Assembly (NCBI GenBank): GCA_963205235.1
Contig: CAUJIP010000029.1
Span: forward strand, 62,001 to 126,000
Reading direction: 5' to 3'
Length of the DNA: 64,000 nt
Source: Pseudomonadota bacterium
GTDB lineage: Bacteria > Pseudomonadota > Alphaproteobacteria > Rhodobacterales > Rhodobacteraceae
A program made the translations under genes and the position numbers. The notes below the pieces were generated by a model. That model was not told where the DNA came from, did not search any database, and saw only the letters and a program-made list of their open reading frames with translations. Shown here piece after piece: positions 1-64,000 of this stretch (position 1 is the stretch's first letter; each line of letters opens with the position of its first letter).

Positions 1-497
1 TCTTCTTCCATGAGTTTCAGGTAATCCACCCCCGGCCAATCCTGCCGTCCATAGTGAATGGCCGCGTCAAAGGCCGTACCAGCAAAGTCGAACGGGCGCA
101 GGCGGGTGGACAGGTTCACCGTCACTTCGGCATGGGTCTGGGCGAAACGGGCCAGTCTTGGAGCCAGCCAGTGCATGCCGAATGCGGGCAGGATCGCCAG
201 ATTCAAGCTGCCCCCCGTCGGATTGGCGCGCAAAGTGATCGAGGCGGATGCCAGAAGGTTCAGCGCCTTTCGCACTTCGGTCACATAATCCTGCCCCGCC
301 GGGGTCAGGTGCAGGCGCTGCTTTTCGCGACGGATCAGGGTGACGCCCAACTGGCCCTCCAACCCCTGCAAAGCGCGGCTGATCGCACCTTGGGTCAGCG
401 ACAGCTCGTCCGCTGCGGCAGATGCGGTACCAAGGCGCGCGACCGCCTCCAGCGCCATCAGGGCCGGGATCGGGGGCAGATAACGGCGCGGCAGCAT
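1..497 (-). CDS. LysR-family transcriptional regulator (partial, C-terminus outside window)
   Basis: The reverse strand from the ATG at 497 reads about 165 codons without a stop and runs off the left window edge. The N-terminus carries a LysR winged helix-turn-helix (ALMALEAVARLGTASAAADE, then LSLTQGAISRALQGLEGQLG, about residues 13-52), followed by the start of the effector-binding domain. The protein lies divergently from glutaryl-CoA dehydrogenase with 89 bp between starts, the usual position of a GcvA/GcdR-like activator of its neighbour. That regulatory link is inferred from position only, and the ligand is unknown. Confidence 0.85.
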   Translation of the reverse strand, partial: MLPRRYLPPIPALMALEAVARLGTASAAADELSLTQGAISRALQGLEGQLGVTLIRREKQRLHLTPAGQDYVTEVRKALNLLASASITLRANPTGGSLNLAILPAFGMHWLAPRLARFAQTHAEVTVNLSTRLRPFDFAGTAFDAAIHYGRQDWPGVDYLKLMEE

Positions 498-586
498 TAT
501 GAGTTTCCCTCATGAACTCGTGCAGGTCTTTCGATAGCGCCGAAGCCGGATTCATGCAATCTTCGCTGCAAAGATAGGGGACCACG

Positions 587-1807
587 ATGACCGACAAACC
601 GAAACTGAAAGCCAAGGACGCACCTGATCTGGGCCGTTTCAACTGGGAAGACGCGCTGCGGCTGGATGACCAGCTGACCGAAGAGGAACGGATGCTGCGG
701 GACGCGGCCCGCGCCTATGCGCAGGAAAAGCTGCAACCCCGCGTCATCGCCGCCTATCGCGAGGAAAAGACTGATCCGGCGATCTTCCGGGAAATGGGCG
801 AGATGGGTCTGCTGGGCCTGACGATCCCGGAAGAATACGGCGGGCTTGGCGCGTCTTACGTGGCCTACGGTCTGGTCGCGCGTGAGGTGGAGCGGGTCGA
901 CTCGGGCTATCGGTCCATGATGTCGGTGCAGTCGTCCCTCGTCATGTATCCGATCTATGCCTATGGCACCGAAGCGCAGCGGATGAAGTATCTGCCGAAG
1001 CTGGCCACCGGCGAATGGATCGGCTGCTTTGGTCTGACGGAACCCGATGCGGGCTCGGACCCGGCGGGAATGAAGACCACGGCAAAGAAGACAGCGAGCG
1101 GCTATGTGCTGAACGGCGCAAAGATGTGGATTTCCAACGCGCCCATCGCCGATGTGTTCGTGGTCTGGGCCAAGTCGGAAGCGCATGGCGGCAAGATCAA
1201 GGGTTTTGTCCTCGACAAGGGCACCAAGGGCCTGTCCGCGCCGAAGGTTGGCGGCAAGCTGTCCCTGCGCGCCTCGATCACCGGGGAAATCGTGCTGAAG
1301 GACGTCGAAGTCGGCGAAGATGCCTTGCTGCCGAACGTCGAGGGGCTGAAGGGCCCGTTCGGCTGCCTTAACCGCGCGCGCTATGGCATTGCCTGGGGTG
1401 TGATGGGCGCGGCTGAGTTCTGCATGAACGCGGCGCGGCAATACGGGATCGACCGCAAGCAATTCAACCGGCCCATCGCCCAGACGCAGCTGTTCCAGCT
1501 GAAGCTGGCAAACATGCTGACCGAGATTTCGCTTGGCCTGCAGGCAAGCCTTCGCGTCGGTCGCCTGCTGGATGACGCCAATGCCGCGCCCGAGATGATT
1601 TCGATCATCAAGCGCAACAACTGCGGCAAAGCCCTGGATATCGCCCGCTGGTCGCGCGACATGCATGGTGGCAACGGCATTCAGGAAGACTTCCAGATCA
1701 TGCGCCACATGGTGAACCTTGAAACGGTCAACACCTATGAAGGCACGCATGACGTGCATGCGCTGATCCTTGGCCGGGCGATCACCGGGCTGCAGGCGTT
1801 CTTCTAA
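587..1807 (+). CDS. gcdH: Glutaryl-CoA dehydrogenase
   Basis: An acyl-CoA dehydrogenase family flavoprotein of 406 aa, full length for GcdH. It oxidises and decarboxylates glutaryl-CoA to crotonyl-CoA at the end of lysine/tryptophan/glutarate degradation, passing electrons to ETF. Visible marks are the [11 protein letters not shown] segment, the flavin-site signature [13 protein letters not shown] (about residue 146), and [20 protein letters not shown] near the C-terminus with Glu385 as the expected catalytic base. These segments match the GcdH subgroup better than short-chain acyl-CoA dehydrogenases. The start ATG follows a short A/G-rich stretch. The upstream LysR gene is divergent and probably controls it. 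Confidence 0.93.
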
Positions 1808-2024
1808 ATCGGGGCAACCCCCGATTCTGGCGGTCCGATAACTTTGAATAGAGCGTCGCGCCCTTGGCGCGCGCCTTGGTTGTATTCACAGAAAATGGCC
1901 GGTTGAGTCTGACGATTTCACGCAGATGCGACCGGTTTACACGCATGCTTTGCTTGTAAGACCGAAAAGATTCGATCAAATTTTCAGTGTTGTATCTGTG
2001 TGTGCGGTTGGGGAATTGCTGACG

Positions 2025-2918
2025 ATGGATGATCTCGGCGCAGCTCTGGGCTGGCAGCATTCCATGCTGTCCATAGCAGAGGGCGATGGCGATTTTCTGC
2101 AGTTGGGTGAGCGACATTGGGCGTTCTTTGCAGAAGAACGCCCTCTGCTTTTGGTGACCTTCGAGGACATTGCCTCGGTCCGGGAAAGCGAAGACAAGCT
2201 GCCGCAGCATTTCGCCTTGGCCAAGGCGCGGGGCTGGTCCTTGATGACCATCTTTTGCGACGGAGAAACCTGGTGGCGGGATCCCGCTGTCTTTGACTAT
2301 TTCGACCGGCTTTCGGACGACGGCTTTCTGGAGGCCTTCGACCGGGTTGTCTTTTATGGGGCCGGAATGGCCGGCTATGCGGCGGCGGCATTCTCGATCG
2401 CGGCACCGGGGGCGGAACTGGTGCTGGTGGCCCCGCGCGCGACGCAAGACCCGGCCCGCACCGGATGGGACACCCGGCATCGCGCGGCGCGGCGGATCGA
2501 TTTCACTGACCGCTACGGCTATGCCCCGGACATGATCGAAAGCGCCGAGAAGGTCTGGCTGATCCACGATCCGTTAAACCCGCCAGACGCCATGCATGCC
2601 GCCCTGTTCCAGCGCCCTTGGGTCACGCCCCTGTTCGCACGGCATACTGGCGAGGCGACCGAAGACGCGCTGACCGAAATGCAGGCGCTTGACCGTATCC
2701 TTGAGGCGGTCATGGAGAAACGGTTCTCGCCAGAGTTCTTTGCCTGGCTCTGGCGCGGACGGCGGTCGAATGCCGATTACCTGCGCTCGATCCTGTCGGA
2801 GGCTCGGCTGACCGGCCACCCAAAGCGGGAAGCCAAAATCTGCCGGTCCGTCACGGCCCGGCTGAACGCCCCGCGTTTTGCGCGCCGGTTGGCGGAACTG
2901 ACCGGCGAAGGTCAGTAG
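2025..2918 (+). CDS. Conserved hypothetical protein, alpha/beta-fold-like (Rhodobacterales type)
   Basis: A soluble protein of about 297 aa from the ATG at 2025. An in-frame ATG at 1926 would add 33 residues of unconvincing sequence across a promoter-like AT-richer stretch. Similar proteins in Rhodobacterales are sometimes labelled phosphoadenosine phosphosulfate reductase, but no PP-loop (SGGxDS-type) motif is visible, so that name is not supported. A glycine-rich turn after a beta strand (VVFYGAGMAGYAAAAFS, about residues 109-125) resembles a nucleophile elbow or a Rossmann turn. Its last 7 bp overlap the convergent LprI-like gene. The function is unknown. Confidence 0.7.
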   Translation: MDDLGAALGWQHSMLSIAEGDGDFLQLGERHWAFFAEERPLLLVTFEDIASVRESEDKLPQHFALAKARGWSLMTIFCDGETWWRDPAVFDYFDRLSDDGFLEAFDRVVFYGAGMAGYAAAAFSIAAPGAELVLVAPRATQDPARTGWDTRHRAARRIDFTDRYGYAPDMIESAEKVWLIHDPLNPPDAMHAALFQRPWVTPLFARHTGEATEDALTEMQALDRILEAVMEKRFSPEFFAWLWRGRRSNADYLRSILSEARLTGHPKREAKICRSVTARLNAPRFARRLAELTGEGQ

Positions 2919-3310
2919 CTTAGCATGTCCAGAAGTTCGGCTGTCCGATCCTCGGTCATCTGCGTCATGCAGCCGTAGACCAGAAGAGGTTCCGCCGACC
3001 CGCCCCGCATCGGAAACCCGGCAAGGGTGCAATTGGCATCGCGATAGGGAATCCAGGCCCGCTGCGCATCCCGCAGGGCGTCGGCAGCGCCTTGCAGGTC
3101 CTCGGGCATGTTGGCGTCCATGTCCTTCATTTCGGCCATGGCGCGTTTGTAGGCGTCGTTCAGGTCGGCATCGGCGGCCTCCCAGTCCTGTTCGGCGCAG
3201 GCGTTCAATTCCTGCTGGGCCATGGCAGTTTCACAATCGATATCCTCGGCCAGGGCCGGGCTGGCGATGTGGACGGCAAGAAGGCAGGCGAACAGGGATA
3301 CACGGATCAT
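2912..3310 (-). CDS. LprI-family (DUF1311) periplasmic protein
   Basis: The protein has 132 aa from the ATG at 3310, chosen because it gives a clean Sec signal peptide (MIRVSLFACLLAVHIASPALA, cleavage after ALA near residue 21). The mature part has the LprI/DUF1311 pattern: two pairs of spaced cysteines (CETAM..LNACAEQ and ANCTL..YGCMT), the DLNDAYKRAM helix and the QRAWIPYRDANC motif. Members are small periplasmic proteins; some are lysozyme inhibitors, and most have no assigned role. It overlaps the end of the preceding convergent gene by 7 bp and lies divergently from pyrC with 86 bp between starts. Confidence 0.85.
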   Translation of the reverse strand: MIRVSLFACLLAVHIASPALAEDIDCETAMAQQELNACAEQDWEAADADLNDAYKRAMAEMKDMDANMPEDLQGAADALRDAQRAWIPYRDANCTLAGFPMRGGSAEPLLVYGCMTQMTEDRTAELLDMLSY

Positions 3311-3396
3311 GAGAGCTCCTCTTTTCGGGCTATCCTTGCCCAATTGGCCCCGCAAAGCCACTGGAAACAGGGTCGGGTTTGCGTTACCTGCGGACC

Positions 3397-4437
3397 ATGC
3401 AAACGTTCACCCTGCCCCGCCCCGATGACTGGCATCTGCATCTGCGCGATGGCGCGATGCTGCAGGCCGTCCTGCCCGAAACCGCCCGTCATTTCGCACG
3501 GGCGATCATCATGCCGAACCTGGTGCCGCCTGTGGTGACGCTTGACGACGCAGCGGCCTATCGCGACCGCATCCTTGCGGCCCTGCCTGCGGGGATGGCC
3601 TTTGAACCCCTGATGACGCTGTATCTGACCGAAGGCACTGACCCTGCAGATGTGGAACGCGCGGCGGCCTCGGGTCTGGTCAAGGCGGTCAAGCTCTATC
3701 CCGCCGGGGCCACCACCAATTCGCATTCCGGCGTGCGCGATCTGACAAAGGTCATGCCTGTGCTGGAAACCATGGCGCGGATCGGCCTGCCCCTTTGCAC
3801 CCATGGCGAGGTCACCGACCCGTCGGTCGACATCTTCGACCGCGAGGCGGTCTTCATCGACACAGTCCTTGATCCCCTGCTCCGCCGGCTACCCGAATTG
3901 CGGGTGGTGATGGAACATATCACGACCGAGGAAGGCGTGGCCTATGCTGCCGAAGGTGGGGACAATCTGGCCGCGACAATCACGACGCATCACCTGATCA
4001 TCAACCGCAACCACATCCTGGCGGGCGGGATCAAGCCACATTACTATTGCCTGCCGGTCGCCAAGCGCGAAAAGCACCGGCAGGCGCTGCGCCGGGCAGC
4101 GACCTCCGGCTCGCCCCGGTATTTCCTTGGCACCGACAGCGCCCCGCATATCGACGCCCTGAAGGAACATGCCTGCGGCTGCGCGGGTTGTTTCACGGCG
4201 ACGAATACGCTGAGCCTTCTGGCGCATGTGTTCGAGGAAGAGGGCGCGCTGGACCGTCTGGCGGCTTTCACCTCGCGGAACGGCCCGGCCTTCTATCGCC
4301 TGCCGGTGAATGCGGGCACGATCCGGCTGGAAAAGCGCGCCGAGCCCTGCGTCTGGCCCGAGAAGATCGTATCCGGGGCTGGCCCCGTCACCGTCTTCAA
4401 CCCCGGTTTCCCCGTGCATTGGCACGTCATCCCCTGA
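3397..4437 (+). CDS. pyrC: Dihydroorotase (class II, homodimeric type)
   Basis: A zinc amidohydrolase of 346 aa that interconverts N-carbamoyl-aspartate and dihydroorotate in pyrimidine synthesis. The metal site HLHLR is at residues 13-17, and the Lys expected to be carbamylated is Lys99 in [11 protein letters not shown]. Downstream are metal ligands in CTHGE and the HITTEEG segment, plus the LGTDSAPH substrate/metal loop. Length and motif order match E. coli-type PyrC. The ATG at 3397 is preferred to an upstream in-frame ATG at 3379 because the family starts at MQ[15 protein letters not shown]. pyrE follows after an 82-bp gap that contains a REP-like palindrome. Confidence 0.96.
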
Positions 4438-4438
4438 C

Positions 4439-4506
4439 CGCTCATCAGCCCTGACGGGCCTCTTCGCTGCAGCGAGGAGCGCCCGCAAGGAAGCGACGAG
4501 CGCCCC
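4439..4506. repeat. REP-like palindromic repeat, family B copy 1
   Basis: An imperfect palindrome of about 68 bp directly after the pyrC stop. The left arm, cgctcatcagccctgacggg plus c (4439-4459), is identical in reverse complement to 17770-17790. The centre has a self-complementary TCGCTGCAGCGA. The right half (gcgcccgcaagg and onward) matches, in reverse complement, the copy at 29015-29088. It may act as a transcription attenuator between pyrC and pyrE; this is inferred from its position. Confidence 0.75.
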
Positions 4507-4519
4507 CGAAAGGACCGAA

Positions 4520-5200
4520 ATGATCCCCGCCGCCTTCCCCCCGAAAGAGGAAATCGCCCGCCTGACCGCCCGCGCCCTGCTGGAAATCAAGGCGGTGCAT
4601 TTCAATGCGGAAACGCCGTTCACGCTCGCCTCGGGCTTGCCGTCCCCCACCTACATCGACTGCCGCAAGCTGATCAGCTATCCGCGCATCCGGTCGACCC
4701 TGATGGATTTCCTGTCGGTCACCGTCATGCGTGAGGCGGGGTTCGAGGCCTTCGACAACATCGCGGGCGGTGAGACGGCGGGTATTCCCTTTGCCGCGCT
4801 GGTCGCCGAACGGCTGGCCCTGCCGATGACCTATGTCCGGAAGAAACCCAAAGGCTATGGGCGGAACGCCCGGATCGAGGGCGCGATGACGGAAGGCCAG
4901 CGCGTGCTGCTGGTCGAGGATCTGACCACCGACGGCGGTTCCAAGCTCAGCTTCGTCGACGCGATCCGTGAAACCGGCGCCACCTGTGGCCATACGGCGG
5001 TGATCTTCTATTATGGCATCTTCCCGGACACCGAGGCCAAGCTTGGCGCGCATGGGGTCAAGCTGCATCATCTTTGCACCTGGTGGGACGTGCTGGCCGA
5101 AGCCCGGGCGCAAGGCACGTTCGACGACAAGACCCTGGCCGAGGTGGAAAGCTTCCTGAAAGCCCCGCGCGACTGGCAAGAGGCGCGGAAACCGGGCTGA
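4520..5200 (+). CDS. pyrE: Orotate phosphoribosyltransferase
   Basis: The 226-aa cytosolic enzyme makes orotidine 5'-phosphate from orotate and PRPP. The PRPP-binding loop [14 protein letters not shown] is at about residues 129-142, and the catalytic-loop segment [10 protein letters not shown] is at about 106-115. [10 protein letters not shown], seen at 83-92, is also typical. The start ATG at 4520 follows a weak Shine-Dalgarno (aaggacc). It lies 82 bp after pyrC in the same direction, so cotranscription is likely though interrupted by a palindromic repeat. A hairpin follows the stop. Confidence 0.95.
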
Positions 5201-5203
5201 CCT

Positions 5204-5230
5204 CTGCCACCGGCAGATTTCGGTGGGCAG
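5204..5230 (+). terminator. Possible hairpin terminator after pyrE
   Basis: CTGCCACCG pairs with CGGTGGGCAG across an 8-nt loop, with one bulged G. No good T-tract follows, so termination is uncertain. The rest of the 5231-5416 gap contains nothing else I can name except the dnaB ribosome-binding site. Confidence 0.4.
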
Positions 5231-5416
5231 GTCTGTGGGTCCATCTGGGGACAAGTCGCGAAGAATCGTTCCAGCTCGGCATTCTTGGCAAGATGTGGTA
5301 GGCTGATCTTGGGTCGACACTACCAGAAGCGCAGGATTGGTCCTGCCGGGTGATTTTCGTCCCCCTTGCCGAACGGCCCTTTGCTGGGGCAAAGAGGATG
5401 CTGCAAGGAGGCAGAG

Positions 5417-6919
5417 ATGACCGAGATCACCCCGCTTAGACCCTTGGTTCCTGCCCAAGCCCCCAACGAACCCGAAGTCCTGCCGCACAATATCGAGGCG
5501 GAACAGCAACTTCTGGGCGCGATCCTGACCAACAACGACATCTATGACCGCATCTCATCGGTCGTGAAGGCCGAGCATTTCTTTGACCCGGTCCACCAGC
5601 GCATCTTTGAAGTTGCGGCGGCACGCATCCAGAAGAACGCGCTTGCCTCGCCCGTCACGCTGAAGGGGTTCTTCGAGGATGATCAGGGCCTGAAGGAACT
5701 GGGCGGGCCGGCCTATCTGGTGCGTCTGGCCGGGGCGGCGATCTCGGCCTATGCGGCGCGCGACTATGCGCAGATGATCTATGACCTTGCCGTGCGGCGC
5801 GAGCTTATCCAGCTGGGTCGCGACATCGCCTCGCAGGCGGCCAAGGTCGAGGTGACGAACGAACCCAAGGACCAGATCATCGACGCCGAACAGCGGCTTT
5901 ACAAGCTGGGCGAACAGGGTGTGGCGGAACGCGGGTTCCAAAGCTTTCTGAAAGCGGTGACCGATGCGGTGAACGTGGCCAACGCGGCCTATCAGCGCGA
6001 CGGCGGGCTGGCAGGGATTTCCACCGGCCTTGTCGACATGGACAAGAAGCTGGGTGGCCTGCACCCCTCGGACCTGCTGATCCTTGCGGGGCGGCCTTCG
6101 ATGGGCAAGACCTCGCTTGCCACCAACATCGCCTTCAACATCGCCAAGGCCTATCGCCGGGGCCGGACGCCCGATGGCAACGAAGGCGCGGTTGACGGCG
6201 GGGTCGTGGGCTTTTTCAGCCTTGAAATGTCGGCGGAACAGCTGGCCGCACGTATCCTGTCCGAAGCCTCGGAAGTTCCGTCGGAACAGATACGGCGCGG
6301 CGACATGACCGAGATCGAGTTTCGCCGCTTTGTCGAGGCTGCGAAGGACCTGGAAGCCTGCCCCTTGTATATCGACGACACCCCGGCCCTGCCGATTTCG
6401 CAAGTCGCCGCCCGTGCGCGGCGCTTGAAGCGGACGCATGGGCTGGATGTCTTGATCATCGATTATCTGCAGCTTCTGAAGGGCACGTCCAAGGACAACC
6501 GGGTGCAGGAAGTCTCCGAGATCACCCAAGGTCTGAAGGCGATTGCCAAGGAATTGAACATCCCGGTCATCGCGCTGTCACAGCTTTCCCGTGCGGTCGA
6601 AAGCCGTGAAGACAAGCGACCGCAGCTTTCCGACCTTCGGGAATCCGGCTCGATCGAGCAGGACGCCGACGTGGTGATGTTCGTCTACCGCGACGAATAC
6701 TACAAGGAACGGGAAAAGCCCGGCGACCATGAACTGGAAAAGATGGCGCAGTGGCAGGCGATCATGGAATCGGTCCATGGCAAGGCCGAAGTGATCATCG
6801 GCAAGCAGCGTCACGGGCCTATCGGCACGGTGGAACTGTCGTTCGAGGGGCGCTTCACCCGCTTTGGCAACCTTGCCAAACCCTGGCAGGGATCAGGCGG
6901 GCCGGACGTGGGGTTCTAG
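5417..6919 (+). CDS. dnaB: Replicative DNA helicase DnaB
   Basis: The 500-aa hexameric 5'-3' helicase of the replication fork. The N-terminal domain begins at LPHNIEAEQQLLGAIL (about residues 22-38). The RecA-like C-terminal domain has Walker A GRPSMGKTS (225-233), Walker B VLIIDYLQLL, and the DnaB motifs QLSRAVESR, LRESGSIEQDADVVMF and KQRHGPIGT. The ATG at 5417 is chosen because a strong aaggaggcag Shine-Dalgarno lies just upstream (5405-5414); the frame is open further upstream but has no comparable signal. The following MBL gene starts 1 bp after the stop, so the two are probably translationally coupled. Confidence 0.97.
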   Translation: MTEITPLRPLVPAQAPNEPEVLPHNIEAEQQLLGAILTNNDIYDRISSVVKAEHFFDPVHQRIFEVAAARIQKNALASPVTLKGFFEDDQGLKELGGPAYLVRLAGAAISAYAARDYAQMIYDLAVRRELIQLGRDIASQAAKVEVTNEPKDQIIDAEQRLYKLGEQGVAERGFQSFLKAVTDAVNVANAAYQRDGGLAGISTGLVDMDKKLGGLHPSDLLILAGRPSMGKTSLATNIAFNIAKAYRRGRTPDGNEGAVDGGVVGFFSLEMSAEQLAARILSEASEVPSEQIRRGDMTEIEFRRFVEAAKDLEACPLYIDDTPALPISQVAARARRLKRTHGLDVLIIDYLQLLKGTSKDNRVQEVSEITQGLKAIAKELNIPVIALSQLSRAVESREDKRPQLSDLRESGSIEQDADVVMFVYRDEYYKEREKPGDHELEKMAQWQAIMESVHGKAEVIIGKQRHGPIGTVELSFEGRFTRFGNLAKPWQGSGGPDVGF

Positions 6920-6920
6920 C

Positions 6921-7790
6921 TTGCGCATCCATGAACCCTTTCCCGGTGTGCTGGCCTTTTACGAAGGTCGCGACGGCAGCCGCCATGCCGAAGGGCCGAA
7001 CTGGGTGGATGACGGGGCCTTGTCGCTGGGCATTGCGTCCTATGCGGTGATCAAGGGCGATCAGGCGCTGGTCTATGACTGCCACCTGTCGCCCGACCGG
7101 GCGCGCTTTATCCGCGACACGCTTGCGGCGCGTGGGGCCAAGCGGTTCACGGTGATCCTGTCGCATTGGCATATCGACCATGTTGCCGGAACCGAACCTT
7201 TCGCCGATTGCGAGATCATCGCCAATCCGCGCACGCTGGCCCATCTGACGCGAGAAAAGGCGGCGCTGGAAACCGGCACCTATGCCGGGCAGCCTGCGAT
7301 TTCGCCCCTGATCCTGCCGAACCGGATCTTCGATGACCGGCTGGTGCTGGACCTTGGCGGTGAAGTGGTCGAGCTTTTGACCTTTGACATCCATTCCGAC
7401 GACGGCACGGTCGTGTGGTTGCCGAAGCGCAGGCTTCTGCTGGCCGGGGACACGCTGGAGGACTGCGTCACCTGGGTCAGCGAGCCTGAGGCCCTGCCTC
7501 GCCACCTGCCGGAACTTGCGCGTCTGGCGGGGCTTGGGGCTACGGCCATCCTGCCGAACCATGGGGCGGAAGAGGTCATCGCCAAAGGCGGTTACGGGCC
7601 GGGGCTGATTTCGGCGACCTCCGCCTATGTCACGGGGCTGATCGCGGGGACATTGTCACCGGATCTGGCCACGGCCATCGCAGAACCGGTCAAGGCCGGG
7701 GATCTGCGCTTTTTCGCCGCCTATCAGGACGTGCATGCCCGCAACCTTGCCAAAGCGGCCGAAGCCAAGGCCGCAGGTCACCTGACCTAG
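6921..7790 (+). CDS. MBL-fold metallo-hydrolase
   Basis: A metallo-beta-lactamase-fold protein of 289 aa. The metal motif HWHIDH is at residues 82-87, with later ligands in the LLLAGDTLED and LPNHG segments. The most likely start is TTG at 6921, 1 bp after the dnaB stop; no suitable ATG occurs near the conserved N-terminus (RIHEPFPGVLAFYEGR). It may hydrolyse a thioester, ester or phosphodiester; the exact substrate cannot be read from sequence. Its stop overlaps the convergent P-type ATPase stop by 4 bp. Confidence 0.85.
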   Translation: MRIHEPFPGVLAFYEGRDGSRHAEGPNWVDDGALSLGIASYAVIKGDQALVYDCHLSPDRARFIRDTLAARGAKRFTVILSHWHIDHVAGTEPFADCEIIANPRTLAHLTREKAALETGTYAGQPAISPLILPNRIFDDRLVLDLGGEVVELLTFDIHSDDGTVVWLPKRRLLLAGDTLEDCVTWVSEPEALPRHLPELARLAGLGATAILPNHGAEEVIAKGGYGPGLISATSAYVTGLIAGTLSPDLATAIAEPVKAGDLRFFAAYQDVHARNLAKAAEAKAAGHLT

Positions 7791-9679
7791 ACCGTCTGGT
7801 GCTGCCGGATCGGGTCGGCCAGAAGCCGAAGCCCGTTCAGCACGACCAGAAGCGTGCCGCCCTCATGCCCAAGCACCGCAATCGGCAGCGGCAGTTCGAA
7901 GAACAGGCTTCCGGTCACCAGAACCACCATCGCGCCAAGCGCAATCGTCAGGTTCTGCCGGATCACCCTTGCAGCGCGACGGGCAAGTCTTTGGGCGGCG
8001 GCAAGCTTGCGCAGGTCTTCCGCCATCAGCGCCACATCGGCGGCTTGCAGGGCAACCTCGCTGCCCGCTACGCCCATCGCCACGCCGACATCCGCGCGGG
8101 CCAAGGCGGCGGCGTCGTTCACCCCGTCGCCAATGAAGGCCACCTTGCCACGCTTTGCCGCCTTGTCGACCAGTTGCACCTTGTCAGCGGGCAGAAGGCC
8201 AGAATGAATTTCCTCCGGCGCAAGGCCAAGCGTCGCGCCGATCCGCGCGGCAACGGGCGCGCGGTCGCCGGTCATCATCAGGATGGACACCCGCCCGCCT
8301 GCCTTCAGGTCACGCACCGCTTCGGCGGCGGTGGTGCGCGGCTCGTCCGCCACCGTCACCGCGCCAAGGATGCGCGATCCGCGCCCGACGACAATCAGCG
8401 TCTCGCTTCCGTCGGCCAGACTGACCAGCGCATCGGGCAGGTTTGCGCCCATGGCGGCAAGCATCCGGGCGTTGCCCGCCCAGATCGGCCCTTCGGCATC
8501 CTGACCGGTGATGCCTTCGCTTGGATGTGCCCGCACGTCGCGCATCGGGGCCGGGGTGATCCCGCGCTCTGCCGCCTCGCGCCGGATCGCGGCGGCGATG
8601 GGATGTTCCGACTGCGCCTCAAGCCCCGCGACAAGCGCAAGAAAGCCGTCTTCTTCCCCGTAAAGCACCACCACATTCGTCACGGCGGCAAGGCCCGTGG
8701 TCAGCGTCCCGGTCTTGTCGAAGGCAAAGGTGCGGACTTCGGCCAAGCCTTCCAGCGCACCACCACCCTTGAACAGAACCCCGCCCCGTGCCGCCGCCGA
8801 CAAGGCCGACAGGATCGCCGCGGGAACCGAGATCACGACCGCGCAGGGGCTGGCGGCAACCAAAAGCGTGGCCGACCGATAAAGCGCCTCACCCTGCGTA
8901 TGGCCAAGATAGCGAAACCCGAACCACGACAGGACCGCACCCGCCAGCACCGCAATCGTATAGCGCTGGCCGAACCAGTCCGAGAACCGTTCCGACGGGG
9001 ATTTCATCGCCTGCGCTTCGGTCACCAGCTTGATCATCTGCGCGACCGTGCTGGTTTCCAGCCCGCGTGTGACTTCGACCGTCAGGATGCCGTCAAGGTT
9101 CACCGTCGCCTCATGCACCGGATCGCCCGCAACCTTGCGCACCGGGGCCGATTCCCCCGTGACTGTGCTTTCGTCCAGATGACCCGAACCGTCGGCCACC
9201 CGCCCGTCAACCGGCACCCTTGCCCCGGGCCGCAGGATCACCCGATCGCCGGGCACCAGATCGGCAACGGGCACTTCGGTTACCCCATCCGGCCCTTCGC
9301 GCAGGGCGAATTCGGGCCGCAACTGCATCAGGGCCTCGACCGCGCGGCGGGCCTTGCCCATCGCTCGATGCTCCAGCGTCTGCGACAGCGAGAACAGGGC
9401 CAAGAGCACCGCCCCCTCCAGCGCCGCCCCGACCGAAGCCGCCGCCAGCGCCGCGACCACCATCAGAAGGTCGATGTCCAGCCGGTGCTCATGCCAAAGC
9501 TCGGCCAAGGCTGAACGCGCCGCCGGAATGCCGCCGGCCAGATAGGACATGGCAAGCATGGCCCAGGTCAGGCCCCAGGGCAGCGGTTGCAGGAATGCGT
9601 CCAGCGTGGCCAGTCCAAGACCGATCCAGCAAAGCACCGTCAGATAAAGTCCGGCGCAGTCATCTTCGCTTTCAGGCAT
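7787..9679 (-). CDS. Heavy-metal P-type ATPase, P1B-4 (SPC/HEGGT) subgroup
   Basis: An inner-membrane metal-exporting ATPase of 630 aa. The actuator motif TGES is at 174-177, the transmembrane metal site SPC at 277-279, the phosphorylated Asp in DKTGT at 321-325, and the hinge motif GDGVND follows. HEGGT is at about 605-609 in the last helices. SPC plus HEGGT, without an N-terminal CxxC metal-binding domain, defines the P1B-4 group (CoaT, CtpD, PfeT type), whose substrates are Co2+, Fe2+ or sometimes Zn2+. The ATG at 9679 has a GGAGG upstream; a longer frame to 9718 has no such signal. No metal regulator is adjacent. Confidence 0.92.
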   Translation of the reverse strand: MPESEDDCAGLYLTVLCWIGLGLATLDAFLQPLPWGLTWAMLAMSYLAGGIPAARSALAELWHEHRLDIDLLMVVAALAAASVGAALEGAVLLALFSLSQTLEHRAMGKARRAVEALMQLRPEFALREGPDGVTEVPVADLVPGDRVILRPGARVPVDGRVADGSGHLDESTVTGESAPVRKVAGDPVHEATVNLDGILTVEVTRGLETSTVAQMIKLVTEAQAMKSPSERFSDWFGQRYTIAVLAGAVLSWFGFRYLGHTQGEALYRSATLLVAASPCAVVISVPAAILSALSAAARGGVLFKGGGALEGLAEVRTFAFDKTGTLTTGLAAVTNVVVLYGEEDGFLALVAGLEAQSEHPIAAAIRREAAERGITPAPMRDVRAHPSEGITGQDAEGPIWAGNARMLAAMGANLPDALVSLADGSETLIVVGRGSRILGAVTVADEPRTTAAEAVRDLKAGGRVSILMMTGDRAPVAARIGATLGLAPEEIHSGLLPADKVQLVDKAAKRGKVAFIGDGVNDAAALARADVGVAMGVAGSEVALQAADVALMAEDLRKLAAAQRLARRAARVIRQNLTIALGAMVVLVTGSLFFELPLPIAVLGHEGGTLLVVLNGLRLLADPIRQHQTV

Positions 9680-9791
9680 CACATCCTCCGGCTTGCAAGC
9701 GCGAGAGTTGCCCGCCAACGGCTTGGGGGCAAGAGCAACCTGCTCGGATGTTTCCGCTTGACCCCGCCCCCGGCTGCGTCAAAAGGACCGC

Positions 9792-10841
9792 ATGGCTTCC
9801 GCGACCCTGAATATTGACCTCAACGCCATTGCCCAGAACTGGCGTGCCCTTGATCGACTGTCTGCGCCCGGTGTCCAGACGGCAGGCGTGATCAAGGCCG
9901 ATGCCTATGGTCTTGGCGCGGCCGAGGTCGGTCTTGCGCTGGCGCGGGCCGGGGCTCGGCGGTTCTTTGTCGCCCATTCTGCCGAAGGCATGGCACTGCG
10001 CAAAGTCCTTGGGCCGGGTCCGCAGATCGCCATCCTGACCGGGCATCTGGCCGGGGCGACAGAGATGATCCGCGACCATGATCTGACCCCGATGCTCAGC
10101 AGCCTGGAACAGATCACCCGGCATCTTGAATCGCTGCCCGGCCACCCGTTCGGCGTGCAGCTGGATACCGGCATGAACCGCCTTGGCGTGAAGCCCGCCG
10201 ACTGGCAGGCCATCGCGCCGATCCTTCTGGCCGCCGAACCCGCCTTGCTGATGAGCCACCTTGCCTGTGGTGACGTTCCCGACCATCCGGCGAACGAGGC
10301 GCAATTGGCCGCCTTCCACGCCATGACCGATGGCACCGGCCTGCCCCGCAGCCTGTCGGCAACCGGCGGCATCTTTCGCGGCCCGCGCTATCACTTTGAC
10401 CTGACGCGCCCCGGCATCGGCCTGTACGGCGGCTTGCCCTTTGCGGATGCGACCCCGGTGGTCCAGCTTTCGCTGCCCGTGGTGCAAATCCGCCACCTCG
10501 ATCCCGGCGAGACGGTCGGCTATGGTTGCACCTGGGTCGCCAAACGGCCCACGACCGCCGTGACCCTGCTGGGCGGTTATGCCGACGGCCTGCCGCGCAG
10601 CCTGTCGAACCGGGCGCAACTTTGGGCCGGAAACCGCGCCTGCCCGCTGATCGGTCGGGTCTCGATGGACCTGATCACGGTAGATGTGACCGATTTGCCA
10701 GAGATTCCCGACAGTCTCGAGCTTTTGGGCCCCGCACAGGGGATTGACAGCTTGGCTGAATTCGCCGGAACCATTTCCTACGAACTTCTCGCCACGCTCG
10801 GCCAACGCTATGACCGGCAGTATCAGGAGCATTCCGCATGA
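9792..10841 (+). CDS. alr: Alanine racemase
   Basis: A PLP enzyme of 349 aa that makes D-alanine for peptidoglycan. The PLP lysine is Lys35 in AGVIKADAYGLG, and the second catalytic base is the Tyr in GETVGYGCTW (about residue 245). The RPGIGLYGG motif is present. The stop overlaps the mlaE start by 4 bp (ATGA), so coupling with the lipid transporter genes is likely. The order dnaB..alr-mlaE-mlaF is common in Rhodobacterales. Confidence 0.96.
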   Translation: MASATLNIDLNAIAQNWRALDRLSAPGVQTAGVIKADAYGLGAAEVGLALARAGARRFFVAHSAEGMALRKVLGPGPQIAILTGHLAGATEMIRDHDLTPMLSSLEQITRHLESLPGHPFGVQLDTGMNRLGVKPADWQAIAPILLAAEPALLMSHLACGDVPDHPANEAQLAAFHAMTDGTGLPRSLSATGGIFRGPRYHFDLTRPGIGLYGGLPFADATPVVQLSLPVVQIRHLDPGETVGYGCTWVAKRPTTAVTLLGGYADGLPRSLSNRAQLWAGNRACPLIGRVSMDLITVDVTDLPEIPDSLELLGPAQGIDSLAEFAGTISYELLATLGQRYDRQYQEHSA

Positions 10842-11617
10842 TCGCAGGCACGCTTGGCGCCATTGGCCGCCCCGCCCTGCAGGCGCTTGCGGCCATCGGG
10901 CGGCTGGGTCTGTTCGCGGGTACCGTGATCGGCCACATCCTGCGCCCGCCCTTCTACCTGCGGGAATTCGGCGTGGCCTTGCTGCAAATCGGCTGGTTTT
11001 CGCTGCCCGTGGTCGGCCTGACCGCGATCTTCACCGGCGGCGCGCTGGCCCTGCAGATCTATGCCGGTGGCGCGCGCTTCAATGCCGAAGCGGTGGTGCC
11101 AAGCATCGTCGCCATCGGCATGGCGCGGGAACTGGGCCCGGTGCTGGGCGGCCTGATGGTCGCCGCCCGTGTGGCCAGCTCCATCGCCGCCGAAATTGGC
11201 ACGATGAAGGTCACCGAACAGATCGACGCACTGGTCACCCTGTCCACGAACCCGCTGAAATACCTCGTGGTGCCCCGCGTCGTCGCTGCCACCCTGTCAA
11301 TGCCGGTGTTGGTCGCCACGGGCGATGCCATCGGCATCATGGGCGGTTGGCTGGTGGGGATCACGCGGCTGGACTTCAACTCGGCCACCTACCTGAAGAA
11401 CACCGTCGATTTTCTTGAGGCTTGGGACGTCGGGTCCGGCCTGTTCAAGGGCGCGGCCTTTGGGTTCATCGTGGCGCTGATGGGCTGCTATCACGGCATG
11501 AACTCGGCCCGCGGGGCGCAAGGCGTGGGGGCGGCGACGAAATCCGCCGTGGTCTCGGCCTCGGTGCTGATCCTTGCCGCCAACTATATCCTTACTGAAC
11601 TGTTCTTCACCTCATGA
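10838..11617 (+). CDS. mlaE: MlaE-family ABC lipid transporter permease
   Basis: The 259-aa integral membrane permease of an MCE-type phospholipid transporter. The central MlaE domain includes the conserved MARELGPVLGGLMVAARVASSIAAEIGTMKVTEQIDAL segment (about residues 95-131) and several hydrophobic helices. It overlaps alr and mlaF by 4 bp on each side, so the three are probably one operon. No MCE-domain protein (MlaD/PqiB) is found next to it, so its periplasmic partner must be encoded elsewhere. Confidence 0.92.
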   Translation: MIAGTLGAIGRPALQALAAIGRLGLFAGTVIGHILRPPFYLREFGVALLQIGWFSLPVVGLTAIFTGGALALQIYAGGARFNAEAVVPSIVAIGMARELGPVLGGLMVAARVASSIAAEIGTMKVTEQIDALVTLSTNPLKYLVVPRVVAATLSMPVLVATGDAIGIMGGWLVGITRLDFNSATYLKNTVDFLEAWDVGSGLFKGAAFGFIVALMGCYHGMNSARGAQGVGAATKSAVVSASVLILAANYILTELFFTS

Positions 11618-12375
11618 TCACGCTTTCAGATGTTCACAAGGCCTTCGGGGCCAACCGGGTGTTGCAGGGGGTGAACCTGACCATCGCCTCGGGCACGTCG
11701 ATGGTGATCATCGGCGGGTCGGGCACCGGCAAATCGGTCCTCTTGAAATCCATCCTTGGCTTGGTCCGCCCTGACAGCGGCATGATCACGCTGGACGGGC
11801 AGGATGTGACCGCGAAAGGCAAATCCGGGGCCGACCGCGATGCCTTTCTGGCCCGCTTTGGCATGCTGTTTCAGGGCGGGGCCCTGTTCGACAGCCTGCG
11901 GGTCTGGGAAAATGTCGCCTTCCGGCTGGTCCGTGGTGCCAAGGCCATGCCAAAACCGCAGGCCCGCGAACTGGCCATCGAAAAGCTGCGCCGCGTCGGC
12001 TTGAAGCCCGAAACCGCCGATCTTTACCCCGCCGAACTTTCAGGCGGCATGCAAAAGCGCGTCGGCCTCGCGCGGGCGATTGCGGCGGAACCCGAGATCA
12101 TCTTCTTCGACGAACCCACCACCGGCCTTGACCCGATCATGGCCGGCGTGATCAACGACCTGATCCGCGAGATCGTGGTCGAAATGGGCGCAACCGCGAT
12201 GACGATCACCCACGACATGTCATCCGTCCGCGCGATTGCCGACAACGTGGCGATGCTGCACGGCGGGGTCATCCGCTGGACTGGTCCCGTAAGCGAACTG
12301 GATGCGACGCCCGATCCCTACGTTCAGCAGTTCATCCACGGACGGGCGGATGGGCCGATTGAAAGCGTCCGCTAA
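11614..12375 (+). CDS. mlaF: MlaF-type ABC transporter ATP-binding protein
   Basis: The 253-aa ATPase partner of MlaE, driving phospholipid movement between the inner membrane and the periplasm. Walker A GGSGTGKS is at residues 34-41; the signature LSGGMQKRVGLARAI and Walker B FFDEPTTGLDP follow. The GGMQKR variant is typical of MlaF. It overlaps mlaE by 4 bp. A family A hairpin repeat lies in the gap that follows. Confidence 0.93.
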   Translation: MITLSDVHKAFGANRVLQGVNLTIASGTSMVIIGGSGTGKSVLLKSILGLVRPDSGMITLDGQDVTAKGKSGADRDAFLARFGMLFQGGALFDSLRVWENVAFRLVRGAKAMPKPQARELAIEKLRRVGLKPETADLYPAELSGGMQKRVGLARAIAAEPEIIFFDEPTTGLDPIMAGVINDLIREIVVEMGATAMTITHDMSSVRAIADNVAMLHGGVIRWTGPVSELDATPDPYVQQFIHGRADGPIESVR

Positions 12376-12392
12376 ACCACACCTCTAATGGA

Positions 12393-12443
12393 CTTTCTCT
12401 TCTGCAAATATCCCACGGGGGTTCGGGGGTGTGAAACCCCCGA
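12393..12443. repeat. Family A intergenic hairpin repeat, copy 1
   Basis: An AAATATCCC core (12406-12414) is followed by a stem TCGGGGGT (12423-12430), loop GTGAA, and ACCCCCGA (12436-12443). It lies between mlaF and the PqiA gene and could end transcription, but it lacks a T-run on the + strand. Confidence 0.75.
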
Positions 12444-12469
12444 TCCGACGCCAGCCAAGGATGAACCGG

Positions 12470-12895
12470 ATGAAATACCTCAACCTCGCCCTCCTTGTCC
12501 TGTTCCCCGTGGCCTGGTTCGCGCCGCTCCTCCGCGCGGCCCTGCTGCCGATCTTCGGGATGGATGAAATCTCGGTCGTCACCGGCCTGCAGTCCTTGTG
12601 GGAATCGGATGCGGCGCTGGCGCTTCTGGTGACCTTCCTTGCGATCTTCGCGCCCTATGCCAAGACCATCGGCCTCGCTCTCCTGCACTGGAACCTGCTC
12701 AGCCCCAAGACGCTGCCCACCCTTGAAATCCTTGGCAAGCTTGCGATGGCCGATGTCTTCCTGATCGCGCTTTACATCGTGATCGTGAAGGGCGCGGGCT
12801 ATGTGACGCTGGAAACCGCCTGGGGGCTTTACTTCTTTTCGGGCTGCATCTTCGCCTCGATCCTGATTTCGTGGCAGTCGAAACCCGCCGCATGA
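12470..12895 (+). CDS. PqiA-domain membrane protein (single half-domain)
   Basis: A membrane protein of 141 aa with about four hydrophobic helices, matching one paraquat-inducible protein A domain (VFPVAWFAPLL, FAPYAKTIGLALLHWN, ILGKLAMADVFLIALYIV). Classical PqiA is about 420 aa with two such domains and zinc-ribbon cysteines; this one has one domain and no zinc-ribbon. The ATG at 12470 has AAGG 9 nt upstream, and an in-frame ATG at 12461 is the alternative. Following mlaEF, it probably assists lipid transport in the envelope, but no partner MCE protein is visible. Confidence 0.8.
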   Translation: MKYLNLALLVLFPVAWFAPLLRAALLPIFGMDEISVVTGLQSLWESDAALALLVTFLAIFAPYAKTIGLALLHWNLLSPKTLPTLEILGKLAMADVFLIALYIVIVKGAGYVTLETAWGLYFFSGCIFASILISWQSKPAA

Positions 12896-12907
12896 TACCG
12901 CGCGACC

Positions 12908-12956
12908 CAAATTTCTTCAGTAAGAAATTTGCCAAGAATTTTCCTTAAAATTCTTG
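12908..12956. repeat. Twin A/T-rich hairpins upstream of radA
   Basis: Two consecutive perfect hairpins. The first is CAAATTTCTT (12908-12917), loop CAGT, AAGAAATTTG (12922-12931). The second is CAAGAATTTT (12933-12942), loop CCTT, AAAATTCTTG (12947-12956). Each has a 10-bp stem and a 4-nt loop, separated by one base. They stand out sharply from the GC-rich surroundings. Their role is unknown; a terminator after the PqiA gene or a protein-binding site are both possible. Confidence 0.8.
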
Positions 12957-13005
12957 CGCGCAGCGCGGCTTGCGGCAGTCGGGCTTTCAAGGCAGGCTCG
13001 TGAGC

Positions 13006-14361
13006 ATGAAACAGACCTCTGCCTTCACCTGTTCCGCCTGTGGGGCCGTCCATCGCAAATGGGCGGGCAAATGCGATGCCTGTGGCGGCTGGAACACCAT
13101 TGTCGAAGAGGCTCCCCTCTCCACCGGCCCCAAATCGCTGGGGGCCAAGGGCCGGGTGATCCCCCTGACGGACCTTGCCACCGAAGAGGCCGCACCGCCC
13201 CGCGCCTCCTCCGGCATTGATGAACTTGACCGGGTGCTGGGGGGCGGGCTGGTGCCCGCTTCGGCAATCCTCGTCGGCGGTGATCCCGGCATCGGCAAGT
13301 CGACGCTCCTTCTGCAGGCCGCCGCCAGCTTTGCGCGCAAGGGGCTGAAATGCCTGTATATCTCGGGCGAGGAAGCCAGTGCCCAGGTCCGCATGCGGGC
13401 GCAGCGCCTTGGGCTGACCGATGCCACGGTCCAGCTTGGAGCCGAAACCAACCTGCGCGACATCCTGACCACGCTGGATTCCGAACGCCCGGCGCTTGCG
13501 ATCATCGACTCGATCCAGACCATGTGGCTTGACAGCATCGAGGCTGCTCCCGGCTCGGTCTCCCAAGTCCGCGCTGCCGCACATGAACTGGTGACCTTCG
13601 CCAAACGGCGCGGGGTTGCGGTGATCCTTGTGGGGCACGTCACGAAAGATGGCCAGATCGCAGGCCCTCGCGTCGTGGAACACATGGTCGACACCGTGCT
13701 TTACTTCGAAGGCGAGCGTGGCCATCAGTTCCGCATCCTGCGCGCGGTGAAGAACCGCTTCGGCCCGGCGGATGAAATCGGCGTGTTCGAGATGACGGGC
13801 GGCGGTCTGGCCGAAGTGCCGAACCCTTCCGCCCTGTTCCTTGCCAACCGTGACCAGCCTGCCCCCGGCTCCGCCGTCTTTGCCGGGATCGAAGGCACCC
13901 GCCCCGTCCTGACCGAGATTCAGGCCCTTGTCGCCCCCTCGACCCTCGCCAGCCCGCGCCGCACCGTCGTCGGGCTTGATTCGGGCCGGGTCTCGACCAT
14001 CCTTGCCGTGCTTGAGGCGCGCTGCGGCATCCCCTTCACGGGTCTTGACGTGTTCCTGAACGTCGCCGGTGGCCTGCGCGTCAATGAACCTGCCGCCGAT
14101 CTTGCCGTCGCAGGTGCCCTGCTTTCCGCGCGCGAGGATGTCGCGATCCCCCCCGATATGGTGCTTTTTGGTGAAATCAGTCTCTCTGGGGCGCTGCGAC
14201 CCGTGGGTCAGACCGAAAACAGGTTGAAAGAAGCCGCAAAACTTGGTTTCTCACAGGCAACCCTGCCGTCCCATTCCAAGACTGACGGCACGGCAGGCAT
14301 TCAGATACGGCAGATGCCGGACCTGACGGCTTTTGTTGGCGAAATGTTCGGGGCGGGTTGA
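13006..14361 (+). CDS. radA: DNA repair protein RadA (Sms)
   Basis: A RecA-like ATPase of 451 aa that acts in recombination intermediates and branch migration. The N-terminal C4 zinc finger has Cys9, Cys12, Cys23 and Cys26 (CSAC...KCDAC). Walker A GGDPGIGKST is at about 91-100, the RadA-specific KNRFG motif is in AVKNRFGPADEIGVFEM, and a Lon-like C-terminal domain follows. The ATG at 13006 places the zinc finger at the expected distance from the N-terminus; a GTG two codons upstream is possible. cvpA follows in the same direction. Confidence 0.96.
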   Translation: MKQTSAFTCSACGAVHRKWAGKCDACGGWNTIVEEAPLSTGPKSLGAKGRVIPLTDLATEEAAPPRASSGIDELDRVLGGGLVPASAILVGGDPGIGKSTLLLQAAASFARKGLKCLYISGEEASAQVRMRAQRLGLTDATVQLGAETNLRDILTTLDSERPALAIIDSIQTMWLDSIEAAPGSVSQVRAAAHELVTFAKRRGVAVILVGHVTKDGQIAGPRVVEHMVDTVLYFEGERGHQFRILRAVKNRFGPADEIGVFEMTGGGLAEVPNPSALFLANRDQPAPGSAVFAGIEGTRPVLTEIQALVAPSTLASPRRTVVGLDSGRVSTILAVLEARCGIPFTGLDVFLNVAGGLRVNEPAADLAVAGALLSAREDVAIPPDMVLFGEISLSGALRPVGQTENRLKEAAKLGFSQATLPSHSKTDGTAGIQIRQMPDLTAFVGEMFGAG

Positions 14362-14394
14362 ACCGCCGCAAGTGATGGGATGAGGATCTGACGC

Positions 14395-15006
14395 ATGGAA
14401 AACCTGACTGCAGTTGATGGTGGCGCGGCCCTCATCATCCTCGTCTCAGCCATCCTGGCCTTCTCGCGGGGTCTCGTGCGCGAGTTGATGGCGATTGTCG
14501 GCTGGATCGGCGCGGCCATCGCGGCCTATTACTTCGCGCCCTCGGTTCAGCCTCTGGTCAGGGAACTGCCCGTCGTCGGCGAATTCCTGTCGGAAAGCTG
14601 TGAACTTTCGGTGGTCGCCGCCGGTCTTGGCGTCTTTGTGATCGGCTTGATTGTGGCCGCACTCTTCACCCCGCTCTTTTCCGGCGCGGTCCAGCGTTCG
14701 GCCCTTGGCGGCATCGATCAGGCGCTTGGCTTTCTGTTCGGGGCCGCGCGCGGTGTCCTTCTGATCGCCATCGGCTTCATCGTCTATGACCGGGTGCTTG
14801 CCGACCAGCCAATCCCGATGATCGACAATTCCCAGACCCAGAACATCTTCGAGAATTTTCAGGGCAAGCTTGACGGCTATATCCCCACCGACGCCCCGCA
14901 GTGGTTCGTTGAACGCTATAACGACCTGACCAATGTCTGCGCCCCCGGCACGGCTCCTGCCGCGGAACCCGCCCCGACGGAACCGGTCGCCCCCGTCACC
15001 CCCTGA
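14395..15006 (+). CDS. cvpA: CvpA-family membrane protein
   Basis: A 203-aa inner-membrane protein with four predicted helices in the first 130 residues and a Pro/Ala-rich tail (PAAEPAPTEPVAPVTP). The CvpA pattern shows in SRGLVRELMAIVGWIGAAIAAYYF and GGIDQALGFLFGAARGVLLI. In other bacteria CvpA is required for colicin V production and envelope stress survival. Placement directly before purF is the classical cvpA-purF arrangement. The gap to purF holds a four-unit tandem repeat. Confidence 0.9.
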   Translation: MENLTAVDGGAALIILVSAILAFSRGLVRELMAIVGWIGAAIAAYYFAPSVQPLVRELPVVGEFLSESCELSVVAAGLGVFVIGLIVAALFTPLFSGAVQRSALGGIDQALGFLFGAARGVLLIAIGFIVYDRVLADQPIPMIDNSQTQNIFENFQGKLDGYIPTDAPQWFVERYNDLTNVCAPGTAPAAEPAPTEPVAPVTP

Positions 15007-15020
15007 TCCAAAGGCGCGGC

Positions 15021-15080
15021 GAAGTTTCGGCAGGTGAAGTTTGGGTAGGTCAAGTTTCGACAGGTGAAGTTTCGGGGCGT
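15021..15080 (+). repeat. Four tandem 15-bp repeats between cvpA and purF
   Basis: Units: gaagtttcggcaggt (15021-15035), gaagtttgggtaggt (15036-15050), caagtttcgacaggt (15051-15065), gaagtttcggggcgt (15066-15080). The units are contiguous without spacers, and the core is AAGTTT. They lie within the 133-bp gap before purF. They could be a slippage repeat or an array of regulator half-sites; the sequence does not decide this. Confidence 0.85.
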
Positions 15081-15139
15081 GACAGTCCCGAAGCGCTGCC
15101 GTAAACACCGCCACACGCCCAAGGACAGGATTCGGACGC

Positions 15140-16615
15140 ATGGCCCCCTTCCGCTCTCATCCCTTCGAAGCCCATAGTGATGGGGACAAGCTGAAGGAGG
15201 AGTGCGGAATTTTCGGCGTGGTCGGCGTGGCCGACGCCTCGAATTTCGTCGCCCTTGGCTTGCACGCCCTGCAACATCGCGGGCAAGAGGCAGGTGGGAT
15301 CGTCTGCTATCACCCCGACCACGGCTTCAACTCGGCGCGTCGCTTCGGCTATGTCCGCGACAACTTCACCAAGCCCGACGTGATGGACACCCTGCCGGGG
15401 TCTCTGGCCATAGGCCACGTCCGCTATTCCACCGCCGGGTCCAAGGGTGCCACCGCGATCCGCGACGTGCAGCCCTTCTTTGGCGAGTTTTCGATGGGCG
15501 GCTGTGCGATTGCCCATAACGGCAACCTGACCAATGCATCGGCCCTGCGCCGCGAGCTGATCGAGCGTGGATCGATCTTCCAGTCCTCCTCGGACAGTGA
15601 ATGCATCATCCACCTGATGGCGCGGTCGATCCAGAAGACCCTGTCGGAACGCATCAAGGACGCGCTGCGGCGGGTGGAAGGCGCGTTTTCGGTCGTCGCG
15701 ATGACCCGCACCAAACTGATCGGCGTCCGCGATGCCCTTGGCGTGCGTCCGCTGGTCCTTGGCCGGATCGGCGACTCGGGCTGGGCGCTTTCGTCGGAAA
15801 CCTGCGGTCTCGACATCATCGGCGCCGATTTCGTGCGCGAGGTCGAACCGGGCGAAATGGTGGTGATCGAAGGCAACAAGATCGATAGCAGCCGCCCCTT
15901 CACCCCGGCGAAATCGCGGTTCTGCATCTTCGAAAACGTCTATTTCAGCCGCCCCGACAGCATCATCGGCGGTCGGTCGGTCTATGAAACCCGCCGCCAG
16001 ATCGGCGTGGAACTGGCGCGCGAAGCCCCGGTTGACGCCGACCTCGTCTGCCCGGTCCCCGACAGCGGCACCCCGGCGGCCATCGGCTATAGCCAGGAAT
16101 CAGGCATTCCTTACGCGATGGGGATCATCCGCAACCAGTACATGGGCCGGACCTTCATCGAACCGACCGACCAGATCCGCAACATGGGCGTGCGGCTGAA
16201 GCTGAACGTCAACCGTGCGCTAATCAAGGGCAAACGGGTGATTCTGGTGGATGACAGCGTCGTGCGCGGCACAACCAGCCGCAAGATCAAGGACATGATC
16301 CTCGAGGCAGGCGCCGCCGAGGTCCATTTCCGCATCGCCTCGCCCCCGACAGCCTGGCCGTGCTTCTACGGTGTCGATACGCCGGAGCGGTCGAAACTCC
16401 TGGCAGCGACCATGTCGGAAGACGAAATGCGCGACTGGATCGGCGTGGATTCGTTGAAATTCATCTCGCTCGACGGCCTTTACCGCGCTGCGGGCGAGGC
16501 TGAGGGCCGCGACCCGAAAGCGCCCCGGTTCTGCGACGCCTGCTTCTCGGGCGACTACCCCGTCGCGCCGTCCGACAAGATCGAGGAAGGCTTCCAGATG
16601 AAGGCGGCCGAGTGA
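15140..16615 (+). CDS. purF: Amidophosphoribosyltransferase
   Basis: The 491-aa first committed enzyme of purine synthesis, transferring glutamine amide nitrogen to PRPP. The N-terminal Ntn-glutaminase nucleophile is Cys22 in KEECGIFGVVG, preceded by a propeptide of about 20 residues. The PRPP-binding loop VILVDDSVVRGTTS and the ADLVCPVPDSGTPAA segment lie in the C-terminal phosphoribosyltransferase domain. The product has the full family length. The stop overlaps the GTG start of the next gene by 4 bp. Confidence 0.97.
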   Translation: MAPFRSHPFEAHSDGDKLKEECGIFGVVGVADASNFVALGLHALQHRGQEAGGIVCYHPDHGFNSARRFGYVRDNFTKPDVMDTLPGSLAIGHVRYSTAGSKGATAIRDVQPFFGEFSMGGCAIAHNGNLTNASALRRELIERGSIFQSSSDSECIIHLMARSIQKTLSERIKDALRRVEGAFSVVAMTRTKLIGVRDALGVRPLVLGRIGDSGWALSSETCGLDIIGADFVREVEPGEMVVIEGNKIDSSRPFTPAKSRFCIFENVYFSRPDSIIGGRSVYETRRQIGVELAREAPVDADLVCPVPDSGTPAAIGYSQESGIPYAMGIIRNQYMGRTFIEPTDQIRNMGVRLKLNVNRALIKGKRVILVDDSVVRGTTSRKIKDMILEAGAAEVHFRIASPPTAWPCFYGVDTPERSKLLAATMSEDEMRDWIGVDSLKFISLDGLYRAAGEAEGRDPKAPRFCDACFSGDYPVAPSDKIEEGFQMKAAE

Positions 16616-16980
16616 GCGGCGAAGTCGACGCCTACATCGCTGCCCTGCCCCATGATCAGCGGGATGCCCTGACCGTCCTGCGCAACCGCCTGCAAGCGCT
16701 GCTTCCCGATCACATCGAGGTTATGTCCTACGCCATGCCCGGATTCCGCCAACCGGGACCGAAGGGCAAGATGGTGGTGGGCTATGCCGCCTTTGCCAAG
16801 CATCTCGGCCTCTACCCCCATTCCGGCTCGGTCATTCCCCTGATCGACTGCACCCCGTTCAAGACCTCGAAGTCCGGCGTCCTCTTTACCCCGCAGATGC
16901 CTCTGCCCGACGCCTTGCTTGACAGCATCATTCGCATCCGCCTCGCCGAGATCGCTGCAGGATATGGCCGCAAGGTCTAG
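16612..16980 (+). CDS. DUF1801-domain protein
   Basis: A soluble protein of 122 aa with the DUF1801/YdhG-like fold signature: VDAYIAALP, a helix ending in LLPDHIEVMSYAMPGFR, MVVGYAAFAKHLGLYPHSG, and a C-terminal helix DSIIRIRLAEIAAG. It starts at GTG (GTGA overlap with the purF stop), which implies coupling to purF translation. Relatives have been linked to iron handling, but the biochemical role is not established. Confidence 0.85.
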   Translation: MSGEVDAYIAALPHDQRDALTVLRNRLQALLPDHIEVMSYAMPGFRQPGPKGKMVVGYAAFAKHLGLYPHSGSVIPLIDCTPFKTSKSGVLFTPQMPLPDALLDSIIRIRLAEIAAGYGRKV

Positions 16981-16982
16981 CT

Positions 16983-17034
16983 TCCTCTTGCCCTTTCATC
17001 TTTGCCCAAATATCCCCGCCGGAGGCACCTCCAG
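16983..17034. repeat. Family A intergenic repeat, copy 2 (degenerate)
   Basis: A TTCCTCTTG element and a CAAATATCCC core (17007-17016) are followed by a short hairpin GGAGG-CA-CCTCC (17021-17032). It shares the TTTCATCTnTnCnCAAATATCCC block with the copy at 28088-28141, but the G-run hairpin is shortened. Confidence 0.6.
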
Positions 17035-17051
17035 CGGCCAAGGACACTGAC

Positions 17052-17720
17052 ATGACCCAGACAATCGCCCCCAAGATCGCCCTCGTCACCGGTGCCTCAC
17101 GCGGGTTTGGGGCGGCCATCGCCGAACAACTGGCCATGCGCGGCTGGCATGTGGTGGCGGTGGCCCGGACAGTCGGCGGGCTGGAAGACCTGGATGACCG
17201 GGTGAAGTCCGCGGGCCTGCCGGGCGCGGGCAGCGTGACGCTGGCGCCGATGGACGTGACCAACGACGACGCAATGCGCCACCTGTGCCGCAGTGTGCAT
17301 GACCGTTGGGGGGGCCTGAAGCTTTGGGTTCACGCCGCCATTCACGCGGCCCCGTTGGCACCGATGGGCAGCCTTGATGCCAAGGACTGGGACAAGTCGA
17401 TCGCCACCAATACACGCGCGACTGGCATGCTGATCCCGATGGTGGAACCCTTGCTCCGCGCCCATGACGGAACCGCGCTTTTTCTGGATGATCCGCGTGC
17501 GGGTCAGGCGTTCTTTGGGGCCTATGGCGCAACCAAGGCGGGGCAGATTGCCTTGGTGAAAAGCTGGCAGGCCGAAACAGCCCGGCACGGCCCTCGGGTC
17601 GTGATCGCCACTCCCGCAGGAATGCCGACCGCCACCCGCGCCCGGTTCTTCCCCGGCGAGGATCGCGCGCCACTTGCCAGCCCGCAGGACGAAGCGCGGC
17701 GGATTCTCGACACGCTCTGA
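17052..17720 (+). CDS. SDR-family oxidoreductase-like protein lacking the catalytic Ser
   Basis: A short-chain dehydrogenase/reductase fold of 222 aa with TGASRGFG at residues 13-20 and the YxxxK pair Tyr158/Lys162 (AYGATK). The usual NNAG motif is replaced by HAAIHA, and the position of the catalytic serine is occupied by LDDPRAG, with no serine. Activity may therefore be altered, or it may be a non-catalytic paralogue. The substrate is unknown. Its stop faces the end of the PLP enzyme gene across a REP-like palindrome. Confidence 0.82.
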   Translation: MTQTIAPKIALVTGASRGFGAAIAEQLAMRGWHVVAVARTVGGLEDLDDRVKSAGLPGAGSVTLAPMDVTNDDAMRHLCRSVHDRWGGLKLWVHAAIHAAPLAPMGSLDAKDWDKSIATNTRATGMLIPMVEPLLRAHDGTALFLDDPRAGQAFFGAYGATKAGQIALVKSWQAETARHGPRVVIATPAGMPTATRARFFPGEDRAPLASPQDEARRILDTL

Positions 17721-17734
17721 TCGCCGCTTTTTCC

Positions 17735-17790
17735 GCCCTGACGGGCGTCATCGCTGGACCAGCGAATAGGCCCGTCAGGGCTGATGAGCG
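17735..17790. repeat. REP-like palindromic repeat, family B copy 2
   Basis: The outer arms GCCCTGACGGGC and GCCCGTCAGGGC (ending near 17781) are perfect complements, with an inner hairpin TCGCTGG-A-CCAGCGA. It fills the gap between the convergent SDR and PLP genes and extends into the last codons of the PLP gene, including its stop. This is the most symmetrical of the three copies and probably serves as a two-way terminator. Confidence 0.8.
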
Positions 17791-18893
17791 GCAGCCAGTG
17801 CCGCGGCAATCGCCTGCCACAGGACCTCGACCGGTTCGACCCCGACCGACAGGCGAATGAAGCCCTCGGCCACCCCGTCCCCCCAGCGCGCGCGACGTTC
17901 CCCGGCGGAGTGGGTGCCGCCGAAGCTGGTGGATTGCTCGATCAGTGGGCAGCGGGCAAGGAAGGCTTCGGCGGCCCCGGCGTCGGCCAATTCGAACCCG
18001 ATCAGGAAGCCCCCATTCGCCATCTGACCGCCGACAACCCGATGCGAGTGGTCGCCAGGCAGGCCGGGGTAACGCAGGTTCCGGACGGCAGGATGCGCGG
18101 CGAGACGGTCGGCAATCGTCGCCGCCGAGGCGCACATCCGGTCCAGTCGAACTTCCAACGTTTCAAGGCCGCGATGGACGAGGAAGGCCTCGAACGGCCC
18201 GGCAATCGACCCCGACATCCGCCGCCAGTCGCGGACTCGGGTCATCAGGGCGGCATCCCGGCCCGAGACGTGGCCGAAAAGCACGTCGGAATGGCCAGCC
18301 GGGGCCTTGGTATCGGCGGCGACCACCAGATCGGCCCCCAGATCCAGCGGGCGCTGCAAAAGCGGGGTCATCGTGGTGTTGTCGGCGATCACCCTTGCCC
18401 CCGCCAGATGGGCGCGCGTGGCGACGGAGTTGATATCCACCACATCAAGGCCGGGGTTCGACGGCGTCTCCAGATAGACAACCGCGACGCCGGTGAAATC
18501 GGCGGTCTCGTAATCGCGGGTCGGGATCTGGGTGACCGTCACCCCGAGAGGTTTCAGAAAACCGTCCGACAGGACGCGGGTCACATAATAGCCGTCCGAG
18601 GGGATGATCAGCCGGTCCCCCGCTTTCAGCGTCGCGAAAAGAGCGGCGGCGATGGCGGCCATGCCGGAGGGGAAGCTTGCCGTCTCGGCGTCTTCAAGGA
18701 TCGAAAGCTGGGCTTCGACGGCGTCCCAGCTGGGGTTGCCGTTCCGGCCGTAGAATTGCCCGCCCGACTGGACCGAGGGCAGGTGAAAAGTTGCCGAGGC
18801 GGTGATCGGGGGGATGATCGGGTCACCCTGAGAAAGGCCCGCCTTCCGGTGGTGAAGAAGGCGGGCAATCCTGGCGTCGGTTTCGGCGGGCAT
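17775..18893 (-). CDS. Cys/Met metabolism PLP enzyme (cystathionine gamma-synthase/lyase family)
   Basis: A fold-type I PLP enzyme of 372 aa. The cofactor lysine is Lys196 in AADTKAPAGHSD. Other family marks are the QFYGRNGNPSWDAVE segment (about residues 46-60, corresponding to Y-x-R-x-x-NPT), SFPSGMAAI (73-81), YLETPSNPGLDVVD, and IEQSTSFGG near the end. Lyase, synthase and sulfhydrylase members cannot be separated safely by eye. The ATG at 18893 has an AGGGAG upstream. Two palindromes lie in its leader and may be operators. Confidence 0.85.
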   Translation of the reverse strand: MPAETDARIARLLHHRKAGLSQGDPIIPPITASATFHLPSVQSGGQFYGRNGNPSWDAVEAQLSILEDAETASFPSGMAAIAAALFATLKAGDRLIIPSDGYYVTRVLSDGFLKPLGVTVTQIPTRDYETADFTGVAVVYLETPSNPGLDVVDINSVATRAHLAGARVIADNTTMTPLLQRPLDLGADLVVAADTKAPAGHSDVLFGHVSGRDAALMTRVRDWRRMSGSIAGPFEAFLVHRGLETLEVRLDRMCASAATIADRLAAHPAVRNLRYPGLPGDHSHRVVGGQMANGGFLIGFELADAGAAEAFLARCPLIEQSTSFGGTHSAGERRARWGDGVAEGFIRLSVGVEPVEVLWQAIAAALAAAHQP

Positions 18894-18910
18894 GGGCGGC
18901 TCCCTGAAGG

Positions 18911-18966
18911 TGTCCACGGTGGACAAAATCCATTCCACAAACCAAATCAACAAGTTGGTTGTGGAC
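18911..18966. promoter_or_regulatory. Paired palindromes upstream of the PLP enzyme gene
   Basis: TGTCCACGGTGGACA (18911-18925) is a perfect odd-centred palindrome. It is followed by a longer inverted repeat CCACAAACCAA (18935-18945) / TTGGTTGTGG (18955-18964) with one bulge. Both lie in the leader of the minus-strand gene that starts at 18893. They are operator-like, but the regulator is not known. Confidence 0.5.
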
Positions 18967-19020
18967 GTTTACCGAATCTTAACCCGTGGCCAAGGCCTTC
19001 TCAACCGGCCTTTCGGGATA

Positions 19021-19920
19021 TCATTCCAGCCTTGCCGGGAAACCCGGCGCGCGCAGGTCGGTCGACAGAAGGTCTTCCAGAAGCTTGGCGATCATCGGCG
19101 ACTGCGCCTCGCCGCCATAGGCGGCCTTGGCGGCGATGTAGGTCTGGTTGGTCATCGAGGCCAGATCCAGCGGCACGCCGAATTCCTTGCCGAAGCCAAG
19201 CGCAAAGCCAAGGTCCTTGAGCGCAAGGTCGATGTTGAAGGCGATGTCGTAAGACCCGTTCAGGATCAGCGCGCCTTCGGTTTCATGCACGAAACTGTTG
19301 CCGGACGAGGCGGCAATGGCAGCATGGGCCTGTGCAAGGTCAAGGCCCCCGCGTTTGGCAAGCATCAGCGCCTCGGAGGTGGCTTTCAGGTGGATGAAGG
19401 CCAGCATGTTGGTGATGACCTTGATGATCGAGGACGAACCCAAAGGCCCCATGTGGAAAATGCGGTTCCCCATCGCCTGCATCGCCTTGTAATGCAGGTC
19501 GTAAAGGTCCTTGTCGCCCCCGGCGAGCATGGTGATTTCACCGCGATAGGCCAGATGGACGCCGCCAGTCACCGGGAGTTCCATCATCCGCACGCCAGCC
19601 TCGGCCGCGACGGCGCCAAGCTTCAGCACCTCATCCCGGCCAAGGGTCGACATTTCAACCCAGCTTGCGCCCTTTTTCATACGGGGCAGGATGTTCCGCA
19701 GCACCCGTTCGGATACTGCCGGGGATGGCAGGCAGGTGATGACGTGATCAACGCTGGCGGCCAGGTCTTCGGCGCTGGCGGCAAGCGTCGCGCCTTTGGC
19801 GATAAGCGGATCGGCCAGTTTCGCGTTCAGGTCAAAGACGGTGACCTTGAAGCCGTCGTTCAGCAAACAGCCCGCGCATGCGGCCCCGAGGTTACCCAGG
19901 CCGATATATCCGTAATGCAT
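19021..19920 (-). CDS. Beta-hydroxyacid dehydrogenase (3-hydroxyisobutyrate dehydrogenase family)
   Basis: A two-domain NAD(P)-dependent reductase/dehydrogenase of 299 aa. The Rossmann motif GLGNLG is at 7-12, the substrate-binding loop PVTGGVHLA is near 116-124, and the family catalytic Lys is Lys167 in GSSSIIKVITNM. Relatives act on 3-hydroxyisobutyrate, tartronate semialdehyde or succinic semialdehyde. It is the last gene of a five-gene minus-strand operon, 48 bp after the aldehyde dehydrogenase, and probably handles an aldehyde or hydroxy acid left after amine demethylation; this is inferred from context. Confidence 0.87.
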   Translation of the reverse strand: MHYGYIGLGNLGAACAGCLLNDGFKVTVFDLNAKLADPLIAKGATLAASAEDLAASVDHVITCLPSPAVSERVLRNILPRMKKGASWVEMSTLGRDEVLKLGAVAAEAGVRMMELPVTGGVHLAYRGEITMLAGGDKDLYDLHYKAMQAMGNRIFHMGPLGSSSIIKVITNMLAFIHLKATSEALMLAKRGGLDLAQAHAAIAASSGNSFVHETEGALILNGSYDIAFNIDLALKDLGFALGFGKEFGVPLDLASMTNQTYIAAKAAYGGEAQSPMIAKLLEDLLSTDLRAPGFPARLE

Positions 19921-19968
19921 GATGTCCCCGTTGGGTGGTGGGGCGGGCCAAAACCCGCCCCGGTTGGA

Positions 19969-21399
19969 TTATTCGCCGTAGCCGACGATGCCTTTGACTT
20001 CGCAGAAGTCATGGATGCCCCAATCGGCATATTCCCGACCGTTGCCCGATTGCTTGTAGCCGCCGAAGGGGGCGGAAGTGTCCCAATCGGGGTAGTTCAG
20101 GTTCACCGTCCCGGCGCGCAGTCGGCGGGCGACGGGTTTGGCATCCTCGACCGGGCCAGCGATATAGGCGGCAAGGCCATAGATCGTGTCATTGCCCTGG
20201 GCGATGGCATCCTCGATCGAGTCATAGGGCTGGATCGCCAGCACCGGCCCGAAGATTTCTTCCTTCGAGATGGTCATCGAATTGTTCACGTCACCAAAGA
20301 CGGTCGGGCGCACGAACCAGCCACGGTTGAGGTCTGCGGGGCGGCCAACGCCGCCGGTGACAAGGGTCGCGCCTTCGTCGATCCCGGCCTGGATCAGCTT
20401 CTGCACCTTGTCGAACTGCATCTTCGACACCAGAGGGCCCATGCCGGTTGCTTCGTCGCGCGGATCGCCGACCTTGATAGCGTCAGCCACTTCCTTGGCA
20501 ACCTTCAGCGCCTCGGCTTGCTGCGAGCGGTGGACAAGCATCCGGGTCGGCGCGTCGCAGGACTGCCCGGTGTTCGACATGACGGCGGTCACGCCTGCGG
20601 CCACGGCTTCGGCGATGTTGGCGGTCGGCAGGATGATGTTCGGCGACTTGCCCCCCATTTCCTGCGCCACGCGCTTGGCGGTCGCGGCGGCGACGGCAGC
20701 GATCTGCGTCCCGGCACGGGTCGAGCCGGTGAAGGAGACCATATCGACTTCGGGGTGGGTGGACATGCGGGCGCCGACTTCCGGGCCAGCACCATGGACA
20801 AGGTTGAAGACCCCGGCAGGAACGCCGGCATCATGGCAGACCTGCGCGAAAAGCGTGCCCGACAGGGGGGCGATTTCCGACGGCTTCAGCACCATGGTGC
20901 AGCCCGCGACCAGCGCCGGGGCGACCTTGCAGGCGATCTGGTTCATCGGCCAGTTCCACGGCGTGATCAGCGAGCAGACGCCGATCCCTTCATAGATGAT
21001 CCGGGTCGAACCGCGGTTGTATTCCCAGACCATTTCTTCGGCGGCCTTGATCGTGGCCTCGATATGGACCTGACCGGCCCAGGCCTGCGCGCCGCGCGCC
21101 CAGGTGATCGGGGCACCCATTTCGGTTGACATCACTTGCGCGAATTCTTCGTAGCGCTCGTTGTAAACCTCAAGCACGCGCTTCACGACGGCGATGCGTT
21201 CCTTGACCGGGCGGTAGGTCCAGCCATCAAAAGCGGCGCGGGCGGCGAGAATCGCACGGTCGGCGTCCTCGGCATTGCCCATGGCGACTTCGCAGACGAT
21301 CTCTTCGGTCGCGGGGTTTTCGACCCCCATACGGGCCTTGGAAATGGGATCGACCCACTGCCCATTGATGTAGAATTTCAGCATGTTGGCGGGGATCAT
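19969..21399 (-). CDS. Aldehyde dehydrogenase (NAD(P)-dependent)
   Basis: An aldehyde dehydrogenase superfamily enzyme of 476 aa. The nucleophile is Cys281 in GQSCDAPTR and the general base is Glu247 in QEMGGKSP. The oxyanion Asn is in TPWNWP (about 149), and the cofactor motif FTGSTRAG is at 223-230. The ATG at 21399 has GAGG 8 nt upstream; a longer frame to 21516 has no support. It follows the MttB-like gene by only 7 bp, so the two are tightly coupled. The substrate is probably an aldehyde from a demethylated amine or its carbon skeleton. Betaine aldehyde dehydrogenase activity is possible but not demonstrable from sequence. Confidence 0.92.
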   Translation of the reverse strand: MIPANMLKFYINGQWVDPISKARMGVENPATEEIVCEVAMGNAEDADRAILAARAAFDGWTYRPVKERIAVVKRVLEVYNERYEEFAQVMSTEMGAPITWARGAQAWAGQVHIEATIKAAEEMVWEYNRGSTRIIYEGIGVCSLITPWNWPMNQIACKVAPALVAGCTMVLKPSEIAPLSGTLFAQVCHDAGVPAGVFNLVHGAGPEVGARMSTHPEVDMVSFTGSTRAGTQIAAVAAATAKRVAQEMGGKSPNIILPTANIAEAVAAGVTAVMSNTGQSCDAPTRMLVHRSQQAEALKVAKEVADAIKVGDPRDEATGMGPLVSKMQFDKVQKLIQAGIDEGATLVTGGVGRPADLNRGWFVRPTVFGDVNNSMTISKEEIFGPVLAIQPYDSIEDAIAQGNDTIYGLAAYIAGPVEDAKPVARRLRAGTVNLNYPDWDTSAPFGGYKQSGNGREYADWGIHDFCEVKGIVGYGE

Positions 21400-21406
21400 T
21401 GCGACC

Positions 21407-22969
21407 TCACTTGAAGTAGATGTTAAAGCGCGCACGAATGGCGCGATCGATCTCGGGATCGACGCGGCACCCTGCTTTCGACAGGATATCGTTCTTCCGG
21501 GCAATCGCCGTGTCAAGCAGCAACGGTTTGCCAGCCTCGTTCCATTCCTTGGGCGACATGCGGTTGCCGACCTTGGGGTAGATGTATTCGGTCTGCATCA
21601 GTTTCAGCGTCTGGTCGCTGCCCAGGTAATGGCCGGGGCCGCCAAGGCAGACATCCTTCATCGCGTCGATCGAGGTGCTGTCGGGGGTGACGTCAATGCC
21701 GCGCACAAGGCGCATGGTCTGGCCCAGAAGGTCGTCGCCAAGGACAAGGGATTCAAGGCAGAAGCCAAGGAGGGAGGCGTGCATCCCAACCGCCTCATAG
21801 CACATGTTCAGGCCCGCCAGACCGGCGAGGGAGTTGGTGATCCCCTGCTCCCATCCGGCCTGCATGTCGGGGAGTTTGCTGTCACTGATCCCCGAGGCCG
21901 CCCCGCCGGGCAGGTTGTAGAACCGGTGCATCTGGGCGCAGCCTGCGGTCAGAAGCGCCTGTTCCGCGCTGCCCCCGGACATCGCCCCGGTGCGCAGGTC
22001 GCTGACGAAAGGCCAGGTGCCAAAGATCGCCGGAGCGCCGGGTTTGATCGCGTTGACATAGACCACACCGGCCAGGCATTCCGCCACCGCCTGCACGATG
22101 GTCAGGGCGATGGGCGCGGGTGCAGTGGCCCCGGCCTGACCTGCCGACAACAGCAGCATCGGCATGCCGCGACGGATGCAATCCTCCATCGTGATGCAGG
22201 ATTCTTCAGCGAATTTCATCGGCGGGACGACGAAGCAGTTGGAATTGCTGACGAAAGGCCGTTCCAGCCATTTCTCCTCACCGCCCGCAACCATGTAGAG
22301 CATGTCGAAACAGTCGGCGACGTGGGAGGGGTCGGAGAAGCTGGTACCGACGTGTTTCGTGGTTCCGGCCAGACACCCGTAAAGGGTGTTGAGGTCCATC
22401 TCCTTGTTGTCGACCACATCGCGGCAGACCATCGTGCGCTGGTAGAAATGGATGTTGTCCAGGTTGTCGACCAGACGCGCCGCGTCATACAGGTCCTGCG
22501 CCTTGGATTCGCGGTACTCCAGCGTGATCGGGTCGACGATATGCACGGCGGCCCCGGCGGTGCCGTAGTGGACGTTGGTGCCGGACAAGAGCAGGTCCTG
22601 CTTCGGGTCACGGGCGTAAAGAGTGATATCGCGGGCGGCGATGTTCAGCATGTCCTCGACTAGGGCGCGCGGAAACCGGATGCGGCCGTCATCGCCCAGA
22701 ATGGCACCAGCCTCGGTCAGGATCTTGACGCCCGAGGGCGGGGCTTGGCTAAGCCCGATCTGTTCCAGCGCGTCCAGTGCGGCGGCGTGGATCTGCTGCA
22801 CCCCAGCCTCGGTCAGGGGCTTGTACTGGCCACCGGGCATGCCCGGACGGACGGGGCGCACATCGTCGGCCAGAGGGGCCGCGCGCAATGCCACGCGGGC
22901 CTGACGCCCACCGGACCGCCGCGCGCGGGCGGGTTCGCAAATCTCTCCGATTTCGGGGATATCATTCAT
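21407..22969 (-). CDS. Trimethylamine methyltransferase (MttB) superfamily protein, non-pyrrolysine
   Basis: A 520-aa member of the MttB/COG5598 family. It has the TIM-barrel pattern typical of the group, including GVKILTEAGAILGDDGRIRFP (about 69-89), VHYGTAGAAVHIVDP, GTSFSDPSHVADCFDML and SMEDCIRRG-like ITMEDCIRRGMP. The reading frame is open with no in-frame TAG, so it is not a pyrrolysine enzyme. Non-Pyl relatives (MtgB, MtpB, MtcB) demethylate glycine betaine, proline betaine or carnitine onto a corrinoid protein. No corrinoid-binding protein is encoded nearby, so the methyl acceptor here is unclear. It is the third gene of the operon. Confidence 0.88.
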   Translation of the reverse strand: MNDIPEIGEICEPARARRSGGRQARVALRAAPLADDVRPVRPGMPGGQYKPLTEAGVQQIHAAALDALEQIGLSQAPPSGVKILTEAGAILGDDGRIRFPRALVEDMLNIAARDITLYARDPKQDLLLSGTNVHYGTAGAAVHIVDPITLEYRESKAQDLYDAARLVDNLDNIHFYQRTMVCRDVVDNKEMDLNTLYGCLAGTTKHVGTSFSDPSHVADCFDMLYMVAGGEEKWLERPFVSNSNCFVVPPMKFAEESCITMEDCIRRGMPMLLLSAGQAGATAPAPIALTIVQAVAECLAGVVYVNAIKPGAPAIFGTWPFVSDLRTGAMSGGSAEQALLTAGCAQMHRFYNLPGGAASGISDSKLPDMQAGWEQGITNSLAGLAGLNMCYEAVGMHASLLGFCLESLVLGDDLLGQTMRLVRGIDVTPDSTSIDAMKDVCLGGPGHYLGSDQTLKLMQTEYIYPKVGNRMSPKEWNEAGKPLLLDTAIARKNDILSKAGCRVDPEIDRAIRARFNIYFK

Positions 22970-22975
22970 CGCTGT

Positions 22976-23028
22976 TCCGCTTTCCTCTTGGTCCAAATAC
23001 TTGATCTTCCGCCAGTATCCGGCGGGAC
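22976..23028. repeat. Family A intergenic repeat, copy 3 (with Shine-Dalgarno-like end)
   Basis: Read on the minus strand, it is a short hairpin CCGCC/GGCGG (23009-23013, 23021-23025), then AAGTATTTGG and CCAAGAGGAA, ending 14 bases or so before the MttB-like start. The AAGAGGAA tail also occurs before the genes at 25485 and 56631. Confidence 0.6.
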
Positions 23029-23037
23029 GTGTTTCGT

Positions 23038-25485
23038 TCAGGCCCTGATCCGTTCGGATTTCGGGTCATACATCGGCACAAGGCTGGCGACGGCCGCATG
23101 GCGTTTGCCTGCCACTTCGATCTCGTAGGTCGAGCCCAGGATATCGTCATCGCTTTGCCCCTTGGCCGGAACATAGCCCATGCCGATCGAGCCACCAAGG
23201 AAATGCCCATAGCTGCCCGAAGTGACAGGCCCGACGATCTTGCCGTCGCGGACGATGGCTTCGTTATGGAACAAAAGCGGTTCCGGGTCGGTCAGGCGGA
23301 ACTGTACCATCTTGCGGTCCAGACCTGCCGCTTCCTTGCGCAGCACCGCCTCGCGGCCAAGGAAGGATGGCTTCTTGCGGCTGACGGTAAAGCCAAGACC
23401 CGCTTCCAGCACATGATCCTCGTCCGTGATGTCATGGCCCCAGTGGCGATAGGCCTTTTCGATCCGGCAACTGTCCAGCGTGTGCAGCCCGCACAGCTTG
23501 AGCCCAAGGTCGGCACCGGCCTCTTCAAGTGTCTCGAAGACATGGGCGGTCTGGTCTGCGCTGACGTAAAGCTCCCAGCCAAGTTCGCCGACATAGGTCA
23601 CGCGATGGGCGCGGGCCAGACCCATGCCGATCTCGATTTCCCGCATGGTGCCAAAGGGATGGGCGGCATTGCTGAAATCATTGGGCGAGACGCGGGCCAT
23701 CAGGTCACGCGACTTTGGCCCCATGATACACAGCACCGATTCCGCCGCCGTCACATCGGTGATGACCGCGAAATCGTCGCCGACATGGGCGCGCAGCCAA
23801 GCCAGGTTACGCTGGAACGTGGCACCAGGAACAACGGCCAGATAGGCGGTATCGGACAGGCGGGTGACCGTAAGGTCAGCCTCGATCCCGCCGTGATCAT
23901 TCAGGAACATCGTATAGACGATCTTGCCCGGTTCCACATCCATCTGCGCCGAGCAGACCCGGTTCAGGAAGGCACAGGCGTCGCGGCCTTCGATCCGGAT
24001 CTTGCCGAAGCTGGTCATGTCGAAAAAGCCGACGCCGGTCCGCACGGCCATATGTTCGGCGGCGCGGTTGTCGAACCAGTTCTGCCGCTTCCAGGTGTAA
24101 TTGTATTCGCGTTCCTGGCCTTCGTTGGCAAACCAGTTCGCGCGTTCCCAGCCTGCGACTTCGCCAAAGACCGCGCCGCGCGCTTTCAGGTGTTCGTGCA
24201 GGGGCGTGCGGCGTACCCCGCGCGCGGTTGCGACCTGACGATAGGGGAAGTGATCGGCGTAAAGCAGACCCAGCGTTTCGGTGACCCGTTCCTTCAGATA
24301 GCGGCGGTTCTTCTGGAAGGGCTGGGCGCGGCGGATATCCACCTCCCACAGGTCAAAGGGCGGCGCGCCTTCGGTGATCCAATGCGCCAGCGCCTGCCCT
24401 GCGCCGCCCGACGACACGATCCCGACCGAGTTGTAGCCGGCGGCGATCCAGTAGCCTTTCACCTCGGGCGCCTCGCCAAGGTAATAGCGGTCGTCGGGGG
24501 TAAAGCTTTCGGGGCCGTTGAAGAAAGTATGAATGCCGGCGGATTCGAAAAGCGGCATCCGGTTGGTGGCCATTTCAAGGATGGGCATGAAGTGATCCCA
24601 ATCCTCGGGCAGGGTGTCGAATTCGAAATCCTTGCGGATGCCGTGCATGCCCCATGGCTTGGCCTTCGGCTCGAAGGCACCCAGCATCATCTTTCCGGCG
24701 TCCTGCTTGTAATAGGCGCATTCGTCGGGAACGCGCAGCACAGGAAGGTTCAGATCAATCCCGGCGACGGGTTCGGTGATCAGGTAGAAGTGCTCGCAAG
24801 CATGCAGCGGCAGTGTGACGCCGTTCTGCGCCGCAAGGTCGCGACCCCACATGCCACCGCAATTGACGATCACGTCAGCCTGAATATGGCCGGGACCTTC
24901 GTCAGTTTCATAGTCCACCCCGGTCACGCGGCCATCGGCGGTGGTGATCCTGGTGACCAGCGTGTTTTCAAAGATCTTCGCACCCTTCATCCGGGCACCC
25001 TTTGCCAGCGCCATCGCGATGTTGGCAGGGTCGCACTGGCCATCCAGCGGCAGGGCAACGGCCCCGACGACGCCGTCGATGTTCAGGTGGGGATATTTCG
25101 CCTTGGCTTCCTGCGGCGAGATTTCGTGCACCTCGACGTCAAATATCCGGGCGACGGTGGCCTGCCGCAGCAGTTCTTCATGCCGCTCGCGGGTCAGCGC
25201 GACCGAGATGCTGCCGACTTGCTTCATGCCGGTGGCGACACCAGTTTCGGCCTCAAGCCCACGATAAAGATCGGCGGAATACTTGGCGAGCCGGGTCATG
25301 TTGGCCGACCCGCGCAACTGGCCGATCAGGCCCGCCGCATGCCATGTCGTGCCCGAGGTCAGCTTGCGGCGTTCCAGCAGGACAACATCGGTCCACCCCG
25401 CCTTGGCCAGGTGATAGGCCACCGAACAGCCCGAGACGCCGCCCCCGATGACTACTGCGCGCGCTTTGGTGGGGATATCAGCCAT
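23038..25485 (-). CDS. FAD-dependent dimethylglycine/sarcosine dehydrogenase-like protein with GcvT domain (1)
   Basis: A protein of 815 aa in two parts. The N-terminal FAD domain has VVIGGGVSGCSVAYHLAKAG (11-30) and His49 in TSGTTWHAAG, the position that binds FAD covalently in rat dimethylglycine dehydrogenase. The C-terminal half (from about residue 430) is a GcvT-like folate-binding domain (FFDMTSFGKIRIEGRDA, VTYVGELGWELYV, SCRIEKAYRHWGHDI). The family oxidises an N-methyl group and can pass formaldehyde-level carbon to tetrahydrofolate. It is about as long as the next gene's product and shares its organisation, so it may remove a different methyl of the same substrate. Confidence 0.9.
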   Translation of the reverse strand: MADIPTKARAVVIGGGVSGCSVAYHLAKAGWTDVVLLERRKLTSGTTWHAAGLIGQLRGSANMTRLAKYSADLYRGLEAETGVATGMKQVGSISVALTRERHEELLRQATVARIFDVEVHEISPQEAKAKYPHLNIDGVVGAVALPLDGQCDPANIAMALAKGARMKGAKIFENTLVTRITTADGRVTGVDYETDEGPGHIQADVIVNCGGMWGRDLAAQNGVTLPLHACEHFYLITEPVAGIDLNLPVLRVPDECAYYKQDAGKMMLGAFEPKAKPWGMHGIRKDFEFDTLPEDWDHFMPILEMATNRMPLFESAGIHTFFNGPESFTPDDRYYLGEAPEVKGYWIAAGYNSVGIVSSGGAGQALAHWITEGAPPFDLWEVDIRRAQPFQKNRRYLKERVTETLGLLYADHFPYRQVATARGVRRTPLHEHLKARGAVFGEVAGWERANWFANEGQEREYNYTWKRQNWFDNRAAEHMAVRTGVGFFDMTSFGKIRIEGRDACAFLNRVCSAQMDVEPGKIVYTMFLNDHGGIEADLTVTRLSDTAYLAVVPGATFQRNLAWLRAHVGDDFAVITDVTAAESVLCIMGPKSRDLMARVSPNDFSNAAHPFGTMREIEIGMGLARAHRVTYVGELGWELYVSADQTAHVFETLEEAGADLGLKLCGLHTLDSCRIEKAYRHWGHDITDEDHVLEAGLGFTVSRKKPSFLGREAVLRKEAAGLDRKMVQFRLTDPEPLLFHNEAIVRDGKIVGPVTSGSYGHFLGGSIGMGYVPAKGQSDDDILGSTYEIEVAGKRHAAVASLVPMYDPKSERIRA

Positions 25486-25488
25486 TCT

Positions 25489-25545
25489 GGTGTTCCTCTT
25501 GGCAAAAATACTCCGGGGGTCCGGGGGCTGGCCCCCGGCGCTCCG
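25489..25545. repeat. Family A intergenic hairpin repeat, copy 4
   Basis: Hairpin CCGGGGGC (25521-25528), loop TG, GCCCCCGG (25531-25538). Read on the minus strand it is followed by GGAGTATTTTTGCCAAGAGG and AA, which places an AAGAGGAA ribosome-binding site 7 nt before the ATG at 25485. Confidence 0.75.
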
Positions 25546-25549
25546 TCCG

Positions 25550-27991
25550 TCACGCGCGGATGCGCTCGTTCTTCGCGTCCCACAGGGGTTCGTCGGCCTT
25601 GACGGTCGCGGGATAGCGTTTGCCGAAGATTTCGACCTCGACCGCCTGCCCAGCGACGTTCAGCTCGGTCTTCAGCATGCCAAGCCCGATGCAGGCGTTG
25701 ACACGGTGACCCCAATAGCCCGAGGTCAGTTCGCCCACGACTTTGCCGTCATGCCAGATCGTCGCCATATAGGGCGGATCGTGGGTGTCGGCCTCGATCA
25801 CCAGCGTTGCAAAACGCTTGGTCACGCCGCGCTGCTTTTCAGCCTCCAACGCCGCCTTGCCGCGGAAGTCGGGCTTGGCCCAATCGACGAACCGGTCAAG
25901 CCCGCCTTGCAGCACGGTGTAGTCGGTCGACAGGTCGCCCTTCCAGGTCCGATAGCCCTTTTCGACGCGCAGCGCGTTCAGCGCGAACATGCCGAAAGGT
26001 TTCAGCCCCATCGGCTTGCCCGCCGCCATCACCGCATCCCAGACGGCGGCGGTGTCGGCCAGTTTCGTGTGCATCTCCCAGCCCAGTTCCCCGGCGAAAG
26101 AGACGCGCATCAGCCGCACCTCGCGCCCGGCGATATCGGCGGTCTGATGGGTCAGCCAGCCTTTGGTCAGGTCGGCGTCTGTGCCCGCAGCCGCCAGCAC
26201 GTCACGCGCTTTCGGGCCGGTCAGGATCTGACAGGACCAATCGGCGCTTTCGTCGGTCAGGGACAGGCCGGGGGCTAGGTGGCGTTCCAGCCAGCCCTTG
26301 TCATGCAGTTGCGCGGTGGCGGCGGTGATCAGAAGGATGTCATCCTCGCCCAACCGCGCTACCGACATTTCGGTGACGATCCGGCCCTTGTCATCGGCGA
26401 AATAGGCCAGCCCCAGACGGCCGATCGACGGCAGCTTGCCGGTGATCTGCTTAAGCAGCCAATCGGCGGCCCCTGCCCCGGTCAGGTGGAAGCGGGAAAA
26501 GCCCGGCAGGTCAAGGATGCCGCAGGCGTCGCGGACGGCCTCACACTCGGCCTTCACCGCGGCGAACCAGGGGCCCTCGCGACGCCACGTCCGCTGCGCC
26601 TGTTCTTCGGTATTGTCGCCGGGGCGCGCATACCAGAGCGCGCGCTCATAGCCGTTGTAGGGGCCATATTCCGCGCCCAGCGCGGCCGTCCGGTCATGCA
26701 CGGCCGACAGGCGCTTCATCCGGCCATCGGGCCAGGCGTGGTGCGGGAAATGCATGGCATATTCGTTGCCATAAACCTCCAGCCCCTTTTTCACGCAGTA
26801 GTCGTGATCCTCCCAGCCGGTGAACCGGCGCGGGTCGCAAGACCACATGTCCCATTCCGTCGCGCCCTCGGTGATCCATTCGGCCAAGACCTTTCCCGCG
26901 CCCCCTGCCTGACAGATGCCAAAGGTGAAGACGCAAGCCTCGAACGCATTCGGAACGCCCGGCATCGGGCCGATCAGCGGGTTGCCGTCGGGCGTATAGG
27001 GGATGGGCCCGTTGATCACCTTGGTCAGGTTCGCCTTGCCCAGCAGCGGCACGCGCGCCATCGCGTCGTTGATGTGCCATTCCAACCGGTCCAGATCATC
27101 GGGGTAAAGCTGGAAGCTGAAGTCTTCCGGCATCGGGTCATCCGGCGTTGCCCAATGCGCGCGGCAGTTGCCTTCATAGGGGCCCAGGTTGAAGCCCATC
27201 TTTTCCTGACGCAGGTAGTACGAGCTGTCGACGTCGCGCAGCAAGGGCAGCTTGTGGCCAACCTCTTTGGTCCAGCTTTCCAGTTCCGGGATCGTGTCGA
27301 ACAGCATGTATTGATGGCTCATCACCATCATCGGCACGCGGCGGTTGAACAGCTTGCCGACTTCGGCCGCATAGTAGCCACCCGCGTTGACCACATATTC
27401 CGCCCGCACCTCGCCCTTGGGCGTGGAAAGGATCCATTCCGACCCCGTCCAGCGCGCGGCGGTCACCGGGCAAAAGCGTTCAATCCGCGCCCCCATCTGG
27501 CGCGCGCCGGTGGCAAGGGCTTGGGTCAGCTGGGCCGGGTCGATGTCACCGTCATAGGGGTCATAGAGCGCGCCGGTCAGATCGTGCGTTTCGACAAAGG
27601 GATAGCGGGTCTTGATGTCTTCCGGCGACAGGACCTGCAGGTCCATGCCTTGATAGCGACCCATGCCCGCGACCTTCTGGAACTCCATCAACCGTTCTTC
27701 GGTATGGCCAAGCCGGACCGACCCGGTGACGTGGTAGTTCATCGGGTAATTCACCGCCTCGCCCAGGCCGCGGTAAAGTTCCGCGGAATAGCGCTGCATG
27801 TTCATGATCGACCACGAGGACGAAAAGGTCGGAACGTTGCCAGCGGCATGCCAGGTCGATCCGGCGGTCAGTTCGTTCTTTTCCAGAAGCAGGACATCGG
27901 TCCAGCCAGCCTTGGCGAGATGGTAAAGCGAGGACACGCCCACCGCCCCACCGCCGATGATCACCACTTTCGCCGACGCAAATTCCGCCAT
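25550..27991 (-). CDS. FAD-dependent dimethylglycine dehydrogenase-like protein with GcvT domain (2)
   Basis: A protein of 813 aa with the same layout as its downstream neighbour: FAD motif VVIIGGGAVGVSSLYHLAKA (9-28), covalent-FAD-type His48 in TAGSTWHAAG, and a C-terminal GcvT domain with DLPGFSRFHLTGAGAADWLL, MRVSFAGELGWEMHT and LRVEKGYRTWKGDL. The two paralogues differ after the His motif (NVPTFSSSWSIMNMQ here, LIGQLRGSANMTRLA in the other), which suggests different substrates. It is the first gene of the operon and lies divergently from a LysR gene, 177 bp apart. Confidence 0.9.
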   Translation of the reverse strand: MAEFASAKVVIIGGGAVGVSSLYHLAKAGWTDVLLLEKNELTAGSTWHAAGNVPTFSSSWSIMNMQRYSAELYRGLGEAVNYPMNYHVTGSVRLGHTEERLMEFQKVAGMGRYQGMDLQVLSPEDIKTRYPFVETHDLTGALYDPYDGDIDPAQLTQALATGARQMGARIERFCPVTAARWTGSEWILSTPKGEVRAEYVVNAGGYYAAEVGKLFNRRVPMMVMSHQYMLFDTIPELESWTKEVGHKLPLLRDVDSSYYLRQEKMGFNLGPYEGNCRAHWATPDDPMPEDFSFQLYPDDLDRLEWHINDAMARVPLLGKANLTKVINGPIPYTPDGNPLIGPMPGVPNAFEACVFTFGICQAGGAGKVLAEWITEGATEWDMWSCDPRRFTGWEDHDYCVKKGLEVYGNEYAMHFPHHAWPDGRMKRLSAVHDRTAALGAEYGPYNGYERALWYARPGDNTEEQAQRTWRREGPWFAAVKAECEAVRDACGILDLPGFSRFHLTGAGAADWLLKQITGKLPSIGRLGLAYFADDKGRIVTEMSVARLGEDDILLITAATAQLHDKGWLERHLAPGLSLTDESADWSCQILTGPKARDVLAAAGTDADLTKGWLTHQTADIAGREVRLMRVSFAGELGWEMHTKLADTAAVWDAVMAAGKPMGLKPFGMFALNALRVEKGYRTWKGDLSTDYTVLQGGLDRFVDWAKPDFRGKAALEAEKQRGVTKRFATLVIEADTHDPPYMATIWHDGKVVGELTSGYWGHRVNACIGLGMLKTELNVAGQAVEVEIFGKRYPATVKADEPLWDAKNERIRA

Positions 27992-28064
27992 GACCGCCCT
28001 CCCGTTTCGCGCGTCACTATCGGCTTTCGCACCATCGCTTTCAATTCGGCAAGGAACCGGGTAT

Positions 28065-28083
28065 TGATCGACAAACCCGATCA
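28065..28083. promoter_or_regulatory. Candidate LysR operator between the demethylase operon and lysR
   Basis: An inverted repeat TGATC-N9-GATCA lies about 75 bp upstream of the DMGDH-like gene and about 86 bp upstream of the divergent lysR start. Its size and position suit a LysR recognition site, but it is weak (5-bp arms) and only a candidate. Confidence 0.35.
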
Positions 28084-28087
28084 GAGG

Positions 28088-28141
28088 CTTTCATCTGTCC
28101 GCAAATATCCCACGGGGTTCGGGGGTGTGAAACCCCCGGCG
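28088..28141. repeat. Family A intergenic hairpin repeat, copy 5
   Basis: GCAAATATCCC (28101-28111) is followed by stem CGGGGGT (28120-28126), loop GTGAA, ACCCCCG (28132-28138). The loop is identical to those of copies 1 and 7. It lies just before the lysR start, so it is probably in that gene's leader. Confidence 0.75.
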
Positions 28142-28168
28142 ACCCTTTCCGAAAGCGACGCCAAATCC

Positions 28169-29014
28169 ATGCAGATAGAACTTCTCGACACCTTTCTCGA
28201 CCTTGCAGAAACCCGCAGCTATCACCGGACGGCGGAACGGTTGCGGATCACGCAATCGACCGTTTCGGCCAGGGTGGCAGCGCTGGAGCAGGCGGTGGGG
28301 TCGCGGCTCTTTGACCGCTCACGCGCCGGGACAACGCCGACGGCAGAAGGTAAGCGGTTCGAACCCCATGCCCGCACCTTGCGGCATGAATGGAACGAGG
28401 CGCGGCGCAGGATCCAGATCCCGCAAGGCGCGCAGCAGCTTTTGCGGCTGGGAATCCAGAACGATCTGGCGGCGGTCTACCTCGGCGACTGGGTGGCCGA
28501 GTTTCGCGCCGCCCTGCCCGAAACCGCCTTTTACATCGAACCCGACTATTCCAACCAGATGTGCGCCGACCTTCTGACCGGCATTCTGGACTTTGCGGTG
28601 ATGTTTGCGCCAAAGCCACACCCGGACCTGCATTTCGAAAGCGTTGGGGATGTGACGTACCGGATGATCTCGACCGATACCGAGAAACTGGCAGAGGTGC
28701 GGCCCGACCGGTTCGTGTTCGCGCATTTCTCGCCCGCGTTTGAAGAGATGCACCGCCAGATGACGCCGGACCTTGCAGTTGCCCCGGTGTCGGTCGGGCA
28801 GTCGGGGTCGGTCGTGTCGCTTTTGATGGCGATGGGCGGGTCGGGCTATGTGCTGGAAAAGACCGCCGCCGATCTGGTGGCGGGCGGGCGGTTCATGGCG
28901 GTGGCCGATGCGCCCGACCTGCGCCAGCCGGTCTTTGCCGCGATCCATATCCGGCACCGGACCCAAGCCCTGCACCGCAAGCTGACCCAGCTTGTGGCAC
29001 GGCATTTCGGGTAA
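28169..29014 (+). CDS. LysR-family regulator, divergent to the demethylase operon
   Basis: A regulator of 281 aa. The N-terminal helix-turn-helix reads LLDTFLDLAETRSYHRTAER then LRITQSTVSARVAALEQAVG (about 5-44), followed by LFDRSRAGTTPTAEG. The C-terminal part is a two-lobed effector domain (about 90-281). The ATG at 28169 gives the standard LysR N-terminus. As the only regulator gene next to the five-gene operon, it probably responds to the amine substrate or a product; this is inferred. It ends against a REP-like palindrome that separates it from hutC. Confidence 0.88.
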   Translation: MQIELLDTFLDLAETRSYHRTAERLRITQSTVSARVAALEQAVGSRLFDRSRAGTTPTAEGKRFEPHARTLRHEWNEARRRIQIPQGAQQLLRLGIQNDLAAVYLGDWVAEFRAALPETAFYIEPDYSNQMCADLLTGILDFAVMFAPKPHPDLHFESVGDVTYRMISTDTEKLAEVRPDRFVFAHFSPAFEEMHRQMTPDLAVAPVSVGQSGSVVSLLMAMGGSGYVLEKTAADLVAGGRFMAVADAPDLRQPVFAAIHIRHRTQALHRKLTQLVARHFG

Positions 29015-29088
29015 GGGGCGCTCGACGCTCCCTTGCGGGCGCTTCTCGCTGGATCAGCGAAGACCGACCGCCAGGAAGGGATGAGCGC
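29015..29088. repeat. REP-like palindromic repeat, family B copy 3
   Basis: It starts right after the lysR stop and fills the gap to the convergent hutC stop. An inner hairpin TCGCTG-GAT-CAGCGA (29046-29060) is flanked by ccttgcgggcgc on the left and a degenerate ggaagggatgagcg on the right. In reverse complement it aligns over about 70 bases with the copy at 4439-4506. It is probably a bidirectional terminator. Confidence 0.72.
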
Positions 29089-29093
29089 GCCCT

Positions 29094-29780
29094 TCAGAAT
29101 GTCATCGCGACCCGATGCCCCGGCGCATGGGCTAGGCGGACAAAGGTGATCGGGCCAAGCGTCCCGTGTGTGGTCCGTTCGGCGATCAGAAGCGCTGCAC
29201 CGGGGGCGACGCCCAGCACCTCCGCCTCACGCGGGCTGGCGGCCTCGGCAAGGAAGGCGATGTCGCCGGACACCAGGCTCACATGCGTCACCAGCCATTC
29301 GTTCGCGCTGGTTGTCGCGAAATCCGGCGTGGGCGTGGGCAGGGCGGCGGGGTTCAGCCAGCGGACCTCATGCACAAAGGGCCGCCCGCCCGCCAGATGC
29401 AGGGTTTCCAGATAGCGCATCGGGGTCGCCTCGGGCAGGCCAAGGCGTGCCGTCACCGGCACCGGGGCCGGGGCCATGCGGTCGGCCAGAAGCTTGAAGT
29501 CATAGGCCAGCCCCCGCCCCAGCACATCCAGCCGGATCACCGGGATTTCCAGCCGCGCACGGCGCACCGGCAGTTCGGCCACCCGGGTCCCGGCGCGTTT
29601 TTTGCGTTCGATCACCCCGGCTTCGGCCAAGGCCGTCAGCGCCCGGTTCACCGTCGCCCGCGCCACGCCGAATTCGACGGCCAGCGTCTCCTCTCCCGGA
29701 ATCAGCCCACCCGGCGGCCATTCGCGCGACCTTATGCGGCGCAGGACGTCGGCGCGGATATCCTCCCAACCAAGCGTCAT
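29094..29780 (-). CDS. hutC: Histidine utilisation repressor, GntR/UTRA family
   Basis: A regulator of 228 aa with a GntR winged helix (DIRADVLRRIRSREWPPGGL then EETLAVEFGVARATVNRALT, about 7-48) and a UTRA ligand domain (about 85-228). HutC proteins repress hut genes and are released by urocanate. Its start overlaps the hutF stop by 4 bp, so it is cotranscribed with hutF. The 14-bp palindrome at 31151-31164 between the two hut arms is the likely operator. Confidence 0.92.
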   Translation of the reverse strand: MTLGWEDIRADVLRRIRSREWPPGGLIPGEETLAVEFGVARATVNRALTALAEAGVIERKKRAGTRVAELPVRRARLEIPVIRLDVLGRGLAYDFKLLADRMAPAPVPVTARLGLPEATPMRYLETLHLAGGRPFVHEVRWLNPAALPTPTPDFATTSANEWLVTHVSLVSGDIAFLAEAASPREAEVLGVAPGAALLIAERTTHGTLGPITFVRLAHAPGHRVAMTF

Positions 29781-31129
29781 AGCGCCCCGCGCAGGCGCTG
29801 CATCACGGCACGGAAGCGGGTGGCGATTCTGTCGCGGGCGATGTGGCGACCGCCCTGCACGATATGGCGGCCCGCGGACCAGAGGTCGGTCACCAGACCA
29901 TCGCGCCCGGCAAAGAGGAACGCATCCAGCAGCGTGTCGCCTTTCAGCCCCTCAAGCCGCAGGTCATTCGTGTCGATGGCCAGCAGATCGGCCCATTGGC
30001 CCGCGGATATCGCCCCCGTCGCGCGGCCCCCAGCCTGTGCTCCGCCTGCCGTGGCCCCGTCCCACAAAAGCCGCCCGGTAGAGCGGTTAGCGTCGGCCAT
30101 CACGGCACGGGCCTTGTGGGCGAAGCGTTGCGAGTATTCGAGCGTCCGCAGTTCTTCGGGCATCGAGATCAGGACGTTGCTGTCAGACCCCACGCCAAAG
30201 GCCCCGCCCGCCGCCAACCAGTCCGGCCCGTTGAAGATGCCGTCGCCAAGGTTCCCTTCGGTGATCGGGCAAAGGCCCGCAACCGCCCCGGTTTGGGCAA
30301 GTGCAACCGTTTCGGCAGCCGTCATCTGGGTCGCATGGATCATGCACCAACGCGCATCCAGCGGCAGGTTCGCCAAAGCCCAGTCCACCGGTCGCGCACC
30401 CCATGCGGCTTGCACTTCGGTCACTTCGGCAACCTGTTCGGCGATGTGGATATGGACAGGACCAGTCGGCACCATGCCCGCCACCCGGCGCAGGGTATCA
30501 AGTCTGACCGCCCGCAGCGAATGCGGCGCGACCCCAAGCTGCGCATCCGGCAGCGCGGCCAGCGCCGCCTTTGCGCCGTCCAGAATGCGGGCATAGGTCT
30601 CTGGCGTCGACCCGAACCGCAACTGCCCCCCGGCCAGCGCGCGGCCATCCACCCCGCCCTGTTCATAGATCACCGGCAGATGGGTCAGGCCAAAGCCCGT
30701 TTCTTGCGCCGCCGCGACGATCCGCCCCGACATCTCGGCCGGGTCGGCATAGGTGCCACCGCCGACCGGGTGATGCAGGTAGTGGAATTCGCAGACCGAA
30801 GCGAAGCCCGATTCCGCCATTTCCACCATCGCCTGCGCGGCAATCGCCTGCACATCCTCGGGGCTCAGCCGTTCAAGAAAGCGGTACATCAGCGTCCGCC
30901 AGGTCCAGAAACTGTCTTGCCCTGCCGTGCGCGCTTCGGTCATCCCGGCCATCGCGCGCTGGAAGGTGTGCGAATGCAGATTCACCGGTGCCGCCAACAG
31001 GCAGCCAAGCCGGGCCCCTTCCGGTACGGAATTCGGCGTGACTTCGGCAATGCGGCCCCCTTCGACCCGGATACGGACATCGGTGGCCCAGCCTTCGGGC
31101 AGAAGCGCAGTTTCGGCGTGCAGGATCAT
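29777..31129 (-). CDS. hutF: Formimidoylglutamate deiminase
   Basis: An amidohydrolase of 450 aa that removes ammonia from N-formimino-glutamate to give N-formyl-glutamate (five-step histidine pathway). Metal residues are seen in NLHSHTFQ (His52, His54), HIHIAEQ, MIHATQM and GVGSDSNV. Sequence and context (hutC, hutI, hutH, hutU) agree with HutF rather than a guanine or chlorohydrolase-type deaminase. Using HutF implies a need for HutG (formylglutamate amidohydrolase), which is not encoded in this locus. Confidence 0.94.
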   Translation of the reverse strand: MILHAETALLPEGWATDVRIRVEGGRIAEVTPNSVPEGARLGCLLAAPVNLHSHTFQRAMAGMTEARTAGQDSFWTWRTLMYRFLERLSPEDVQAIAAQAMVEMAESGFASVCEFHYLHHPVGGGTYADPAEMSGRIVAAAQETGFGLTHLPVIYEQGGVDGRALAGGQLRFGSTPETYARILDGAKAALAALPDAQLGVAPHSLRAVRLDTLRRVAGMVPTGPVHIHIAEQVAEVTEVQAAWGARPVDWALANLPLDARWCMIHATQMTAAETVALAQTGAVAGLCPITEGNLGDGIFNGPDWLAAGGAFGVGSDSNVLISMPEELRTLEYSQRFAHKARAVMADANRSTGRLLWDGATAGGAQAGGRATGAISAGQWADLLAIDTNDLRLEGLKGDTLLDAFLFAGRDGLVTDLWSAGRHIVQGGRHIARDRIATRFRAVMQRLRGAL

Positions 31130-31139
31130 GGCGACTCAC

Positions 31140-31168
31140 TTGACAGGCATTATGTCTAGACATATTAG
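31140..31168 (+). promoter_or_regulatory. hutI promoter with HutC-type operator
   Basis: A perfect 14-bp palindrome, TATGTCTAGACATA (31151-31164), lies in the 66-bp gap between divergent hutF and hutI. It sits in the 17-bp spacer between TTGACA (31140-31145) and TATTAG (31163-31168), so a bound repressor would block RNA polymerase for hutI and probably hutF. It fits a GntR/HutC site (ATGTnTAnACAT pattern). I assign HutC from the context. Confidence 0.75.
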
Positions 31169-31195
31169 CCAATAGATCAGTCATAAGGCAAGCGA

Positions 31196-32389
31196 ATGCT
31201 CCTGACCCACGCAACACTTGCAACGATGAACCAAGGCTACGGCCTGATCCCCGATGCTGCCGTGGCACTGGAGGGTGATCGCATCGCCTGGGCTGGGCCG
31301 ATGGCCGACCTGCCCGCTGCCTATCGCACCCTGCCCGAATTCAACGTTGAAGGCCGCCTTGTCACCCCCGGCCTGATCGACTGCCACGGCCACCCGGTCT
31401 ATGGCGGCCACCGCGCGGTAGAGTTCGAGCTGCGGCTGAAAGGCGCCAGTTATGAAGAGGTCGCCCGCGCCGGGGGCGGCATCCTGTCGACCGTCACCGC
31501 CACCCGTGCCGCGAGTGAGGACCAACTGGTGCAAAGCGCCCTGACCCGCGTCGACCAGTTGATCGCCAGCGGGGCCACGACGATCGAGGTCAAGTCCGGC
31601 TACGGCCTGACTGTGGCGGATGAGGTCAAGTTGCTCCGCGCCGCGCGCCGGATCGCCGGGGCGCGGTCCGTGACCGTCAAGACCACCCATCTTGCCGCCC
31701 ATGCGATTCCGCCCGACTACAAGGGCCGCAATGCTGATTATATCGCCGACGTCGCCATTCCTTCCTTGCGCGCCGCCCATGCCGAAGGCCTGGTCGACGC
31801 CGTCGATGCCTTCTGCGAGGGGATCGCCTTTTCCGTCGACGAGCTTCGCCCGCTTTACGCCGAGGCTCAGGCCTTGGGCCTGCCGGTCAAGCTGCATGCC
31901 GAACAACTCTCCGACCTTGGCGGCGCAGCTTTCGCGGCGGGGCTTGGCGCCCTGTCGGCGGACCATCTGGAATATCTCTCCGCCGACGGGATCGCCGCCA
32001 TGGCCAAGGCGGGCACTGTGGCCGTGATCCTGCCGGGTGCCTTCTATACCTTGCGCGAAACCCAGATGCCCCCGATCACCGCCTTGCGCGCCGCTGGCGT
32101 GCCGATGGCGGTGGCGACGGATGTGAACCCCGGCTCTTCGCCCCTCGCCTCGCTGACCCTGGCGATGAACATGGCCTGCACGCTGTTCCGCATGACGCCC
32201 GAGGAGGCGCTTCTGGGAACAACATCCCACGCCGCCCGCGCCCTTGGCCTGAGTGACCGGGGCCGCATCGCCCCCGGCCTTCGCGCCGATCTTTGCCTCT
32301 GGCAGGCCGACCACCCGGCGGAACTTGCCTACCGGATCGGCTCTACCCCCCTTCACACCCGCATTTTCGGAGGCCACCTTGACGCCTGA
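31196..32389 (+). CDS. hutI: Imidazolonepropionase
   Basis: The 397-aa amidohydrolase hydrolyses 4-imidazolone-5-propanoate to N-formimino-glutamate. Metal motif [11 protein letters not shown] is at 61-71 (His64, His66), followed by the family segments [18 protein letters not shown] and [10 protein letters not shown] with further ligands. Its last bases overlap the hutH start: the TTG at 32379 lies 11 bp before the hutI stop ends. This is the typical hutI-hutH coupling. Confidence 0.95.
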
Positions 32390-33923
32390 AATCCTGATCC
32401 CCGGCGAAGTGACCCTTGCGCAACTGGAACGCATCTATCGCCAGAAGCTGCCCGCCAAGCTGCACGACAGCGCCCATCCCGGCATTGCCCGCGCCGCCAG
32501 CCATATCGCGGCAGCGGCGAACGGGACCGTCGCCGTCTATGGAGTGAACACCGGCTTCGGCAAACTGGCCTCGGTGAAGATCCCGCCGCAAGACACGGCA
32601 AAGCTTCAGGAAAACCTGATCCTGTCGCATTCCTGCGGCGTGGGCGATCCGATGCCCGAAGCCATTGCGCGGCTGATGATGGTGCTGAAGCTTCTGTCGC
32701 TTGGCCGGGGGGCTTCGGGCGTGCGTCCCGAAGTCGTCGCGATGATCGAGGCGATGCTGGCCCATGGCGTGACCCCCGTTATCCCGGATCAAGGCTCGGT
32801 CGGCGCGTCGGGCGACCTCGCGCCCCTTGCACACATGACCGCAGTGATGCTGGGCCATGGTGAGGCGATGGTGGATGGTCAGTTGAAACCCGCCAAGGAA
32901 GCCCTTGCCACAAAAGGCCTTTCCCCGATCACGCTGGGCGCGAAGGAAGGTCTGGCGCTGATCAACGGCACCCAGTTTTCCACGGCCTACGCGCTCGCGG
33001 GTCTGTTCCAGGGCTGGCAATCCGCGCGTGAGGCGCTGGTGATCTCGGCGCTGTCGACCGACGCGATCATGGGTTCGACCGCGCCCTTGGAGCCCGAAAT
33101 CCACACGCTTCGCGGCCATCCCGGCCAGATCGGCGCCGCAGCCACGATGCGCGCCCTGCTGGCGGGATCGGCGATCCGCGACAGCCACCGTGAGGATGAC
33201 ACCCGCGTGCAGGACCCCTACTGCATCCGCTGCCAGCCGCAGGTGACCGGTGCCGCGATGGACGTGCTGCGCATGGCCGCCCGCACGCTGGAGATCGAGG
33301 CGAATGCCGCCACAGACAACCCGCTTGTGCTGTCGGATGGCCAGATCGTGTCCGGTGGGAACTTCCACGCCGAACCCGTTGGTTTTGCAGCCGATATGAT
33401 CGCCATGGCCGTCGCCGAAATCGGCGCGATTGCGCAACGCCGGGTGGCCCTGATGGTCGACCCGACGCTCAGCTTCGACCTGCCCGCGTTCCTGACGCCG
33501 AAGCCCGGCCTCAACTCCGGCCTGATGATCGCTGAAGTCACCACCGCCGCCCTGATGAGCGAGAACAAGCACCTCGCCCATCCGACGGTGATCGATAGCA
33601 CCCCCACCAGCGCCAATCAGGAGGACCATGTCAGCATGGCCGCCCACGGCGCGCGGCGGCTGCAGAAGATGGTGAAGAACCTGAACGTGCTCCTGGGAGT
33701 CGAGGCGATGTGCGCCGCCCAGGGCGTCGAATTCCGCGCGCCGCTGAAAACCTCTGCCCCCCTTCAAGCCGCACTTGCCGCCTTCCGCGCCCATGTCCCC
33801 GCGCTGGAGGATGACCGCTACCTCGCCCCCGACCTGGCGCGCGCGGCGGAACTTGTTGCTGACGGAGCGCTGTCAAAGGCCACCGGCACCGAACTTCCCG
33901 CTCTCGCCCAATTTTCTGTCTGA
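32379..33923 (+). CDS. hutH: Histidine ammonia-lyase (TTG start)
   Basis: The 514-aa lyase makes urocanate and ammonia from L-histidine. The MIO prosthetic group forms from Ala-Ser-Gly at about 143-145 in [15 protein letters not shown]. Other marks are [11 protein letters not shown] (54-64) and [12 protein letters not shown]. The start is TTG at 32379 because GGAGG (tcggaggccacc) lies 5 nt upstream and the family N-terminus begins here; an in-frame ATG at 32253 would add 42 residues inside hutI. The stop is followed by a family A repeat before hutU. Confidence 0.94.
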
Positions 33924-33972
33924 AAATATCCTCTGGGGGTCCGGGGGGCGACGCGCCCCCGGGGGTCCCCGC
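33921..33972. repeat. Family A intergenic hairpin repeat, copy 6
   Basis: It starts at the hutH stop: AAAATATCC, then CCGGGGGGCG (33941-33950), ACG and CGCCCCCGG, a nearly perfect hairpin with one bulge. It lies between two genes of one pathway, so partial termination (polarity) between hutH and hutU is possible. Confidence 0.7.
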
Positions 33973-33990
33973 AAAAAACGGAGCCCGACC

Positions 33991-35676
33991 ATGACGAACC
34001 CCCGCCACAACCTGCGTGACATCTACCCGCCCACCGGCCCGGAAAAGACCGCCAAGACCTGGGGCGGCGAGGCCGCGATGCGGATGCTGATGAACAACCT
34101 GCATCCCGATGTGGCCGAAAACCCGCATGAGTTGGTCGTCTACGGTGGCATCGGCCGCGCGGCCCGGACATGGGAGGATTTCGACCGTATCGTTGCGGGG
34201 CTCAAGGATCTTGAGGCCGACGAGACGCTGGTTGTCCAGTCCGGCAAGCCGATTGCGATTGTGAAGACCCACACTGATGCCCCGCGCGTGTTGATCGCGA
34301 ACTCGAACCTTGTCCCCCACTGGGCGACCTGGGCGCATTTCAACGAATTGGACCGCAAGGGTCTGATGATGTACGGCCAGATGACCGCCGGTTCCTGGAT
34401 TTACATTGGAACTCAAGGCATTGTGCAGGGAACTTATGAAACCTTCGCAGAAGCCGGGCGTCAGCATTACGACGGCAACCTCAAGGGCAAATGGATCCTG
34501 ACCGGCGGCCTTGGCGGCATGGGCGGCGCGCAGCCCTTGGCCGCTGTCATGGCCGGGGCCTGCTGCCTTGCGGTCGAGGTTGACGAGACCCGGATCGATT
34601 TTCGTATTCGCACCAGATATTTGGACGCCAAAGCGAAGACTCTGGATGAGGCGCTGGCCTTGATCGAGCAGTGGACCAAGGCGGGCGAGGCGAAATCGGT
34701 CGGCCTCCTCGGCAATGCCGCCGAAATCTTCCCCGAGCTTCTGAAACGGATGAAGGCCGGGACCGCGCGGCCCGATATCGTGACCGACCAGACCAGCGCC
34801 CACGACCCCCTGCACGGCTATTGCCCGGCGGGCTGGTCGGTGGCCGAGTGGCGGGCCAAGCAGGAGACCGACCCGGCGGCGGTGGAAAAGGCCGCCCGCC
34901 ATTCGATGCGGACCCATGTCGAGGCGATGGTGGGCTTCTGGAACGCGGGCGTTCCGACGCTGGACTATGGCAACAACATCCGGCAGGTGGCCAAGGATGA
35001 GGGTTTCGAGAACGCCTTTGCCTTCCCCGGCTTCGTGCCCGCCTATATCCGCCCCCTGTTCTGCAAGGGCATCGGCCCGTTCCGCTGGTGTGCGCTGTCG
35101 GGCGACCCGGAGGATATCCGGAAAACCGACGCGGCGATGAAGAAGCTGTTTCCCGAAAATGCCCACCTGCACCGCTGGCTGGACATGGCGCAGGAACGGA
35201 TCGCGTTTCAGGGCCTGCCGGCGCGGATCTGCTGGATCGGCCTTGGCGACAGGCACCGGGCGGGGCTGATGTTCAACGAGATGGTCGCATCGGGCGAACT
35301 CAAGGCCCCCATCGTCATCGGGCGCGATCACCTCGATTCCGGCTCGGTCGCCTCGCCCAACCGCGAGACCGAGGCGATGAAGGACGGTTCGGACGCGGTT
35401 TCCGACTGGCCGCTTCTGAATGCCCTCGTCAACACCGCCTCGGGCGCGACCTGGGTCTCCCTCCATCATGGCGGCGGTGTCGGCATGGGCTTCTCGCAGC
35501 ACGCGGGCGTCGTGATCCTGGCGGATGGGACGCCGGAGGCGGCGAAGCGGCTGGAGCGGGTTCTTTGGAACGACCCGGCAAGCGGGGTTTGGCGGCATGC
35601 GGATGCTGGCTATGAGACCGCGATCCAATGTGCCAAGGATCACGGGCTGCGGCTGCCGGGGATTCTTGGGAACTGA
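33991..35676 (+). CDS. hutU: Urocanate hydratase
   Basis: The 561-aa NAD+-dependent urocanase converts urocanate to imidazolonepropionate. The NAD-binding run [18 protein letters not shown] is at about 172-189, and the catalytic-region cysteine is in [12 protein letters not shown]. Conserved [10 protein letters not shown] (50-59) and [14 protein letters not shown] are also present. It has the full family length. A terminator follows directly. hutU is the last gene of the hutI-H-U arm. Confidence 0.95.
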
Positions 35677-35679
35677 AGG

Positions 35680-35702
35680 CTGCCCGCGCGTGGGCAGGTT
35701 TT
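35680..35702 (+). terminator. Rho-independent terminator after hutU
   Basis: Stem CTGCCC (35680-35685), loop GCGCGT, GGGCAG (35692-35697), then G and TTTT. It sits immediately after the hutU stop in the right orientation. Confidence 0.75.
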
Positions 35703-35776
35703 CGAACAACATGAAATCAATGGGTTGCGCGCGGGCATTCAGGTTTCGTTAACCCTGCGCCGTAAAGGAGATGACC

Positions 35777-36430
35777 ATGCACTACGCCCCCGGCCTTGAG
35801 GCCTGCCCGCTGCCATACAGCCCGTTCAAGGCCTGCACTGTGCCCCGACCCATCGGCTGGCTGTCCACGATCTCGACCACGGGCGTCGTCAACCTTGCGC
35901 CCTATAGCCAGTGGCAGAACCTGACCTTCGATCCGCCGATGGTGATGTTTGCTGCCAACCAGTATTCCGACGGGCGGCGCAAGCACACTGTGATCAATGC
36001 CGAGGAAACCGGCTGGTTCGTCTGGAACATGTGCACGCTGGCGCTGAAGGACGCGATGAACATTACGGCGATGGAATGGCCGGACGGGGTGGATGAGTTC
36101 GACAAGGCGGGGCTGACCAAGGCCGCCTGCATCGACGCCCCCGGCCCAAGGGTCGCCGAAAGCCCGGCGCATTTCGAATGCCGGTATCTGTCGACCACGC
36201 GGCTGAAGGGGAACTCGGTGCATGGCTGGGTCGATGTGGTCTTTGGCGAAGTCGTTCGCATCCATGTCAAGGATGAGGTACTGACCCCGGAGGGCAAACT
36301 TGACTATGGTGCGATCCAGCCTTTGGCGCGGGTCGGCTATCACGACTACACCAGCTTTTCCGAGACCTTCACCATGCCGATTCCCGGAGCAGGCGGGGCG
36401 GCCTCGGCGGGGTTGGAAGGGAAGGCGTGA
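35777..36430 (+). CDS. Flavin reductase-like (FMN-binding split-barrel) family protein
   Basis: The protein has 217 aa with the DIM6/NTAB flavin reductase pattern: PFKACTVPRPIGWLSTISTTG (16-36), NLAPYSQWQNLTFDPPMVMFA, and HFECRYL in the second half. It probably binds FMN; it could be a reductase partner or a flavin-binding enzyme. The ATG at 35777 has aaaggag 6 nt upstream, while an ATG at 35771 abuts the Shine-Dalgarno. No oxygenase partner is nearby. It ends next to a hairpin shared with the convergent gene. Confidence 0.85.
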   Translation: MHYAPGLEACPLPYSPFKACTVPRPIGWLSTISTTGVVNLAPYSQWQNLTFDPPMVMFAANQYSDGRRKHTVINAEETGWFVWNMCTLALKDAMNITAMEWPDGVDEFDKAGLTKAACIDAPGPRVAESPAHFECRYLSTTRLKGNSVHGWVDVVFGEVVRIHVKDEVLTPEGKLDYGAIQPLARVGYHDYTSFSETFTMPIPGAGGAASAGLEGKA

Positions 36431-36445
36431 GAGGGAGCAGGGAGA

Positions 36446-36463
36446 GTCGGGGTGAACCCCGAC
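36446..36463. terminator. Hairpin between convergent genes
   Basis: GTCGGGG-TGAA-CCCCGAC forms a 7-bp stem with a tetraloop between the flavin-reductase-like gene and the YdeI-like gene. It has no T-run; it may be a simple two-way terminator or a repeat unit of the host. Confidence 0.5.
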
Positions 36464-36472
36464 CTACGAGGG

Positions 36473-37108
36473 TCATCTTTCCGTAGCGCCCTTTCCCGCC
36501 ATGATCTTCCCCCGCCCCTTTTCGATCCGCGACTGGCGCGTGGCCGGGGTCTTGGCATCGTTCAGAAACAACGCCCAGCTTTTCTGCCGACCGGGGGTCA
36601 GGGCGGCGAAGGCCTCGGCCAGGGCCGGGTCGGCGTCCAGAGCCTCGACCATTTCGGGCGGCAGATCGATCTCGCCTGGCTCTTTCGCGGGCAGGGTGCC
36701 TTGTTCGGCATAGCCCATCGCCTCAAACAGATAGGTGCGGATCGTGGGTTCCATCGCGGTTGGCATGGCCGTGTCGGTAAAGCGCAAGCAGTCGGGGTGG
36801 CGGGTGTTCGGGCCTTGCCGTTCCAGCACGCCTTCGGGGTCGGCAAGCAGGGCGGCATTGAAGAAGGTCAGGCGGAAGTCGCCCCGGAACGCGCCAAGGA
36901 TCGCGATTTTGCGCCCCCGGTGCATATAGGTCGGGTGGCCCCATTTGGCCGTTTCGGTCAGGCCCGCATCACGGCAGATGCGTCGGAGGGTCACAAGGCC
37001 CGAGAGCCATGTCCGGGTTGAACAGTCGGGCGTGGCGAACCGGTCGCAGCGGCCGCAGCCCTTGGCGAAGTAGGTCTCCGGGTCGGTGATCATGGCGCGG
37101 TCGGTCAT
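36473..37108 (-). CDS. YdeI/OmpD-associated family protein with DUF1801 domain
   Basis: A soluble protein of 211 aa. The N-terminal half has the DUF1801 fold (LRRICRDAGLTETAKWGHPTY, RLTFFNAALL), and the C-terminal half matches the bacteriocin-protection/OmdA helices (LPPEMVEALDADPALAEAFA, LTPGRQKSWALFLNDAK, TRQSRIEK). The ATG at 37108 has AGGTGA upstream; a GTG at 37117 is possible. The cellular role is unclear. Confidence 0.85.
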   Translation of the reverse strand: MTDRAMITDPETYFAKGCGRCDRFATPDCSTRTWLSGLVTLRRICRDAGLTETAKWGHPTYMHRGRKIAILGAFRGDFRLTFFNAALLADPEGVLERQGPNTRHPDCLRFTDTAMPTAMEPTIRTYLFEAMGYAEQGTLPAKEPGEIDLPPEMVEALDADPALAEAFAALTPGRQKSWALFLNDAKTPATRQSRIEKGRGKIMAGKGATER

Positions 37109-37130
37109 GGCGGTCACCTGTCGGGCTGAG

Positions 37131-37155
37131 GCCCCGGATCGGGTCCGGGGCGGGG
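37131..37155. repeat. GC-rich inverted repeat
   Basis: GCCCCGGA (37131-37138) and TCCGGGGC (37144-37151) form a perfect 8-bp stem, followed by GGGGCTTTTCTT on the + strand. Neighbouring genes are both on the minus strand, so the T-run is on the wrong side for a terminator of the PHP gene. Confidence 0.5.
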
Positions 37156-37161
37156 CTTTTC

Positions 37162-38118
37162 TTACAGAACGCGGGGGTTCTTGCCGTGGTCGCCCAGCCA
37201 GATCGGGTTCGACCAGGCGCGTTTGCCGGCGGCGTCGATCACGGCGGCGCGGACCCAGGGGCTGTTGTTCAACCGGGCCAGCGGCACGGCGCCGGTGGTC
37301 ATCGAATGGCCATGCACCGCCTTGGCCCCGGTGCCCCAGCCGATGGCCATGATCGAGGAGACGGCAGTGCAGGCGACCACGAGATGCCCATCCTCGATGC
37401 GCACATCGCGCAGTTCGGGGCCTTGGGTGGAATAGAAGTCACCCCGTTTCAGCGCTTCCAGCAGTGCCTCGGGCTCGTTCGCCTCGGACTTGACCATGAC
37501 CCAGCCGCCGAAATGGTCGGGCTCGGAGAAATGCGCGTCGTCCGTCGCGACCATGGTCAGCTTGTGGCCTTCGGTCAGAAGCTGGTCGGCGGTCATGAAG
37601 CCGTCGGGCCGGTCGCAGCCGGTGGCGCAGCCGTGGTTGTAGATTTCGACCGCGTGGACGATGGGCGCAAGGCTGCGGGCGTCGTCGATGGTCAGGCTGG
37701 ACCATTGCGGATGGGCAATTGCGACAAAAGCCCCGGCGGCGACGGCGCGGGCAGCGATTTCGGGCGCGCTTTCCTGATCCTTGACCGGCACGAAGCTGGG
37801 CGTGTTGGACGGCGCGAAATCTTTGGGCAGGCCGACGGCAAGGATGTGCCAAAGCTCGCCATTCTCCATCGCGCCGGAATGGAGTTCGGCGCCAAGGATG
37901 GTGGTGAAGCTGTTGGTGCGATGGGGCAGCGTGTCGCTGATCGGGTAGCCATAGGTGCCGACGAAATGGTCGGTGAGCGCGAGGAAATCATAGCCCTCGG
38001 CCCGATAGCGGCGGCAGACCTCCTCGGGCGACAGGACGCCGTCGGAATTGGTGGAATGGGTGTGCAGGTTGCCGCGCCAGAAGCGACCGGGGGCGGTAAA
38101 GGCGGAAAGACGGGTCAT
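37162..38118 (-). CDS. PHP-domain metallohydrolase (CehA/McbA-like)
   Basis: The protein has 318 aa. The PHP metal motifs are NLHTHST (about 17-23), FLALTDH (45-51), a conserved AELHSG, IAHPQW, and DDAHF. CehA/McbA members hydrolyse carbaryl-type esters, and others act on phosphoesters; the substrate here cannot be assigned. It lies divergently from an ArsR-family regulator with about 187 bp between starts, which hints at control by that regulator. Confidence 0.85.
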   Translation of the reverse strand: MTRLSAFTAPGRFWRGNLHTHSTNSDGVLSPEEVCRRYRAEGYDFLALTDHFVGTYGYPISDTLPHRTNSFTTILGAELHSGAMENGELWHILAVGLPKDFAPSNTPSFVPVKDQESAPEIAARAVAAGAFVAIAHPQWSSLTIDDARSLAPIVHAVEIYNHGCATGCDRPDGFMTADQLLTEGHKLTMVATDDAHFSEPDHFGGWVMVKSEANEPEALLEALKRGDFYSTQGPELRDVRIEDGHLVVACTAVSSIMAIGWGTGAKAVHGHSMTTGAVPLARLNNSPWVRAAVIDAAGKRAWSNPIWLGDHGKNPRVL

Positions 38119-38305
38119 CAGGGTTATCCTTCATTCGGGCGAATGCTGGCTGACCGTCCGACGCTTCCAACACAGCGGCAGCGCGGTCAGGCAGGGGCTT
38201 TCGGCGGAACCTTGCCCCGGTCCTTGGGCAAGAACAAGTGGGGGGTCGATTGGCATTTGAATTCGTGCTATTCCTTTTCAATCGCAAGTTGCATGGAGTA
38301 GTGTG

Positions 38306-38662
38306 ATGTCCTTTGACCGCCTTGACCAAGAAACCTCGAATGCCGTTCGAGTGGGCGACGATAGCCCGCTTGCCCAGCTGCCGCGGGAAGAGCTTGACAG
38401 CCTGGCCGCCGTCTTCAAGGCGCTGGGGCATGACGGGCGACTGATGATCCTGTGCCAGTTGGCAGGCGGCGAAAAGACGGTGACCGAGCTTGAGGTGCTG
38501 CTGGGTCAGCGGCAGGCGGCGGTCAGCCAGCAACTGGCGCGGCTGCGGCTGGAAGGCATGGTCACGACCCGGCGCGAGGGCAAGGCGATCCACTATTCGC
38601 TGGCCAGCGGGAAGGTGCAGGCGATCCTGCGGCTGTTGCCCGAGCTTGGCAAAGCCGCCTGA
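38306..38662 (+). CDS. ArsR/SmtB-family transcriptional regulator
   Basis: A small dimeric winged-helix repressor of 118 aa with VFKALGHDGRLMILCQLAGG (about 36-55), recognition helix QRQAAVSQQLARLRLEGMV and the beta-wing TTRREGKAIHYSL. It has one cysteine (in MILCQL) and no clear CVC metal site, so a thiol- or ligand-sensing role is as likely as metal sensing. The ATG at 38306 has GGAG 7 nt upstream; a GTG at 38303 is adjacent. Confidence 0.87.
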   Translation: MSFDRLDQETSNAVRVGDDSPLAQLPREELDSLAAVFKALGHDGRLMILCQLAGGEKTVTELEVLLGQRQAAVSQQLARLRLEGMVTTRREGKAIHYSLASGKVQAILRLLPELGKAA

Positions 38663-38665
38663 GGC

Positions 38666-39388
38666 TTAGCCACGCCCGATAAAGGGCATGTCACGCGCCA
38701 TCAGGGTGACGAAGGGCGTGTTCACGTCCAATGGCAGGCTGGCCATGTGCAGCACCATCTGCGCGACATGGGCCACATCCATCACCGGTTCGACGCGGGT
38801 CTGACCATCGGCCTGGGGCACGCCTTTGGTGAAGGCTGCGGCCATTTCGGTCAGGGCATTGCCGATGTCGATCTGCGCGCAGGCGATGTTGAAGGCGCGG
38901 CCATCCAGGCCAAGCGTGCGGGTAAGGCCGGTGACGGCGTGTTTCGACATCGTATAGGGGGCGGAACCCGGTCGCGGAACATGGGCGGAGATCGAGCCGT
39001 TGTTGATGATCCGCCCACCTTTTGGCGATTGGCGGCGCATCAGGCCAAAGGCGGCGCGGGCGCACAGGAACATGCCGGTGATGTTGGTGCGGTTCAGGTC
39101 CAGCCAGTCCTGCACCGGAATCTCGTCGATGGGTGCGGCCTTGGCGGCGATGCCTGCGTTGTTGAACAGGACGTCCAGCCGGGGAAGCGTCGCAAAAGCC
39201 GCCTCGACCCCGGCGGGATCGCCGACATCGCAGACAAGGATCCGCGCCGGGCGGCCTTGGGCGGTTTCCTCCAGCGTTTCGCGGCGGCGACCAAGCAGGG
39301 CGACCTCCCACCCGGCATCAAGGAAGGCGCGGGCGGTGGCGCGGCCAATGCCGGCCCCTGCCCCGGTGATCAGGATGGAACGGGTCAT
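38666..39388 (-). CDS. SDR-family NAD(P)-dependent oxidoreductase
   Basis: A classical short-chain dehydrogenase of 240 aa with TGAGAGIG (8-15), NNAG (76-79), the catalytic Ser in NNGSISAHV (Ser132/134), and Tyr145/Lys149 in YTMSK. It overlaps the glycosyltransferase stop by 4 bp and is last in the FkbM-GT-SDR operon, which suggests a role in modification of a polysaccharide or other glycoconjugate; this is inferred from context. Confidence 0.87.
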   Translation of the reverse strand: MTRSILITGAGAGIGRATARAFLDAGWEVALLGRRRETLEETAQGRPARILVCDVGDPAGVEAAFATLPRLDVLFNNAGIAAKAAPIDEIPVQDWLDLNRTNITGMFLCARAAFGLMRRQSPKGGRIINNGSISAHVPRPGSAPYTMSKHAVTGLTRTLGLDGRAFNIACAQIDIGNALTEMAAAFTKGVPQADGQTRVEPVMDVAHVAQMVLHMASLPLDVNTPFVTLMARDMPFIGRG

Positions 39389-41082
39389 GGATCCTCGGTC
39401 AGGAAGTGGTATTTCAGCAGCCAAAGGGCGGCGCGGGCGACAACGGGGCGCGGCAGGCGCATTTTGCCGGCCACTTCGTCGACGCTGGCCCCGGCGTCCC
39501 CTGCCCCGGCAAAGAAGGCGAGGATCGCTTGCAGGCGGGCGGGATCTTCGATCATCCGGCGGCTGGCGGCATAGCGGCGAAGGGCGAAGGTCTGGGCCAC
39601 ATCGGGGCGCACGCCAATCGCGACGGCCCGCAAATGGCGGCGCGGGGTCGGGGCGGGGTCAGAGGGATAGGCCGAAAACATCAGGTCGGGGGCTGGGGCG
39701 GTTGGCAGGCGCGCGCCGTCCAGCTTGGCGACCTGGGGTCCACCCTTGCTGCGGGCATGGGCCAGCATCGCGGCCTGTTCAGCCCAAAGCGCCTGCATCT
39801 GGGGAATGACGACGCGCCAGTCATAAAGCGCGTTGGCCCGTACCTGTGCGGCGGCCCCCATCCGGGCGCGGAGCGCGGGGTCAAGCGCCAGCCGTTCAAA
39901 CGCTGCGGTCAGGGCTGTGACATTGATCCGGGTCAGGGCGGACATCTGGCCAAGGTATTGCAGGTAGGTATCCGTCCCGCCCTGATAGCGCAGGCTGATA
40001 TGGGTCGCCTCGCCCGCGCGGGCCATTTCGGTGGGGACCCGGATGCCGACATCCGGGGTGACGGTGTCCTTCATCCCGTCCCAGTCCGAGACGATGACCG
40101 GCAGGCCAGCCGCCATCGCCTCGATCGGGGCAAGGCCAAAGGTTTCCTGCAGGTTGTCGATCGGGAAGGTGAAAATGTCGCTGGCGGAAAGCGTGGCCTT
40201 GCGTTCGCCTGCGTCGCCGCCGTCAAGGTGGTGATAGGAAACCGAGGGCATCAGGCGGCGCGCGCCTTCGGCAAAGCCTTCGGGCCAGGTGTCATCGCGG
40301 AACTGGCCACAGAAGATCAGGTGAAAGCGCCCACCCTTTGCGGCCAAGGCCGGGGTGGCGGCTTCCAGCGCGATGAACAGCGGGAAGGGATCGAATTTCT
40401 CGTCCGGGGTCAGGCGCGCGATGGTTGAGATCACCACATCCTTGTCGCCGATCCCAAGCCGGTTCCGAAGCGCCACACGCGCGGCAGGATCAGGACGATG
40501 ATCAGCGCAATGGACGCCCAGCGGAATCACCGGCAGCAAGGGGCGGGTCGGCAGGACCGCACCGGGAAAGCGCTGCGCCAGATGCTCTTCCGCCAGTTCC
40601 ATCAGGCTGCGCATCGAGGATTGGACGGCAGCCGAGGTGCAGATGATCGCATCCCACGGCATTTGCGGGGCTGACCGGATATCAAAGACCGCGTCCATTA
40701 CGGAACGGGTTGCGGTGGTATGCGTGATCCCCGAAATCGCCCAAGCCGCCCCGCCATGCGGCGCACGGCGCCAGCATTCACTGGCATTCAGCGGCGAGGG
40801 GTAGAAGACGATATCCAAAGGGGCCATCTGCTGCGGAACGTGCAAGGGCACGGCGCGCAGTGGTTTGGTGACGCCCGCTTCCAGCGCCATGGCGGCAAAG
40901 GTGGCATGATCCTTCGACGCATGGGCCAGGCTGACAAATTCGCTGACATCACCATGCTGAAAGAACCCGCGCAGGAAGCTTTCACCGGCGACTCGGCGGC
41001 CATTGATCCCCTTGGAGCCGGGATCAAAGCCATCGGCGGCAAACCAGATCGCGGCATTGGTCTTGGGCGGGGTCGTGGTCAT
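39385..41082 (-). CDS. Group 1-type glycosyltransferase with extra C-terminal domain
   Basis: The protein has 565 aa. A GT-B fold is suggested by the nucleotide-sugar site ETFGLAPIEAMAAGLPVIVSDWDG (E-x7-E), VISTIARLTPDEKFDPFP and FTFPIDNLQ. The last 70 residues or so (RRYAASRRMIEDPARLQAIL ... DEVAGKMRLPRPVVARAALW) look like a winged helix, unusual for the family. The ATG at 41082 overlaps the FkbM stop by 4 bp. Donor and acceptor are unknown. Confidence 0.82.
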   Translation of the reverse strand: MTTTPPKTNAAIWFAADGFDPGSKGINGRRVAGESFLRGFFQHGDVSEFVSLAHASKDHATFAAMALEAGVTKPLRAVPLHVPQQMAPLDIVFYPSPLNASECWRRAPHGGAAWAISGITHTTATRSVMDAVFDIRSAPQMPWDAIICTSAAVQSSMRSLMELAEEHLAQRFPGAVLPTRPLLPVIPLGVHCADHRPDPAARVALRNRLGIGDKDVVISTIARLTPDEKFDPFPLFIALEAATPALAAKGGRFHLIFCGQFRDDTWPEGFAEGARRLMPSVSYHHLDGGDAGERKATLSASDIFTFPIDNLQETFGLAPIEAMAAGLPVIVSDWDGMKDTVTPDVGIRVPTEMARAGEATHISLRYQGGTDTYLQYLGQMSALTRINVTALTAAFERLALDPALRARMGAAAQVRANALYDWRVVIPQMQALWAEQAAMLAHARSKGGPQVAKLDGARLPTAPAPDLMFSAYPSDPAPTPRRHLRAVAIGVRPDVAQTFALRRYAASRRMIEDPARLQAILAFFAGAGDAGASVDEVAGKMRLPRPVVARAALWLLKYHFLTEDP

Positions 41083-41885
41083 TCGTGGTGTTCCATCCAA
41101 AGCCAGGGCGTGGGCGAGGCGCGCCATTCCCAAAGCAGAAGCAATCGGTCAAGGTCGGAAAGGGTTGCGGCCCAGTCGGGCAGAAGATCGGCGCGCAAGT
41201 CTCGGTCGATCCGCGTGATCCGGTGGCTGGCGGAAAAGCGGTCGGTCAGGGTCGCCAGAAGGCCGGGACGCATGCCTTCGTGGATTTCGACCAGAATGTC
41301 GGCCTTGGTCAGGGCGGGGGCAAGGGCTGGGTCAAGAAGTTGAGCCTCGGCCCCCTCGATATCGCACAGGATGAAGGTCGGGGCTGACTGGCACAGGGCG
41401 AAATCGGCATGGGTCACTTCCGGGCCGATCAGGACACGGTCGGCAACGCCATTCGATGCGGCCATTTCAGCGCACAGATTACGCGCAATCGGGCTCATGT
41501 CGCGGGCATGGACCGTGCTTTCCGGCATCCGACGGGCAAGGCCAACGGCATAATAGCCCTCGGCACAGCCGATATCGAGGATCTGGGGATAGGCGCGGGC
41601 AATGACGGTTTCGATCACCGGATGCAGGCTTGCCTCATAGGCGCCAAGCATCCGCGGCGCGCGCCCGCCTTCCGAGGCCTGTGCCGCATAGGCCATGCCC
41701 GCAAAGGGGCCAGCGGCGACCTTGTTGCCTGCCTTCACGGCCTGGGTATTGGCCAGCACCGCCGAGCGCCATTTGGCAAGGGTCCTGAGTTGCGCCTCAA
41801 GCCGCGCGGGCGTGACCGGTTCTGCCTGCAGGCGGGCCAGCGCTGTGTCGACGGCTTTGGTCAAGGCGGTGGGCTTTGCGGTCAT
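41079..41885 (-). CDS. FkbM-family methyltransferase
   Basis: A SAM-dependent methyltransferase of about 268 aa with the SAM motif ILDIGCAEGYYAVGLAR (near 95-111) and the FkbM-type ILCDIEGAEAQLL. Members methylate sugars and lipid-linked glycans. The ATG at 41885 has GGAAG upstream; in-frame ATGs at 41912 and 41933 are alternatives without clear ribosome-binding sites. It is the first gene of the FkbM-GT-SDR operon, so it probably tailors the same glycan. Confidence 0.82.
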   Translation of the reverse strand: MTAKPTALTKAVDTALARLQAEPVTPARLEAQLRTLAKWRSAVLANTQAVKAGNKVAAGPFAGMAYAAQASEGGRAPRMLGAYEASLHPVIETVIARAYPQILDIGCAEGYYAVGLARRMPESTVHARDMSPIARNLCAEMAASNGVADRVLIGPEVTHADFALCQSAPTFILCDIEGAEAQLLDPALAPALTKADILVEIHEGMRPGLLATLTDRFSASHRITRIDRDLRADLLPDWAATLSDLDRLLLLWEWRASPTPWLWMEHHE

Positions 41886-41963
41886 CACTTCCGGTCCAGG
41901 CTGACCAGACATGGGTAAGGGCTTGGACCGCATCCGTAAAGCCGGATCAGGCCGCGTGCTGGA

Positions 41964-42803
41964 TCAGACTGCGCGTTGGTTCAGGAGACGGCGCTGGATC
42001 AGGATGCGGCGCAGGAAGGCCAGCAGGAACAGGCCGGTCAGGATCAAGATGATCGTCGGGCCGGGGGCGCTGTTGAGATGAAAGCTGGCCCAGACCCCTG
42101 CCAGCATGGCGACAAGGCAGACCAGCGTGGCAGTGATCAGCATGGCCCCGAAGCTGCGGGTCAGAAGAAAGGCGATGGCTCCCGGCGCGATCAGCAGGCC
42201 GATGGCCAAGACCAGGCCGACCGAGGACAGGGTGGCGACGATGGTCAGGGCAAGGATGGTAAGAAGGCCATAATGCAAAAGCCGCGTCGGCAGGCCCGAC
42301 ACCTGCGCCTGAGCGGGGTCGAAGGCGTGCAGCATCAGGTCGCGCCATTTCAGCATCAGGATAAGGGTGACCGGCAGCGAAATGGCAGCGGCGGTGATCA
42401 GATCGCCCTGCCCCACCCCCAGCATGTTGCCAAACAGGATGTGGTCAAGGTGGACGTCGGTCGGAAAGGCGGTGTGCAGCACGATCCCCAGCGCGAACAT
42501 GGCGGAAAAGACCACACCCATCACGGTGTCGCGTTTCAGGCGGCTGTTGTCGGCCAGATAGCCGGTCAACAGCGAAGACCCGAGGCCCGCGATGAATGCC
42601 CCAAGAAGAAGCGGCAATCCCGCCATATGCGCCAGCACGATGCCGGGAAGGACGGCATGGCTGACTGCGTCACCCATCAGGGCCCAGCCCTTCAGGACCA
42701 GAAAGCAGGACAAGAGCGCGCAAGGCGGGGCCACGATCAGGGTGATCAGAAAGGCGTTCTGCATGAACGGGAACTGGAAGGGTTGGATCAGCGCCTCGAT
42801 CAT
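41964..42803 (-). CDS. sitD: Manganese/iron ABC transporter permease
   Basis: An integral membrane protein of 279 aa in the ABC-3 permease family, with about eight helices. VLKGWALMGDAVSHAVLPGIVLAHM (about 37-61) and LSSVGLVLAIGLLIAPGAIAFLL are typical. It overlaps the first permease gene by 4 bp. The sit genes run A-B-C-D on the minus strand, and D is last. It is assigned to Mn/Fe rather than Zn by the operon's Mur/Fur-type promoter box. Confidence 0.92.
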   Translation of the reverse strand: MIEALIQPFQFPFMQNAFLITLIVAPPCALLSCFLVLKGWALMGDAVSHAVLPGIVLAHMAGLPLLLGAFIAGLGSSLLTGYLADNSRLKRDTVMGVVFSAMFALGIVLHTAFPTDVHLDHILFGNMLGVGQGDLITAAAISLPVTLILMLKWRDLMLHAFDPAQAQVSGLPTRLLHYGLLTILALTIVATLSSVGLVLAIGLLIAPGAIAFLLTRSFGAMLITATLVCLVAMLAGVWASFHLNSAPGPTIILILTGLFLLAFLRRILIQRRLLNQRAV

Positions 42804-43639
42804 TGCAAGGCCTCGCGGCTGCGGCGGCGGGCGGCAAGCAGCCCATGCTTGGGGGCGAAGACGAAGGCAGCGGCGAAAAGCGTGAACTGCAAAAGCACGA
42901 TCACCCCGCCGGTCGCGCCGTCAAGGAAGAACGAAAGATAGGCCCCGATGCTGCCAGTCGCGGCCCCGATCCCGGCGGAGAGGGTCAGCAGGCGGGGAAA
43001 GCGGTCGGTCAGAAGATAGGCCGTCGCCCCCGGCGTCACCACCATCGCGACGACAAGGAACGCGCCGACGGTCTGCATCGCGGCGACGGTCGAGGCGGAA
43101 AGAAGCGTGAAGAAAATCGCCTTCATCAGGTCGGGACGCAGGCCGATGGTGCGGGCGTGCGCCTCGTCGAAGAAGGTGACCATCAGGTCTTTCCAAAGCG
43201 CCAGCAGCACCGCCGCCGAGATGCCGCCGATCAGCAGAAGTTGCAGCGTATCCTCGGGCGAGATGGTCAGGATATTGCCCATGGTGATCGATTGCGGGCT
43301 GACCGGGGTTGGAAAGATCGAGATCAGGAACAGGCCAAGCCCGAAAAAGCCGGTGAAGATCATCCCGATCACCGTGTCGGTCTTGAGGCCCGAGCGGTTG
43401 GACAAAAACAGCATGGCGGCAGCGGCAAGGCCACCCGACAGAAACGCGCCCAGCGCAAAGGGCAGGCCAAGGATATAGGCCCCGGCCACCCCCGGGACCA
43501 CGGAATGCGAAAGCGCGTCGCCGATCAGCGACCAACCTTTCAGCATCAGGTAGGCCGACAGAAACCCGCAGACCCCGCCGACAAGGGCGGAAACCCACAT
43601 TGCGTTGGTCATGTAAGCGTAGGCGAAGGGCTCAAACAT
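42800..43639 (-). CDS. sitC: Manganese/iron ABC transporter permease
   Basis: The second ABC-3 permease, 279 aa, with LMLKGWSLIGDALSHSVVPGVAGAY (about 32-56) and TVGAFLVVAMVVTPGATAYLLTDR. Two different permease subunits, as in SitCD/MntCD-type systems, form the heterodimer in the inner membrane. It lies 39 bp after the ATPase gene and overlaps sitD by 4 bp. Confidence 0.92.
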   Translation of the reverse strand: MFEPFAYAYMTNAMWVSALVGGVCGFLSAYLMLKGWSLIGDALSHSVVPGVAGAYILGLPFALGAFLSGGLAAAAMLFLSNRSGLKTDTVIGMIFTGFFGLGLFLISIFPTPVSPQSITMGNILTISPEDTLQLLLIGGISAAVLLALWKDLMVTFFDEAHARTIGLRPDLMKAIFFTLLSASTVAAMQTVGAFLVVAMVVTPGATAYLLTDRFPRLLTLSAGIGAATGSIGAYLSFFLDGATGGVIVLLQFTLFAAAFVFAPKHGLLAARRRSREALQ

Positions 43640-43678
43640 GCGTGGCCCCGCGCAGGCTGGGGCGGTTTTCCGAAAACC

Positions 43679-44533
43679 TCATTTGTCGCCCTTCCGGCCG
43701 TATTGGACAAAGGGGCGTTCGTCGTCGGTCAGGATGCTGATTTCGCGGGCATCGTCATCTTCGTGCAGATCGCTGCCGCCGATGGTGAAGTGGCGCAGGA
43801 CGCCGCCAAAGGCGCGTTCAAGGTTCGGGCGGGTAAAGGTCGTCTCGGTCGGGCCATGGGCAAGGACGGTGCCTTTGACCAGCACGGTCCGGTCGCAGAA
43901 ATCGGGGACAGAGCCAAGGTTGTGGGTCGAGACCAGCATCACATGGCCTTCATCCCTCAGAGTGCGCAGAAGCGCGATGATCTGATCCTCGGTCTTCACA
44001 TCAACCCCGGTGAAGGGCTCGTCCAGAAGGATGATCCGGCCCTCTTGTGCCAGCGCACGGGCAAGGAAAACGCGCTTTTTCTGGCCGCCGGAAAGTTCAC
44101 CGATCTGGCGGTGGCGCAGATCCTGAAGGCCGACGCGGGCCAGGGCTTGATCAACCTTGGCGCGGTCGGTGGCAGAGGGGCGGCGCAGAAAGCCCATATG
44201 ACCATAGCGGCCCATCATCACCACATCCTCGACAAGGACGGGGAAGGACCAGTCAACCTCCTCGGCCTGCGGGACATAGGCGACAAGGTTCTGACGAAGT
44301 GCGTCGCGCACGGGCAGGCCCAGAAGGCGGATCGTGCCACGGGCGATGGGGACAAAGCCCATGATCGCCTTGAACAGCGTGGATTTCCCGGCGCCATTCA
44401 CCCCCACCAAACCGGTGATCGTCCCCTGCGGGATGGCGAAACTGGCATCGGTCAGCGCGGTCAGGCCGTTTCGGTAGGTGACGGTCACCCCTTCGGCGAA
44501 GATGCCTTCCGCTGCGGAAGCCGTGTCGCGCAT
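43679..44533 (-). CDS. sitB: Manganese/iron ABC transporter ATP-binding protein
   Basis: The 284-aa ATPase. Walker [11 protein letters not shown]-loop [14 protein letters not shown] (the WSFPV form is typical of Mn/Zn ABC ATPases), signature [15 protein letters not shown], Walker [12 protein letters not shown] and the switch His in VSTHNLG. The ATG at 44533 is chosen because it lies 7 bp after the sitA stop; a longer frame would overlap sitA. The acidic C-terminus ([11 protein letters not shown]) is unusual but short. Confidence 0.93.
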
Positions 44534-44540
44534 GTTGCCC

Positions 44541-45434
44541 TCAGTTCGCCGGAGCAAGGCCCCGGGCAATGGTTTCGGTGGTGACTTTCAAAAGGTCGAG
44601 ATAGGTCGGAACCGGCCCGCCCGCGTCGGACAGGCTGTCGACGTAAAGGATGCCGCCAAAAGCTGCGCCGGTTTCGCGGGCGACCTGTTCGGCGGGGTCC
44701 GACGGGATGGTGCTTTCGCAAAAGACGGCGTGGATATTGTGTTCACGCACCCCGTCGATCACCGCCTGCACTTGCCGTGGCGTGCCTTGCTGGTCGGCAT
44801 TGATCGGCCAGAGGTAAAGCGTGTTCAGGCCAAGGTCGCCTGCCAGATAGGAAAATGCCCCTTCGCAACTGACCAGCCAGCGCTGATCGGCAGGCAGGGC
44901 AGCGATCTTGGCCTTCAGGGGATCAAGTTCGGCCATAAGCTTGGCCTTGTAGGCCGTGGCGTTGGCGGCATAGGTCGCCGCATTGGCCGGGTCCGCCGCC
45001 GAAAGCGCTTTTTCGATGTTGTCGACATAGATCAGCGCGTTCGAAATCGACATCCAGGCATGCGGGTTCGGCTTGCCTTCATAATCGCCGCCGGTGATCG
45101 AGATCGGGGTGATGCCATCGGTCAGCACCACCGAGGGGACATCGCCCATATTGGTCAGGAATTGTTCGAACCAGCGTTCCAGACCCAGGCCGTTCCACAG
45201 GATCAGATCGGCATCCGAAGCGGCGACGATATCGCCGGGGGTGGGTTCATAGCCATGAATCTCGGCCCCCGGCTTGGTGACCGAGACGACCTCGACCCCA
45301 TCGCCCGCGACGTTGCGGGTCATGTCGGCCAGAACGGTGAAGGTGGTGACGACCTTGAACCCGTCTTCGGCCAGAAGCGGGGCCGGAAGAAGGGTTGCGA
45401 AAAGCGACAGCAGCGCAGCGCGGGCCGGGATCAT
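44541..45434 (-). CDS. sitA: Manganese/iron ABC transporter substrate-binding protein
   Basis: A 297-aa periplasmic metal-binding protein of cluster A-I. The signal peptide ([20 protein letters not shown]) is cleaved near residue 22. Metal ligands can be read as His60 (IHGYEPTP), His125 (NPHAWMS), Glu191 (CEGAFSYL) and Asp266 (YVDSLSD), the H-H-E-D set of Mn/Fe binders; no His-rich zinc loop is present. The start ATG has AAGGA upstream. The promoter region carries a Mur/Fur-type box. Confidence 0.94.
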
Positions 45435-45455
45435 GCGGGGTTCCTTGTCGGATCA

Positions 45456-45484
45456 ACTAGAATGCAAATGAGAACTATTTGCAA
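45456..45484 (-). promoter_or_regulatory. sitA promoter with Mur/Fur-type box
   Basis: TGCAAAT-N7-ATTTGCA (45463-45483) is an inverted repeat like the manganese-responsive Mur box of alphaproteobacteria (TGCAAAT...). On the minus strand TTGCAA (45484-45479) and TCTAGT (45461-45456) are spaced by 17 bp, so the box covers the promoter of sitABCD. Repression by Mur when manganese is plentiful is the expected behaviour. Confidence 0.8.
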
Positions 45485-45572
45485 GTAGGATCGAAAGGAA
45501 AAAGGTCAAGCCCCCACAGGGGCGTGCCCTGCGGGTTCACAGACCGACCTGCCCACCCCGGCAGGGTGGCGA

Positions 45573-46022
45573 TCAGAACAGAAGTTTGTAGACGTTGCCG
45601 TTGGTGTCGGTGGCGCTGCCGGTGCCGCTGGCGGTGCCCGAGCCGATCACGAAAGTGCCCTGAACCCGGGTGCCATCTTCGCAGACGGCATAAATCTCGC
45701 CATTGTTGACCCCGGCCACGGTTTCGGTTTCCGCGCCGACCTCGCCCCCGGTTTTCCTCCAGGTCAAGGACAGGCCCTTGGACCGCGACACGGTGCGGGG
45801 GGTCAGCGAGCTCCACGTGCCTTCGCATTTGCCGCGTTTGGGCAGCTTGAAGGTCAGCGAGCCGGAGGTGCTGTTGGTATTCGTCGTCTTGGCCTGGATC
45901 ACCAGCGTCGGATCGGCTTGGGCAATCTCGCCCTGAAGCGGATAAAGCTGCATGCTGCTGGAACCGCCGCCGCCACAGGCCGACAGGGACAACAGCAAAA
46001 GCGGGAGGATGCGCGGGGTCAC
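45573..46022 (-). CDS. Putative lipoprotein of unknown function
   Basis: The protein has 149 aa. The signal ends in LSACGGGG, a lipobox with Cys16, so it should be lipid-anchored. The rest has no family I recognise: a Thr/Asn/Ser-rich beta-type segment (TTNTNSTSGSLTFKLP), one later cysteine pair (KCEGTW, AVCEDG) and a C-terminal Gly/Ser/Thr stretch. It lies alone between sitA and tRNA-Arg. Confidence 0.7.
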   Translation of the reverse strand: MTPRILPLLLLSLSACGGGGSSSMQLYPLQGEIAQADPTLVIQAKTTNTNSTSGSLTFKLPKRGKCEGTWSSLTPRTVSRSKGLSLTWRKTGGEVGAETETVAGVNNGEIYAVCEDGTRVQGTFVIGSGTASGTGSATDTNGNVYKLLF

Positions 46023-46178
46023 GGGCGTTCAGCCTTCCTTCATGGGGGGATCCCCGGTGGTCTTGCGATGCTTGCGCTTCCTTAGCAAAGGCAAAGCGAA
46101 AGCGAAATCCCGGTTTTCATCACTTGCGAGGGGTTCGGGCGCGAAACCGCCCCGGACCGGGTGTTTGTGATCGGGGGT

Positions 46179-46255
46179 TGGCGCACCCAGCACGATTCGA
46201 ACGTGCGACCTTTGCCTTCGGAGGGCAACGCTCTATCCAGCTGAGCTATGGGTGC
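46179..46255 (-). tRNA. tRNA-Arg (anticodon CCG)
   Basis: On the minus strand the acceptor GCACCC (46255 downwards) pairs with GGGTGC, the D-arm has AGCTCAGCTGGATAGAGC, and the anticodon stem TTGCC/GGCAA encloses the loop CTCCGAA, giving anticodon CCG. The T-arm contains GTTCGAATC, and 3' CCA is encoded. All arms fold with normal lengths over 77 nt. It decodes CGG. Confidence 0.95.
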
Positions 46256-46442
46256 CTGCGGCGCTCATACCCGATGGGCCGGGGGGTTTCAACGGCAAAG
46301 GACAGCAAATCTGGTCAGGCCCTGCCCCAACTGGCGGGACAGCGGAAAATTCTGTCCGGTTGGCAAAAAACGGGTGACGATCAATCCGATTTCTGCCCAA
46401 CCTGAGCGCGAATAGATCCGTCCAGATTCGTGAGGTGTGAAA

Positions 46443-48611
46443 GTGCTTGCCCAGTTCCTTGCGTCGCTCGGTCGTCGCGCGCGCCTTATGGCGTCCCTGT
46501 CTTCGGTTGCCGTGCTGTCAGCCTGCGGCGGCGGTGGCGACAGCGGGACCGATCTGTCGTCCTACCTGCCCGACTTTGCCGCACCGGCGCCGATCGCTAT
46601 TTCGTTTCTGACAAGTGGCTTCACCTTTAACGCTTCTGTCACAACCGCGATGAATAATCTTCTCGCGACGGCAAAGTATCAGAACACCCCGGCCACGATT
46701 GCCTGGATCAACAACACCTTCAACGAGAACGTCCCGAACGGTGCCACCCAAGATCCGTTGCGCACCAGTGGGGCTGCCTTTGCTCATGCAGCAGGATTCA
46801 CGGGAGCGGGCGAGATCATCGCCTTTTCCGATGGGCATGTCTCCGCCACGCATGAGGCGATCACCGGTCGGCTGACCGTTCGGACGAATGGTCCGGCGGT
46901 GGTGGACGGCGAGAATGACGAACATGGCACTTCGGTCGTCTCGGTGGCGATGGGCAATTCGGCGAGTTTTGTCGGCACCGCACCGGGGGCGACCGGGATC
47001 TTCGGCACGTTCTGGGACACCCTCGATCTGACCGATATCGCGGTGCGCGCGCTGCAAGTGGGGGCTGTCGCGTGGAACAACTCGTGGGGTTACACGACGC
47101 TGCAGTTGAACCAGCAGGGCTGGAACGCGGCCTTCAGTGGCAGCGATGGGTTGGCCTATATCACTGCAATCCGGAACTATGCCAATTCGGGCGTGGTGGT
47201 CTTTGCAGTCTCCAACGACGACACCGGCAATGCCGGTCTGATGGACGGTCTGCCGGTTCTTGACCACGACCTTGAGGCCGGCTGGATTGCCGTCGCCAAT
47301 GGCGTGCCGACCTTTGTCGGCAGTGCAGTCAGTGCGGTCTATCTTCTGTCCTCGCCCTGCTACGAATCCGCGCGATGGTGCATCGTTGCGGACGGGTCGT
47401 GGAAGGCCGCCGAAGGTGGCAGCAATGTCTATGACGAAACCACCGGGTCTTCCTTTGCCGCCCCGCAGGTTTCCGGCGCGCTGGCGATCCTGGCTCAGGC
47501 CTTCCCGACGCTGACCCCACATCAGTTACGCATCCGCCTCTTGGCATCGGCTGAAGATGACTTCTTCACGGGGGAAGGCACGGTCGAACTCGCCGATGGC
47601 TATTTCAAGCGCTATTCGGTGCTTTACGGCATGGGATATCTGGACATCGAGGCCGCGCTGCGCCCGATCGGCCCGACCGCGATGAGCCTGGCCGAAGGCG
47701 GTGAGGTTGGAACCGACAGCCCGGTTCTGATGACCGGCACCGGCTTTGGCGATGCCATCGAGATGTCGCTGGCCGGCACCAATGTCGCCGTGCAGGACGC
47801 GCTGGACGCAGGTTTTGCGATGCCAGCCGAAGCCCTGGCGACCAGCGCGCGCCCGGAATCGCAAAGTGGGACGTTGTTGGCGAAAAGCCTGTCGTCGAAC
47901 CTTTCGGCGGAACGCAAGGCCGCCCCCGGCGCGGTAAGCGATCCGTTCTCAAGCTTTACCGGCCCGGTGCTGCGCATGATCGACCCTGACGGGACCGGCA
48001 CTGCGACGGTGCTTTTGCCGCAAGGCGGGTCGGACACGATGGGAGTGGCCGTGACACGGGCGATGGGCGACGGGGATACCCGGCTGGACCTGGGCCTTAA
48101 ACTTGCCCGCGACGGTGGCAAGATGATGAGCCTTGGCGGGCAGGATGCTGCCACCATGGCCTCGGTCACGCTGGGGCTGACGCAAAAGCTGGGCGAAACC
48201 GGCTTTCTGTCGCTGTCGGGCGAATTCGGCGTGACGGATCTTGGCGGTTCGACCGAAATCACCGGGGCCACGACGGCAAACTTCAACGCGGTGAAGCTGT
48301 CTGTCGGACAGGGCGATCTGTTCGCCAAGGGCGACCGCTTTACCATCGGGCTTGGCCTGCCGGTGGCGATCTCTTCCGGCAGCGCCATGACCGAACTTCC
48401 GGTCCTGCGCGAAGGCGCCGCGATGCATTACGAGGATGTGACGCTGGACCTGTCGCCTGACGACCGGCAGTTGGATCTGGAAATGAGCTATATGGCCCCC
48501 TTGGGAAAGAACATGGAAATGAAGCTGTCGGTGATCCATTCCGACAATTTCGGCAACCGGGCGGGGGTGACCGACACCAGCGGCGCGATTGCCTTTGCCT
48601 TCAAGTTCTAA
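46443..48611 (+). CDS. S8 (subtilisin-like) serine protease, surface/autotransporter-like
   Basis: The protein has 722 aa. It begins with a lipobox-type signal (VAVLSAC, Cys28). The S8 catalytic triad reads as Asp130 (AFSDGHV), His161 (DEHGTSVVSV) and Ser337 (GSSFAAPQVSG), and an oxyanion-type Asn lies in FAVSNDD. From about residue 430 the protein is Gly/Ser/Thr-rich and ends in alternating strands finishing AIAFAFKF, as an outer-membrane beta-domain would. The start is probably the GTG at 46443 (GAGG 7 nt upstream); a GTG at 46437 and an ATG at 46488 are alternatives. A strong terminator follows. Confidence 0.82.
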   Translation: MLAQFLASLGRRARLMASLSSVAVLSACGGGGDSGTDLSSYLPDFAAPAPIAISFLTSGFTFNASVTTAMNNLLATAKYQNTPATIAWINNTFNENVPNGATQDPLRTSGAAFAHAAGFTGAGEIIAFSDGHVSATHEAITGRLTVRTNGPAVVDGENDEHGTSVVSVAMGNSASFVGTAPGATGIFGTFWDTLDLTDIAVRALQVGAVAWNNSWGYTTLQLNQQGWNAAFSGSDGLAYITAIRNYANSGVVVFAVSNDDTGNAGLMDGLPVLDHDLEAGWIAVANGVPTFVGSAVSAVYLLSSPCYESARWCIVADGSWKAAEGGSNVYDETTGSSFAAPQVSGALAILAQAFPTLTPHQLRIRLLASAEDDFFTGEGTVELADGYFKRYSVLYGMGYLDIEAALRPIGPTAMSLAEGGEVGTDSPVLMTGTGFGDAIEMSLAGTNVAVQDALDAGFAMPAEALATSARPESQSGTLLAKSLSSNLSAERKAAPGAVSDPFSSFTGPVLRMIDPDGTGTATVLLPQGGSDTMGVAVTRAMGDGDTRLDLGLKLARDGGKMMSLGGQDAATMASVTLGLTQKLGETGFLSLSGEFGVTDLGGSTEITGATTANFNAVKLSVGQGDLFAKGDRFTIGLGLPVAISSGSAMTELPVLREGAAMHYEDVTLDLSPDDRQLDLEMSYMAPLGKNMEMKLSVIHSDNFGNRAGVTDTSGAIAFAFKF

Positions 48612-48630
48612 GGTCGGGGCGACATGAACA

Positions 48631-48667
48631 GGGCAGGCTTGCCAGACGGCAGGCCTGCCCTTTCCTT
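48631..48667 (+). terminator. Rho-independent terminator after the S8 protease
   Basis: GGGCAGGC (48631-48638) and GCCTGCCC (48653-48660) are perfect complements; an inner TGCC-AGAC-GGCA extends the stem to about 13 bp with one G-T pair. TTTCCTTT follows. It is one of the clearest terminators in the window. Confidence 0.88.
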
Positions 48668-48677
48668 TGCGACGGGC

Positions 48678-49550
48678 CTAAGGCAAGGGCGCGGCCAGTA
48701 CCCGGCCTTCATAGGGTGCCCCACCCTCATTATCGACGGCCATGACATACATCGTCTTGCCGTCCGCGCTGAAGGTCATGTTCGGCGTGCCTTGGGATTC
48801 AAACGTGTGCCGCGTGGCAACGGCGGTGCCGTCTGGCGTGACTTCGATGACCGCGGCGACCGAATTCAGCCCGATGAAGAAATTGCCGTTCGGCCCGACC
48901 TTGATGCCATCGGGAAAGACGCCGGGATCTTCGCCCAACTGGTAAAGATGCACAAAGCTGGCCCGGTCCGACAGCGTGCCATCCTCGGCCACGGCAAACG
49001 AGGTCACGGTGCCCGCATAGCTTTCGTTGACGTAAAGCCTGCCATCCGCGCCGATCACGATGCCGTTGGGGTAGTTCAGGTCATTGGCAACCTCGGTCAG
49101 GGTGCCATCCGCCGCCAGATGCACGATGCGCCCGACCACCGGCCCCGGCGTCCAGGGACCGGAGAGGGTGAACCAGGCCCCGCCCTTGCCGTCAGGCGTG
49201 CCATCATTCGGCCCTTGCAAGGCCTGACCCGAGGCGTCCTTGTCATAGCTGGCGACGGTTTCCCCGGCCGGACTGATCACCTTTAGCGTGCCATTGTCAT
49301 AGCAGGTGATCCCGAAATTCGCGCCCATCGGTACCACGGCGGAAGGCCCGCAGCCGTCTTCCTTCCAGAAGTCGGTCTTGGTGGTGCCATCCCAGACCGA
49401 GGCGACGTTGCCGGAATACTGGGCATAGTAAAGCTTGCCCTCCTGCACGACCGGACCTTCCGGAAAAAAGGCCGCAGGATCGACAACCGTCACCCCATCG
49501 GCCAGTGCGGATGAGGTCGTCAACAAAAGAGCCGCAAGTTTCAGGCGCAT
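48678..49550 (-). CDS. Exported SMP-30/gluconolactonase-like beta-propeller protein
   Basis: The protein has 290 aa. The ATG at 49550 has GGGGAGG upstream and gives a signal peptide (MRLKLAALLLTTSSALA). The mature part has the SMP-30/ScyD/ScyE repeat pattern: FPEGPVVQEGKLYYAQY, LNYPNGIVIGADGRLYVNES, GVFPDGIKVGPNGNFFIGL, and TPNMTFSADGKTMYVMAV. It is probably a periplasmic propeller protein; whether it has lactonase activity is unknown. Confidence 0.82.
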   Translation of the reverse strand: MRLKLAALLLTTSSALADGVTVVDPAAFFPEGPVVQEGKLYYAQYSGNVASVWDGTTKTDFWKEDGCGPSAVVPMGANFGITCYDNGTLKVISPAGETVASYDKDASGQALQGPNDGTPDGKGGAWFTLSGPWTPGPVVGRIVHLAADGTLTEVANDLNYPNGIVIGADGRLYVNESYAGTVTSFAVAEDGTLSDRASFVHLYQLGEDPGVFPDGIKVGPNGNFFIGLNSVAAVIEVTPDGTAVATRHTFESQGTPNMTFSADGKTMYVMAVDNEGGAPYEGRVLAAPLP

Positions 49551-49645
49551 GGTTTCCTCCCCTTTTATGGGGTCATTGGAAACCTGCCGCACGATTCGAT
49601 CAAGAAAATTCCGCTATATCGGAATGCTTCCGTGATTTCGTCCGA

Positions 49646-50866
49646 TCAGGCGAAAAGCTCGTGGCACAGGTCCAGCGCCGAGATCAGCGCGTCGACCTCT
49701 TCGACCGTATTGTAAAGGCCAAAGGACGCGCGGCACGAGGCGGTGATGCCAAAGTGCTGCATCAGGGGCATCGCGCAATGGGTGCCTGCACGGACCGCAA
49801 TGCCGCGCTTGTCCAAGACGGTCGAGATGTCGTGCGCATGGGCCGCACCCTGCATGGTAAAGGAAAAGATCGCGCCCTTGGTGGCCGACTGGCCCTGCAC
49901 GTTCAGCCAGTTCAGCCCCGCCAGCCGGTCGCGGGCATAGTCGCGAAGCATGCGTTCATGGGCCGCGACATTCTCCATGCCCAAAGCCGTCAGGTAGTCC
50001 AATGCCACGCCCAGCCCGATCTGCTGGACAATCCCCGGCGTCCCCGCCTCGAACTTCATCGGCGGATCGTTCCAGGTGACGGTGTCGCGGGTGACCTCGC
50101 GGATCATGTCGCCACCGCCGAGGAAGGGGCGCATTTCGGCCTGCCGGTCGGCGCGGACGTAGATCCCGCCCGACCCAGAAGGGCCATAGAGCTTGTGCCC
50201 CGTGACGGCATAGAAATCGCAGCCGATGGCCTGCACGTCGACCGGCATGTGGACGGCGGCCTGCGACCCATCGACCAGCACCGGCACGCCCTTTTCGGCA
50301 GCTCCCTTGCAGATCGCGGCCACATCGACGACCGAGCCAAGGACGTTCGACATCTGCGTCACGGCAATCAGCCGGGTGCGGGGGGTGATCGCGTCCAGAA
50401 CGGCCTGCGGGTCCAGATCGCCCTTGGCATCAACCTCGACCCATTTCAGCACCACCCCCTGCCGTTCGCGCAGAAAATGCCAAGGGACGATGTTGGCGTG
50501 ATGCTCCATCACCGACAGGATGATCTCGTCCCCCGCTTGCAGACGCGGCGCGGCCCAGGCGTAAGAGACCAGATTGATCGCCTCGGTCGTGCCGGTGGTG
50601 AAGACGATCTCGTGTTCCGAAGCCGCGTTCAGGAACCGGGCCAGCTTGCCACGGGTGGATTCGTACTTTTCGGTCGCAAGGTTCGACAGGTAATGCAACC
50701 CACGGTGCACGTTGGCATATTCGTGGCTATAGGCCTGGGTCACCGCGTCAATCACCACCTGCGGCTTCTGCGCACTGGCCCCGTTGTCCAGATAGACCAA
50801 CGGCTTGCCGTTCACCTGCCGCGACAGGATCGGGAAATCGGCGCGGATTTTTCGGACGTCATACAT
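49646..50866 (-). CDS. sufS: Cysteine desulfurase SufS
   Basis: A PLP enzyme of 406 aa that takes sulfur from cysteine for Fe-S cluster assembly. PLP lysine is in VTGHKLYGPSG, and the persulfide cysteine is Cys364 in THCAMPLMQHFG, at the same position as in E. coli SufS. NVHRGLHYLS and EHHANIVPWH are the group II marks. The ATG at 50866 gives the family N-terminus (DVRKIRADFP) and overlaps the Yip1 gene by 8 bp. It is the last gene of the isc/suf operon. No sufE or sufU is in the window. Confidence 0.95.
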   Translation of the reverse strand: MYDVRKIRADFPILSRQVNGKPLVYLDNGASAQKPQVVIDAVTQAYSHEYANVHRGLHYLSNLATEKYESTRGKLARFLNAASEHEIVFTTGTTEAINLVSYAWAAPRLQAGDEIILSVMEHHANIVPWHFLRERQGVVLKWVEVDAKGDLDPQAVLDAITPRTRLIAVTQMSNVLGSVVDVAAICKGAAEKGVPVLVDGSQAAVHMPVDVQAIGCDFYAVTGHKLYGPSGSGGIYVRADRQAEMRPFLGGGDMIREVTRDTVTWNDPPMKFEAGTPGIVQQIGLGVALDYLTALGMENVAAHERMLRDYARDRLAGLNWLNVQGQSATKGAIFSFTMQGAAHAHDISTVLDKRGIAVRAGTHCAMPLMQHFGITASCRASFGLYNTVEEVDALISALDLCHELFA

Positions 50867-51455
50867 GGGGCAGAAACACCTCGGGTCCAAGGACAAGGAT
50901 CAGCGCGAAGGCGATCACGAAGCCCGCGCCCAGCGATGACCCGATGATCCCCAGAAACACCAGCCCGCGCGACCGAAAGCCGTGCAATTCGGTGACGCAA
51001 GCGGTCAGAAGCACGATGAACAGCCCAAGCGTGACAAGGCCGATGATGCCGGCCAGCTCGGGCGAAATCAGGTCTGCCACAAGTTGCAGAAGCTGCGGGC
51101 CAAGCAGAAGAAACTGCAGCCAGACCATGATCAGCAGGGAATCGGGCAGGGTTCCGCGTCCGCCAAAGAACCGCCCGACGCCATGGATCAAGACCACGGA
51201 AAGCCCAAGGATCAGCCACTGAACCAGAGCCGCGCGAAACGGGCTTGCCGTCATCGCGGCAATCAGCGGGTCAACCGGTTCGGTCAGCGCCCCCAACTGG
51301 ACCGAAGCAAGCACCGCAGACAGGACCGAAACCAGCAACAGGCCCAGCGTCCGGGCGGGAAGCGGCACGCCCTCGGCCAAAAGCACGCGGGTGGCCTGGC
51401 CAGGGTCGCGCACAGTAAGCTCGGCCAAGGCAGCGATGCGGGCGGCCAGGGTCAT
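50859..51455 (-). CDS. Yip1-domain membrane protein
   Basis: A hydrophobic protein of 198 aa with about five transmembrane helices (TLGLLLVSVLSAVLASV, LVQWLILGLSVVLIHGVG, LIMVWLQFLLLGPQLLQLV, GIIGLVTLGLFIVLLTACV, GAGFVIAFALILVLGP). The pattern fits the Yip1 family. It overlaps the second membrane gene by 4 bp and sufS by 8 bp, so it is fixed inside the suf operon. A role in Fe-S biogenesis is not known. Confidence 0.75.
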   Translation of the reverse strand: MTLAARIAALAELTVRDPGQATRVLLAEGVPLPARTLGLLLVSVLSAVLASVQLGALTEPVDPLIAAMTASPFRAALVQWLILGLSVVLIHGVGRFFGGRGTLPDSLLIMVWLQFLLLGPQLLQLVADLISPELAGIIGLVTLGLFIVLLTACVTELHGFRSRGLVFLGIIGSSLGAGFVIAFALILVLGPEVFLPHV

Positions 51456-51931
51456 GCCTTTTCCGCCTCATGCAGCATGGTCAGCCACAGCCAAAGAAAG
51501 GCAATCCCGGTCACGCTGCTGACGGCCACCAGGGCAGGCCCGGGGCCGATCATCCCGGCGACCAGACCTTGCAGCAGCATCAGCGGGCCAACAGTGGCCA
51601 ATGCCCAGAACAGCGCGATCCGGGCGGAATACCACGACCCCTGCCCGCCCAAAGCCCGCGCGACAAGCCGCGAAACAGCCGCCAGCCCGTACCACAGCGG
51701 GATCGTTGCCAATACCGCCAGCGCATTGGCAAAAATGCGCGGGGCGGAGGAGGCATCGCCCGCGAAATGCGCGTCACGGGCGGCGACGGGCCATTGGCCG
51801 ACAAAGGCAAGGATCAGAAAGATCAACAGCAGCGAAAAGGCAAAGGGCTCGGACACTCCACGCGCCAGATGGCGGCGCAGCGCGGCACGGGGCGCGGTCC
51901 AGGTGGCGACAAGCTCGGTCGAGGCGCTCAT
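51452..51931 (-). CDS. Yip1-like membrane protein
   Basis: A protein of 159 aa with four probable transmembrane helices (FAFSLLLIFLILAFVGQWPV, ANALAVLATIPLWYGLAAVS, ALFWALATVGPLMLLQGLV, ALVAVSSVTGIAFLWLWL). It starts within the last 4 bp of sufD and ends within the first 4 bp of the next Yip1 gene, so all are translated together. It may form a pair with its neighbour. Its role is unknown. Confidence 0.7.
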   Translation of the reverse strand: MSASTELVATWTAPRAALRRHLARGVSEPFAFSLLLIFLILAFVGQWPVAARDAHFAGDASSAPRIFANALAVLATIPLWYGLAAVSRLVARALGGQGSWYSARIALFWALATVGPLMLLQGLVAGMIGPGPALVAVSSVTGIAFLWLWLTMLHEAEKA

Positions 51932-53228
51932 GCCCCGGCCTTGCTGCCATGCCGGGCCAGCCAGCGTTCCAGCCTTTCGCGGATGTCTTCGGCGATGTCT
52001 TCGTCGGCGATTTCCTGAATGGCTTCGGCAAGGAAGGCCAGCACCAACAGCGCCTGCGCCGTCCGGCGCGGCACGCCGCGCGATTGCAGATAGAACAGCG
52101 CCGTTTCGTCAATCGCGCCAGAGGTCGAGCCGTGGCTGCACTTCACGTCATCGGCATAGATTTCCAGCTCGGGCTTGGCGAGGAACTGGCTGTCTTCGTC
52201 CAGAAGAAGGCTTTGGCTGATCTGATAGCCGTCCGTCTTCTGCGCGCCCGACTTGACCAGGATCTTGCCCTGAAAGACGCCCGTCGCGCCGTTCATCAGT
52301 ACCTTCTTGAACACCTGACGGCTTTCGCAAGCCTCGGCCCCATGGGTGATGAAAACGGTGTCATCGTGGTGAAAATCGCCGTCGCCAACCGCCGCCCCGG
52401 CCAGATGGGCACGGGCATCCGGGCCGGTCAGGTCGACCACCGCCTCGTTCCGGGTCAGGCGACCATTTGCGGTCAGGGTAAAGGACCGCAGTTCCGACCG
52501 CGCCCCAAGCCGGGCGAAAAGATGGGTCACCGCGCGGCGTTCGTGGTCGCGGCCTTGCAGGCGGATATGGTGGAAACTGGCACCATCGGCGACGTCAACC
52601 TCCAGCACCTTCGAGAAGCGCGCCGCAGCCGGGCCATTTTCCAGAAGCGTCAGGCTGGCACCGGGGTCAAGCTTCACGCAGTGGTGCAGGATCGCGTCGG
52701 AATTGTCTGAATTATGGACATAAATCAACGCCACAGGTTTGGTCGCGTTACCCGTCACGTGGATCAGCAGACCATCCGTCGCAAAGGCTGTGTTCAGGGC
52801 TGCCAAGGGGCGCTGCACCGGGGATTGACCCGCAGCTTCAAGCACCCCGTAAAGGCCCTGCGCCCAATGGATGTCGGCAGCGGCGGCATCCGCCAGCCGT
52901 TCGATGCGAATGCCCTCAGCGCCAAGGTCGTCTGAGGCCTGGGGGTCGAAAACCCCATCGACAAAGACCACCTTCAGCCGGTCAAGGCCGTCAAACGGTG
53001 GGGCCTCGTCACCGGGGTTGAAACTTTTGGCAGCGGCAGGATCGACCGCATTCAGGCTGGCCGGATCGGTATAGCGCCAATATTCATCGCGCTTTGCCGG
53101 CAGCCCCATCGCCTGCAACCGGGCCAGTGCCTCGGCCCGGGCGGCGGAAATCCAACCCTTGCCCGAAAGCGCAGGCAGGCCCGCCAGACGCGCGGAAAGG
53201 GCGTCTTCCTTTGCCTTGGGCAGTGCCA

Positions 53229-53229
<1 letters not shown>
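51928..53229 (-). CDS. sufD: Fe-S cluster assembly scaffold SufD
   Basis: The 433-aa subunit of the SufBC2D scaffold. The SUF-FeS domain includes YADDVKCSHGSTSGAIDETALFYLQSRG (near the C-terminus), typical of SufD/SufB; the His in CSHGST is the SufD residue that contributes to cluster formation. The N-terminal helical part is DEYWRYTDPASL. The start overlaps sufC by 1 bp (TGATG). Confidence 0.95.
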
Positions 53230-53984
<755 letters not shown>

Positions 53985-54003
53985 TTTTCATTCCCTGGCG
54001 GCT

Positions 54004-55524
54004 TCAGCCGACCGAACCTTCAAGTGAGATGGCGACCAGGCTTTGTGCCTCCATCGCGAATTCCATGGGCAGGGCCTGCAGGACTTCCTTGCAGAACCCG
54101 TTCACCACCAGCGCAACCGCTTCTTCTTCGTCCATGCCACGGCTGCGGCAATAGAACAGCTGATCGTCGTCGACCTTGGAGGTCGTCGCCTCATGTTCGA
54201 CGCGGGACGAATTGTTCCGCACCTCGATATAGGGCACGGTATGCGCCCCGCACTTGTCGCCGATCAGCAGGCTGTCGCACTGGGTATAGTTGCGGCTGTC
54301 CTTGGCCTTGGGGTGCATGGAAACCAGGCCGCGATAGGTGTTCTGCGCCCGGCCCGCCGAAATCCCCTTGGACACGATCCGCGACTTGGTGCGCTTGCCA
54401 AGGTGGACCATCTTGGTCCCGGTATCGGCCTGCTGGGCGTTGTTCGCGATGGCGATCGAATAGAACTCGCCCTGTGAATCATCCCCGCGCAGGATGCAGG
54501 ACGGATACTTCCAAGTGATCGCCGACCCGGTTTCCACCTGCGTCCACATCACCTTTGCCCGGTCGCCCCGGCAATCGGCGCGCTTCGTCACGAAGTTGTA
54601 GATGCCCCCGACCCCGTTTTCGTCGCCCGGATACCAGTTCTGCACCGTGGAGTATTTCACCTCGGCGTCCTTCAGGATCACGATTTCCACCACAGCCGCG
54701 TGCAGTTGGTTGGTGTCGCGCTTGGGCGCGGTGCAGCCTTCCAGATAGCTGACATAGGCGCCCTCGTCGCAGACGATCAGGGTGCGTTCAAACTGGCCGG
54801 TGTTTTCGGCGTTGATGCGGAAATAGGTCGAAAGCTCCATCGGGCAGCGGGTGCCCTTGGGGATGTAGACGAAGGAGCCGTCCGAGAAGACGGCCGAATT
54901 CAGAGTGGCAAAGAAGTTGTCCGAGGGCGGCACGACCGACCCGAGGTACTGCTTCACCAGATCAGGATGTTCGCGCACGGCTTCCGAGATCGAGCAGAAG
55001 ATCACCCCCGCCTTCGCCAGTTCCGCCTTGAAGGTTGTGCCCACCGACACAGAGTCAAACACCGCATCCACCGCCACCTTGCGCGGTTCCGCGTCGCCTT
55101 CAACTCCGGCCAGAAGCATCTGTTCCTTCAAGGGAATCCCCAGCTTGGCATAGGTGGCCAAAAGCTTCGGATCGACCTCGTCCAGCGACTTCGGCTTCTT
55201 CGCCATGCTTTTCGGCGTCGCGTAGTAGAACTGGTCCTGATAGTCGATTTCCGGGTAGTTCAGCATCGCCCAGCGCGGTTCTTCCAGTTTCACCCAGCGC
55301 TGATAGGCCGCCAGCCGCCAGTCCAGCAGCCATTCCGGTTCGTTGTTCTTCTTGCTGATCAGCCGGACGATGTCTTCGGACAGGCCCTTCGGGGCATAGT
55401 CCATCTCGATCTCGGTTTCCCAGCCGTACTTGTACTTGCCGGCCATGGCCTGAACAGTCTCGATCGTCTCGCGGTCAACGCCTTCGCGCACCTCGGTTCC
55501 ATCGACAGTTTCCAGCATGGTCAT
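54004..55524 (-). CDS. sufB: Fe-S cluster assembly scaffold SufB
   Basis: The 506-aa main scaffold of the SUF system. Conserved [66 protein letters not shown] (with the cysteine implicated in sulfur acceptance) and [24 protein letters not shown] are all present. Start at 55524 with AAGGA about 8 nt upstream, or the ATG at 55518. It is the third gene of the operon. Confidence 0.97.
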
Positions 55525-55563
55525 CGGCGTCTTCCTTCAGTTTGGCGCCTGCGCGCCGGGCTT

Positions 55564-56631
55564 TCACGCAGCCCGCGCAAGGGCCTTGGCATAAGCGGCG
55601 GTCCAGGCGCGTCCGAACCGCTGCACATCGTCTTTCGTCACCCCAGGCCCGATCGAGACCCGGATCGCCTGCGCCGCCTGGGCCTCATCAAAGCCCATCG
55701 AGCGCAAGACGCGGCTTGGGCGCACCTTGCCGCTGGAACAGGCCGATCCTGCCGAAACGGCGAAACCGGCAAGGTCCATCGCCATCACCTGCGTCTCGCC
55801 TTTCCAACCGGGCGCGATCAGGCAAAGCGTGTTCGGCAAACGGGGCAACCCATTCCCGACGGAAATAGTCTTATTTGTCGAAGCCGACAACTCCGATTCT
55901 AGAATATTTCTAATTTCGGCCACTTCGTCCCAGACCCCGGCCGCCAGATCCCGCGCTGCCGCCTCGGCTGCGGCCCCCATTCCGGCGATGCCGATCAGGT
56001 TTTCCGTCCCCGCGCGGCGGCCCATTTCCTGCCCGCCGCCAAGCGACAGTGAGGTGATATCAAGCCCCCCGCGCACGATCAGCGCGCCCACGCCCTTTGG
56101 CCCGCCGAACTTGTGGGCGGAAACCACGGCCATATCCGCCCCCGACCACGCGAACGAGAACGGAACCTTCCCCACCGCCTGCACGATATCCAGCAGCAGC
56201 CAGTCCGCCTTGCGATCCCCGTAAAGCCAACCACCCTCGGCTCCGCGCGGCGGTTCGGCAATCACTCCGGTCTCGTTGTTCGCCAGTCCCCAGGCCAGCG
56301 TATGCCCAACTGCCGCCCCGCCCCCGGTGCGAAGATGCGCCCAAAGGCAGTCATGTGCAGTCGGGTCGACCAGCACGTCATGCCCAGCAGGCAGACGGGA
56401 CAGAACCATCGCCGCCTCGGTCGCCCCGCTGGTAAAGATCACCTCATCGGGCGCGCAGCCCACCGCCGCCGCCACTTGCGCACGGGCACGCTCCAGCATC
56501 GCCTTGGCCGCCCGCCCCTCGGCATGAACGGAGGACGGGTTGCCGACCAGATCCATCGCCGACGCCATCGCCGCCCGCGCTTCGGGGCGGAGCGGGGTCG
56601 TGGCGTTCCAGTCAAGGTAAAGTCGGCTCAT
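55564..56631 (-). CDS. Cysteine desulfurase, NifS/IscS-like
   Basis: A PLP enzyme of 355 aa, group I type. PLP lysine lies in VVSAHKFGGPKG, and the catalytic loop cysteine is in SAGSACSSGKVRPSRVL. The N-terminus MSRLYLDWNATTPLRPEAR and GNPSSVHAEGR are typical. The ATG at 56631 has AAGAGGAA 5 nt upstream, supplied by a family A repeat. The segment 55855-55915 is A/T-rich with codons unlike the rest (SELSASTNKTISVGN), so it may be a local recombinant patch. It is the second gene after iscR. Confidence 0.92.
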   Translation of the reverse strand: MSRLYLDWNATTPLRPEARAAMASAMDLVGNPSSVHAEGRAAKAMLERARAQVAAAVGCAPDEVIFTSGATEAAMVLSRLPAGHDVLVDPTAHDCLWAHLRTGGGAAVGHTLAWGLANNETGVIAEPPRGAEGGWLYGDRKADWLLLDIVQAVGKVPFSFAWSGADMAVVSAHKFGGPKGVGALIVRGGLDITSLSLGGGQEMGRRAGTENLIGIAGMGAAAEAAARDLAAGVWDEVAEIRNILESELSASTNKTISVGNGLPRLPNTLCLIAPGWKGETQVMAMDLAGFAVSAGSACSSGKVRPSRVLRSMGFDEAQAAQAIRVSIGPGVTKDDVQRFGRAWTAAYAKALARAA

Positions 56632-56634
56632 GCG

Positions 56635-56694
56635 GCTTCCTCTTGGAAAAAATACTCCACGGGAGGTCCGGAGGGTGTGAAACCCTCCGGGGCC
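56635..56694. repeat. Family A intergenic hairpin repeat, copy 7
   Basis: Hairpin CCGGAGGGT (56668-56676), loop GTGAA, ACCCTCCGG (56682-56690), followed on the minus strand by GGAGTATTTTTTCCAAGAGG and AA. Against copies 1 and 5 one stem pair has changed from G-C to A-T on both sides, so the fold itself seems to be kept. Confidence 0.8.
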
Positions 56695-56713
56695 TGCCAA
56701 GGGCGCAGCCGGC

Positions 56714-57175
56714 TCATTCCTCGTCGACCACGCGGAAAAGCGACGGCACCGCAGGGCAAGGCGTCAGATCGTTCTTCACCACATCCGACAGGCGAACCTG
56801 ATGCAGGAAGACATAGACGTTGGCCGACAGCCCTTCCCACAGCCGGTTGGTCAGCGACTGCGCCCGACTGCCCGAAATCGCGCCCGATGCCCCGGCCCCG
56901 GTGTGCATGGCATCCACGGTCTCTTCGACCGCCTGCATGACTTCCGAAATCCGAATCTCCTCGGGCCGCCGCGCCAGCTTGTAGCCGCCACCGGGGCCCC
57001 GCACTGCCTCGACCAGACCGGCCCGACGCAGCTTGACGAACAGTTGCTCCAGATAGGGCAGGCTGATGTCCTGCCGTTTCGAGATCGCGCCCAGCGACAC
57101 CATCTCGGCCCCGTCGGCCAGTGCAAGGTCGGCCAATGCCACCATTGCATAGCGTCCCTTGGTCGAAAGCTTCAT
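56714..57175 (-). CDS. iscR: Rrf2-family regulator IscR, single-cysteine type
   Basis: A regulator of 153 aa with an Rrf2 winged helix: MKLSTKGRYAMVALADLALA (1-20), ISLPYLEQLFVKLRRAGLVE and VRGPGGGYKLAR. The three cluster cysteines of E. coli IscR are absent: that loop reads DAMHTGAGASGAISGSRAQS. The only cysteine is Cys140 (LTPCPAVP). Rhodobacter sphaeroides IscR is known as a variant type lacking most cluster ligands, and this protein matches it. It probably represses its own operon. Confidence 0.93.
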   Translation of the reverse strand: MKLSTKGRYAMVALADLALADGAEMVSLGAISKRQDISLPYLEQLFVKLRRAGLVEAVRGPGGGYKLARRPEEIRISEVMQAVEETVDAMHTGAGASGAISGSRAQSLTNRLWEGLSANVYVFLHQVRLSDVVKNDLTPCPAVPSLFRVVDEE

Positions 57176-57320
57176 CTTCGCCCCCCGCTGCCCCGAATGG
57201 GGTGCATCTTTCCATACTGCCCCGATTGGGACGCGACTCTCATTGACGCCAAGCGCGGCGCAGATTACCTCAGTCGGACCCCGAAAGCTGGGCCGAACCG
57301 GGATTGCCCGACGTCAGCTT

Positions 57321-57356
57321 TAGAATGGTTCTAGTAAAGCCGAGCGAAAGCGTCAA
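57321..57356 (-). promoter_or_regulatory. isc/suf operon promoter with palindrome over the -10
   Basis: On the minus strand TTGACG (57356-57351) and TAGAAC (57333-57328) are spaced by 17 bp. The -10 lies inside TAGAA-TGG-TTCTA (57321-57333), a 13-bp inverted repeat that fits an Rrf2/IscR operator. The start of iscR is about 145 nt downstream. The box also lies 56 bp before the divergent hydrolase gene, so it may affect both. Confidence 0.6.
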
Positions 57357-57388
57357 GAAACCGCGCGCTCCTGCATGAGAAGAGACCG

Positions 57389-58048
57389 ATGCCCGAGGTT
57401 ATCTTTGCCGGTCCTGACGGACGCCTGGAAGGCCGCTATCACCCGCAAAAGGACCGCGACGCGCCAATCGCGATCGTGCTGCATCCGCACCCGGCCTATG
57501 GCGGCACCATGAACAACAAGGTGGTGTATAATCTGCACTATGCCTTCTACAACCTTGGCTTCACCGTCCTGCGGTTCAACTTCCGCGGCGTGGGGCGCAG
57601 CCAGGGCGAATATGACCAGGGGATCGGCGAACTTTCCGATGCCGCCAGCGCGCTGGATTACCTGCAGGCGATGAACCAGAACTCCAAGCAGTGCTGGGTC
57701 GCCGGGTTTTCCTTCGGTGCCTGGATCGGCATGCAGCTGCTGATGCGCCGCCCGGAAATCACCGGCTTCGTCTCGGTGGCCCCGCCGGCGAACCTTTATG
57801 ACTTCAGCTTCCTTGCCCCCTGCCCCTCGTCAGGCCTGATCATCAACGGCACGGCAGACAAGGTGGCCCCGCCGAAGGACACCAAGGTTCTGGTCAGCAA
57901 GCTGCATGAACAGAAGGGCATCACCATCACCCATACCGAGATCGAAGGTGCGGACCACTTCTTCAAGGATGAAGAATTGCACATGAAACCGATGATCCAG
58001 ACGGTTTCCGACTATGTCCGCCGGAGGATGACGGAGGCGACGCGCTAA
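57389..58048 (+). CDS. Alpha/beta hydrolase
   Basis: A soluble hydrolase of 219 aa. The oxyanion-type HPHPAYGGTMNN (32-43) and the nucleophile elbow GFSFGAW (Ser in the GxSxG pattern) are visible; the acid is probably in NGTADKVAPP and the His in EGADHFFK. It belongs to the group often annotated as dienelactone hydrolase-like or YsgA-like. It starts an operon with the next two genes. Confidence 0.87.
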   Translation: MPEVIFAGPDGRLEGRYHPQKDRDAPIAIVLHPHPAYGGTMNNKVVYNLHYAFYNLGFTVLRFNFRGVGRSQGEYDQGIGELSDAASALDYLQAMNQNSKQCWVAGFSFGAWIGMQLLMRRPEITGFVSVAPPANLYDFSFLAPCPSSGLIINGTADKVAPPKDTKVLVSKLHEQKGITITHTEIEGADHFFKDEELHMKPMIQTVSDYVRRRMTEATR

Positions 58049-58049
58049 G

Positions 58050-58319
58050 ATGTCAACCTTGCAGGACATGGCCGACAAGCTTGCCGATGACGTGCTTGCG
58101 GCGGAAAGCGAACTTGAGGACGACCGGTTCTTCGAAAAGGTCTCGGCCGTCCTGCTGGCGGCCTCTCCCACCTTTCAAGAGGCCTACATGACCTCGATCC
58201 GCGTGCGCCTGGCCGAACGCCGGGGCCGCGACTTCCTGGCCAAGGCGCTGGCCGCCAAGCGGGGCGAGGTCGAGGAAGAAGTGGTTGCCGCCATCGACTT
58301 GGGCGGCTCGGGCCATTGA
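58050..58319 (+). CDS. Small conserved hypothetical protein
   Basis: An 89-aa acidic helical protein (MADKLADDVLAAESELEDDR, FFEKVSAVLLAASPTFQEAY, RVRLAERRGRDFLAKALAAK). It has no family I recognise. It follows the hydrolase stop by 1 bp and overlaps the HD-domain gene by 4 bp, so it belongs to that operon. Its compact size and helical character suggest an accessory or regulatory role, but nothing more can be said. Confidence 0.72.
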   Translation: MSTLQDMADKLADDVLAAESELEDDRFFEKVSAVLLAASPTFQEAYMTSIRVRLAERRGRDFLAKALAAKRGEVEEEVVAAIDLGGSGH

Positions 58320-58900
58320 CCGCCCGGCTTGACGCCCAGTTCGCCTTCCTGAACGAGGCGGATCGCCTGAAATCCGTCCTGCGCGCGACGACCTTGGTCG
58401 ATGGCAGCCGCCCCGAGAACTCTGGCGAGCATAGCTGGCATCTGGCCTTGTACGCGCTGGTGCTGGGGGATCAGGCCGGGCCGGGCGTATCGATTGACCG
58501 GGTGATCCGGATGCTTCTGATCCACGATCTGGTCGAGATCGACGTAGGCGACGTGCCGATCCATTCGCAGAACGGTCAGGCGCATGGCAGCCTTGAAACA
58601 CAAGCCGCCGAAGCGAAAGCCGCCGACCGCATCTTCGGCCTCCTGCCCGCCGACCTCCGCGACAGCCTGCGCACCCTGTGGGAGGAGTTTGAGGCGGCGG
58701 AGTCCCCCGACGCCCGCTTCGCCAAATCACTCGACCGGGTGCAGCCCGTCATGGCGAACCTGATGTCGGGCGGCGGGACCTGGACGACCTATAACGTGAC
58801 CTTCGACCAGCTTGAGACCCGTGTCGGCGTCAAGATCGCCAAAGGCGCGCCGGGGCTGTGGGAGTGGGTCCGAGAGAAGGTGCTAACCTATTTCGGCTGA
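58316..58900 (+). CDS. HD-domain phosphohydrolase (YfbR/HDDC2-like)
   Basis: A protein of 194 aa. The metal motif H...HD is seen in GEHSWHLALYALVL and LLIHDLVEIDVGDVP, with a further Asp in SLDRVQPVM. The closest known relatives are 5'-nucleotidases of the YfbR/HDDC2 type. It begins at TTG (58316), overlapping the preceding stop by 4 bp. It probably hydrolyses nucleoside monophosphates, but the specificity is unproven. Confidence 0.85.
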   Translation: MTARLDAQFAFLNEADRLKSVLRATTLVDGSRPENSGEHSWHLALYALVLGDQAGPGVSIDRVIRMLLIHDLVEIDVGDVPIHSQNGQAHGSLETQAAEAKAADRIFGLLPADLRDSLRTLWEEFEAAESPDARFAKSLDRVQPVMANLMSGGGTWTTYNVTFDQLETRVGVKIAKGAPGLWEWVREKVLTYFG

Positions 58901-59337
58901 CGGTCCATTTCATACTCGTAGAGCGCGCGAACCTTGGGATCGGTTCGATCCAGCCCCTGTTGGTATACCTCTTTCCAACGGGCATCGTCGAAATATACGA
59001 CAGTCCAGTCTGGTAACTCTTGCTTGACGGCTTGCGCCAGAGTCCGGCCGGCCTCGCTAAAGTCCGTTCCGAAAAAGTCGCTCCATCGCGCGGCTCCGGT
59101 TTCATCGCCTAGCATGCACTCATACCAGTTCTGCCAAGCCAGAATCCTCGCCGCAAGCGCATCGGAAATCGGGTAGCGCGCAAGCGAAGTGGCTGCCCCG
59201 CGATGGTTCCAAACGCCCTCCGCACTATAGTCGCACATGAGGCGCAGCCATTTGACGTCATTCTTCTCGTGCGCCGTACCCAGACGCTTGATCCTAACTT
59301 GCGCAAGAAGCTGCGGCATTTCGGTATACAACGGCAT
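58888..59337 (-). CDS. Hypothetical protein, no recognised family
   Basis: A 149-aa soluble protein. The ATG at 59337 has GAGGAAAG upstream and gives the sequence [20 protein letters not shown]. It has many Trp and Tyr residues ([55 protein letters not shown]). Base composition is a little less GC-rich than in its neighbours. It converges on the HD-domain gene with a 13-bp overlap. It may be an acquired or lineage-specific gene. Confidence 0.68.
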
Positions 59338-59405
59338 ACTATCTTTCCTCGCAGACAACTAAAGGGTATGAGGCAGTAACGAATCCCATCAGCGATGAGG
59401 CCCAC

Positions 59406-60620
59406 ATGACCAAGATCAAGGTAGCGAACCCGGTTGTCGAGCTTGACGGCGACGAGATGACCCGGATCATCTGGGACTTCATCAAGAAGAAACTGATCCT
59501 GCCCTATCTGGACGTGGACCTGCACTACTACGACCTTGGAATCGAGGAACGTGACCGCACCGACGACAAGATCACCGTCGATGCCGCCGAAGCGATCAAG
59601 AAATACGGCGTCGGTGTCAAATGCGCGACGATCACCCCCGATGAACAGCGGGTCGAGGAATTCGGCCTGAAGCAGATGTGGAAATCGCCGAACGGCACGA
59701 TCCGCAACATCCTCGGCGGTGTGATCTTCCGCGAGCCGATCATCTGCAAGAACGTCCCCCGCCTCGTGCCACACTGGACCCAGCCCATCGTCGTCGGCCG
59801 CCATGCCTTTGGCGACCAGTACCGCGCCACCGACTTCCGCTTCCCCGGCAAGGGCAAGCTCACGATGAAATACGTCGGCGACGACGGCACCGTGATCGAA
59901 AAGGACGTGTATTCCGCCCCCTCCGCCGGCGTCTACATGGGCATGTACAACCTTGACGACAGCATCACCGACTTCGCCCGCGCCTCGCTGAACTATGGCC
60001 TCCAGCGCGGGGTGCCGGTGTATCTGTCGACCAAGAACACCATCCTCAAGGCCTATGACGGGCGCTTCAAGGACATCTTCCAGCAGGTCTTCGACGCCGA
60101 GTTTGCCGACAAGTTCAAGGCCAAGGGCATTACCTACGAACACCGCCTGATCGACGACATGGTGGCATCGGCGCTGAAATGGTCGGGCGGTTATGTCTGG
60201 GCCTGCAAGAACTATGACGGCGACGTGCAGTCCGACATCGTGGCGCAGGGCTTCGGCTCCTTGGGCCTGATGACCTCGGTCCTGATGACCCCCGATGGCA
60301 AGATCGTCGAAGCCGAAGCCGCCCACGGCACCGTGACCCGCCACTACCGCGAGCATCAGAAGGGCAAGGCGACCTCCACCAACTCCATCGCCTCGATCTA
60401 CGCCTGGACCGGGGGCCTGAAGCACCGCGCGACCTTGGACAACAACGAACAGCTGATGCGCTTTGCTTCCACACTTGAGAAGGTTACCGTGGATGCGGTG
60501 GAAGACGGCTTCATGACCAAGGACTTGGCGCTGCTGGTGGGCCCCGACCAGAAATGGCTGACCACGATGGGCTATCTGGAAAAGGTCGACGAATACCTGA
60601 ACAAGGCACTGAAGGGCTAA
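59406..60620 (+). CDS. icd: NADP-dependent isocitrate dehydrogenase
   Basis: The 404-aa TCA-cycle enzyme converts isocitrate to 2-oxoglutarate and CO2 with NADPH. It is the eukaryotic-like type II form: [20 protein letters not shown] (11-30), the substrate-binding SPNGTIRN region (94-101), and metal/cofactor segments [28 protein letters not shown] and [12 protein letters not shown]. It has the full family length. A hairpin pair and terminator follow. Confidence 0.97.
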
Positions 60621-60638
60621 CCTTCAGCGCTGGCGTAG

Positions 60639-60656
60639 GGTGCGCTAAAGCGCACC
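60639..60656 (+). repeat. Small perfect hairpin after icd
   Basis: GGTGCGCT-AA-AGCGCACC, an 8-bp stem with a two-base loop, just before the terminator. It may help mRNA 3'-end stability. Confidence 0.6.
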
Positions 60657-60670
60657 GCACCGTTTGATCA

Positions 60671-60703
60671 AGGGCCGGGGCATCCCCCGGCCCTTTCCTT
60701 TTG
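60671..60703 (+). terminator. Rho-independent terminator after icd
   Basis: AGGGCCGGGG (60671-60680), loop CATC, CCCCGGCCCT (60685-60694), a perfect 10-bp stem, followed by TTCCTTTT. Confidence 0.88.
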
Positions 60704-60727
60704 CCGCCTCCATAAAGGTCAGACTCA

Positions 60728-60756
60728 TTGACTTTATTTAAGTCAGCATGTATGCC
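60728..60756 (+). promoter_or_regulatory. Candidate promoter/operator of the YitT-like pair
   Basis: An inverted repeat TGACTT-TATTT-AAGTCA (60729-60745) lies over TTGACT (60728-60733) and, after a 17-bp spacer, TATGCC (60751-60756). It is 38 bp before the first YitT-like gene. A repressor at this site would block the promoter; the regulator is not known. Confidence 0.5.
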
Positions 60757-60783
60757 CTTTCTCATACCACGAAAGGCCCCGCC

Positions 60784-61404
60784 ATGGTCGAACACACCCC
60801 TTCCCCCGACCGCATCCGCCACTCGCCGGTCGATGACGCGCAGGGCATCGGCTTTGGGGTCATCATGGCGGCCTTGGGCATGCATATCCTGACCCATATG
60901 GGCTTTGTCACCGGCCAGACCACCGGCCTTGCGGTCCTGATCGCGCATCTGACCAGCCTGCCCTTCCCCGCCGTCTACTTCGCCGTCACCCTGCCCTTCC
61001 TTGGCCTCGCCTGGAAACGCCTTGGCCCACGGTTCGCGTTGAAAACCCTTTTCACAACCGCCGCCCTTTCGGCCCTTGTCGCCGTCCTGCCGCATTGGGT
61101 CGAGTTTGGCCGGATCGAACCCGCCGTCGCCGCAATCCTCTTCGGCCTTCTTTTCGGCATCGCCGCCCTTGCCGCCATCCGCCACGGCGGCAGCTTCGGC
61201 GGCCTCTCCGTCCTGTGGATCGAACTACAAGACCGCACCGGCTTTCCCGCCGGTCACGCGCAGCTTCTGTCGGATGTGGTGATCTTCGGGCTTGCCGCCC
61301 TGATCCTGCCCATGGATACGCTTGCGTACAGCTTCCTTGGCGCAGCAGTGTTTTCCCTGTTCCTCGCCGTGAACCACCGCCGCGACCGTTATGTCGCAGC
61401 CTGA
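60784..61404 (+). CDS. YitT-family membrane protein (1)
   Basis: An inner-membrane protein of 206 aa with about five helices. The YitT/DUF161 pattern is GIGFGVIMAALGMHILTHMGFVTGQTTGLAVLIAH near the N-terminus and VNHRRDRYVAA at the end. Classical YitT has an extra DUF2179 domain of about 80 residues, which is missing here. It is 42% or so shorter in the soluble part and otherwise parallels the next gene. The ATG at 60784 is the first plausible start after the promoter region. Its substrate is unknown. Confidence 0.82.
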   Translation: MVEHTPSPDRIRHSPVDDAQGIGFGVIMAALGMHILTHMGFVTGQTTGLAVLIAHLTSLPFPAVYFAVTLPFLGLAWKRLGPRFALKTLFTTAALSALVAVLPHWVEFGRIEPAVAAILFGLLFGIAALAAIRHGGSFGGLSVLWIELQDRTGFPAGHAQLLSDVVIFGLAALILPMDTLAYSFLGAAVFSLFLAVNHRRDRYVAA

Positions 61405-61444
61405 CCGGCTTTCGCAGCGCACCGCGCCGGGATAAGCCCGCGCC

Positions 61445-62047
61445 ATGACCGAAGCCGGAAAGCACAGCCTGATCGAGGATGCCCAGGGCATCGCCTATGG
61501 CGCGACCATGGCCGCCTTCGGCATCGTGATCCTGACCCATCTGGGCCTTGTCACCGGCCAGACGGCGGGGCTTGCGGTCCTGATCTCCTACGCCACTGGC
61601 TGGGGCTTTGGCCCGGTCTTCTTTGCGGTGAACTTGCCCTTTTACGTGCTTGGCTACCTGCGGATGGGCAAAGTCTTTGTCGCCAAGACCTTTGTCGCCG
61701 TCGCCCTTCTGTCGGGGCTCAGCCTCTGGTTGCCCAGCCAGATCAGCTTTGCCACGCTGAACCCCTGGGTCGGCGCAGTGCTGTTCGGCTTTCTTTCCGG
61801 CTCCGCGCTGATGGCGCTGTTCCGGCATGGGGCAAGCCTTGGCGGCATTGGCATCGTCGCCTTGATCCTGCAGGATCGCCTTGGCTGGCGCGCGGGTCTG
61901 GTGCAGCTAAGCTTTGACTTGGTCCTTTTCGCGCTGGCCTTCGCGGTGATTGACGCTCGCGCCATCCTGATCAGCGCCCTTGGCGCGCTGGTGGTGAACC
62001 TTGTCGTGGCCATCAACCACCGCCGCGACCGCTATATTGCCACTTGA
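61445..62047 (+). CDS. YitT-family membrane protein (2)
   Basis: A tandem paralogue of the previous gene, 200 aa. Shared segments are [54 protein letters not shown] and the C-terminal [11 protein letters not shown]. It lies 40 bp after its partner. The pair probably arose by duplication and may form a complex. It has no DUF2179 domain either. Confidence 0.82.
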
Positions 62048-62201
62048 CCGGCCGACCGGGGACAAGATTTGCGATATGCCCGCAGCTAAGCCATTGATAA
62101 GGCTTGCCCCATAAAACCAACCACATATGGGCGGCATGGCCCCTCTGGCCAGCGTCGGGAAAACCCTGTAATGCCCCGCCAACCCTATAGGACGGACCCC
62201 C

Positions 62202-64000
<1,799 letters not shown>

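Follow-up and report, generated by a model that had tools for sequence, protein, structure and literature searches.

The closest described system is the recently described glycine-betaine route of PMC12478193, in which an MttB-family methyltransferase works with MtgC and MtgD and is followed by dimethylglycine (DMG) and sarcosine dehydrogenases. The same paper reports genes for the later demethylations near mtgBCD in other bacteria, and as many as seven PF06253 genes, with substrates still to be assigned, in a single genome. In Ruegeria pomeroyi, SPO2108 (MtgB1) and SPO2134 (MtgB2), the latter following the outer-membrane protein SPO2133, increased in cells grown on N-osmolytes (glycine betaine, choline, and carnitine); for SPO2134, the sections of PMC12478193 consulted report induction and no knock-out. 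SPO3400 and SPO3396 of the same organism have been assigned as the dimethylglycine and sarcosine dehydrogenases (PMC4744692), and the published labels at that locus include LysE for SPO3402 and homocysteine S-methyltransferase for SPO3398. A literature search, mostly outside subscription journals, found no paper describing the gene set reported here: PMC9007349 contains nothing on betaine, carnitine, or choline, the passages of PMC7574528 name other genes, and those of PMC9842639 give no glycine-betaine pocket residues usable as a test. The case of the first-pass annotation for an undescribed pathway is nevertheless not supported: the core of the set corresponds to the glycine-betaine route of PMC12478193.

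The locus occupies positions 19021 to 29014 of the window, that is, the whole 64,000-nt stretch analyzed (contig CAUJIP010000029.1 of GCA_963205235.1, positions 62,001–126,000, forward strand). Open reading frames and Pfam domains agree with the layout first proposed, consisting of five minus-strand genes (a 3-hydroxyisobutyrate-dehydrogenase-like protein, HIBADH; an aldehyde dehydrogenase, ALDH; MttB; and two FAD/GcvT proteins, FADA and FADB) and a divergent LysR gene (Table 1). With the starts given, the four gaps within the five-gene block are 64, 41, 7, and 48 bp; the listed MttB start is a TTG, with an ATG nine codons further in. A cystathionine gamma-lyase gene on the same strand, omitted by the first-pass annotation, lies 67 bp downstream of HIBADH with its listed TTG start (NF005758, 505.6 bits against a cut-off of 440) and is found in 40 of the best 80 of at least 586 loci.

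Table 1. Features of the operon and its immediate surroundings (window coordinates).
Feature	Position	Strand	Basis
LysR-family regulator, divergent from the operon	28169..29014	+	Open reading frame and start
FADB, FAD/GcvT protein B, probable dimethylglycine dehydrogenase (SPO3400 type)	25550..27991	-	Domains, solved match, motif, roseobacter gene order
FADA, FAD/GcvT protein A, probable sarcosine dehydrogenase (SPO3396 type)	23038..25485	-	Domains, solved match, motif, roseobacter gene order
MttB, non-pyrrolysine MttB-family methyltransferase, probable MtgB2 (SPO2134) type	21407..22996	-	PF06253, solved match, tree clade
ALDH, aldehyde dehydrogenase, optional operon member	19969..21399 (chosen start)	-	PF00171; betaine aldehyde dehydrogenase (BADH) model below cut-off
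HIBADH, 3-hydroxyisobutyrate-dehydrogenase-like beta-hydroxyacid dehydrogenase	19021..19920	-	PF03446 and PF14833
Cystathionine gamma-lyase, possible last gene of the operon transcript	17775..18953	-	NF005758, strand, 67-bp gap

The methyltransferase matches PF06253 (MTTB) with 362 bits against a cut-off of 25, over positions 1 to 490 of 500. Its frame contains no in-frame stop or amber codon, and an isoleucine aligns with the pyrrolysine position of the solved MttB; hence, it is a non-pyrrolysine member of the family, as had been claimed. The nearest solved proteins are the glycine betaine methyltransferase structures 9yce and 2qne (185 bits). This genome encodes nine PF06253 genes, the window MttB and eight paralogues, and the two paralogues compared with solved proteins, C126 (413–416 bits) and C52 (326 bits), are both closer to this Desulfitobacterium hafniense enzyme, so the window MttB is not the closest homologue of the characterized MtgB in its own genome. 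In a tree where six own-genome paralogues were included twice, the window MttB falls with roseobacter and Rhizobiaceae homologues into one clade (support 100/99), divided by a long branch from C126 and C52. The roseobacter homologues match it at about 65 to 71%, and among 30 of their loci (L127–L156) an outer-membrane protein gene, with one family member checked by Pfam, lies next to or one open reading frame from MttB in 13, being directly adjacent in nine. Because this neighborhood parallels SPO2133–SPO2134 in gene order and labels, rather than in compared sequence letters, the window MttB is probably of the MtgB2 type.

Both FADA and FADB carry the Pfam domains DAO, FAO_M, GCV_T, and GCV_T_C in this order, and the best solved match of each is a dimethylglycine dehydrogenase (DMGDH; 452 bits for FADA and, against the mammalian enzyme, 568 bits for FADB). 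The motif TWHAAG, whose WHAAG we take to be the flavin-binding histidine motif, is present in all orthologues longer than 760 residues (71/71 for FADA and 65/65 for FADB). In a comparison of 89 FAD/GcvT proteins, orthologues share 58 to 93% identity with FADA and FADB of the window, against 30 to 40% for paralogues; the two window proteins are about 33% identical to each other. In roseobacters, the pair often appears in the order LysE, GFA, FAD protein, homocysteine methyltransferase, FAD protein: among 20 FADB-FADA clusters, LysE is found in 11, GFA in 12, and a homocysteine S-methyltransferase between FADB and FADA in 13, one member of each of these three families having been checked. This arrangement is likened to the Ruegeria SPO3402–SPO3396 locus from gene order and published labels, not from sequence letters; FADB would thus probably be a dimethylglycine dehydrogenase of the SPO3400 type and FADA, also probably, a sarcosine dehydrogenase of the SPO3396 type.

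The neighborhood was searched in relatives, taking the best 80 of at least 586 loci, a sample that favors close relatives and includes 50 loci with full flanks. FADB, FADA, MttB, and HIBADH are all retained in 45 of these 50, which argues against chance; the four together with ALDH occur in 36, and all six genes, LysR included, in 32. Singly, HIBADH is present in 49, LysR in at least 45, and ALDH in 38, these counts being lower bounds since the open reading frame caller missed even the LysR of the window. Across 295 genomes of the family, MttB, FADA, and FADB are all present in 156 and all missing in 87. A merely accidental or inherited neighborhood with no common pathway would agree with the separation of MttB from FADA and FADB in many roseobacters; however, MttB and FADB co-occur despite this separation (Fisher p = 1.1e-44, not corrected for descent), the gaps in the operon are short, and MttB-FAD adjacency is found in both Rhodobacteraceae and Rhizobiaceae, so that we regard this explanation as very improbable. 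The shared operon in close relatives and the co-occurrence even without adjacency instead suggest that MttB and the two DMGDH-like proteins belong together. The stepwise demethylation by one MttB and two DMGDH-like enzymes proposed in the first-pass annotation fits, which makes its pathway reading half right.

The other half, a longer carbon chain deduced from ALDH and HIBADH, is not supported, because ALDH is absent from 12 of the 50 full-flank operons and HIBADH orthologues occur in 36 of the 295 genomes, against 166 to 198 for each of the three demethylases (with differing cut-offs). Skeleton oxidation therefore looks lineage-specific, and HIBADH and the optional ALDH look like additions of this lineage. 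HIBADH comprises NAD_binding_2 and NAD_binding_11 and reaches no NCBIfam cut-off: L-threonate dehydrogenase is the best model (162.9 bits against 350), and 3-hydroxyisobutyrate dehydrogenase (TIGR01692) gives 150.1 bits against 291.6. The best NCBIfam model of ALDH, which has an Aldedh domain, is BADH (TIGR01804), at 406.7 bits, short of the curated cut-off of 668.6. Choline oxidation by this ALDH was considered and found weak: it ranks eighth among 17 places in the genome matching the BADH model, none of which reaches the cut-off.

Nonetheless, an unlikely but serious alternative, in line with the first-pass annotation, is that MttB, FADB, and FADA act on another betaine, longer or hydroxylated (such as carnitine, butyrobetaine, or the head group of a betaine lipid), and that HIBADH and ALDH oxidize what remains of its skeleton. 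In this genome, another paralogue, rather than the window MttB, is the one resembling MtgB. HIBADH, nearly constant among full-flank loci, lies no more than 5 kb from MttB in 25 of the 36 genomes having it, and its nearest solved relative (3cky, 2-hydroxymethylglutarate dehydrogenase, 135 bits) acts on a hydroxymethyl acid. A GMC gene resembling choline dehydrogenase also occurs close by in nine of the best 80 of at least 586 loci. However, the wider distribution of the demethylase trio implies a core that can run without HIBADH, ALDH comes and goes among loci, and the FAD pair fits the label order at the Ruegeria DMG/sarcosine dehydrogenase locus. The head groups of algal betaine lipids are trimethyl-homoserine and, in DGTA, hydroxymethyl-trimethyl-beta-alanine, itself a substituted 3-hydroxyisobutyrate. 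It is a long shot that the operon degrades a hydroxylated betaine for which no MttB enzyme is known so far, such a head group being one candidate; MttB, FADB, and FADA would then strip the methyls, and HIBADH, followed by ALDH, would oxidize the hydroxymethyl group. If true, nitrogen from algal lipids would have a sink that depends on B12.

An amino-acid betaine degraded by the same trio, whose acid would after demethylation pass either to a transaminase, which in many roseobacters is of class I, or to HIBADH/ALDH in the lineage of the window, appears improbable as well. It would be consistent with the class I aminotransferase in 20 and the PEP-mutase-like gene in 10 of 46 loci (one member of each checked), with the row FADB, aminotransferase, FADA, PEP-mutase-like gene, MttB at one of them (L152), and with a PEP-mutase-like gene in 12 of the best 80 of at least 586 loci. 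However, the window operon holds no aminotransferase, and the neighborhood of this gene elsewhere also contains apparent housekeeping genes, such as cysS, so that the adjacency may be inherited order; the cysS, MFS, and molybdoenzyme labels in relatives' loci were given by eye unless a family search is cited. Hercynine or histidine-betaine feeding the adjacent hut genes was rejected, since only 20 of 87 loci have hutC close to the operon and the core set occurs without it.

Candidates for the partners of the glycine-betaine route are encoded in this genome, as judged from their sequences. Genes for a homocysteine methyltransferase (MtgE-like), a B12-binding protein (MtgC-like), and a DUF1638 protein lie close together on C100, a pterin-binding MtgD-like gene is present, and C57 carries the C-terminal domain of the reductive activase RamA (RACo_C_ter, 292.8 bits). 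The genes present, their conservation and co-occurrence, and the partner genes are observed directly; on balance, the operon is probably the form that the aerobic, cobalamin-dependent catabolism of glycine betaine takes in the Rhodobacter lineage, for which we infer the substrate, the reaction order, and the equivalence to the Ruegeria genes. MttB would take the first methyl from a quaternary amine (most likely glycine betaine) and hand it to an MtgC-like corrinoid protein encoded elsewhere in the genome, and MtgD would pass it on to tetrahydrofolate. FADB and FADA would then deliver the other two methyls as methylene-tetrahydrofolate, leaving glycine, and HIBADH with the optional ALDH may act on an aldehyde or hydroxyacid earlier or later in the pathway. 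Against glycine betaine as the substrate, its catabolism needs no HIBADH or ALDH, the paralogues C126 and C52 are closer to the glycine betaine methyltransferase than the window MttB is, and no betaine transporter was recognized in the window (from the open reading frame list and ten further proteins searched by Pfam). On the whole, the operon is mostly ordinary: it most likely demethylates a betaine, probably glycine betaine, by the known B12 route, to which two dehydrogenases have been added.

Should the substrate be glycine betaine, Tabrizicola/Rhodobacter-type genera would hold the B12-dependent route as a single regulated unit, and the operon would offer a clean test of the role of the second MtgB paralogue, in a genome whose nine PF06253 genes compare with the up to seven mentioned above and in a family where the trio is common.

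A further argument for glycine betaine comes from relatives. On two Rhizobium-group plasmids, LysR, FADB, and FADA are followed by a Rieske oxygenase in place of MttB, near carnitine genes; this protein is related to the GbcA-type glycine betaine monooxygenase, an enzyme unrelated to MttB. Against this argument, the GbcA model gives it 257 bits, below the cut-off of 670, and it matches other demethylase entries too; two Shinella plasmids carry Rieske homologues with neither the FAD pair nor carnitine genes beside them, and in Rhizobium CC-CFT758 the FADB match is split in two and has no annotated gene. Of 24 family genomes with FADB and no MttB match, 13 were inspected and no Rieske gene replacing MttB was recognized, six of these 13 stretches being shorter than 12 kb; in one of them, L215 (G256), the apparent start of an MttB gene lies at a contig edge, so that at least one of the absences counted for MttB is false. 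The GbcA model matches at E ≤ 1e-150 in 19 of the 295 genomes, never above its curated cut-off, and MttB is present in 6 of these 19 versus 160 of the 276 others (p = 0.03), a mild hint of alternative routes.

Compared with D. hafniense MtgB, the window MttB thus shares PF06253 and the non-pyrrolysine character, at a much lower score than C126. FADA and FADB match mammalian DMGDH and Arthrobacter DMG oxidase (4p9s, 1pj5) over nearly their full length, folate domain included; the difference is that two distinct proteins with putative substrates occur here. With the R. pomeroyi DSS-3 route, as given in PMC12478193 for MtgBCD and in PMC4744692 for SPO3400/SPO3396, the genome shares the MttB-family enzyme, the MtgC-, MtgD-, RamA-, and DUF1638-like partners, and the DMGDH-like/sarcosine-dehydrogenase-like FAD-GcvT pair, whereas MttB and both FAD genes here stand in one operon with LysR, HIBADH, and ALDH. 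Finally, the R. pomeroyi megaplasmid cluster SPO_RS21380–21405 also unites LysR, MttB, and two FAD/GcvT genes; however, its MttB is 45 to 47% identical, and a class III aminotransferase and an Xsc-like TPP enzyme replace HIBADH and ALDH.

The operon is conserved and real. Open frames for all six of its genes are present in the ORF listing, and the gene labels are backed by Pfam (five of the six genes) and NCBIfam, that of LysR being based on its own sequence and on annotated LysR orthologues at the matching position in S. meliloti and in Neorhizobium. The methyltransferase MttB belongs to PF06253 (362 bits), with a glycine betaine methyltransferase as the closest solved protein (185 bits) and an isoleucine at the pyrrolysine position of MttB in the alignment to a solved protein. 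Also among solved proteins, the two FAD/GcvT proteins match dimethylglycine dehydrogenase over nearly the full length, with 452 bits for FADA and 568 bits for FADB. For the aldehyde dehydrogenase (ALDH), the top model is betaine-aldehyde, yet at 406.7 bits against a cut-off of 668.6, and the 3-hydroxyisobutyrate-dehydrogenase-like protein (HIBADH) falls below every specific NCBIfam cut-off, the L-threonate dehydrogenase model being the best (162.9 against 350 bits).

The neighborhood, sought in other Rhodobacteraceae as the first-pass annotation had proposed, is kept. The best 80 loci come from relatives such as Tabrizicola, Rhodobacter, Gemmobacter, and Loktanella, and the flanks are complete in 50 of them; FADB, FADA, and MttB occur together in 46 of these full-flank loci, with HIBADH in 45, with HIBADH and ALDH in 36, and with a recognized LysR in addition in 32. 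The other four loci (L052, L084, L085, and L087) lack the complete FAD pair as called, the last three having only LysR, MttB, and HIBADH. The motifs that we take to be functional are kept in all orthologues above the length limits, Lys-Asn in 75/75 HIBADH (over 280 residues), Cys in 55/55 ALDH (over 440), and TWHAAG in 71/71 FADA and 65/65 FADB (over 760). In or beside the operon, cystathionine gamma-lyase is found in 40 of the 80 loci, an MDR oxidoreductase in 21, a PEP-mutase-like gene in 12, and a GMC choline-dehydrogenase-like gene in 9. A cystathionine gamma-lyase also lies near the MttB cluster of a Leisingera caerulea plasmid.

Across 295 family genomes, searched with cut-offs that differ between proteins, MttB is present in 166, FADB in 181, FADA in 198, and HIBADH in 36; in 25 of the HIBADH-bearing genomes, the gene lies no more than 5 kb from MttB. 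MttB, FADA, and FADB are all present in 156 genomes and all absent in 87, raw counts that ignore descent and include at least one false MttB absence. Among 89 proteins compared with the window copies of FADA and FADB, orthologues have 58-93% identity and paralogues 30-40%, and the window, roseobacter, and Rhizobiaceae copies of MttB form one group (support 100/99). In three genomes (G274, G030, and G270), the MttB copy contains one in-frame stop (TGA, TAG, or TAA), which is probably an error or the mark of a broken gene. In most roseobacter-type loci, the FAD pair is not beside MttB, and a class I aminotransferase is near MttB in 20 of 46, FADB and FADA forming a separate cluster elsewhere in the 20 roseobacter genomes inspected. 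S. meliloti and Shinella have the order LysR, FADB, FADA, MttB, without a HIBADH match in these stretches. The lineage of the window appears to have added HIBADH, and often ALDH, to the operon.

By the roseobacter pair, with one member of each family tested for its label, an XRE-cupin regulator is found in 19 of 20 loci, GFA in 12, and LysE in 11, and a homocysteine S-methyltransferase lies between FADB and FADA in 13. In the available parts of the Ruegeria literature, SPO3398 is a homocysteine S-methyltransferase and SPO3402 a LysE (PMC4809877), SPO3400 a dimethylglycine dehydrogenase, and SPO3396 a sarcosine dehydrogenase (PMC4744692). Since the gene order fits these SPO3402-SPO3396 labels, FADB would probably be the dimethylglycine enzyme and FADA the sarcosine enzyme. 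On three Rhizobiaceae plasmids, apart from the two described below, the pair is accompanied by ETF, ETF-QO, FolD, and PurU, as expected of folate-linked demethylases. An annotated TMAO-reductase gene is near FADB and FADA in locus L193, and DMSO-reductase-type molybdoenzyme-like genes were noted by eye near them in L144, L212, and L214.

Two Rhizobium-group plasmids carry a LysR-FADB-FADA block followed by a Rieske oxygenase (best model GbcA, 257 against a cut-off of 670 bits), the FADB match being split in two pieces with no annotated gene on one of them. A carnitine 3-dehydrogenase gene is near the Rieske gene on both, as is a gene of the keto-acid cleavage type, which reaches 231.5 against 382 bits on one plasmid and is annotated as such on the other. 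Genes of this kind convert carnitine to glycine betaine. Two Shinella plasmids with Rieske homologues have neither the FAD pair nor carnitine genes as neighbors. On the R. pomeroyi megaplasmid, LysR, MttB, two FAD/GcvT genes, an aminotransferase, and a TPP enzyme are clustered (L160), possibly a taurine-betaine-like route; the last two are glutamate-semialdehyde-aminomutase-like and sulfoacetaldehyde-acetyltransferase-like, both models below cut-off. No betaine transporter was recognized within the 64-kb window.

Coordinates of features in the window and in one Leisingera locus
Feature	Sequence	Coordinates	Strand	Remark
Cystathionine gamma-lyase	window	17775-18953	-	same strand, after the operon
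ABC transporter with ZnuA-type binding protein	window	41964-45434	-	
GbcA-related Rieske gene	L201, Leisingera plasmid	8971-11813		directly adjoins MttB gene

The demethylation logic of the first-pass annotation holds, with MttB and both FAD genes together in nearly all full-flank loci, and the operon would strip methyl groups from a betaine, most likely glycine betaine. The annotation's choice of a longer-chain betaine is unsupported, and so is its suggestion of an undescribed pathway. Nonetheless, two other PF06253 paralogues of the same genome are much closer to the characterized MtgB than the window MttB, and no knock-out of SPO2108 or SPO2134 was found in the available part of PMC12478193, which together argue against a simple glycine betaine role; the substrate may be a longer-chain betaine. 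The genome has nine PF06253 genes, at least two others of which (L122 and L124, within L119-L126) have an adjacent FAD/GcvT gene and LysR.

According to the available part of the R. pomeroyi study, the bacterium cannot use glycine betaine without MtgC and MtgD, and SPO2108 (MtgB1) and SPO2134 (MtgB2), both of them PF06253 proteins, are raised in N-osmolyte-grown cells (PMC12478193). The window genome encodes candidate partners of the window MttB. Contig C100 carries a group of MtgE-, MtgC-, and DUF1638-like genes, interspersed with one ORF of the opposite strand. The genome also has a RamA-type protein and an MtgD-like gene, the neighbor of which gives a weak match to the MetF model (20.6 bits against a cut-off of 24). 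Near-identical MtgD-like/MetF-like gene pairs lie at the ends of contigs C115 (L168) and C57 (L169), by duplication or assembly redundancy. Finally, an OMP beta-barrel gene adjoins the roseobacter MttB or is one ORF off in 13 of 30 loci, and SPO2133 is labeled an outer membrane protein in the available part of PMC9938194; because of this shared neighbor, the window MttB is probably of the SPO2134 (MtgB2) type.
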